Origin: Deltaproteobacteria bacterium
GTDB lineage: Bacteria > Desulfobacterota > Deferrimicrobia > Deferrimicrobiales > Deferrimicrobiaceae
Assembly (NCBI GenBank): GCA_016219515.1
Contig: JACRMU010000075.1
Span: 1 to 33,719 of the forward strand
DNA: 33,719 bases
Direction: 5' to 3'
This document shows, piece by piece, positions 1 through 33,719 of the stretch (position 1 is the stretch's first letter; every line of letters starts with the position of its first letter). The position numbers and the translations under genes are program-made. The notes under the pieces were generated by a model, which saw only the letters and a list, made by a program, of their open reading frames with translations, was not told where the DNA came from and ran no database searches.

Positions 1-19
1 GAGTTCATGTTGGAACACG

Positions 20-113
20 TGGCGGAGAGGGAGGGATTCGAACCCTCGAGGCGGGTATAAGCCGCCTACGCGATTTCCAGTGGCGTTCCTTCGGCCAGCT
101 CGGACACCTCTCC
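20..113 (-). tRNA. tRNA-Ser (anticodon GGA)
   Basis: Reverse complement GGAGAGGTGTCCGAGCTGGCCGAAGG...CTGGAAA...long variable arm...GGTTCGAATCCCTCCCTCTCCGCCA; class II tRNA with encoded CCA. Confidence 0.93.
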
Positions 114-174
114 GTACGAACGGCATTTACGCGCATCCGGGGACAAAGAACATGACGACTACATGTCAAATTAC

Positions 175-268
<94 letters not shown>

Positions 269-297
269 GACGTTTAACCCGCAATCTTTTTCGATAA

Positions 298-312
298 GGG
301 AGTAGGATTTGA
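298..312 (-). repeat. 15-bp direct repeat of the tRNA-Ser(UGA) 3' region
   Basis: gggagtaggatttga at 298-312 is identical to 465-479 inside tRNA-Ser(UGA). Confidence 0.7.
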
Positions 313-419
313 CCGATCAGATTCCGGCGTTCTCGCCTACATCCCCTCGGTCGCCTCGCCCGCCTGTCGGGCTCCGCAAGGTCGCCCTTTTCCTCCCTGT
401 TCGGTCGGCGGCGTGCTCG

Positions 420-442
420 GGTTCAAATCCCCGACCCTCCGC
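420..442 (+). repeat. tRNA T-arm/acceptor-like remnant, inverted relative to tRNA-Ser(UGA)
   Basis: ggttcaaatccccgaccctccgc (420-442) pairs with gcggagggagtaggatttgaacc (460-482): 11 bp + 8 bp stems separated by a 4x4 internal mismatch. Confidence 0.6.
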
Positions 443-457
443 TGTCAAAAACACACC

Positions 458-545
458 TGGCGGAGGGAGTAGGATTTGAACCTACGGAGCGTTTCCGCTC
501 AGCGGTTTTCAAGACCGCCGCCTTCAGCCGCTCGGCCATCCCTCC
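458..545 (-). tRNA. tRNA-Ser (anticodon UGA)
   Basis: Reverse complement GGAGGGATGGCCGAGCGGCTGAAGGCGGCGGTCTTGAAAACCGCTGAGCGGAAACGCTCCGTAGGTTCAAATCCTACTCCCTCCGCCA. Confidence 0.95.
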
Positions 546-683
546 TTGAACCTTGTATTTATACCAGAATTCCCTCGCCGGATGGCAGAAAAAACGGATC
601 GAAAATTGGAAATCGGGGAGCGGTGTGATACAAAGGAGGATGCCCCGGAAAGGGGGCTTATCGCTAAAAAGGCGGAATATTCC

Positions 684-1778
684 GTGAAATTCATCGACCT
701 GCAGGGCCAGTTTACGGCATACGAAGCCGAAATCCGCGAGCAGATCGACGCCGTCCTGAAAAGTGCCCAGTTTATTTTGGGACCCAAGGGGGCCGAGCTC
801 GAGCGTCTCCTGGCTTCCCATGTCGGCGCGAAACACGCGTTCGGCTGTTCCTCCGGGACCGACGCGCTCCTCCTTGCGCTGATGGCGTACGGCGTGGGGC
901 CGGGAGACGAGGTCCTCACGACGCCGTTCACCTTCATCGCCACGGCGGAGGTGATTGCGCTCACCGGCGCCACGCCGGTCTTCGTCGACATCGAGGAGCG
1001 AACCTACAACATCGATCCCCGGAAAATCGAAGCGGCCCTGACGAAAAACACGCGCGGCATCGTCCCCGTCAGCCTGTACGGGCAGTGCGCGGACCTCGAG
1101 TCGATCCTCAAGATCGCCTCGGAGTACGGCCTTTTCGTCATCGAGGACGGTTGCCAGTCCTTCGGAGCGGAAAGGAACGGCAGGCGTTCCTGCGGGTATC
1201 CGCAGGTCGGAACGACCTCCTTTTTCCCTTCCAAGCCGCTCGGCTGCTACGGGGATGGAGGGATGGCGTTCACCTCGGACGACGGCGTCGCCCACCGGAT
1301 ATCGGGGCTTCGCAACCACGGGCAGTGGGAGAGGTACCGCCACCGTGCGATCGGCATCAACGGGCGCCTGGACGAGCTCCAAGCCGCGGTGCTCCTGGCC
1401 AAGTTCCGCCATTTTCCCGGGGAGGTCGCGCGCCGCGCCGCCGCGGGCGCGCGCTATTCCGAGGCGCTGGCGGACGTCGTCACGGTTCCGGCGATCGCCC
1501 CCGGGAACACGCATGTCTATGCGCAATACTCGATACGGACTCCCCGCCGCGACGAGCTTGCAAAGCACCTCTCCGATAACGGGGTCCCCACGGCCATCCA
1601 TTACCCGGTCCCCCTGCACCGGCAGGAAGCCTTCGCCCACCTTGGATACGAAGAAGACGGTTTCCCCGTGTCCTCCGCGGTCTCCCGGGAGATCCTCTCG
1701 CTGCCGATGTCGGCGTTTCTCTCCCGCGAGGACCAGGACGAGGTGATCCGGCAGGTCCGCCGGTTCTTCGGGAAGTGA
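684..1778 (+). CDS. DegT/DnrJ/EryC1/StrS family PLP-dependent sugar aminotransferase (WbpE/WlbC-like)
   Basis: VKFIDLQGQFTAYEAEI..., GCSSGTDALLLAL, TPFTFIATAEVI, SFFPSKPLGCYGDGGM (PLP lysine region); GTG start at 684 fits the family N-terminus better than the ATG at 546. Confidence 0.92.
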   Translation: MKFIDLQGQFTAYEAEIREQIDAVLKSAQFILGPKGAELERLLASHVGAKHAFGCSSGTDALLLALMAYGVGPGDEVLTTPFTFIATAEVIALTGATPVFVDIEERTYNIDPRKIEAALTKNTRGIVPVSLYGQCADLESILKIASEYGLFVIEDGCQSFGAERNGRRSCGYPQVGTTSFFPSKPLGCYGDGGMAFTSDDGVAHRISGLRNHGQWERYRHRAIGINGRLDELQAAVLLAKFRHFPGEVARRAAAGARYSEALADVVTVPAIAPGNTHVYAQYSIRTPRRDELAKHLSDNGVPTAIHYPVPLHRQEAFAHLGYEEDGFPVSSAVSREILSLPMSAFLSREDQDEVIRQVRRFFGK

Positions 1779-1793
1779 TAATCTATTCCTCCC

Positions 1794-2858
1794 ATGCGCA
1801 CAGAGAGAAAGGCCCCTCCCGCGGCGCTGCTGGTGCGCGCCGTCAACTGGCTGGGGGACGCGGTGCTCACCACGCCGGCGCTGGGAGCGGTGCGGGAGGC
1901 CTATCCCTCGGCCCGGATCGTCCTTGCCGCCAGGCCCCTCGTGGCGGAGCTGTTCCGCCATCACCCGGACGTGGACGGGGTTCTCGTCTACGACAAGGCG
2001 GAAAGGCATTCGGGAGCGGCCGGGATGCTGCGGATGGCGTCGGAGCTGCGCCGCGAGCGGTTCGACGCCGCGCTTCTGTTCCAGAACGCCTTCGACGCGG
2101 CGTTGCTGGCGTTCCTCGCGGGAGTGCCGGAGAGAATGGGATATGCGACGGACGGGAGGCGCCTTCTCCTCACGCGGGCTATCCCCGTCGCGGAGGAGAC
2201 CCGGCGGCTGCACCACGCCGAATATTACCTGCGCCTTGTGTCCGGGCTGGGGATCCCCCTACCGGCTTCCCCGCGGATGCGGCTTGGGGTTACGCGCGAA
2301 GAGACGGACGCGATGGAGGAGAGGCTTGCCTCCCTCGGCATCCCGAAGGGGAAACGGGTCTTGGGGATCAATCCCGGCGCGACCTACGGCTCCGCGAAGC
2401 GGTGGTTCCCGGACCGATTCGCCTCGGTGGCGGATGCGCTCTCCGAGGAGTGGGGGGCTTCCGTCGTGCTGATGGGCTCGGCTCCGGAGCGCCCTCTCGC
2501 GGAGGAAATCGAGGCGGCGATGCGGGGGAAGCCCGTAAACCTCGCGGGGCGGACCTCCGTGAGGGAGTTGATGTCCCTCCTCTCCCGGTGCTCCTTCCTC
2601 GTGACGAACGACTCGGGCCCGATGCACATCGCGGCCGCGCTGGGGGTTCCGCTGGCGGCGATCTTCGGCCCGACCGACTGGCGGACCACGTCCCCCTGGA
2701 CCGGAAATGCCCGGATCGTCCGCGTTGGGGTCGACTGCTCCCCCTGCATGCTCCGGGAGTGCGACCGCGGCCATGAGTGCATGTCGGGGGTGACGGCGGA
2801 GATGGTCGTCGCGGCCGCCCGCGAGCTCTTCCCGGAGTCCCCGCGTGAAGCGGGCTGA
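1794..2858 (+). CDS. waaF: ADP-heptose--LPS heptosyltransferase II (GT9)
   Basis: LVRAVNWLGDAVLTTPAL..., NPGATYGSAKRW, VTNDSGPMHIAAALGVPLAAIFGPT. Confidence 0.92.
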   Translation: MRTERKAPPAALLVRAVNWLGDAVLTTPALGAVREAYPSARIVLAARPLVAELFRHHPDVDGVLVYDKAERHSGAAGMLRMASELRRERFDAALLFQNAFDAALLAFLAGVPERMGYATDGRRLLLTRAIPVAEETRRLHHAEYYLRLVSGLGIPLPASPRMRLGVTREETDAMEERLASLGIPKGKRVLGINPGATYGSAKRWFPDRFASVADALSEEWGASVVLMGSAPERPLAEEIEAAMRGKPVNLAGRTSVRELMSLLSRCSFLVTNDSGPMHIAAALGVPLAAIFGPTDWRTTSPWTGNARIVRVGVDCSPCMLRECDRGHECMSGVTAEMVVAAARELFPESPREAG

Positions 2859-3924
2859 GTTTAGCCGGATCCTGGTCGTGAAGCTCTCCGCGCTGGGGGA
2901 CGTCGCGCACGCCCTGCCCGTGCTGGACTACCTCAGGAAAGCCGCCCCGGGGGCGCGCATCGACTGGGCGGTCGACCGCAGGTTCGCCGCGCTGCTCGAG
3001 GGGAACGAGGATCTCTTCCGGGTGGTGCCGCTCGACCTCAAGCGCTGGAAGCGGGAGTGGACCGCGGGCAGCGCAAGGAAAGAGGCCGCCGGCGCGGTCC
3101 GGGAGCTGCGGGAAGGAAACTACGACATCGCGTTCGACATCCAGGGGAACGCGAAGAGCGGGGTCGTCACCCGCCTCTCGGGCGCTCCCTTGAGATTCGG
3201 TTTCGACCGGCACGGGGTCCGCGAGGCGCCGAACCTGCTGTTCACGAACCGGAAGGTCGGTCTGCGCCCGGACGACCGGCACATCAGCCGGAAGCTGCTC
3301 CGGGTCGTCAGCGCCCCCTTCGGGGGGGAGTTCGATCTCGCCTCCCTGCGGACCGGCATCGCCACGACGGACGAGCAGGAGAGGCGCGCCGCCCAGGTCG
3401 TCCGGGACGCCTTTCCCGAGGCGGCGCCCCTCGTGGTCGTCCACCCGGGCACGACCTGGCAGACCAAGCGGATGGATCCGGATTTCTGGGCGGATGCGGC
3501 GCGCGCGCTGCGGCGGCGGTACCCCCGGATCGGGGTGTTCCTCTCTTGGGGAAGCGATGAAGAACGGAGGGAGGCGGAGGAGATTCTCCGCAGGGCGGGG
3601 CGCGGCATGGCGGTGCTGCCCAGGCTCTCCCTCAAGGAGCTGGCGGCCGTGTACCGGAGGTGCGGATTCCTCATGGCGCCGGACACGGGCCCGCTGCACG
3701 TCGCTGCGGCCGTGGGATGCAGGACGGTGTCCGTCTTCCGGGTGACCGACGGGAACCGGAATGCCCCGTACGGACCCGGCCACCGGTTTCTCCAGGCCCC
3801 GATGCCTTGCACCGCATGCCTCCGCAAGCGTTGTGCCCGGGACGCGGAGTGCCGGCGAAGCATCCCGCCGGAAGCGGCCGCGGAGGCGATGGCAACCCTC
3901 CTCGTGGAGATGCCCGGTGTGTAA
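2845..3924 (+). CDS. waaC: LPS heptosyltransferase I-like (GT9)
   Basis: ILVVKLSALGDVAHALPVLDYL, DIQGNAKSG, VHPGTTWQTKRM, APDTGPLHVAAAVG. Confidence 0.87.
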   Translation: MKRAEFSRILVVKLSALGDVAHALPVLDYLRKAAPGARIDWAVDRRFAALLEGNEDLFRVVPLDLKRWKREWTAGSARKEAAGAVRELREGNYDIAFDIQGNAKSGVVTRLSGAPLRFGFDRHGVREAPNLLFTNRKVGLRPDDRHISRKLLRVVSAPFGGEFDLASLRTGIATTDEQERRAAQVVRDAFPEAAPLVVVHPGTTWQTKRMDPDFWADAARALRRRYPRIGVFLSWGSDEERREAEEILRRAGRGMAVLPRLSLKELAAVYRRCGFLMAPDTGPLHVAAAVGCRTVSVFRVTDGNRNAPYGPGHRFLQAPMPCTACLRKRCARDAECRRSIPPEAAAEAMATLLVEMPGV

Positions 3925-3969
3925 ACCGATAAGGAACCGCCTTGCGGCGGCCGGGGGAATCGTCGCGGA

Positions 3970-5058
3970 ATGACACGGACGGTTCTGCACATCGTCGAGC
4001 CCACCCTCGAGTCCGAGGCGGGGCACTGCCACAGCTTCGTGTCGAGCTTCTGCGGGGCGGGGGAAAAGAGCGGATGCGAACTGCGCCTGTACGCCGGACG
4101 GAATGCGAAACTTCCGGGCCTGGAGAAAAGGGATGTGCGCGTGTTTCCGCATTTCCACAGGCGCCTTCGCCGCCCCCAGGCGTTCCTTCTTCTCCGCAAG
4201 CTGCTGCGCGAGCCCGGACGGATATTCCTTCCGACGGCCACGCGGATCGACCTTGCGTTTGCGCACCATGCGGCCGGCGGCCGCATACCGCCGGCCAAGG
4301 TTTACCTCTATTTTCACTGGTTCCGGCACAACGCGGGGAAAAGGAGCTTCCTTGTGCGGATGGCGGGATTGCAGCCCGACATCGTGGTGCTCGGCCCGAC
4401 CGAATCGGTCGTGGGTATTTTCCGGGAATGCGGGTTCGGGCGCGCCGAAACGGTGCCCTACCCGATCACTCCGGTGGAACCCGGCGTGCAGGCGGGGGAT
4501 CCGGATTTCCGTCACCTGCTTTTCGCGGGAGCCGCCCGCGCCGACAAGGGGTTCCCGGACCTGGTGAGCCTTGTGGCCTGGCTTCACGCGAGGGGAAAAA
4601 CCGTCCCGGTATCCCTCCAGGCGTCTCCCGACCACTACGGAAGGTTCGACGCGCGCATCCGGGCGGAGATGGATCGCCTGGTGAATATCGGCTATCCCCA
4701 CCTGAAGGTTCGCAGGGAAACCTTGCAGGGCGGAGAGTACAGGGAGCAGTTCCGGGGCGCGATCTGCCTCCAGCCCTATGCCCCGGCCGATTTCGCGGAT
4801 CGCATCAGCGGAGTCACCCTTGACGCCCTTTCCCTCGGCTGCCCGGTCGTGACGCTGAAGGGGACGTGGATGGGACGCGTGGTGGACCGTTTCGGGGCGG
4901 GGAAGGCCGTCGATGCGGCGGCGCCGGAGGTCCTTTTCGCGGGGGTGGAGGAGGTCCTTCGGGACTACGGGCGCTACTGCGGGAACGCGGCGCGCGCGGG
5001 CAGGGCGCTCCAGGAAGAGATGAACGCGAGCAGGCTGTTCGAAATCGTCACGGCCTGA
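3970..5058 (+). CDS. Putative glycosyltransferase
   Basis: Rossmann-like MTRTVLHIVEP..., LFAGAARADKGFPDLVSLVAWL, ISGVTLDALSLGCPVVTLKGTWMG; position in LPS cluster. Confidence 0.7.
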   Translation: MTRTVLHIVEPTLESEAGHCHSFVSSFCGAGEKSGCELRLYAGRNAKLPGLEKRDVRVFPHFHRRLRRPQAFLLLRKLLREPGRIFLPTATRIDLAFAHHAAGGRIPPAKVYLYFHWFRHNAGKRSFLVRMAGLQPDIVVLGPTESVVGIFRECGFGRAETVPYPITPVEPGVQAGDPDFRHLLFAGAARADKGFPDLVSLVAWLHARGKTVPVSLQASPDHYGRFDARIRAEMDRLVNIGYPHLKVRRETLQGGEYREQFRGAICLQPYAPADFADRISGVTLDALSLGCPVVTLKGTWMGRVVDRFGAGKAVDAAAPEVLFAGVEEVLRDYGRYCGNAARAGRALQEEMNASRLFEIVTA

Positions 5059-5078
5059 AGCGGTTTTCGAGGGGGGGC

Positions 5079-5858
5079 ATGAAAACATCGGATCGCCGTC
5101 CGGTAACCGCCGTCGTCATATCCTTCAACGAGAGCGGACGGATCGCCGGATGCCTGGAGTCCCTCGCCTGGGCGGACGAGATCGTGGTGGTCGATTCGGG
5201 AAGCGCGGACGGCACGCGGGAGATCGCCCTGCGCTACACAACGAAGGTATTCGAGGTGTCCTGGAAGGGGTTCGGCCCGCAGAAGCAGGCCGCCGTGGCG
5301 CGGGCGACCCACGACATGATCTTTTGCCTCGACTGCGACGAGCGCGCGACCCCGGAGCTGGCCGAGGAAATCGAGGGCGTATTGCGCGACGGCGGCGCTC
5401 CCCCCGCCTTCTCCGTCCCCCGACGGACGTTCCTGGGGAGCAAGGAGATCCGGCACTCGGGATGGTACCCCGACCGCACGGTGCGCCTGTTCGACCGGCG
5501 GCACGCCCGGTTCTCCGATCAGTCGGTCCACGAGCGCGTGATCGTGTCCGGGGCGACGGGACGCCTGAAGGGCCACATCCTCCACTACTCCTTCGACGGT
5601 TTCGCGGACATCCTCGTCAAGATGAACCGGTACACCGACCTCTCCGCGAGGGAGATGTTCGCATCGGGACGCAGAAGCCGCATTTCCGATATCACTCTTC
5701 GGCCGTTTCTCGCCTTCGCCAGGTCCTACCTGCTGCGGCTGGGATTCCTCGACGGCGTCGAGGGGCTGGAGATCGCGGCGGCCGCCGCGCTGCACGTCTT
5801 CGCGAAGTACGCCAAGCTGCGGGAGCTGGAGCGAAACCGGCCGGGGACGGGGCATTGA
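5079..5858 (+). CDS. Glycosyltransferase family 2 (LPS core GT2, WaaE/KdtX-like)
   Basis: PVTAVVISFNESGRIAGCLESLAWADEIVVVDSGSADGTREIA..., FCLDCDERATPEL; internal ATG at 5079 chosen over the longer ORF. Confidence 0.88.
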   Translation: MKTSDRRPVTAVVISFNESGRIAGCLESLAWADEIVVVDSGSADGTREIALRYTTKVFEVSWKGFGPQKQAAVARATHDMIFCLDCDERATPELAEEIEGVLRDGGAPPAFSVPRRTFLGSKEIRHSGWYPDRTVRLFDRRHARFSDQSVHERVIVSGATGRLKGHILHYSFDGFADILVKMNRYTDLSAREMFASGRRSRISDITLRPFLAFARSYLLRLGFLDGVEGLEIAAAAALHVFAKYAKLRELERNRPGTGH

Positions 5859-7018
5859 CGGTTTTTCCGCGGCAATATCGGGAAAGGGACCCGGGGGGTC
5901 GCCCGCGGGTCGCCGTCGTGATCCCGAAGTACGGGCTGATCGGCGGAGGGGAGAGGTTCGCCGCGGAGCTGACGGAACGGCTCGCCCGGAAAGGGAAGTA
6001 CGAATTCCACGTCTTCGCCAACCGGTGGAGCTCCCGTTGCGAAGAAATCGTTTTCCACAAGATTCCCGCGATCCGGTTCCCAAGGTTTCTGCGGCCGATC
6101 GGCTTCGCCTGGTTCGCGGACCGCATGGCGGCCGAAGGGAAGTTCGACCTCGTGCATTCCCACGAGCGCATCTACCGCGCGGACGTGTTTTCGCTGCACT
6201 CCGTCCCGCACGCGGGCTGGGTCCGCGCCGTCCGCCGGAAACGCCCGTCCCTCTTCGACCTTGCGACCGTCTCCGTGGAGAAAAGGATGATGGAAAGCGG
6301 CGCCCGCTATTTTCTTCCCGTATCCACATTGGCGATGGAGGCGTTCGCCCGCGAATACCGCATCGATCCGTCGAGGTTCCGCGTGATGCATCCCGGCGTG
6401 GACGCGGGGATGTTTTCCCCGGCGGACCGTTCCTCCTGCCGGCTCGAGGTCCGGGCGCGCCACGGGATCGGCCCTTCGGAGACGATCGTCCTTTTCGTGG
6501 GGATGAACTTCGAGGTCAAGGGGCTGGATGGTATCATGGCTTCCGTGGCCAGGGCGAGGGAGATGCCCGGGGGGAGGAACCTCCTGCTGCTCGTCGTGGG
6601 CAAGGGGGACACGCGGAAGTACGAGAGGATCGCGCACGGGATGGGCATCGGCGACGCGGTGGTCTTCGCGGGGCCGCAGGCGCAAGGGGTCGAGCGTTAT
6701 TATCTCGCCTCCGACATCTTCATGATGCTCTCGAAGTTCGATACCTTCGGCATGGCCGTGCTGGAAGCGATGGCCGCCGGCTTGCCGGTGGTCATCAGCG
6801 GGGGCGTCGGCGCGAAGGACCTCGTGGAGAACGGGAGAAACGGGTTCGTGGTCGGGGACCCCGGGGACACGGATTCCGCCGCCGGGAGGATCGGCCTGCT
6901 GCTGGACGAGGATTTCCGGTTGCGCATGGGGCGGGAGGCGCTGCAAACCGCAAGGGAGAACCGCTGGGACAAGCTGGCGGAGACCGTCGAAGGGATCTAC
7001 GATGAAATGCTCGCCTGA
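5855..7018 (+). CDS. Glycosyltransferase family 4 (WaaG-like)
   Basis: RVAVVIPKYGLIGGGERFAAELTERL, FVGMNFEVKGLDGIMASVAR, SKFDTFGMAVLEAMAAGLPVVISGGVGAKDLV; TTG start at 5855 overlaps the upstream stop. Confidence 0.88.
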   Translation: MTVFPRQYRERDPGGRPRVAVVIPKYGLIGGGERFAAELTERLARKGKYEFHVFANRWSSRCEEIVFHKIPAIRFPRFLRPIGFAWFADRMAAEGKFDLVHSHERIYRADVFSLHSVPHAGWVRAVRRKRPSLFDLATVSVEKRMMESGARYFLPVSTLAMEAFAREYRIDPSRFRVMHPGVDAGMFSPADRSSCRLEVRARHGIGPSETIVLFVGMNFEVKGLDGIMASVARAREMPGGRNLLLLVVGKGDTRKYERIAHGMGIGDAVVFAGPQAQGVERYYLASDIFMMLSKFDTFGMAVLEAMAAGLPVVISGGVGAKDLVENGRNGFVVGDPGDTDSAAGRIGLLLDEDFRLRMGREALQTARENRWDKLAETVEGIYDEMLA

Positions 7019-7042
7019 CAGGCAACGATCGGGGCATGCGGA

Positions 7043-7783
7043 ATGAAACCGAAAATCTCCGTGATCCTCACCGCCTGGCTGCGTCCCCAGTACCTGGAGG
7101 AGCAGGTCAGGAAGGTGCTCGGCCAGACCGTGACGCCGCATGAGATCGTCCTCTGGTACAATAAGCCCCCCAAGGCGCTGGGCCTCCTCGAGCGCAAACA
7201 GCTGGTGAGCTTCGAGAACGACAAGCACGTCAAGAAGATCATTTGCGACCACAACTTCGGCATCATTCCGCGTTTCACCCTGGCATCGGCGCTGGAGGGG
7301 GAGTATGTCTGCATCTTCGACGACGACACGATCCCCGGGGAGCGCTGGTTCGAGAACTGCCTGAAGCATGTCGACCGCGAAAAGGTCATCTGCGGGACGA
7401 TCGGGCTCCGGTTCCTGTCGGGGACGATTTTGAAGACCCAAAAACCCAGGATGGGCTGGGAAGGAATGAACGAGACCCTGGAATACGTCGACCTCGTCGG
7501 ACACAGCTGGTTCTTCCGCAGGGAATGGGCCCGGTATTTCTGGGATGAGGATCCCCCCTGCCGGACGTTCGGGGAGGACATTCATTTCTGCGCGATGCTC
7601 CAGCGGCGCGGCATCCGCTCCGCATGCCCTCCCCATCCGAAGAGCGACCCGTCCCTGTGGGGATCGCTGAAGCCCGAGCGCGGCGTGGACCGGGTGGCGA
7701 TCAGCAGCACCGACCGGTCGGAGGATTACTGGAACGTCGTCCGGACCGAGATGGAGAACGGCTACAAGCCGATGCTGCTATGA
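7043..7783 (+). CDS. Glycosyltransferase family 2-like
   Basis: KISVILTAWLRPQYLEEQVRKVLGQTVTPHEIVLWYN, EYVCIFDDDTIPGERWFENCL. Confidence 0.82.
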   Translation: MKPKISVILTAWLRPQYLEEQVRKVLGQTVTPHEIVLWYNKPPKALGLLERKQLVSFENDKHVKKIICDHNFGIIPRFTLASALEGEYVCIFDDDTIPGERWFENCLKHVDREKVICGTIGLRFLSGTILKTQKPRMGWEGMNETLEYVDLVGHSWFFRREWARYFWDEDPPCRTFGEDIHFCAMLQRRGIRSACPPHPKSDPSLWGSLKPERGVDRVAISSTDRSEDYWNVVRTEMENGYKPMLL

Positions 7784-8835
7784 TCCTCGTCGCCTACGGG
7801 ACCCGCCCGGAAATCATCAAGCTGTTCCCCGTGATCCGCGAGCTCAGGAAGCGGCGGATCGCCCATGAGACCCTTTTCACGGGGCAGCAGACGGACCTCT
7901 ATGAGGACGTGAAGGACCTGGTGCCCCCGCCGGACGTAAGCTTCGCCGGTTCCTTTTCCGGGAGGGCGAAGCACAACACCTTGGGAGAAAGCTTCCTCAA
8001 GATCTGCCGGGCCTCCGAGCGGTTGTTCGCCCGGCGCCGCTTCGATGCGGTCGTCGTCCAGGGAGACACGACGACCGCCTGGGCTCTCGCACAGATGGCG
8101 TTCTACAACGGGGTGAAGATCGCGCACGTCGAGGCGGGGCTGCGGACGTTCGACCCGGAGAATCCCTACCCGGAAGAGCTGAACCGCACGCTGATCGGCC
8201 ACGCCGCCGAATGGAACTTCGCCCCCACGAAACGGGCCTGCGAAAACCTGGTCGGATGCGGCGCCAGGAACGTCCGCAACGTCGGCAACACGATCGTGGA
8301 TGCCGTGGACCTCCTGAGGCGCCGGCGGAAGATCCCGGTGGCCCGGTCGAACGAGGTCCCGGTGACCCTGCACCGCAGGGAAAACCACGCGATCATGGGG
8401 CGGCTTTTCGACGAGCTGGACCGGGTCGCCGCCGGGAATCCCGACCTCGAGCTGATCCTTCCGATCCACCCGAACCCGAATGTGCGGAAGCATCGTCCGC
8501 GGCTGAAGGCGAAAAACCTCCGCGTCATCCCGCCGGTCGGGTATCTCGAAATGCTCCGCATGCTGGCCAGGGCGAGGTTCGTGATCTCCGACAGCGGCGG
8601 GATCCAGGAGGAGTGCGCCTGCCTGAACAAGAAGATCCTTATCGTCAGGGAGACCACCGAGCGGCCGGAAGTGATCGAGATGGGGCTGGGGAAGCTGGTG
8701 GGGGGAAAGCTCCTTCCCCACATCGACTGGGCGAGGAATCCTTCGGGGAAAGCCCGGCAGCATCCGTTCGGGAACGGGCGCGCGGCGGAGCGCATCGTTC
8801 GGATCCTTTCCCGTTCCCTGATGAAAGCGAAATGA
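7780..8835 (+). CDS. wecB: UDP-N-acetylglucosamine 2-epimerase family
   Basis: MILVAYGTRPEIIKLFPVIREL, TGQQTDLYED, VQGDTTTAWALAQMAFYNGVKIAHVEAGLRTFDPENPYPEELNR, ISDSGGIQEE. Confidence 0.92.
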   Translation: MILVAYGTRPEIIKLFPVIRELRKRRIAHETLFTGQQTDLYEDVKDLVPPPDVSFAGSFSGRAKHNTLGESFLKICRASERLFARRRFDAVVVQGDTTTAWALAQMAFYNGVKIAHVEAGLRTFDPENPYPEELNRTLIGHAAEWNFAPTKRACENLVGCGARNVRNVGNTIVDAVDLLRRRRKIPVARSNEVPVTLHRRENHAIMGRLFDELDRVAAGNPDLELILPIHPNPNVRKHRPRLKAKNLRVIPPVGYLEMLRMLARARFVISDSGGIQEECACLNKKILIVRETTERPEVIEMGLGKLVGGKLLPHIDWARNPSGKARQHPFGNGRAAERIVRILSRSLMKAK

Positions 8836-9719
8836 TCAAAATCGTATCCGGACAGAGCATCCCCGTCGGCTCCACGGTCGCGCTGGCGAACCTGTGCAAC
8901 CAGTTCCATTCCAGGGGACACGAATGCACCTTCTTCGGGCCGGACCGATGGCACCTGGACAAGTGCCGGTCCGCTCCTCTCTCCGATTTCCGCCCGGGGA
9001 ACGGGGATATCGTCATCGCGCACGGCATCCGGCTTCGTTCGGTTGCCGATCTGGACGATCCGGGAACGCTGGCCGGCCCGTCCAGGGACGGCGGCTGGCG
9101 GCGGGCGCTGGAAGATCGAATTTTCAACATCGGCGCAAGCCGCGGCAAGCCGGATGCCTTCCGGCTGGTCCTTACCCGCAGCGGTGACGATCCGGTTCGC
9201 GCCGGCCGGCCGGCCTTCTCCCTCTTTCACAAGATCCACTTCTCCTGCGAAGCGCAGAGGGACCGCCGGGCTTCCCGCCATCCCCATTTCGTCTGCCCCG
9301 ACTTCGTTCGCGACCTGAAAAAACCCCTCGCCAGGCCGGAACGGGTGGCCGGCGTCATCGGAAGCGTCCGGCCGGAAAACCGGCTGGAGATATCCATCGA
9401 AAAAGCGCTGCAGGACGGAATGGAATCGGTCATCGTGTACGGATATCTGCTGGACCCGGTCTACTTCTACTCGAACATCGCGCCTTTCGCGAAGAAATAT
9501 CCGGGGAGAATCCGATTTGCGGGGTTCGTCGACGATCCCCAGAAAATGTACGATTCCGTTTCCGATGTGTATCGCTGCGCCGCAAAGCCCTGGAGCGCCG
9601 TGAAGCGGGAATGCATCCTGACGGGTACCCGTTATCACGGGCCGGACTCTCCCGAAACGGAGGAGGCGGCCTGCAACGATTCGATCTACGATGTCTGGAA
9701 GAACGAGCTGGCCCTGTGA
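8832..9719 (+). CDS. Putative glycosyltransferase-like protein of LPS cluster
   Basis: MIKIVSGQSIPVGSTVALANLCNQFHSRGHECTFFGP; GIIGSVRP-like segment and CILTGTRYHGPDSPET C-terminus; start overlaps wecB stop. Confidence 0.62.
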   Translation: MIKIVSGQSIPVGSTVALANLCNQFHSRGHECTFFGPDRWHLDKCRSAPLSDFRPGNGDIVIAHGIRLRSVADLDDPGTLAGPSRDGGWRRALEDRIFNIGASRGKPDAFRLVLTRSGDDPVRAGRPAFSLFHKIHFSCEAQRDRRASRHPHFVCPDFVRDLKKPLARPERVAGVIGSVRPENRLEISIEKALQDGMESVIVYGYLLDPVYFYSNIAPFAKKYPGRIRFAGFVDDPQKMYDSVSDVYRCAAKPWSAVKRECILTGTRYHGPDSPETEEAACNDSIYDVWKNELAL

Positions 9720-9746
9720 TTCGCGGGACCGCCGGCGGATAGGCGC

Positions 9747-10520
9747 ATGAAAAGCTTCGTCGAGGATTTTTACCGGTTGGTATCGCTTCTCAAGCGGAGG
9801 GAGCCGTTCGCCTTCAACCGGTTTTCCGACGGGGAGCTGTTCATCCTGCAGAACAAGGAGCTCATCCTCGGCGACAACCTGGTGAAGATCGGCGATAAAG
9901 TGATGAAAGGCCACTACCGGAAGGAGGACTTCAAGCATTTCCATCCCGACGAACATTCGTTTTACAGGGACCGGCTCGTGGATGCCTTCCGGTACACGGC
10001 GAAGAACTATTTCAAGGGGATCAGCTGCCGGTGCTGCGCGGGGGAAGCGGATTTCCGATGGCAGCTGGATTTCCACGGCCGGCACGATGAAAACTTCACG
10101 TGGGCGAACCTCTTCCTGAACGGGAATTACGGGAGATTCATCCGGGAGATGTACCCGTTGTTCAACGGCTACCGGACGGTCATCGTGTGCAACGAGAATT
10201 CGGACGTGACCACGCTTCCTTTTATCTGCAAGGATTTCCGGGTCGGCTACAACGCGATGGTCAACGACTACGGGTTGATCGATACCATGAAACGTTGGAT
10301 CGATGAAAACGGCATTCGGGGGCATCTGTTCATGTTTTCCGCCTCCGCGTTCAGCAAGATGGCGATCCATCAGTTGTACCGGCATTGCGACGCCAACACC
10401 TACATCGACATCGGCACGACGTTGAACGCATTTACGGGGATGAGGCTCGACAGGTCGTATCTGAAGGCGTTCTGGCTTGGAGCGAAGCACAAGGATATCG
10501 ATAAAATATGCATCTGGTAG
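9747..10520 (+). CDS. Putative GT-D fold (DUF1792-like) glycosyltransferase
   Basis: FAFNRFSDGELFIL resembles the R-x-x-DGE motif of DUF1792/GT-D proteins; LFMFSASAFSKMAIHQLY; cluster context. Confidence 0.5.
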   Translation: MKSFVEDFYRLVSLLKRREPFAFNRFSDGELFILQNKELILGDNLVKIGDKVMKGHYRKEDFKHFHPDEHSFYRDRLVDAFRYTAKNYFKGISCRCCAGEADFRWQLDFHGRHDENFTWANLFLNGNYGRFIREMYPLFNGYRTVIVCNENSDVTTLPFICKDFRVGYNAMVNDYGLIDTMKRWIDENGIRGHLFMFSASAFSKMAIHQLYRHCDANTYIDIGTTLNAFTGMRLDRSYLKAFWLGAKHKDIDKICIW

Positions 10521-10561
10521 CCGTTGCCCGCAGCGGCCCGAAACCATAAAAAGGGAATCCC

Positions 10562-11299
10562 ATGAAAAATTTTTGCCTTGCCGTGAATACCGTATCGACC
10601 TGCCGAGACCTTTGGGGGATGTTTTTCGGGCAACTGGAGAAGCACTATCCGGGCAACAAGGTATATGTCTTCACGGATGACGGGGACGGGATACCGGATT
10701 CCTGCGAAGTAATCCGTTACGACCCCAGGGACAACTTCCGGACGCAATATCTCAAGTGCCTGAAGTCGGTGAAAGAGGATTTCCTTTTGAATTTCAACGA
10801 GGACTATATTTTGTACGGCGATGTGGAAAAAGACGCGGTCGATGAATACGTATCGTTGCTGTCGAAGGATGACGCCATATCCTTCATCCGGTTGACGCGC
10901 GGCTCCAACGTTACGCCTTCGAAATACAAAAACAGGGAGGACCTGTTTTATCTGGACAACAGGGCGGAGTATTTTTACAGCCAGACGGTTGCGATATGGA
11001 AGAAATCGGTCCTGGAGAAAATTCACGAGATGGGCCCGGATGTTCATATCGCGGGCAAAAGGACCAAGCTGCAATTCGAAGTCGAGGCGAACAAGGTGTG
11101 TTCGCGGCTGGATATCAAGGGTTTGTTGTCGTATCGCAACGAACCGAAACGCGGGCTGGTTCATTACGATTCCCGCATCGTTCCGTACATCGCCTCGGCG
11201 CTGGTGAAGGGGAAATGGAACTTGGGGGAATACGAAAAAGAGCTGGCGCCGATTTTAACGGAATACGGCATCGATTATAAAAAGAGGGGACGCGTTTGA
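10562..11299 (+). CDS. Hypothetical glycan-cluster protein, possibly GT-A-like glycosyltransferase
   Basis: MKNFCLAVNTVSTCRDLWGMFFGQLEKHYPGNKVYVFTDD...FLLNFNEDYILYGDV; overlaps next gene. Confidence 0.55.
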   Translation: MKNFCLAVNTVSTCRDLWGMFFGQLEKHYPGNKVYVFTDDGDGIPDSCEVIRYDPRDNFRTQYLKCLKSVKEDFLLNFNEDYILYGDVEKDAVDEYVSLLSKDDAISFIRLTRGSNVTPSKYKNREDLFYLDNRAEYFYSQTVAIWKKSVLEKIHEMGPDVHIAGKRTKLQFEVEANKVCSRLDIKGLLSYRNEPKRGLVHYDSRIVPYIASALVKGKWNLGEYEKELAPILTEYGIDYKKRGRV

Positions 11300-12240
11300 A
11301 AGTCGTTAAGGACCTTTCGATTGAAGTTCCCGGGACCAACGCTCACTATTTCCGGCTGGAGGAGCTGGGCACGGAGGACGGCAGTGACGTTTTGTATTAC
11401 GGCTACAATTTTCTGGAAAGCGGATGCAGCCTGGAATCCGACGTGCATTGCCGGAGAAAAATCTATCTGAACGTCACCATGCCGACGGAGTTTTGCAGCC
11501 GCCAGCCCACCGGCGTCGACGACAAGTTCGACGAAATCTACGGAATCTGTCCCTATACGAACCGGTGGCTGAACGGCATCAAAGGCGGAAACAAATATAA
11601 AGACATTTTCTATCCTTTCAACGAAGCGGATATCCCGGCGCCGCAGGAGAAGCTCTACGACGTCTGCTATCACGGAGGGATTCACGGCGATACCTATTCG
11701 AGAATGCTGAAGATCATGAGGAAGTTCCATTACCGGTACATGACCCAGACGCACGGGATCAACAAGACCACGAAGAAACATCTGAAATACGCCACGAATA
11801 CGAACCTCACCAACGACGAAAAATTGCAGTTGATCTCCCGTTGCAGGATATCGATCTGCTTCAATACGTTCGATATACGGAACGACGACGATATCGGAAA
11901 CGTTAAAGCGAGAAAAAATTGGCGGGACAACGAAGCGTTTCGCCACATCGAGGATTTGAAAATCGCGCCTCAATTCAAATCAAGGTGCAATGAGGCCGCG
12001 TTCTCAAGGACCTTGAACCTGGTCAAGAAAGACCCATGGAACGTCATCGAACGGTACTACACGCCGGATGTGGATTTCGTATATTTCGAGGACCTGGAGG
12101 AATTGGAGGGGAAAATTCAAGATATATTGAATCACTGGGAAAGTTATCGGCCCATGATGGAAAGCGCATATGAAAAATCGATGAAATATACGACGAGGAA
12201 TCTATTCAACATGATAAGAAACAATCAAGAATGGAAATGA
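11296..12240 (+). CDS. Hypothetical glycan-cluster protein, possibly GT-B/exostosin-like
   Basis: KLYDVCYHGGIHGDTYSRMLKIM..., LTNDEKLQLISRCRISICFN, DVDFVYFEDLEELEGKIQDIL. Confidence 0.55.
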   Translation: MKVVKDLSIEVPGTNAHYFRLEELGTEDGSDVLYYGYNFLESGCSLESDVHCRRKIYLNVTMPTEFCSRQPTGVDDKFDEIYGICPYTNRWLNGIKGGNKYKDIFYPFNEADIPAPQEKLYDVCYHGGIHGDTYSRMLKIMRKFHYRYMTQTHGINKTTKKHLKYATNTNLTNDEKLQLISRCRISICFNTFDIRNDDDIGNVKARKNWRDNEAFRHIEDLKIAPQFKSRCNEAAFSRTLNLVKKDPWNVIERYYTPDVDFVYFEDLEELEGKIQDILNHWESYRPMMESAYEKSMKYTTRNLFNMIRNNQEWK

Positions 12241-12328
12241 ACGCCGCAAGCATATATTGGAAAAGAACGGCCCCGATCGAGACCGGAACCGCCGGCAACG
12301 ACTGAGTCGGGACGAGAGTCCTTTCCGT

Positions 12329-13630
12329 ATGAAAAATATCCTTGTCTCTCCCATTTTCGATCACCCCGCGAATCGTTTCTCGGGCGACAATGTCGCCCAT
12401 TACCTGCCCGGGAAATATCTATGGCACGTCTGCAACGAGGTAAAGACAGGTTTTCATCATCCGATAGATAATGTGCGCCTGGACGAACCGGTACGCCTGT
12501 CCTATGTATTCCCTTCCCCTCAGCCACAGGGCCGGTATTTCAAAAAGCCTCGATGGATCGACGAGTTCCTGGTGGCCAGGGACGCGCAGGAGATCAACCG
12601 CATTGCCAAGGGATTTGATTTTTTCGTCAATCTTTATCGCTACCGGGGGAGGAATCCGACCGAGGTAAACCTGGGGTATTCCCCCGATTTGAAGGGTTTC
12701 AACCTCGACCTCGTTGCCTACACGTACAAGGCGGTTTACGATCACGGCCTTTATATCGACGATCTGGAGTTGAACGACAAGTATCTGGATTTCCTGGATG
12801 CGATCGATTTCGAAATGAATCCGGACCGAAGGCCCGTGATCGCCATGCACAAACGGACGGAGGATCCGCATGACCGCCATCTCGCCGATTACGAAAATCT
12901 GAACGATCGAATGCTGTTCGATCTTCTGGATACCTACAAGGATCACGTTCTTGTTCTGGTGGGAGATCCGTTAAGCTGGAAATATTATCGTCATCCAAGA
13001 GTCAAATACCTGACAAGGTATGTCAACCGGCGCAAACTGCTTCGTTTCCTGAAAGAGTACAACGCCGCGCTTCAATTTATCCTGGCCGGCTATTTTTGCG
13101 GCCGGGCGGCGGCGGTCGTTATCGGCATCTCCGGTTTCACCTTGTTCATCGAAAGCATAAGGCCCCGCGGGCTGATGCCGCCCGTGCCGGTCTTCTGGGG
13201 TCCGCAAACCTTTTCGGGCATCGATACCTGCATGCGGAACGCGGGGTGGTTTTCGACGGAATTCGACAGGTACAATCGCGAGCATCCCGAAGATATCGCC
13301 TTTCGGCATCAGGTTCACCATTTCATGTACTACAGCCGCAATGAAGAGATCCTGAAACCGTATTGCATGGATTATCCGAACTCCCGCGAGAAGGCGTTGA
13401 AGGTCCTGAAGGAGCTGGAAAGCGCACACGGAATATCGCACCCCCGCCGGGCCGTCGGCGGCGGTTGCGAAAACAGCCGGCGGCAAACGATGTACGAATC
13501 CGCTGTAAATACCGCCTGGGAAGCGCAGCAGAAAGCGGAAAAAATTGCCTGGAAAACCGCCAAAATCATGAAAAAACTTGATGTCGGGGCCGGGAAAACG
13601 GTCGAGTGGTTCAGGAAGGTGATGAAATGA
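12329..13630 (+). CDS. Hypothetical protein of glycan cluster
   Basis: MKNILVSPIFDHPANRFSGDNVAHYLPGKYLWHVCNEV...; intact reading frame, RPVIAMHKRTEDPHD and LVLVGDPLSWKYY segments suggest a GT-B-like architecture. Confidence 0.5.
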   Translation: MKNILVSPIFDHPANRFSGDNVAHYLPGKYLWHVCNEVKTGFHHPIDNVRLDEPVRLSYVFPSPQPQGRYFKKPRWIDEFLVARDAQEINRIAKGFDFFVNLYRYRGRNPTEVNLGYSPDLKGFNLDLVAYTYKAVYDHGLYIDDLELNDKYLDFLDAIDFEMNPDRRPVIAMHKRTEDPHDRHLADYENLNDRMLFDLLDTYKDHVLVLVGDPLSWKYYRHPRVKYLTRYVNRRKLLRFLKEYNAALQFILAGYFCGRAAAVVIGISGFTLFIESIRPRGLMPPVPVFWGPQTFSGIDTCMRNAGWFSTEFDRYNREHPEDIAFRHQVHHFMYYSRNEEILKPYCMDYPNSREKALKVLKELESAHGISHPRRAVGGGCENSRRQTMYESAVNTAWEAQQKAEKIAWKTAKIMKKLDVGAGKTVEWFRKVMK

Positions 13631-13707
13631 GCCCAATGATTGAATAAGCATCTGGGAAACGTCTACATTGGATAATGTCTAACCAAAGCGGACCGGATTT
13701 ACACTGG

Positions 13708-14502
13708 CTATCTTCTCATGAAGGGAAAGAGCCAATGAAGATTTCGTCTGAATTTAAAATAATTGTCGAATGGTGCGGTGATGCTATGACCCGGGACGTG
13801 CATTTTTTGGTTATGTATGGCGAGAATATCGCATAATGCAGGCGCCATATTTTCCAATTGGCTTTTTTGCAAGCCGATAAATTTGGTCGGTTCTTTCTTT
13901 ATCCTCACGCCATTTTTTATTCCAAGGGTTGCAATGAAAAAGTTGTACCCGCAATCCTCAAGAATGTCGACCGATTCAGGATGAGGTTTTTCGTTGGTTG
14001 ATCCATATTCAAAGAGGATATTAGGTTTATGGTTTTTTATAACGGCAAGTCCGCCTCTGATGATTTCCGTTTCGGCTCCCTCGGTGTCTATTTTTATGAA
14101 ATCAGGTATCAGATTTTCCCGTTCGCAGAAAGCGGAAATCGTCGTGCAATTTACGGATACATTTTTTATGTTCTTGCTTTTCAATGAAATCGTCAGAAAC
14201 GGCACAAGCTCTTTTACGGTGGTAGACCCTCCATATTTGTTAGACGCCCCGTCCTCGTCTGAATAATAAATTTCGGTGCTGCCCTCAAAGTCTTTCATCG
14301 CTTCGTTAATGGAGAAAATGCCGTCCTTTTTCTTTTCCGATAAAAGCATAAACTGGTTCGGCTGTGGTTCGAAGGCGTAAACCTTTCCTTTGGGGCCGAC
14401 TATTTTTTTCATGATCAGGCTATGGAGGCCCTCATTTGCCCCGATATCCAAACAGTTGTCGCCCTCTTTCAATATATGCCGATAAACATTTTCCCAGTGC
14501 AT
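13708..14502 (-). CDS. FkbM family methyltransferase
   Basis: DNCLDIGANEGLHSLIMKKIVGPKGKVYAFEPQPNQF, PDFIKIDTEGAETEIIRGG, PNILFEYG. Confidence 0.9.
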   Translation of the reverse strand: MHWENVYRHILKEGDNCLDIGANEGLHSLIMKKIVGPKGKVYAFEPQPNQFMLLSEKKKDGIFSINEAMKDFEGSTEIYYSDEDGASNKYGGSTTVKELVPFLTISLKSKNIKNVSVNCTTISAFCERENLIPDFIKIDTEGAETEIIRGGLAVIKNHKPNILFEYGSTNEKPHPESVDILEDCGYNFFIATLGIKNGVRIKKEPTKFIGLQKSQLENMAPALCDILAIHNQKMHVPGHSITAPFDNYFKFRRNLHWLFPFMRR

Positions 14503-14572
14503 TAATTATTCTCTTCCGTCAGTTTGTTGTGAATTATCGGCTGCGAAATGCCTGAAGATGACTTGCACCGCT

Positions 14573-15295
14573 TCAAATCCAGAAATGGTGGAAATTTTCG
14601 ATTTTGTCGATCGTATAGCCGCATTTTTCGTACAACCTGCATGCCGCGGCATTTTCCCCTTGCGTGACGACCTGGGCGAACCGGTATCCCTTTCCGCGGG
14701 CCCACCTCTGGCCGGCGCGCACCAGGGAAACCCCGATGTTTCTCCCCTGCATGCCGACAGCCACCGCGAGCAGCCCGATGTCGCCGCGCCCCCGTTTTTC
14801 TCCCAATGTCACCATCCCGGCGATCCTGCCCGCATCGCGAATCACCAGGACCGCATCGGCGAGGGTTTTGTTCACGGAATTGCGAATCCACATTTTGTAT
14901 AACTCGGCGGACTTCCCATCGGGCATCCGCGGGTCGACCTTGAACCGGGAATACGTGCCCGCCCGAATGGCGAGGGCCTCCAGTTCGCCGCACGGCAGCG
15001 GATCGCCGTATTCCTCCGTGATCCATTCCGCGCCGGCAACGGGTTCCGCGACCCGGCCGACGTCGATGACATACGTGACTTTCCTGTCGGCGAGAAACCC
15101 GTTCCAGGACCGTGCCGCTTCCTGCGACTCTTCGTCGTTCGGGTCGGAAGCCCAGTACGCCAATCCGACCCGGTGCTCCTTCAAGGAAGCGATCGTTCGC
15201 CCAAGCTCCTCCGGCGACATCTTGTCGGGCAGAATTCTCGCGACCGCGAACCCGAAAAATTCCGAATCCCAATCCAGGAGTTGAAACCGGCTCAT
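14573..15295 (-). CDS. GNAT N-acetyltransferase (WecD-like)
   Basis: FQLLDWDSEFFGFAVARIL N-terminus; IGLLAVAVGMQGRNIGVSLVRAGQRWARGKGYRFAQVVTQGENAAACRLYEKCGY. Confidence 0.82.
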   Translation of the reverse strand: MSRFQLLDWDSEFFGFAVARILPDKMSPEELGRTIASLKEHRVGLAYWASDPNDEESQEAARSWNGFLADRKVTYVIDVGRVAEPVAGAEWITEEYGDPLPCGELEALAIRAGTYSRFKVDPRMPDGKSAELYKMWIRNSVNKTLADAVLVIRDAGRIAGMVTLGEKRGRGDIGLLAVAVGMQGRNIGVSLVRAGQRWARGKGYRFAQVVTQGENAAACRLYEKCGYTIDKIENFHHFWI

Positions 15296-16407
15296 GGCAG
15301 ATCCGCCTGCCGCGGGGACACGCGATCCTCAAGGACCTTCAGGACTTCCCGGATCGCGCTCTTCATCGGCTCCGTTTCCATCTCCTCGAGGCAGATGCTT
15401 CTTTCCTTGCCGTCGCACCCCTTTCGCCGGCAGGGCACGCACTCTCGTTCGGGGGTGACGATCCTCCGAGTGTAACTCGGGACGGTCCATGCCCGCCAGT
15501 CCGAGGGGCCGAAGATCGTGACGGAAGGGGTACCCACTGCGGAGGCGATGTGGGGCGCGGCGCTGTCCACGCCGAGATGCATCGTTGCCAGACGCAGCAG
15601 GGCGGCCAGTTCCGCGAGGGTGGTTTCCCCGGCAAGATTGCATGCCCCGCCGCCGCATTTTTCCGCGATGCGCGCCGCAGCGTCCCTCTCCTCCCGCGAA
15701 CCCACCAGCACGGATCGGATGCCGTGCTCTTTCCAGAGCCATCCGATCACCTCCCCCCACCGGTCATAGCCCCATTCCTTGTATTTCCAGCGGGAGAAAG
15801 GGTTGATGGTGACCCATCGGCCGCCTTCTCCCACGTTCTCCGCAAAGAGCAGGGCGCGAACCTTCCCGGTTGCGGCGTTGGCGGTCCATAGTCTCGGCGC
15901 GGTGTCTTCGGTGTCGATTCCGATGGCCCGGAGGAGCGAAAGGGACTGGTCCGCGCCCGGGTGTGCGGGAGGAGACGCGGGCTTCGCGCTGTAGATCGGA
16001 TGGTTGAAGATGCCGTTGCGCCAGAAGGATTTTTCGCGGTCGTACCGGGATACCCTCACGGGAGCCCCGGTAAGAAATGCGAGAATCGCCCCGCGGTCCC
16101 CCGTGCGCAGATCGATCGCGAGATCGTACTCCGCGCGCCTCAGGCGACGGACCAGCCGGATATTTTCACCGCATAGCTCGGCGATCTTTCCCCGGCTTTT
16201 CGCGACTTCGATCACTTCATGAAGGTACGGGTCCGCCTCAAGGAGGGATCCGTACCCCTTTCGGACGAGAACGGATACCCTGGCTTCCGGCAGCGTTTCC
16301 TTCAACGCACGCAGGGACGGCGTGGCGAGGACGACGTCGCCGATATCGCCCAGCTGGATGACAAGAACGTTCTTCGCGTCGCGTATCGGGTGGAATGTGT
16401 CGGTCAT
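15292..16407 (-). CDS. Glycosyltransferase family 9 (heptosyltransferase-like)
   Basis: NVLVIQLGDIGDVVLATPSLRALKE, INPFSRWKYKEW, LGVDSAAPHIASAVGTPSVTIFGPSDWRAW; start at 16407 within a longer ORF. Confidence 0.88.
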   Translation of the reverse strand: MTDTFHPIRDAKNVLVIQLGDIGDVVLATPSLRALKETLPEARVSVLVRKGYGSLLEADPYLHEVIEVAKSRGKIAELCGENIRLVRRLRRAEYDLAIDLRTGDRGAILAFLTGAPVRVSRYDREKSFWRNGIFNHPIYSAKPASPPAHPGADQSLSLLRAIGIDTEDTAPRLWTANAATGKVRALLFAENVGEGGRWVTINPFSRWKYKEWGYDRWGEVIGWLWKEHGIRSVLVGSREERDAAARIAEKCGGGACNLAGETTLAELAALLRLATMHLGVDSAAPHIASAVGTPSVTIFGPSDWRAWTVPSYTRRIVTPERECVPCRRKGCDGKERSICLEEMETEPMKSAIREVLKVLEDRVSPRQADLP

Positions 16408-16472
16408 GGAAATTTTCCGCGATTTTCCAAGTCTATCATCCGAACCGGCGTGCCGAGAGGAAATCCTGACGG

Positions 16473-17252
16473 TTATCCCCGGAAGTTCGGCTTCTCCTTG
16501 GCGAGGAACGCACGGATCCCTTCCCGGAAATCGGCGGTGCCGGACGTCTCCGCGATCCCCTGGCGCTCTTCCTCCATCTGCGTTTCCAGCGGCTGGAGGA
16601 GCGCCCGGTTGTACAGCTCTTTGGCCTTCGCATAGGCGAGGGTGGGTCCCGACGCGATCCGTGCCGCCAGCGCCGACGTCTCGGAGGCGAAGGAGTCCTC
16701 GGGAAATACCCGCTGGACCAGCCCCCACGAGGCGGCCTCGCCCGCGGACAGCGTCCGGCCCGTCAGCGTCAGCTCCATCGCCCGGTGCGTCCCGATGATT
16801 CTTGCCAGGAAGAACGTCGATCCGCCGTCGGGGGAGAGCCCGATGTTCTGGTAGGCGAGGGCGAAGCGCGCCGTCTCGGAGGCCACGACGATGTCCCCGG
16901 CCAGCGCCAGGGGGAACCCCGCTCCCGCCGCCACGCCGTTGACCGCCGAGATCACGGGCTTGCGGCAGCGGCGCAGGGAGGCGACGAATGCGTGCAGGCG
17001 GACGGTCAGGTCGAGAAACCGGTGGGCGGTATCCTCCTTCATCCCCGCCATCATGCCGATGTCGCCGCCGGCCGAAAAGACCCTCCCCGACCCGGTGAAG
17101 ACGATGCACCGCACGCCCGGGTCGACCGTCAACGCCCCCAGGGAGGAGAGCAGCGCGTCGCCCATCTCGAAATCGTACGCGTTCATCCGTTCCGGCCGGT
17201 CCATCCGCAGGGTCGCCACGGCTCCCTGACGCTCGACGACGACGGCGCTCAT
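16473..17252 (-). CDS. Enoyl-CoA hydratase/isomerase family protein
   Basis: VATLRMDRPERMNAYDF, FTGSGRVFSAGGDIGMM, KPVISAVNGVAAGAGFPLALAGDIVVASETARFALAYQNIGLSPDGGSTFFL. Confidence 0.92.
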   Translation of the reverse strand: MSAVVVERQGAVATLRMDRPERMNAYDFEMGDALLSSLGALTVDPGVRCIVFTGSGRVFSAGGDIGMMAGMKEDTAHRFLDLTVRLHAFVASLRRCRKPVISAVNGVAAGAGFPLALAGDIVVASETARFALAYQNIGLSPDGGSTFFLARIIGTHRAMELTLTGRTLSAGEAASWGLVQRVFPEDSFASETSALAARIASGPTLAYAKAKELYNRALLQPLETQMEEERQGIAETSGTADFREGIRAFLAKEKPNFRG

Positions 17253-17362
17253 TTCCCGGTCCCTCCTTGCCCCTTGCGGGTTGAAATCGTTCCTTCCCTT
17301 TATACATTTTTCCCGTCGGCCCCGTGGGCTATAATTTCAAGGTCCGTCGTATCCGCTGCGCG

Positions 17363-17863
17363 ATGAAATCCTCCGGGGGCAACGCGCCTATGCCGCTTTC
17401 CCGCACGAAATGCCCCACCTGCGGCGCGGAACTTGCTCATCCTCTCCGGAAATCTTCCGGAGGGGAACCGGTGTGCCCTTACGAGGGGCTGCCGTATGCC
17501 GAGCTCCGGGCCGGGCACGACCGGATCTATTTCGGCCGGTGGAGGAAGATGGATGCGGGCCCGACGGAAATCGTCCGCGCCTACCACCGGATCGGGAAAC
17601 ATCTGAGCGCGATCGGACGGGTTCTGGAGGGGATGGACCTCCCCGCGGCACGGAGGGATCATCTCAAGGCCGTCGAAGTGTATCGCATGGGGGATCCCCG
17701 GGAAGATTCGCAGGAGGCGCTCCGGTTCATGGACCATGCCCTCTCCTACGCGCACCGGGTGATCGACGATCTCCTGCACGAAAAGGGGCTCCCCCCCCAC
17801 GCTCCCATGGATTTCGCGGGGTGGTACGACGCCGTGGAAGTGCCCTTCCGCGAAGAGTGGTGA
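17363..17863 (+). CDS. Hypothetical zinc-ribbon protein
   Basis: KCPTCGAELAHPLRKSSGGEPVCPYEGLPY; TATAAT at 17330-17335 argues against the GTG start at 17324. Confidence 0.65.
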   Translation: MKSSGGNAPMPLSRTKCPTCGAELAHPLRKSSGGEPVCPYEGLPYAELRAGHDRIYFGRWRKMDAGPTEIVRAYHRIGKHLSAIGRVLEGMDLPAARRDHLKAVEVYRMGDPREDSQEALRFMDHALSYAHRVIDDLLHEKGLPPHAPMDFAGWYDAVEVPFREEW

Positions 17864-17888
17864 GGAATCACGACCGGAGGAGGAAGAG

Positions 17889-18458
17889 ATGCTACCCCTG
17901 GATCGGTATCCCAAGGAAATCACGTTGAGGGACGGCGCTTGCGTCACCTTCCGCCCGATGGTGAAGGAGGATGTGGACCTGCTATGGAATTTCCTCCAAC
18001 GGATCCCGATGGAGGAGAAGATGTATTTCCGGGAGGGGGTGGACCGGCGGGAGGATGTGGAGCGGTGGGCAAGGGATCTCGACTACGACACGGTGCTGCC
18101 CATCCTGGCGGTTTTCGAGGGGCGCGTGGTGGGAGACGCGACGCTTCACCGCAACCGTTCGGGATGGAAACAGCGGGTGGGGACGGTCCGGATCCTCATC
18201 GCTCCCGAGTTCCGGCACAAGGGGTTGGGGACGGCCATGATCCGCGAGTTGCGCCACCTGGGCGAGAAGGCGTCCCTCCATTACCTCCTGGTCGAGGTGA
18301 CGGAGGAGCAGCAGGCCGCGATCCGTGCCTTCGAGACGCTGGGTTTCGAACGAATGGTCGTTTTCCGGAACTACGTCAACGACCAGAAGGGGAAGCTGCA
18401 TAACCTCGTCGTCCTCCTGTATCCCATGTCGCTTGCCGACGAAGAGGTCTTCTACTGA
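17889..18458 (+). CDS. GNAT family N-acetyltransferase
   Basis: VTFRPMVKEDVDLLWNFLQ, VRILIAPEFRHKGLGTAMIRELRHLGEKASLHYLLVEVTEEQQAAIRAFETLGFE. Confidence 0.88.
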   Translation: MLPLDRYPKEITLRDGACVTFRPMVKEDVDLLWNFLQRIPMEEKMYFREGVDRREDVERWARDLDYDTVLPILAVFEGRVVGDATLHRNRSGWKQRVGTVRILIAPEFRHKGLGTAMIRELRHLGEKASLHYLLVEVTEEQQAAIRAFETLGFERMVVFRNYVNDQKGKLHNLVVLLYPMSLADEEVFY

Positions 18459-18544
18459 AAAGTTTTCATAAAGTTTTTTCCGGGTTCTTCCGATCAGGAA
18501 GGAAGAGGGGTTCGGAGATCGTCAACCCAACTCCAACACAGATT

Positions 18545-18577
18545 ACGGGGGACCGGGAGGTCCCCCGTCCCGTTTTT
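18545..18577 (+). terminator. Rho-independent terminator
   Basis: acgggggacc-ggga-ggtcccccgt followed by cccgttttt. Confidence 0.85.
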
Positions 18578-18628
18578 GCGAAAAGAAACCTCGCCGCCCG
18601 CGGCAGGAAAAAATATATATTATTACCG

Positions 18629-19235
18629 ATGGGGCGGGACATTCAGAAGTCATTGAGAACCGGCTCGGCCGGCCGTCGTTTCCTGACGGGCATCCTTCTC
18701 GCCGTGTTTCTCCTTCCGGTTCGGCAGGCGTTTCCCGCGGCTCCTCCCGCCCCGAACCCCCATACCCACTTCCGGCAGGCCCCCCAGTGTCCCCGGTGCC
18801 ATCTCTATGACGGTCCGAAGATGGAGGCGGATCGCTTTGCCACCGCGTCCATCGATTTCTGCCTGGAGTGCCACCGGGTCGAGGAGCGCGGCCGCACCCA
18901 CCCCCTCAAGGTGCACCCGGCCGGCAAGTTCCGGCAGATGAAGGTCCCGCCGGAATACCGCCTGGGCGACGGCGAGCACATCGTCTGCCTTACATGCCAC
19001 TCGGCGCATGGCCCGTTCCTGTCGCCGGTCAGGGCGTTTGCGGGGCAGGCGCCGGAGATTTCCCAGGCCGAGCCGAACGCCGCGCCCTGGTACCGGGCCG
19101 ACTTCCTCCGGCGCTCGGATCACGCGGGGGCAGGGTACGAAGCGCGCTGCGAGGCGGACCTACTTCCTCCGGCGCTCGGATCCCGCGGGGGAAGGGTACG
19201 AAGCGCTCTGCGAGGGGTGCCACAAGGTGCCATGA
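18629..19235 (+). pseudogene. CxxCH cytochrome c, frameshifted by an internal 61-bp tandem duplication (cassette 1)
   Basis: CPRCH, CLECH, CLTCH in the first frame; fourth motif CEGCHKVP* lies in the +1 frame after the duplication; paralogous to the intact 22388-22909 gene. Confidence 0.75.
19101..19222 (+). repeat. 61-bp imperfect tandem duplication (units 19101-19161 and 19162-19222)
   Basis: acttcctccggcgctcggatc[a/c]cgcggggg[c/a]agggtacgaagcgc/t... present twice at a spacing of 61 nt. Confidence 0.9.
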
Positions 19236-19786
19236 GTCCTGGCTCTCCACGACATGTCCAACGGCGGACCATCTTCATCAACCCCCGTTTCCAGGGAGGG
19301 GCGGCGCTCTGTTTCGCCGCGGTGGTCCTCGTCGCGGCGGCGCTGTTCGTCTGGTTCTTTTATCGCCATGCCAAGGGAGCGCTCCGCGTGGCTTCCCTGC
19401 AGGGGCATTACCATTTTCTGTCTCCCTATGAAATCGTCGGCGGGTCCCTGGTGGAGCGCCTTGCCGCGCTGACCGCCGGCGGACTGGCGGCAAGCATTCT
19501 CGTCTTCCTGCTCCTTCTCCGGAGGATCCGCCAAGGGGTCGACCGCCTGATGGTCGCGTTCCGCCGGTCGGCGGAGGGAGACCTGTCGACGCCCACGCAG
19601 GCGCCGGGCCTGTTGGATCTTACGGATTTGGGGAGAAAGATCGATGCTTCCCGTTCCCGGACCCTTTCCCTGATCCGCGAAGCCCGGGATGAGGCGGAAT
19701 TTCTCCGGAAGGAGCCGCTTCCGGAGGAAGAGTTCGCCCGCCGTTGGAACGCCCTGAAGCGGACCCTTCACAGGATCGCCCCGTGA
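19232..19786 (+). CDS. Two-TM HAMP-like membrane protein A (cassette 1), no output domain
   Basis: RRTIFINPRFQGGAALCFAAVVLVAAALFVWFFY...TM2...RRIRQGVDRLMVAFRRSAEGDLSTPTQAPGLLDL; ATG overlaps the ancestral cytochrome stop (ATGA). Confidence 0.75.
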   Translation: MSPGSPRHVQRRTIFINPRFQGGAALCFAAVVLVAAALFVWFFYRHAKGALRVASLQGHYHFLSPYEIVGGSLVERLAALTAGGLAASILVFLLLLRRIRQGVDRLMVAFRRSAEGDLSTPTQAPGLLDLTDLGRKIDASRSRTLSLIREARDEAEFLRKEPLPEEEFARRWNALKRTLHRIAP

Positions 19787-20340
19787 GCGCCCGATCGTCC
19801 GGAGAGAGGACGAAAATGACGGCCCGAGGGTACATCGGACGGTTCGCGGCGCTGCTGCTCCTCGTTTTCTCCCTGGGAGGGGGTTCCCTGTTCCTCGCCT
19901 TCCACATCATTTTCACGCAGCCGCTTCCGGCCACGTATGCGGGGGTGTATTTCGCGCTGCGCAACCTGTCCGCGTTCCTGGTGCCCATGCTGGTCTTCTC
20001 CATGCTGGCCTATGTCCTGCTGGTGAGCGTGGCGGTCGCGGTCCTCTGCGGCTTCACGTTCCACAAGATCGCGGGGCCGCTCTATCGCATGGAGAGGGCG
20101 CTGGAGAACTACGAGTCCGGGGATTCCGTCCGGGCGGTGTTTCTCCGGGAGGGAGACCAGCTGGTCGCGCTCGCGGAGGCGTACAACGGCTTTGTGGCCC
20201 GCCTTCGGGATGACCGCCGGGGGTGCCTGGAGGCGATGGAGCATGCGGAGCGGCTCTGCCTCCTCGACGCCACCACCTGCCGCGGGGAAATGGGAGACGC
20301 CCTTTCCCGTCTGTCCACCCTGCTTTCCCGGTACCGTTGA
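19783..20340 (+). CDS. Two-TM HAMP-like membrane protein B (cassette 1), no output domain
   Basis: FAALLLLVFSLGGGSLFLAFHII...LVFSMLAYVLLVSVAVAVLCGFTFHKIAGPLYRMERALENYESGD; GTGA overlap with gene A. Confidence 0.75.
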   Translation: MSARSSGERTKMTARGYIGRFAALLLLVFSLGGGSLFLAFHIIFTQPLPATYAGVYFALRNLSAFLVPMLVFSMLAYVLLVSVAVAVLCGFTFHKIAGPLYRMERALENYESGDSVRAVFLREGDQLVALAEAYNGFVARLRDDRRGCLEAMEHAERLCLLDATTCRGEMGDALSRLSTLLSRYR

Positions 20341-22316
20341 TGGAAAACGGCTCCTTTTTCCAGCGCGCGAAACGGTTCCTGTTCGGCGCACCCCGGGACC
20401 TGTTCGATCCGAAGATCTTCCACAAGGTTTCCCTGGTCGCGTTTTTCGCGCTCGTGGGGCTGGGGGCGGACGGGATCTCCTCCTCCTGCTACGGCCCGGA
20501 GGAGGCGTTCCTCGCCCTCGGGAGCCACACGGTGCTGGCGATCTTCGTCGCCCTCGCCACGGTGGTCACGGTCTTCATCATCTCCGGAAGCTATGCGCAG
20601 ATCATCGAGGCGTTCCCTTCGGGGGGGGGCGGGTACATCGTCGCCTCCAAGCTCCTCGGGGAAAGGGCGGGCGTCGTATCCGGCTCGGCGCTGGTCATCG
20701 ACTACGTGCTGACCATCACCATCTCCATCGCATCGGGCGCGGACGCCCTGTTCAGCTTCCTCCCGCTGAACTGGCAGGCGCACAAGTTCGCCTTCATCGC
20801 CTTGATCCTCGTTCTTCTCATCTGGCTCAACCTGCGCGGCGTGAAGGAGTCCGTGGCGGCGCTGACCCCCATCTTCATGGCGTTCATGCTCAGCCACGTC
20901 CCGCTCGTGCTCTACGCCGTCCTGCGCCACGCGCCCGAGCTGCCCGCGGTGGGCGCCCGCGTGTCCATGGAATTCTCCACCACGGCGAAGCAGCTCGGCT
21001 GGGTGGGGTTGGGGGCTCTCCTCATGCGCGCCTACTCGATGGGCGCCGGGACGTACACCGGGATCGAGGCGGTCAGCAACTCCATGCCGACCCTCCGCGA
21101 GCCCCGCGTCCACACGGGGAAGAAGGCGATGCTCTACATGGCGCTTTCCCTCTCCTTCATCGCCGGGGGGATCATCCTCGGGTACGTGCTGAACGGGGTG
21201 ATGCCCACCCAGGGGAAAACGCTCAACGCCGTCCTGTTCGAGAACCTGATGGGAAGCATCTGGCCGGGGCACACGGGCGTCGTGATCGTCGCTTTCGTCC
21301 TCGCATCGGAGGCGGCGCTCCTGTTCGTCGCCGCGCAGACGGGGTTCATCGACGGCCCGCAGGTGCTCTCGAGCATGGCGGTCGACTCCTACGTCCCCCA
21401 CCGGTTCGCGCATCTCTCCGAGCGCCTGGTACGGAAGTACGGCGTCTACTTCATGAGCGTGATGGCGTTCGTGATGCTCTTCATCACGGGCGGGTCGGTC
21501 CGGTACCTCGTCGTCATGTACTCGATCAACGTCTTCCTCACGTTCAGTCTCTCCCAGTTCGGGATGTGCATCCACTGGTGGAAGGACCGCGAAAAGGAGA
21601 AGGCGTGGAGGATCAAGTTCGCCATGAACGGCGTCGGTTTCCTCCTGACCGCCTCGATCCTCTGTTTCACGGTATGGGTCAAGTTCCCGGAGGGAGGGTG
21701 GATCACCCTGCTCATCACGGGGACGTTCATCGGCATGTGCTTCCTGGTCCGCCGCCATTACCGGAAAGCGCAGCACGCCCTGCGGCGGCTCGACGAGCTG
21801 CTGCTTCAGCTTCCGCCGGTGACGGTATCCTCCGTGCAGGAGCCGATGCTGCGCCGCGTCGCCCCCACGGCGGCCATCATGGTGTCCGGGTACAACGGGC
21901 TCGGGATGCACGTCTTCTTCTCCGTCATCCGGTCGTTTCCGGGGACCTTCCGGAACTTCGTGTTCCTCTCCGCGGGCGTCGTCGACAGCACCATCTTCAA
22001 GGGCGCGGAGGAGGTGGTGAACCTGGGCACGGACCTGAAGAAGCAGCTCCAGAACTACGAAGAGTTCGTCAAGGGGCACGGGTATTACGCGGAAGCGCGC
22101 AGCGAGGTGGGAACGGACGTCATCGAGACCATCGGCCACCTGGCTGCGGGCGCCGCAAAGGATTTCCCCAACATCGTCTTCTTCTCGGGCCAATTGGTCT
22201 TCCAGGAGGAGAGCGTGGTAACCCGCCTGCTCCACAACCAGACCGCGTTCCTCGCCCAGAAAAAGCTGGTCTTCGCAGGGCTTCCGATGATCATCCTGCC
22301 CGTCCGGGCGCTTTGA
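20340..22316 (+). CDS. APC superfamily permease with C-terminal soluble domain
   Basis: VGLGADGISSSCYGPEEAFLALG, multiple TM segments, SYAQIIEAFPSGGGGYIVASKLLGERAGVVSGSALVIDYVLTI; ATG overlaps the preceding stop. Confidence 0.88.
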   Translation: MENGSFFQRAKRFLFGAPRDLFDPKIFHKVSLVAFFALVGLGADGISSSCYGPEEAFLALGSHTVLAIFVALATVVTVFIISGSYAQIIEAFPSGGGGYIVASKLLGERAGVVSGSALVIDYVLTITISIASGADALFSFLPLNWQAHKFAFIALILVLLIWLNLRGVKESVAALTPIFMAFMLSHVPLVLYAVLRHAPELPAVGARVSMEFSTTAKQLGWVGLGALLMRAYSMGAGTYTGIEAVSNSMPTLREPRVHTGKKAMLYMALSLSFIAGGIILGYVLNGVMPTQGKTLNAVLFENLMGSIWPGHTGVVIVAFVLASEAALLFVAAQTGFIDGPQVLSSMAVDSYVPHRFAHLSERLVRKYGVYFMSVMAFVMLFITGGSVRYLVVMYSINVFLTFSLSQFGMCIHWWKDREKEKAWRIKFAMNGVGFLLTASILCFTVWVKFPEGGWITLLITGTFIGMCFLVRRHYRKAQHALRRLDELLLQLPPVTVSSVQEPMLRRVAPTAAIMVSGYNGLGMHVFFSVIRSFPGTFRNFVFLSAGVVDSTIFKGAEEVVNLGTDLKKQLQNYEEFVKGHGYYAEARSEVGTDVIETIGHLAAGAAKDFPNIVFFSGQLVFQEESVVTRLLHNQTAFLAQKKLVFAGLPMIILPVRAL

Positions 22317-22387
22317 AGAATGCGGGTTTTCCGCCGGAATATGTGATATAACGTCGTGGAAATTGCGGGCCGTTGAGAGAGGAGCCG

Positions 22388-22909
22388 TTGACGGCGCAGG
22401 CATCCAGGCAGACCCTTTGGAAGTCTTTTTTCCTCGTTTCGGCGGTATTGCTTTCCTGCCTGGTCCTGGCAACGCAATTCGACCCGCGCGTCAACCCGCA
22501 TTCCCTCTTCGGGAAGCCCGACCAATGCCGGAAGTGCCACGTCTATTACCGCGGAAATATCGAGCCGGCCCGTTTTCTTCCGGAATGTTCCGAGTACTGC
22601 CTTGGATGCCACACGGACCAGTCGCTGGACCGCACCCATCCGATCCGGATGCGTCCGCGGGACAAGTACTGGAAAATGAAGATCCCCGCGGAATTTCGCC
22701 TCGACGACGACGGGAGACTCATGTGCCTGACCTGCCACAAGGCGCACGGACCGTTCCTCGCGACGGTGAAGGCACACCCGTCGCAGAAACCGGAGCCCAT
22801 GACTCCTCCCTCGGGAGTTTCCGACTATTACAGGACGTATTACCTGCGGACGTCGGATCCCGTGAAGGGGTTCGCCGCGTTGTGCGACGGGTGCCATAAG
22901 AAGCTATGA
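22388..22909 (+). CDS. Tetraheme CxxCH cytochrome c, N-terminal membrane anchor/signal (cassette 2)
   Basis: Four CxxCH: CRKCH, CLGCH, CLTCH, CDGCH; hydrophobic N-terminus; TTG start with upstream agaggag. Confidence 0.85.
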   Translation: MTAQASRQTLWKSFFLVSAVLLSCLVLATQFDPRVNPHSLFGKPDQCRKCHVYYRGNIEPARFLPECSEYCLGCHTDQSLDRTHPIRMRPRDKYWKMKIPAEFRLDDDGRLMCLTCHKAHGPFLATVKAHPSQKPEPMTPPSGVSDYYRTYYLRTSDPVKGFAALCDGCHKKL

Positions 22910-23454
22910 TCGCCTACCCGAGAAGTCGCCGGAAGATCGTCTTCATCAGCCCCAGAGTCCAGGGGGGTACGGCGCTGTTCTTTTCCGCGATCGTCGTCGC
23001 GGGGGCCGCACTGTTCTCGTGGCTGGTCTACGACCACATCCGGCTGGCTCTCTGGGACTCCACCTACCGGGGGCATTTCCTGATCCGGACGCCGTACCAA
23101 ATTGTGGACGATATCGTCATTTCCCATCTCGCCGCGCTGTTCGTTGGCGTCCTGGCGATGAGTTTCCTCGCATTTTTCCTGCTGATGCGCAGGATCCGGG
23201 CGGGGATCCGGAGGGTGGCCGAGGTGCTGGCGATGTCGGCGGAAGGGGATCTTTCCACGCCGACGAACGCTCCGGGGCTGAAGGAGATCCAATCCTTCGG
23301 GGAGCAGCTGGATGCCGCCCGTTCCCACACGCTCTCCGGGATACGGGAGATACGGGAAGACCTTGCGTTCCTGCGGTCCGGCTCGGCGTCCCCGGAGGAG
23401 TGCCGGTCCCGGTGGGAAGACCTGAAGGGGAAGATCGGGAGGGTGGCGCCGTGA
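22906..23454 (+). CDS. Two-TM HAMP-like membrane protein A (cassette 2)
   Basis: Paralogue of 19232-19786: RRKIVFISPRVQGGTALFFSAIVVAG...RRIRAGIRRVAEVLAMSAEGDLSTPTNAPGLKEI; ATGA overlap. Confidence 0.8.
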   Translation: MIAYPRSRRKIVFISPRVQGGTALFFSAIVVAGAALFSWLVYDHIRLALWDSTYRGHFLIRTPYQIVDDIVISHLAALFVGVLAMSFLAFFLLMRRIRAGIRRVAEVLAMSAEGDLSTPTNAPGLKEIQSFGEQLDAARSHTLSGIREIREDLAFLRSGSASPEECRSRWEDLKGKIGRVAP

Positions 23455-24008
23455 CGAACCGCCTTGCGGCCGCGAAAATGCCCGTCGCGGAGCGGGGGTT
23501 CCAGCTCCGGTTCCTCCTCCTGCTTTCGTGCATCTTCGCCTTCGGGGCGCTTCTCCTGTTCGCCTTCATGTTCCTCTTTTTCTCCCGGCCGCTCCAGGGG
23601 GATTACTCCAGCGTGTTTTTCGCCCTGCGCCATCTGACCGGGTTCGCCCTGCCGATGGTCTCTTTTTCCGCTCTGGTGTACGTCCTTCTCGTCTGCGGGG
23701 CCATGGCGGTGCTGTGCATCTATACGCTCCACAAGGTGGCGGGGCCGCTCTATCGGATGAGCCGGACGATCGAGAGCTACATCGCGGGGGAATTCCTGAG
23801 GCAGGTCGCATTCCGCGAGGGGGACCAGGCCGCGCTGCTGGCGACGTTGTTCAACCGGTTTCTCGAACGCCTGCGGGAAGACCGCCGGAAGCTGGAGGAA
23901 ATCGTGGAGCGGGCGGAGCAGGCCGGCCGGAAGGATCCGGCCGCATTGCAAGCAGCGATGGAAACGGCGGTCGATGAACTGGATCTCGCCCTTTCCCGGT
24001 ATCGCTGA
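23451..24008 (+). CDS. Two-TM HAMP-like membrane protein B (cassette 2)
   Basis: Paralogue of 19783-20340: YTLHKVAGPLYRMSRTIESYIAGEFLRQVAFREGDQAALLATLFNRFLERLREDRR; GTGA overlap. Confidence 0.8.
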   Translation: MTNRLAAAKMPVAERGFQLRFLLLLSCIFAFGALLLFAFMFLFFSRPLQGDYSSVFFALRHLTGFALPMVSFSALVYVLLVCGAMAVLCIYTLHKVAGPLYRMSRTIESYIAGEFLRQVAFREGDQAALLATLFNRFLERLREDRRKLEEIVERAEQAGRKDPAALQAAMETAVDELDLALSRYR

Positions 24009-24100
24009 TCCGCCGGTTGACCTGCCGAGCGGAATTCTGCGAAGATAGCAGGGAATCCACGAATTGTCGGGAATTCGATTTCCACAGAGGAGGGGAGAAG

Positions 24101-24505
24101 ATGGCGTTCATTCGGAAAGCGGGATGGTTTATGGCGTTGGCCCTGGTGATGGCGGGGTGGATGGGCGTGCTCGGATCGTTCCGGGGGGTGGCGGTGGCGG
24201 GAGTGATCGCCTCCCACGGCACGGGGGCGGGCGAACTCCGGGCGGCGGAAATCGCCAAGGTCCAGGCGTTCCTCGAGCGTAAGATCGTCCTTCAGAAACT
24301 GACGGATTACGGAGTTTCCCCGGAAGAGGCGACGGCGAAGCTCAAGTCGATGAGCGACAGCGACCTGCACCGGCTCGCCTCGCTGACCGACAGGGTGGCG
24401 GCCGGCGCCGACGACGGCTTGGGCCTCCTCATCGGCCTGGCCATCCTGATCATCCTCATCATTGTCATCATGAAGCTCATGAACAAGGAAATCGTCGTCC
24501 GTTAA
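24101..24505 (+). CDS. PA2779-like small membrane protein, copy 1
   Basis: N-terminal hydrophobic segment, KVQAFLERKIVLQKLTDYGVSPEEATAKLKSMSDSDLHRLASL, C-terminal TM ending LMNKEIVVR; adjacent to a PA2778-like peptidase. Confidence 0.82.
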   Translation: MAFIRKAGWFMALALVMAGWMGVLGSFRGVAVAGVIASHGTGAGELRAAEIAKVQAFLERKIVLQKLTDYGVSPEEATAKLKSMSDSDLHRLASLTDRVAAGADDGLGLLIGLAILIILIIVIMKLMNKEIVVR

Positions 24506-24526
24506 CGGACGGGGAAGAATGTTTCC

Positions 24527-24564
24527 GGCGCCGCCCCCCTTCCGGGCGGCGCCTTTCTTTTTTT
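24527..24564 (+). terminator. Rho-independent terminator between the PA2779-like copies
   Basis: ggcgccgccc...gggcggcgcc followed by tttcttttttt. Confidence 0.87.
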
Positions 24565-24655
24565 CGCGCGAATTCCTCAAGCGGCAACGTTTTCCTTGCA
24601 AAAGATGTCTAATAACAGACGGGTGGCGGGGAGCGTGAAAAACTTGGAAAACAGC

Positions 24656-24678
24656 GCCATTACCTGAACGATAATGGC
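24656..24678. promoter_or_regulatory. Possible operator: 7-bp inverted repeat gccatta-N9-taatggc
   Basis: gccatta (24656-24662) and taatggc (24672-24678) just upstream of the second PA2779-like start. Confidence 0.3.
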
Positions 24679-24694
24679 ATCGGGAGGAATCGAG

Positions 24695-25093
24695 ATGGAA
24701 TCGATGCGCGGGACCGCGTGGTTTTTCGCGTTGGCGTTGTCGATGGCTGTGTGGATGGGCCTTCTGGGCTCATTCCGGGGAGTGGCCGAGGCGGGCATGG
24801 TTGCCTCCCATGGCGCCGGCGACCCGGGGGCGGCGGACGCCGCCAAGGTACAGACGTTCCTGGAGCGCAAGGTCGTCCTGCAGAAGCTGGTGGATTTCGG
24901 GGTTTCCCCGGAAGAGGCGACGGCGAAGCTCAAGTCGATGAGTGACAGCGACCTGCACCGGCTCGCCTCGCTGGCCGACCGCGCGGCTGCGGGGGCGGAC
25001 AGCGGCGCGGATGTCGCGATCACCCTCGCCGTGCTGATCATCCTGATCCTGGTGATCCTGATGCTCATGAACAAGCGAGTCGTTGTCCGTTGA
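24695..25093 (+). CDS. PA2779-like small membrane protein, copy 2
   Basis: KVQTFLERKVVLQKLVDFGVSPEEATAKLKSMSDSDLHRLASLADRAAAGA and C-terminal TM ending LMNKRVVVR; gggagg RBS upstream of 24695. Confidence 0.82.
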   Translation: MESMRGTAWFFALALSMAVWMGLLGSFRGVAEAGMVASHGAGDPGAADAAKVQTFLERKVVLQKLVDFGVSPEEATAKLKSMSDSDLHRLASLADRAAAGADSGADVAITLAVLIILILVILMLMNKRVVVR

Positions 25094-25656
25094 AAAAAAG
25101 GTTCCGGTTTCCCGGCGCCGTCCTGCTCCTGGGCAGCGCCTTGTTTCTCCTGGGGGGATGCGCCGGCGCCGGTCCGGTCAACGGGCGGGAGGCGGGCGCC
25201 CGTTCGGCGGCCGTCATACCGGGCGTTCCCTTCCTCCCGCAGGAGGAGGACACCTGCGGCCCTTCCTCCCTCGCGATGAACCTCCGTTTCCTGGGGAGCG
25301 ACGCCCTGACGGCGGACCTCGTGAGGGAAACCCGGACGGAAGGGTTGAAAGGTACGCTGATCACCGACCTGGCGGCCGCGGCGAGGCGCCGGGGGTTTGC
25401 CGCGGAGGTCATCGATCTGGACCTTCTGCGCCTGCGGGAACGGATTTCCGCGGGAGCTCCCGTGATCCTTCTCGTCGATCTGGGCGCCTGGGTATGGAGC
25501 CGTCCCCACTACCTGTTGGCGTATGGCTGGACCTCGGAAGGGATCGTCGCGCATTCCGGGCGCGAGCAGGGGAAGGTCATCCCGTTTTCCGAGCTGGACG
25601 CGCAGTGGGCCAAAATGGGGCGGCTGACGCTCATCGTCCGCCGGGGGGACCGGTGA
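25090..25656 (+). CDS. PA2778-like C39-type cysteine peptidase lipoprotein
   Basis: Lipobox-like LFLLGGCAG; VPFLPQEEDTCGPSSLAMNLRFLG (Cys), RPHYLLAYGWTSEGIVAHSG (His/Asp region). Confidence 0.85.
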   Translation: MKKRFRFPGAVLLLGSALFLLGGCAGAGPVNGREAGARSAAVIPGVPFLPQEEDTCGPSSLAMNLRFLGSDALTADLVRETRTEGLKGTLITDLAAAARRRGFAAEVIDLDLLRLRERISAGAPVILLVDLGAWVWSRPHYLLAYGWTSEGIVAHSGREQGKVIPFSELDAQWAKMGRLTLIVRRGDR

Positions 25657-25664
25657 CCCCCCGC

Positions 25665-26363
25665 ATGCTAAAAACGGGGACGTGCCTAAAAAGATTTCAC
25701 CGCCCGGCAGGGGTACTTGCATCGCTTGTGATCCTCCTGCTGGCCGTGGGGTGTTCCCGCGTGCCGAAGATCATCGTCCTCGAGGATCCGCTGACACCCG
25801 CAGAGCACGTGGAATTGGGCGTCGCCTATGAGCGGAAAGGGGAGCTCGACCTGGCGCAGCGGGAATACGAAATGGCCCTCCGCAAGGACAGGAAGTTTTT
25901 CCAGGCCCGCGTCAATCTCGGCAACGTTTCCCTGGCGAAAAAGGAATATGAAAAGGCCCGCGCCGAGTACCTCCTGGCGCTGGAGGCCCGGCCGGGGGAC
26001 GCGGAGGCGACCAACAACCTCGCCTGGTGCGCCATCCTCTCCGGAGAGGGGATCGACGACGCGATGGCGCGGATGGACGCCGTGGTTTCCGGACCCGCCG
26101 GCCGCAGGCCCGCGTTCCTGGACACGGCGGGGGTTCTCCGGATGCGGGCGAACCGGCCTGAATCTGCGGCGGATGCGTTCGCCGAGGCGGAAAAAATGTG
26201 CCGGGAGGCTATTGCGGCCGCGGGAAGCGGCGCACAGGGCGGCGCGGGCGATCCGGGCCCCGTCGCCTGTCCGGAAGAGGTCCGCCGGGAAATCGAGGAG
26301 CATCGCGTAGAATTGCGGAAGCGATTCCCATCCCCTTCTTTGCCGCCCGCTTTGATAAAATAA
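25665..26363 (+). CDS. TPR-repeat lipoprotein
   Basis: Lipobox LLLAVGCSR; TPR units HVELGVAYERKGELDLAQREYEMALRKD and ARVNLGNVSLAKKEYEKARAEYLLALEARPGDAEATNNLAW. Confidence 0.85.
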   Translation: MLKTGTCLKRFHRPAGVLASLVILLLAVGCSRVPKIIVLEDPLTPAEHVELGVAYERKGELDLAQREYEMALRKDRKFFQARVNLGNVSLAKKEYEKARAEYLLALEARPGDAEATNNLAWCAILSGEGIDDAMARMDAVVSGPAGRRPAFLDTAGVLRMRANRPESAADAFAEAEKMCREAIAAAGSGAQGGAGDPGPVACPEEVRREIEEHRVELRKRFPSPSLPPALIK

Positions 26364-26367
26364 TCCG

Positions 26368-27333
26368 ATGCTTCACGATCCTTTCGGCCGCCGGGTCGAT
26401 TATCTGCGCCTTTCCATCACCGACCGGTGCAATCTCCGGTGCGTCTACTGCATGCCTCCCGAAGGGATCCCGTTGAAGCCCGTCGAGGAAATTCTCACGT
26501 ACAGCGAGTTCCTGCGCTGCGTCCTCGTGGCGGTATCCCTGGGTGTCCGAAAGATCCGTGTCACGGGGGGAGAGCCTCTCATCCGCAGGGGCGTGGTGGA
26601 ATTCGTCCGCCGCCTTGCCGCCGTTCCCGGGGTCTCGGATCTTTGCATGACCACCAACGGGATCGGGCTCGCCGAGGCCGCCGTTCCGCTCCGGCAGGCG
26701 GGGCTTCGCCGGGTCAACATCAGCCTCGATACCATCCGCCGCGACCGGTACGCCGAGATCACGCGCCGCGACCGTCTCTCCGACGTCTTCTCCGGGATCG
26801 ACGCCGCGGTTTCCGCGGACCTTCTCCCCGTGAAGATCAACGTCGTCCTCCTTCATGGGCTGCTTCCCGGGGAGGTCGACGATTTCGTGGGGATGGCGAG
26901 GGAAACGCCGGTCGAGGTCCGCTTCATCGAGAGAATGCCGGTGGGCTGCCTCCCGTCGGAAGGGTACGTTTCCGCGGACCGGATCCGCGATCGCATCCTC
27001 TCCCTTCCCGGCGTCCGCCCCGCGGCCGGCGGGATGCCGTCCGCCGCGGTGACGTACGAAGTTCCCGGTTTCGCCGGCACGCTCGGGATCATCTCGCCCA
27101 TCTCGCGGAAATTCTGCTCCGATTGCAACCGTCTGCGGGTTTCGGCCGACGGGAGGCTCCGGAGCTGCCTGTTCGCGAAAGAGACGCTGGACCTTCGGAC
27201 TGCGCTGCGGGAAGGGAAGGACGACCGGGATGTGAAGGCCCTCTTCCTGCGGGCCGTCGCGGCCAAGCCCGAAGGACACGATCTCTGCGGCGGGTCGTTC
27301 ACCGCCGAGCCGATGTCCCGCATCGGCGGCTGA
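26368..27333 (+). CDS. moaA: GTP 3',8-cyclase MoaA (molybdenum cofactor biosynthesis)
   Basis: DRCNLRCVYCMPPEG radical SAM motif, TGGEPLIRRG, FCSDCNRLRVSADGRLRSCL, C-terminal GG. Confidence 0.95.
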   Translation: MLHDPFGRRVDYLRLSITDRCNLRCVYCMPPEGIPLKPVEEILTYSEFLRCVLVAVSLGVRKIRVTGGEPLIRRGVVEFVRRLAAVPGVSDLCMTTNGIGLAEAAVPLRQAGLRRVNISLDTIRRDRYAEITRRDRLSDVFSGIDAAVSADLLPVKINVVLLHGLLPGEVDDFVGMARETPVEVRFIERMPVGCLPSEGYVSADRIRDRILSLPGVRPAAGGMPSAAVTYEVPGFAGTLGIISPISRKFCSDCNRLRVSADGRLRSCLFAKETLDLRTALREGKDDRDVKALFLRAVAAKPEGHDLCGGSFTAEPMSRIGG

Positions 27334-27345
27334 AAGGGCATCCGC

Positions 27346-28284
27346 CTGTTCCCCCCCATCCACCCGGATCTGAGGTTTCACAACTACGCCTCGTTCCTTC
27401 GACGGCGCCTGGGCGGCCCGGTGGCAAGGATCAGCGTGGCGGCGGGGTTCACTTGTCCGAACCGCGACGGCACGAAGGGGACCGGCGGCTGCATCTACTG
27501 CAACAACGAGTCCTTTACGGAAGGCGTCCTCTTCCCGGGCCGGCCCGTGGAGGAGCAGGTCCGCGGGACGATCGCCTCCAGCGGACGGCTCAAGGCGTTC
27601 CGCCGCCTGCTCGTCTATTTCCAGCCGTACACCAACAGCTACGCGCCGCCGGAGGAACTCGAGCGGACCTACCGCGCGGCGTTCTGCCATCCCGACGTGG
27701 TCGGCATCGTGGTGGGGACCCGGCCGGACTGCCTGGGGCCGTCGGTCGTGGACGTCCTCGGAGCGATCGCGCGGGAACGGTACGTCTCCGTCGAAATCGG
27801 CCTCCAGTCGATCTCCGAGGACGTTCTTGCGGGGATCAACCGAAGACACACGGTGGGGGAGTTCACGGAGGCGGCTGCGGCCGTGCGGCGGCGGGGGATC
27901 GACGTCGCCGCCCACCTCATCTACGGCCTTCCGGGGGACACCAGGGAGAATTTCGTGTCGGCGGCGGAGTTCCTCTCCGGGCTGGGGGTCCAGGGGGTGA
28001 AGCTGCATCACCTCCACGTCGTGGCCGGAAGCGGGCTGGAAGGCCCCTGGAGGAAGGGGGAAGTCCGTGCGCCCGAATATGCGGAGTACGTATCCGCCTG
28101 CGCGGACTTTCTGGAGCGGCTGAGCCCGGAGATCGCCGTGCTCCGCCTGATGGGAACGGCCCCCCGGGAGATGCTGCTGGCCCCGCTGTGGAGCAAGGGG
28201 AGCCGGGAGATGTCGCATGACGTGGCCGCCGAGCTGGAACGGCGGGGGACCTGGCAGGGATCGCTGCGGAAGGAGAAGCCATGA
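27346..28284 (+). CDS. Radical SAM protein, YhcC/TIGR01212-like; start uncertain
   Basis: AGFTCPNRDGTKGTGGCIYCNN; coding-like RFHNYASFLRRRLGGP lies upstream of the first canonical start (GTG 27421), so 27346 (CTG) is only a candidate. Confidence 0.8.
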   Translation: MFPPIHPDLRFHNYASFLRRRLGGPVARISVAAGFTCPNRDGTKGTGGCIYCNNESFTEGVLFPGRPVEEQVRGTIASSGRLKAFRRLLVYFQPYTNSYAPPEELERTYRAAFCHPDVVGIVVGTRPDCLGPSVVDVLGAIARERYVSVEIGLQSISEDVLAGINRRHTVGEFTEAAAAVRRRGIDVAAHLIYGLPGDTRENFVSAAEFLSGLGVQGVKLHHLHVVAGSGLEGPWRKGEVRAPEYAEYVSACADFLERLSPEIAVLRLMGTAPREMLLAPLWSKGSREMSHDVAAELERRGTWQGSLRKEKP

Positions 28285-28787
28285 GCGCCACGGAGAAGGA
28301 GTACCTTCCCCATTCCTCGGGATGCTTCCTGTGCGGGGACGAGAACGACTGCGGCGTCCGCCTGAAGTTCTTCGTGGAGGGAGACGCGGTGTGCGCCCGG
28401 ATCACGCTCCCCCGGCACGTCAACGGGTACAAAAACGTGGCCCACGGCGGCGTCCTGGCGGCCCTCCTCGACGAGTCGATGGGCTGGGCGGCGACGGTGT
28501 TCGGGGGATCGCAGCGAATGTATCTCACCGGCGAGCTCACCGTGAAATACCTCGCGCCGGTCCCCGTCGGGAAGGAAATCGTGATCCGCAGCCGCCTGGT
28601 CCGGGACGCGGGCCGGATCGCCTTCAGCGAGGGGGAGCTTTCCTGCGGCGGGGAGGTCCGGGTCCGCGCGAATGGCAAGTTCCTCCCGATGAGCCGGGAG
28701 GCGACGGCGGAGGTAGTCCCTTACCTGAAGTTCGAACGGTGCCGTAAATTCCGCACGCTGTTCCAGGGCGATAAGGAGGCGAGATGA
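28281..28787 (+). CDS. Hotdog-fold thioesterase (PaaI-like)
   Basis: CFLCGDENDCGVRLKFFVEGD, NVAHGGVLAALLDESMGWAA, GELTVKYLAPVPVG. Confidence 0.85.
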   Translation: MSATEKEYLPHSSGCFLCGDENDCGVRLKFFVEGDAVCARITLPRHVNGYKNVAHGGVLAALLDESMGWAATVFGGSQRMYLTGELTVKYLAPVPVGKEIVIRSRLVRDAGRIAFSEGELSCGGEVRVRANGKFLPMSREATAEVVPYLKFERCRKFRTLFQGDKEAR

Positions 28788-29605
28788 AACGCGTGCTGGG
28801 GATTATCGGCTCCCCGCGCAAGATGGGGAACTGCGAGTTGACGGTGAAGGAGATCGCGGCCCGGCTGCCGGAGCCGGCGGAGCTTTCGATGGTCCGGCTC
28901 GTGGAGAAGGACATTCGGCCCTGCAAGGCGTGCTACCGGTGCCTCATGGGGGATTGCCCGATCCAGGACGATTTCGGGATGGTGCTCGACGCGATCGCCT
29001 CCGCCGACGGCGTGATCGTCGCGGCCCCCGTTTACCTGCTGGGGGCGCACTCCTCCCTCCAGAGGTTCCTGGACCGGGGACTGCAGTTCTGGAAGCGGCT
29101 GGACGATCTCACGGGCAAGCCGGCGGTCGGAGTCGCGCTTGCAGGCGTCATGGACGGGGAAGGGGCGTCGCTGCTGGGGGTGGAAAACTTCCTCCGCGCG
29201 ATGGGGATGGCGGTCAAGGGCCGCGCGGTGATCCACGCCGCCCTGCCGGGGGAGGCGCTTCTTTCGGAAGAAGGGAGGGCCGCGGCCGCACGGCTGGCGA
29301 ACGCCCTCTTTTCCCAGGAATCTCCCCCCGCCGAAAGCCCCTCCTGCACCGAATGCGGAGGGACCTATTTCGAGTTCCGCGGGGGCGGGCGCGTCTTCTG
29401 CCTCCTGTGCGGATCCGGCGGGACCGTTTCTTCGGACGGGGAGGGGATTCGCCTTTCGACCAAGCCGCCCGCGCACTCCTGGCGCGGTCCGGCGGCCAGG
29501 AAGGCGCATGGGGAATGGCTGATCGGGATGAAGGAGAAATATCTCCGCGAACGGGAGCGGCTGAAGGAAGTCGCCCGCGGCTACGCGGGAGGGAATTTCA
29601 TCTGA
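28784..29605 (+). CDS. NADPH-dependent FMN reductase/flavodoxin-like protein with C-terminal zinc ribbon
   Basis: VLGIIGSPRKMGNCELTVKEI, CKACYRCLMGDCPIQDDF, APVYLLGAHSSLQRFLDR; C-terminal CTECGG...CLLCGS. Confidence 0.85.
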   Translation: MKRVLGIIGSPRKMGNCELTVKEIAARLPEPAELSMVRLVEKDIRPCKACYRCLMGDCPIQDDFGMVLDAIASADGVIVAAPVYLLGAHSSLQRFLDRGLQFWKRLDDLTGKPAVGVALAGVMDGEGASLLGVENFLRAMGMAVKGRAVIHAALPGEALLSEEGRAAAARLANALFSQESPPAESPSCTECGGTYFEFRGGGRVFCLLCGSGGTVSSDGEGIRLSTKPPAHSWRGPAARKAHGEWLIGMKEKYLRERERLKEVARGYAGGNFI

Positions 29606-30680
29606 CGCGGATCCGCACCGTGTAAAGGACCGTTCCCGGCGAAGGTCCGGCGGGGAGATCGGTCCATCCGGCGACTCCTCCCGGCGGAATCGTTCCCAGC
29701 TTTCGCATCTCGAAGAGGAAGCGTTCCGCGGAATCCGCCGGAAGCTGAACGCGCACGGCTTCCGGGTAAGGCCTTTTCTCCGCAAGGTCGGCGGGCCCCG
29801 TCCCCGGCTCGCGGACGACGCTCCCGCGTAGCCCCTGCGCGACTTCGGCGATCCGTTCCTCCAGCCCCGGGCGATCCGCGGCCCCCACTTCCAGCGTCAC
29901 CTCGCGGCCGTACGGAAGCGGTCGCAGGAGCCTCGATGGGGGCGCGGCGAGCAGCCGCTGCGGTGCGCCCATCCCCGCGCTCTCCGCCGGGGGAGAAACC
30001 GGCTCGATCCTTTCGGCGGAGGTGCTCGCCCGCTGCACCGGCACGGCCGGGAGGGCGGATTGCGGTTGCGACGGAACGGAAGGAGAGGAAGCGGCGGCCA
30101 CCGGGCCGGAGACGGGCGCGGCCCGCGGCTCATACCTCCTCGACTCGACGGTTCCCCGCAAGCCCGCTTCCCCGTCGTCCCGCCTTGCGACGCGCCCGCC
30201 GGGGCCTGCTTTCGGCGCCGCCGCGGTTCGAGGAGGAGCCATCTTCTCCCGGGCCGGCGGGGATTCCGGCCGGGTGGCCTTTTCCGCGCCGGGTGCCGCC
30301 GCTTCCATCCGAGGGGCCGGCGGGGGAGGGGCGATCGGCGTCGGTTCCTTCTTCTGGACCCCGTAGACCAGCAGGAAGAGAAGGATCGCCGCGGCCGCCT
30401 CGATGGGAATCTTTACGTGGGCGGGTAGGAAAAGCTTTTTCCACAACGGTTTCGCGGGCGATTCCCCCCCCGTTTCCCGCAGGATTCTCTCCAGCAGCTC
30501 CGGAGGGGCTTGCACCGGCGGGAGGTCCCTGAGCAGCCGGAGGGTGTTCTCCAGTCCCTCAGCAACTTCAGCGCATTTCCGACATTCCCGCAAGTGACCG
30601 GAGACGGCGGCATGCCCGCTTTCCGGGAGGGAGCCGTCCCGATAATCGGAGAGAAGGCCTTGTATCCGTTCGCATTCCAT
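29598..30680 (-). CDS. Anti-sigma factor with zinc-finger (ZAS) N-terminus and TM
   Basis: HLRECRKC motif, TM IEAAAAILLFLLVYGV, gene order directly after the ECF sigma factor. Confidence 0.8.
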   Translation of the reverse strand: MECERIQGLLSDYRDGSLPESGHAAVSGHLRECRKCAEVAEGLENTLRLLRDLPPVQAPPELLERILRETGGESPAKPLWKKLFLPAHVKIPIEAAAAILLFLLVYGVQKKEPTPIAPPPPAPRMEAAAPGAEKATRPESPPAREKMAPPRTAAAPKAGPGGRVARRDDGEAGLRGTVESRRYEPRAAPVSGPVAAASSPSVPSQPQSALPAVPVQRASTSAERIEPVSPPAESAGMGAPQRLLAAPPSRLLRPLPYGREVTLEVGAADRPGLEERIAEVAQGLRGSVVREPGTGPADLAEKRPYPEAVRVQLPADSAERFLFEMRKLGTIPPGGVAGWTDLPAGPSPGTVLYTVRIRVR

Positions 30681-30693
30681 CGCGTCGTTTCCT

Positions 30694-31302
30694 TCAGACC
30701 ACCGGCGCCAGGATCTTCCGAAGCGTCATCCGCGCCCGATGAATTCTCGATTTCACGGTCCCCAGGGGGATTTCCGCCATCGCGGCGATTTCCTCGTTGG
30801 TGAACCCCTCGACATCCGAGAGGAGAAGGATCCAGCGGGAATCCGGGTCGAGGCGTGCAAGCGCCTCCGCGAGGATCCTCCCCAGCTCACGGTTCTCGAC
30901 GACCCGGTCCGGGCGGATCTCCTCGGGAGCCGGCGGCTGGAAGGGCGGAGCGTCCCCGTCCTGCGTCTCCGATTCGAAGATCCTGACTTCGCGCGCGGCG
31001 CGGGTTGTCCTTTGCCGGATGCGGTTCAGGCACCGGTTGGCCGCGATCTTGAGCAGCCACGTGGAAAGCCGGGCCTCTTCCCGGAAACCGTCGAGGTTCC
31101 TGTATGCGGAGAGGAACACTTCCTGGGCGACATCCATGGCTTCCTCCCGGTCGGAAAGCATCCGGGCGCAAAATGCGTACACGCGGTCCTGATGCGCCCG
31201 GACAATGCCGTCGAACGCCCCCGGCTTCCCCTGGCGGAACGCCTCCAGGAGAAGGTCCACCGGCCTGCCGTTTTCTCCCCCCGAATCCACCCGTTTTTCC
31301 AA
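30694..31302 (-). CDS. RNA polymerase ECF-type sigma factor
   Basis: IVRAHQDRVYAFCARMLSDREEAMDVAQEVFLSAYRNLDGF, LLSDVEGFTNEEIAAMAEIPLGTVKSRIHRAR. Confidence 0.92.
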   Translation of the reverse strand: MEKRVDSGGENGRPVDLLLEAFRQGKPGAFDGIVRAHQDRVYAFCARMLSDREEAMDVAQEVFLSAYRNLDGFREEARLSTWLLKIAANRCLNRIRQRTTRAAREVRIFESETQDGDAPPFQPPAPEEIRPDRVVENRELGRILAEALARLDPDSRWILLLSDVEGFTNEEIAAMAEIPLGTVKSRIHRARMTLRKILAPVV

Positions 31303-31308
31303 GGTTAT

Positions 31309-31334
31309 GACATCCGCGGGCCGGTTTCGGTTCC
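31309..31334 (-). promoter_or_regulatory. Possible ECF-type autoregulatory promoter
   Basis: Minus strand GGAACC-N17-GTCATAA just upstream of the sigma factor; close to the GGAAC/GTC pattern of ECF promoters. Confidence 0.35.
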
Positions 31335-31478
31335 TGCCGGGCCGCAGGTTTCATTGTACTTCACGGATGGTTGCGGCGGCGGGGGAGTTTACGGTATTTT
31401 ATTCATGTGCAGGTGGAACGATGCATTCTCCTGCAGTATCTAACACAGTATCCGACGATAGCGAAGCGGAGGTGAAGA

Positions 31479-31880
31479 TTGGGCGGCCAGATGCTGCTCT
31501 TCACGGCTCTTTCCGTCGCGGCCATTGCGCTTGCGGTGGTGCTGGCGATGACGCTCTGGCGGCTCCGGAAGACGATCGACCTCATGGAGCGCCGGGTGGA
31601 CGAGGCGATCCGGCAGTTCGAGATGACCGCCGAGGACCTCCGCAAGACCAACGCGGTGGTGCGGGACATCCTCCAGCACGCCGAGAAGAGCGCGGCGAAC
31701 GTGGCGCACGTGACGGAAGGGGTCCGGGGGTTCCGGAAAACGCTGGATGCGGCCACTTCGGTCCTGCAGTTCGCGGTCGTTCCCGTCCTCGGCAACGTCG
31801 CCGGCGGTTTGGCGGGGGTCAAGGCCGCAGTGTCGCATGTTGTGAACAGATTCGTTCGAAAGGAGAGCGACCATGTGTGA
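31479..31880 (+). CDS. DUF948-like membrane protein
   Basis: N-terminal TM, coiled-coil RKTIDLMERRVDEAIRQFEMTAEDLRKTNAVVRDILQHAEK; followed by a YtxH gene. Confidence 0.75.
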   Translation: MGGQMLLFTALSVAAIALAVVLAMTLWRLRKTIDLMERRVDEAIRQFEMTAEDLRKTNAVVRDILQHAEKSAANVAHVTEGVRGFRKTLDAATSVLQFAVVPVLGNVAGGLAGVKAAVSHVVNRFVRKESDHV

Positions 31881-32163
31881 AGAAAAGGGCTGTTCGGGCG
31901 GCGTGCTGATGGCGTTCCTGGCGGGTGGCCTGATCGGCGCCGGCCTGGCCCTGCTCTATGCCCCCGTTTCCGGCAAGGAGGCGCGGGACAAGATCGGCGA
32001 CTTCGCGGGGGACCTCAGGAAGAAAACGGAGGGCTGGACCGGCGACCTGAAGCAGAAGGTGGAGTCCTTCATCGAGGAGGAGAAGGCGGTCGTCAAGGCC
32101 GCCTACGACGCCGGCCGCGATGCGATGGCCAAGGAAAAGGCGAAGTTCGAAACCCCGCAGTAG
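31873..32163 (+). CDS. YtxH domain-containing protein
   Basis: LMAFLAGGLIGAGLALLYAPVSGKEARDKIGDFAGDLRKKTEGW. Confidence 0.88.
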   Translation: MCEEKGCSGGVLMAFLAGGLIGAGLALLYAPVSGKEARDKIGDFAGDLRKKTEGWTGDLKQKVESFIEEEKAVVKAAYDAGRDAMAKEKAKFETPQ

Positions 32164-32247
32164 CGTGCTGCACGGCCGCGGCGGGCAGGGGATTCCGCGC
32201 TCCTCCCGCCGCGGCCGTTTTCTCCCCGGTTTCCCTGTGCGCGTTCT

Positions 32248-32817
32248 TTAGAAATTTTCCTCCGAAGGGACGAACCATCCCTGCGGGTGGGCGCAGACGG
32301 GGCATTTCAACGGGGCCTCCGCGGACTCGTGGATGTGCCCGCACTTCAGGCATTTCCAGCGCACGGGCCGCTCGCGCTTGAAGAGGGTTCCGTCCTGGAC
32401 CCTCGAAAGGAGCGCCAGGTACCGCTTCTCGTGGTGCGCCTCCACCCTGGCGACATTCCGGAAAGTGGCCGCGGGGGCTTTGAACCCCTCCTCCTCCGCG
32501 GTCTTGCCGAAGGCGGGATAGAGGCTGGACCACTCCTCGTGCTCGCCGGCCGCCGCGGCGGCCAGGTTTTCGGCGGTGTTGCCGATCCGGGTCGGGTAGG
32601 AGGCGGTGATCTCCACGTCGTTTCCTTCAAGATGGAGGAAGTAGAGGTGGGCGTGCTTCTTTTCGTTGTCCGCGGTCTCCAGGAAGATATTTGCGATCCC
32701 CTCGAATCCTTCCTTGGAGGCGATCCCCGCGTAGAAGGTGTAGCGGTTGCGGGCCTGCGATTCCCCGGCGAACGACGCCAGGAGGTTCTTTTCCGTCTTC
32801 GATCCTTTCCGTCCCAT
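32248..32817 (-). CDS. Rubrerythrin
   Basis: [57 protein letters not shown]-terminal rubredoxin [29 protein letters not shown]. Confidence 0.95.
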
Positions 32818-32879
32818 GAATCCTCCGGTGGTGATGGGGTTCCGGTTGCGGCGGCTGCCGGGAACCGGCTGCCCCTGAA

Positions 32880-32885
32880 ATTATA
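32880..32885 (-). promoter_or_regulatory. Candidate -10 element (TATAAT) for rubrerythrin
   Basis: Minus strand GCGGTATAATTTC about 60 nt upstream of the start; no clear -35. Confidence 0.35.
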
Positions 32886-32935
32886 CCGCATGCCTTCCGA
32901 CGAAAACGACGGGAGTTCCCTCCCCCGCGGATGCG

Positions 32936-33719
32936 CTACGCGGTTTCCCCCCTCGCAAGCCGGAGAAGGGCGGTCAGGGCGAAGAACCCCGAGGCGAAGA
33001 GGACGATCGTGGCGCCCGTGGCCGTGTCGAGATAGTAGGAAGCGGCGATCCCCGCGAACCCGGAGGCCAGGGAGATCGCAATCGCAGTCCAGAACGCCGC
33101 CGCCGCCGTCCTTGCCGTGTTGCGCGCCGCCGCCGCGGGGACCACGAGGAGCGCGGTGACCAGCAGGATCCCCACCGCTCGAATGGCCGTCGTCACGACC
33201 AGCGCGACGGCGAGGGAGAAGGAGATCTCGAGCGCCCGGCCCCGGACGCCGAGGCTGCGGGCGAACCCTTCGTGGACTCCCAGGAGCAGGATCCGGTTGA
33301 ACGTGAAAAACAGGTAGACCGCCACGGCCAGGAAGAGCACGGCCATCCAGGCGACCTCCGCCGCGGAGATCGCCAGCAGATCCCCGTACAGGTATGCCTG
33401 CAGGTTCCGGGTCAGTCCCTTCTGCGCGCTGATCACGGCGATCCCCAACGCGATGACCGTGGAGAAGAATACCCCGATGACCGTGTCCGGGGAGAGTCCG
33501 GTGCGTCCCTTGACGAGCGTGATCGCCCAGGCGACGAACAGTCCGAACGCGACCATCGTGAGGAGAGGATGGATCCCCAGGAGGACCCCCAGCGCCACGC
33601 CGGTGAACGCCGAGTGCCCGACGGCGTCCGAGAAGAAGGCCATCGGGAACTGGACCAGCGGCACCCCCACGGCGGCGTCGGCGGGAGCGACGAAAAGCAC
33701 GGCGAGGAGGGCGCGCTTC
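32936..33719 (-). CDS. Metal ABC transporter permease (ABC-3/ZnuB-like), 5' end beyond window
   Basis: FPMAFFSDAVGHSAFTGVALGVLLGIHPLL, multiple TM segments, GVHEGFARSLGVRGRALEISFSLAVALVVTTAIRAVGILLVTALLVVPAAAARNTAR; frame open to the window end. Confidence 0.88.
   Translation of the reverse strand, partial: KRALLAVLFVAPADAAVGVPLVQFPMAFFSDAVGHSAFTGVALGVLLGIHPLLTMVAFGLFVAWAITLVKGRTGLSPDTVIGVFFSTVIALGIAVISAQKGLTRNLQAYLYGDLLAISAAEVAWMAVLFLAVAVYLFFTFNRILLLGVHEGFARSLGVRGRALEISFSLAVALVVTTAIRAVGILLVTALLVVPAAAARNTARTAAAAFWTAIAISLASGFAGIAASYYLDTATGATIVLFASGFFALTALLRLARGETA

Follow-up and report, generated by a model that had tools for sequence, protein, structure and literature searches.

The window analysed here, a 33,719-nt stretch of DNA, is one complete contig (C134) from the genome of a Deltaproteobacteria bacterium (GCA_016219515.1; 2.09 Mb in 154 contigs, estimated completeness 97%). 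Sequence reading located two units on the plus strand (unit 1, positions 18629 to 20340; unit 2, 22388 to 24008), each with genes for a multiheme c-type cytochrome and two two-transmembrane (two-TM) proteins, A and B, in that order. The gene order, unit boundaries and overlapping junctions reported in a preliminary description of this DNA were all recovered, the junctions (ATGA between cytochrome and A, GTGA between A and B, in both units) being read directly from the sequence. The units form direct repeats (72-76% identical, constant 3668-nt offset) and are therefore paralogous, as had been proposed, with 48% identity between A1 and A2 and 45% between B1 and B2. An APC-superfamily permease of 658 amino acids lies between them on the same strand (20340 to 22316; Pfam AA_permease_2, E 5e-22). 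It adjoins the units in many relatives but is missing beside several; units lacking an adjacent permease rule it out as a core part, and from gene order it is best read as a neighbour rather than a core member of the cassette.

In unit 1, the gene for the exported multiheme c-type cytochrome (cyt1; 18629 to 19235), homologous to intact A-adjacent tetraheme cytochromes at 17 loci, contains a 61-bp imperfect tandem duplication (19094 to 19215; copies 19094-19154 and 19155-19215, 92% identical) that shifts the reading frame. The first frame keeps three CxxCH motifs but not the fourth (CEGCH) or the ATGA stop, which are read in a different frame; the annotated frame continues past the first three hemes into A1, giving a 385-amino-acid open reading frame. 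The preliminary description had assigned a cytochrome to each unit, which holds for the intact gene of unit 2 but overlooked the broken frame of cyt1. Because the homologue in a same-genus relative (G154, locus L046) is intact, with four CxxCH motifs and no duplication, the break reflects either a recent mutation or an assembly error. The two copies differ at five positions (A/C or G/T in four cases, A/G in one), and the differences in the first copy change residues conserved among relatives, a pattern that makes an artefact of assembly no less likely than a genuine mutation. Downstream lie A1 (ATG at 19232, ending at 19786), a His-bearing A-type protein whose conserved periplasmic-hairpin histidine codon (QGHYHF; 19406 to 19408) was identified by sequence reading and an alignment column, and the B-type protein B1 (19783 to 20340), which starts at either GTG 19783 or ATG 19816.

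Unit 2 is intact. Its cyt2 (22388 to 22909) encodes a tetraheme c-type cytochrome with the motifs CRKCH, CLGCH, CLTCH and CDGCH. Paired_CXXCH_1 matched it above the cut-off and c3-type models matched weakly; an exported cytochrome with several CxxCH motifs and bis-His spacing, it corresponds to the class III/c7-type multiheme cytochromes. Membership of the NapC/NrfH family was rejected from the extended motifs (CRKCHVY, CLGCHTD, CLTCHKA and CDGCHKK) and from an NCBIfam NrfH score of 11 bits against a cut-off of 134. The A-type gene A2 (22906 to 23454) overlaps cyt2 at the ATGA and carries the His57 codon (RGHFL) at 23074 to 23076, placed at the tip of the periplasmic hairpin by sequence reading, alignment and model. 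B2 (23451 to 24008; HKVAGPLYRM ... REGDQ ... FN), of B-type, overlaps A2 at the GTGA.

The HAMP-like segments noted earlier in A and B were confirmed by profile searches and were weak by single sequence. Pfam HAMP scores were marginal for A2 (E 0.014) and B1 (E 0.04), with no match for B2 alone; PF00672 matched 11 of 16 A-set and 9 of 20 B-set members (E up to 0.1, best 2.5e-9), most single members falling below the Pfam cut-off. The A profile matched solved chemoreceptors across TM2-HAMP (E 1.1e-9) and also NarQ and the sensory rhodopsin transducer, while matches of the B profile to the sensory rhodopsin transducer and chemoreceptors were weaker. The alignment shows no variation in the HAMP core columns of the B-type proteins, and conservation extends over the HAMP core residues together with about 60 residues on the cytoplasmic side. 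Domain searches of A and B for kinase, GGDEF and MCP domains found no match, in agreement with the preliminary description, and the proteins stop soon after the HAMP domain and a short coil. Domain and profile searches likewise placed neither in a named characterised family beyond the HAMP domain itself. Judged from these comparisons, A and B are best described as two-TM proteins that lack an output domain and whose HAMP domains, though diverged, are genuine. A covalently attached output domain is usual for HAMP proteins, not obligatory.

A tree that included single-copy members resolved A-type and B-type proteins as two old subfamilies of one two-TM HAMP-only family. Direct comparison of A and B profiles built from the window's family only was not significant; the two fell into one family once distant relatives were added. 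The AlphaFold model of A, built from three sequences and of low confidence, has helices at residues 16-54 and 63-113 with H57 at the hairpin tip between them; after these come a HAMP-like connector and then two further helices. The B model has the same layout, also at low confidence (pLDDT 66-69 for the A and B models), and fold searches with the two models gave no significant match, the weak list for B being rich in HAMP proteins (E 1.5-9).

A search of 395 genomes of the phylum with B2 as the sole query gave hits in 201, many of them lying in open frames 170-250 amino acids long. Judging by its gene content, the phylum is probably a Desulfobacterota-like group. Within the window's family, a tetraheme cytochrome lay directly upstream of every inspectable A gene, and B came next wherever the contig continued. 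The neighbourhood survey suggested in the preliminary description extended this co-occurrence: a nearby multiheme cytochrome (at least 3 hemes, same strand, within 500 bp) accompanied 47 of the 73 HAMP-only clusters from outside the family and none of 241 control genes (Fisher's test at 1 kb, p 2e-37), the control being drawn from 400 kb of the same genomes and holding one cytochrome in all, so that its rate is imprecise and the contrast large. This linkage is testable because the loci were fetched by similarity to B2, not by cytochrome content. Four cytochrome layouts recurred. Two contain both A and B, either with cyt4 or with cyt7 placed between B and A, and two contain a single H, one with cyt5 and the other with cyt11. 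The cyt4 or cyt7 layouts with both A and B were present in the window's family and nine others, so the three-gene arrangement extends well beyond this genome, and its conservation elsewhere excludes a chance arrangement. A concatenated A+B tree contained two paralogous clades, and since each has members in several genera, the duplication is old and retained rather than recent. The source genome also carries an operon of a single H and cyt11, followed by two redoxin genes (L065), which is a third copy of a related kind. Members of the HAMP-only family without a cytochrome adjoin lipoprotein/PPIase-like genes or prepilin-like genes (contexts taken from translations).

Across the wider alignment, the periplasmic-hairpin column was histidine in 32 of 34 A-type proteins and in all 26 single-H proteins with a cytochrome; it was hydrophobic in every B-type protein (His in 0 of 33), and histidine occurred in 3 of 20 HAMP-only proteins without a cytochrome. 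Exactly one histidine was present per A/B pair in 29 of 31 pairs, the other two (L119 and L134) having arginine instead, with no compensating extra histidine evident in either. Q19 and H57 were the only invariant columns in a 16-sequence A-type alignment across families, in which the most distant members are about 20% identical. Among single-H operons, the hairpin histidine was tallied at 28:1 with a cytochrome versus 4:17 without (p 1e-8), a value that overstates independence because the pattern is clustered by clade; parsimony places about six changes each of the histidine and cytochrome states on the tree, and the pattern follows clades. That this histidine accompanies the cytochrome is, as read from the alignments, a new observation here, and the one-histidine signature provides a sequence rule for recognising further members.

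The cytochromes of the window's family offer a possible counterpart. In its tetraheme members (n = 17), four CxxCH motifs and exactly three other histidines (NPH, THP/SHP and AHG) were invariant in all 17; cyt2 has NPH, THP and AHG, that is, three distal histidines for four hemes, and we infer that the C-terminal heme lacks one. Methionine was considered as a fourth distal ligand; present in just 13 of 17, it gives no general answer. Alignments read by eye gave about four conserved distal histidines for five hemes in cyt5 and nine strictly conserved distal histidines for eleven hemes in cyt11, which includes a c554-type module. The c554 family includes a five-coordinate heme. A universal shortfall of one distal histidine is not supported by cyt7 or by the tetrahemes of L057 and L060, which have enough histidines and need no extra ligand. 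A histidine ligand supplied by A would be an attractive proposal for the window's family, the only one with a clear shortfall, where the invariant partner histidine is also seen; it is not claimable for all layouts. Heme ligation from another chain is known from NrfH, where the ligand is a lysine of NrfA (PMC8840924), and from OmcS and OmcE, where it is a histidine of the neighbouring subunit (PMC9473688).

An output gene was absent from the operon at nearly all loci, and a histidine kinase directly followed H in two cyt5-type loci, in one of them with a 4-nt overlap. A search for the MCPsignal domain gave 0 matches in the source genome (97% complete) and was positive in 7 of 14 control genomes, which rules out a chemotaxis relay or chemoreceptor partner for the source genome. 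The same genome has 39 HATPase_c matches and no MCP domain, which makes a kinase the likelier output partner.

The preliminary description had offered two readings, a redox sensor or relay in the membrane and a quinol-linked module for electron transfer. The evidence leans towards the sensor or relay, in that the HAMP core is conserved and the scaffold is reused with other extracytoplasmic partners. We favour, with less than even confidence, the reading of the cassette as a split transmembrane redox receptor in which the cytochrome and the A/B HAMP pair relay to a cytoplasmic partner, because of the conserved HAMP core, the reuse of the scaffold and the analogy with sensory rhodopsin II (SRII) and its transducer HtrII. 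The tetraheme cytochrome would be exported and placed at the outer face of the inner membrane, and A and B would pair as a heterodimer held together by TM helices and HAMP domains. The hairpin-tip histidine of A would face the cytochrome, probably at the C-terminal heme, which has no conserved distal histidine, or close to it. A change in heme redox state or ligation would then move the A hairpin, and the HAMP bundle of A and B would carry this movement on to a partner in the cytoplasm, a protein encoded at another locus and probably a histidine kinase. Occurrence of the same scaffold, without the histidine, beside lipoprotein/PPIase-like and prepilin-like genes is what a general transducer would lead one to expect, and the lack of an output gene in nearly all loci weighs against the sensor role. 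A broader version, which we consider doubtful, would see redox receptors of this kind throughout the phylum: the histidine of a cofactor-free HAMP transducer would serve as the distal axial ligand of a separate cytochrome's heme, read-out would be mechanical via the TM and HAMP segments, and the A/B form would be an asymmetric heterodimer with one cytochrome and a single histidine.

The main rival to the split receptor is a membrane electron-transfer complex, in which A and B would anchor the cytochrome at the inner membrane, electrons would pass from the quinone pool to periplasmic and outer-membrane cytochromes with the hairpin histidine near a heme, and HAMP would be a dimerisation device alone. 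We hold this to be unlikely, though a serious candidate. Several cytochrome clusters do look respiratory: the modules lie among large multiheme cytochromes (with between 11 and 26 hemes), PPIase and propeller proteins, the usual content of loci for extracellular electron transfer. The best PDB profile match of the cytochrome, albeit weak (E 0.006), is the quinol dehydrogenase NrfH, which offers a known case of a partner protein's residue ligating a heme of a membrane cytochrome (PMC8840924). The cytochrome nevertheless lacks CxxCHxM, the NrfH signature at the quinol-side heme, no b-heme ligand pattern is apparent in the A and B helices, and a plain anchor would not need the conserved HAMP core and the roughly 60 conserved cytoplasmic residues.

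That same HAMP conservation would be unexpected in a chaperone, which weighs on the proposal that A and B are an assembly or quality-control factor retaining apo- or holo-cytochrome at the membrane for maturation or delivery, with neither signalling nor electron carriage. Strict operon coupling, with one A/B set per cytochrome, would suit such a factor, as would the hemE/hemH/hemG-like genes adjoining one module class and the redoxin-like genes adjoining another; yet the same fold serves cytochromes of four sizes and HAMP-only relatives are found without cytochromes, and we regard this role as improbable. Least probable in our estimation is a coincidental or ancestral linkage. Under it, A and B would have another target, for example the permease or some process in the envelope, and the histidine would mark a phylogenetic subfamily rather than a cytochrome contact. 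The small number of state changes on the tree, about six each for histidine and cytochrome, is what such a linkage would leave, and HAMP-only proteins do also occur with lipoproteins and prepilin-like genes, but the association recurs with several gene orders, four cytochrome sizes and many families, and the permease is missing next to several units.

In open-access literature covering HAMP alongside multiheme cytochromes, HAMP-only proteins and OetB-type clusters, we found neither an account of this arrangement nor an assigned role for small HAMP-only proteins. Modules of this kind recur across much of the phylum, which points to a so far undescribed redox receptor or electron-transfer complex in the membrane. 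Envelope redox sensing in metal-oxide or syntrophic electron-transfer bacteria is largely an open question. If borne out, the cassette would represent a general envelope redox-sensing device or a new site at the inner membrane where electrons enter the extracellular transfer route, and it would suggest a use for small HAMP-only proteins.

Among known systems, NrfH/NapC share with the cassette, as proposed here, a tetraheme cytochrome tied to the inner membrane; the cassette differs in having no CxxCHxM, in membrane parts that are separate HAMP proteins, and in its weak sequence similarity. OmcS and OmcE filaments likewise use a neighbouring chain's histidine as heme ligand, as is proposed for A, but those are extracellular homopolymers, whereas here the histidine would come from a heme-free membrane protein. 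The TM2-HAMP region of A and B is homologous to that of HAMP histidine kinases and chemoreceptors such as NarQ, although A and B have neither a sensor domain nor an output domain. TorS, a HAMP-type histidine kinase inhibited by apo-TorC (PMC8534201), offers a multiheme c-type cytochrome communicating with a two-TM sensor, a communication that is proposed for the cassette. A kinase and a large periplasmic domain are present in TorS and absent from A and B, and in the cassette the cytochrome gene overlaps the HAMP genes. The cassette also resembles SRII-HtrII, in which a separate sensor docks on a two-TM HAMP protein that relays the signal (PMC5292967, PMC12917780). Profile searches with A and with B both hit the HAMP region of HtrII, and from the genes alone (operon conservation and HAMP homology) a putative sensor and two-TM HAMP transducer are again encoded together. 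Unlike SRII, a membrane photoreceptor, the sensor would be a periplasmic multiheme cytochrome, and unlike HtrII, the transducers are a heterologous pair that ends after HAMP and a short coil, without an MCP domain. By this analogy we file the cassette with the HAMP-based split receptors, as an unusual form in which a multiheme cytochrome would do the sensing and the putative transducers carry no output domain of their own.

The whole genome (G000) carries many kinases and is without chemoreceptors, with 39 HATPase_c matches and no MCPsignal domain. Upstream of the cytochrome-A-B units lies a block of genes (window 606-13630) that we interpret as encoding glycosyltransferases and sugar-nucleotide enzymes of the surface polysaccharide type. 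Two small membrane proteins of the PA2779 family (DUF6627) are encoded in tandem at window 24017-25656, followed by a PA2778-like C39 peptidase, the gene of which overlaps the second PA2779-family gene by 4 nt; relatives keep this neighborhood. One relative's locus (L034; JAENIX010000026.1) was syntenic with the window from cyt2-A2-B2 through moaA (76-80% identity). The record is labeled "Actinomycetota bacterium," an apparent mislabel for a group in which multiheme cytochromes are otherwise plentiful.

The cytochrome gene of the first unit, cyt1, contained an imperfect 61-bp tandem duplication (window 19094-19215), which shifts the frame and joins the open reading frame to A1. An assembly error is plausible, because four of the five differences between the copies are A/C or G/T exchanges.

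HAMP-only relatives were also found in other contexts. At L110, L132, L140, L141, and L145, they adjoin prepilin-like genes (FTLIEL-type N termini), and their periplasmic loop is shortened or altered. At L058, L066, L069, and L088, they adjoin lipoprotein-like genes and, at most of these loci, a PHP-type phosphatase-like gene as well; no cytochrome stands beside them there.

Other modules do include cytochromes. An operon in G000 (contig C143, locus L065, positions 4405-7647) pairs a lone HAMP-only protein, of the His-bearing kind, with an 11-heme cytochrome that has a c554-type module, and it also encodes two AhpC/TSA-type redoxins. Among relatives, L051, L052, L054, L059, L061, L062, and L068 carry a B-cyt7-A module (cyt7, a 7-heme cytochrome), then a PQQ-type propeller protein and 4-heme and 11-heme cytochromes, and hemE/hemH/hemG-like genes adjoin most of them. 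Together with the propeller and the 4-heme and 11-heme cytochromes, these B-cyt7-A genes have the look of a previously undescribed cluster for respiration or extracellular electron transfer.

Follow-up and report, generated by a model that had tools for sequence, protein, structure and literature searches.

Tandem duplication is a familiar type of mutation. When it arises by slippage or recombination it commonly leaves short homology behind, which is not so when two sequences are joined end to end. When such a duplication makes a bacterial pseudogene by frameshift, the unit is not a multiple of three and a conserved C-terminus is moved to another frame, as is the case at the locus described here. 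Metagenome assemblies, in turn, contain local errors, suspected to be most prominent in IDBA-UD, which include overlapping flanks duplicated at scaffold joins and which result in incorrect gene sequences (Chen et al. 2020, PMC7111523). We propose, from the sequence evidence set out below, that the 61-nt tandem duplication in this locus is probably a local error of a draft (metagenome-type) assembly. The gene concerned is close to the small tetraheme c-type cytochromes that weakly resemble Cytochrom_c3_2 (PF14537): its homologues are alike in carrying four CxxCH motifs, and the window gene shares a hydrophobic N-terminus resembling a signal peptide as well as the weak PF14537 similarity. It differs from them in that its fourth motif is out of frame and in that its PF14537 score (20.3 bits) does not reach the gathering cut-off of 25. 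Besides, NCBIfam assigned no family to the window cytochrome or to the membrane gene that follows it (gene A).

The window is the whole stretch of 33,719 nucleotides of contig JACRMU010000075.1 that was analysed, and belongs to assembly GCA_016219515.1 (G000) of a Deltaproteobacteria bacterium of the Deferrimicrobiaceae. The features of the locus are the following:

18629..19153, + strand: c-type cytochrome frame through copy 1, supported by its translation, three in-frame CxxCH motifs, homologues and a weak PF14537 match
19094..19154, + strand: copy 1 of the 61-nt unit, holding all five departures from the family sequence
19155..19215, + strand: copy 2 of the 61-nt unit, agreeing with the family sequence and outside the upstream frame
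19216..19235, + strand: cytochrome tail (GCHKVP and stop); copy 2 supplies the rest of the fourth heme motif, and the stop overlaps the next ATG (ATGA)
19233..19786, + strand: membrane gene A, with two hydrophobic stretches and its own ATG where relatives start gene A
22391..23454, + strand: intact paralogous pair made up of a four-heme cytochrome, its stop overlapping in ATGA, and then a gene A homologue

Among the tandem arrays detected in the window with TRF and a repeat finder, a 61-nt unit in 2.0 copies with 92% identity scores highest (TRF score 209), a repeat far beyond what chance could explain. The two units lie head to tail and differ at 5 of 61 sites, namely unit positions 4, 7, 29, 38 and 53. 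The earlier note, made from the sequence alone, had described two copies 61 nt apart from position 19101 on, with three substitutions in the stretch that begins there; both observations hold, although the unit begins 7 nt before that position and its full length contains five substitutions. The junction between the units has no microhomology, the unit edges do not share any base, and no Ns are present at the junction in the contig. The frame arithmetic of the 61-nt shift given in that note is likewise right, as is its statement that the long frame loses the fourth heme motif. The open frame at 18629-19786 encodes 385 aa, which include DLLPPALGSRGGRVRSALRGVPQGAMSPGSP, and crosses both copies without a stop to continue into the membrane gene downstream, whereas the C-terminus RTYFLRRSDPAGEGYEALCEGCHKVP* is encoded in a different frame; the fourth heme motif CEGCH, followed by KVP and the stop, can be read only there.

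Homologues of the cytochrome and of gene A are present through most of the family, as observed in a search of 99 genomes around G000; most of the relatives that GTDB names are MAGs of uncultured Deltaproteobacteria. The tblastn queries for the cytochrome were read with one 61-nt unit at a time and serve for the comparison with relatives only. The window cytochrome is 63-64% identical to its homologues in the same genus, and the gene A part is 58-68% identical in the best relatives. The cytochrome comparison comprised 20 sequences, 19 from related genomes of other species and the paralogue at 22391, and every one of them has a single copy of the 61-nt region, four in-frame CxxCH motifs (against three in the window frame) and its own stop codon. 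A tandem repeat like that of the window was found in none of the 20. The comparison with close relatives that the earlier note had suggested as a check thus shows an intact four-heme gene throughout, while the duplication itself has no counterpart among them. In 18 of 20, the cytochrome stop and the membrane gene start share an ATGA, and the overlap is therefore the normal arrangement, as had been assumed.

The paralogous cytochrome lies about 3.2 kb downstream of the broken gene. A set of cytochrome, gene A and a small HAMP-like membrane gene apparently occurs twice in this cluster (window 18629-24008), with a 658-aa KUP-like (APC-type) transporter frame at 20340-22316 between the two cytochrome/A sets, and in the second set the cytochrome and its A homologue (A') are both intact. 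Further downstream, two similar small membrane proteins are encoded in tandem (24101-24505 and 24696-25094), each having a FLERKIVLQKLTDYGVSPEEATAKLKSMSDSDLHRLASL-like segment and, at the C-terminus, a hydrophobic stretch; we take them to resemble PA2779-type proteins.

The long frame could be read as the product of a real duplication that made a functional fusion, in which a three-heme cytochrome joined to its membrane partner is made and used and the normal pair persists as the adjacent paralogue. We regard this as very improbable. The stop-free frame of 385 aa does link the two proteins, and to that extent the fusion announced in the earlier note exists as an in-frame open frame; a translated, functional fusion is not borne out by the relatives, none of which has one, the cytochrome frame stopping before the membrane protein in 20 of 20 homologues. 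Stop-free frames are, moreover, common in the GC-rich DNA of this region, and the linker of the fusion is cytochrome sequence read out of frame. An exported cytochrome would also place the Arg-rich segment that precedes the first hydrophobic stretch of gene A in the periplasm, contrary to the positive-inside rule. Gene A keeps its own start codon, preceded by an AAGG element, so that no fusion is needed for its translation. The least probable of the readings considered, to the point of being nearly negligible, is a phase-variable tandem repeat that would turn the cytochrome on with one unit and off, or into a fusion, with two. A unit length that is not a multiple of three would suit such a switch, but a switching array is expected to homogenise its copies, which differ here at 5 of 61 sites, and no repeat occurs at the matching site in the 20 homologues.

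The distribution of the differences between the copies bears more directly on their origin. Copy 2 reads RTYFLRRSDPAGEGYEALCEGCHKVP, near the family sequence (the counterpart in the related genome G002 is RTYFLRRSDPAGEGLEALCEGCHKAP), and copy 1 reads RADFLRRSDHAGAGYEARCE. Relative to copy 2 and to the family, copy 1 carries the changes T to A, Y to D, P to H, E to A and L to R, all five non-synonymous in the cytochrome frame and all at sites conserved in the family; the probability that five random substitutions would all be non-synonymous is 0.23, which is weak by itself. Taking as conserved the positions that are the same in at least 90% of homologues, 23/23 are kept upstream of the unit and 3/6 in copy 1 (Fisher p = 0.0055). 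Third codon positions account for 0/5 of the copy differences, compared with 48-60% of the between-species differences in the cytochrome gene, and on this ground, though with small numbers, we do not favour the idea that copy 1 derives from an ordinary strain variant. The earlier note had argued that the mismatches speak against a simple assembly echo. This argument fails, since the differences are one-sided, non-synonymous and at conserved residues of an otherwise intact gene. As judged from these positions, the pattern of copy 1 looks like errors or variant bases in one joined end, and not like two copies ageing together; a duplication aged to 8% divergence should have let copy 2 and the rest of the gene drift too.

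G000 is a draft assembly of 154 contigs and 2.09 Mb (97.5% complete), and its internal N gaps of 1-91 bases indicate that it was scaffolded; no overlapping flanks were found at its remaining N gaps. We scanned about 1.44 Mb of it (about two thirds), part of it masked as N, including many contigs shorter than 3 kb, with TRF for frame-breaking arrays of exactly two copies that are at least 90% identical. One further such array was found in the scanned part, a 35-nt duplication with 2 mismatches on contig C2 (L033 2790-2859), which breaks a gene at its conserved start, its junction again being without microhomology. From the motif PELLAPAG...GADAVYVGA we take this gene to be peptidase-U32-like; it is present as a single uninterrupted copy in 11 relatives. 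In 0.25 Mb of relatives, TRF detected no frame-breaking arrays of period 25 or more. A second frame-breaking duplication in the same assembly increases the suspicion of assembly error. A duplication of another kind was observed in L084 (G000:C26) at 8687-8807, where a perfect 60-nt in-frame tandem duplication lies close to the C-terminus of a small protein whose N-terminal part is hydrophobic; it encodes TGDSDGFVKAEYGGVVYRIG twice, the copies being identical with a one-base overlap.

The main rival of an assembly error is a genuine and recent tandem duplication that frameshifted the gene, a loss-of-function event that removed the fourth heme and left a pseudogene-like read-through. Translation of the membrane gene would then still start at its own ATG, and the function may be supplied by the paralogous pair at 22391-23454. 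We hold this to be possible but rather unlikely. The contig carries the duplicated sequence without Ns, the copies are non-identical and an intact cytochrome-membrane paralogous pair is present, all of which would fit a real event. On the other hand, the damage is confined to copy 1, with the upstream conserved positions untouched and copy 2 unchanged at the five sites of difference, though both should then have been free to drift; the junction lacks microhomology, and G000 holds a similar second case. Relaxed constraint across the whole broken gene was likewise not observed, a sign that a very recent event would hide. The locus departs from the known pseudogene duplications in its junction without microhomology and in the restriction of divergence to one copy of an otherwise intact gene.

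In an assembly error of the kind we propose, two overlapping ends would have been placed end to end without being merged, so that the 61-nt overlap is present twice, and an end with several wrong or variant bases (copy 1) would have been set before the correct sequence (copy 2). The absence of any shared base at the unit edges and the exactly 2.0 copies are what end-to-end joining predicts. We infer this joining step from the observed repeat, the placement of its mismatches, the single-copy homologues and the second case. Some observations count against an artefact: the missing Ns at the junction, 5 mismatches in 61 being high for a consensus error, the lack of an N gap with overlapping flanks, and the two mismatches of the U32 duplication, which are more strain-variant-like than error-like. 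The duplication resembles the errors described by Chen et al. (2020, PMC7111523) in being short, in arising where flanks would overlap and in making a protein-coding gene incorrect; in their duplicated-flank case, however, Ns remain between the copies, whereas the present junction is free of Ns and the two units have five mismatches, and the match to the published gap error is therefore one by analogy.

Taken at face value, the contig would yield a database entry for a three-heme fusion cytochrome of 385 aa. In draft genomes of the metagenome type, tandem duplications that break a frame need read support, and assembly error is to be considered even where the copies carry mismatches. The genome of the living organism most probably holds a normal four-heme cytochrome gene whose stop, as in the relatives, shares bases with the start of the membrane gene. 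Overall, the arrangement of a four-heme cytochrome, an ATGA overlap and a small membrane protein is consistent across these relatives.
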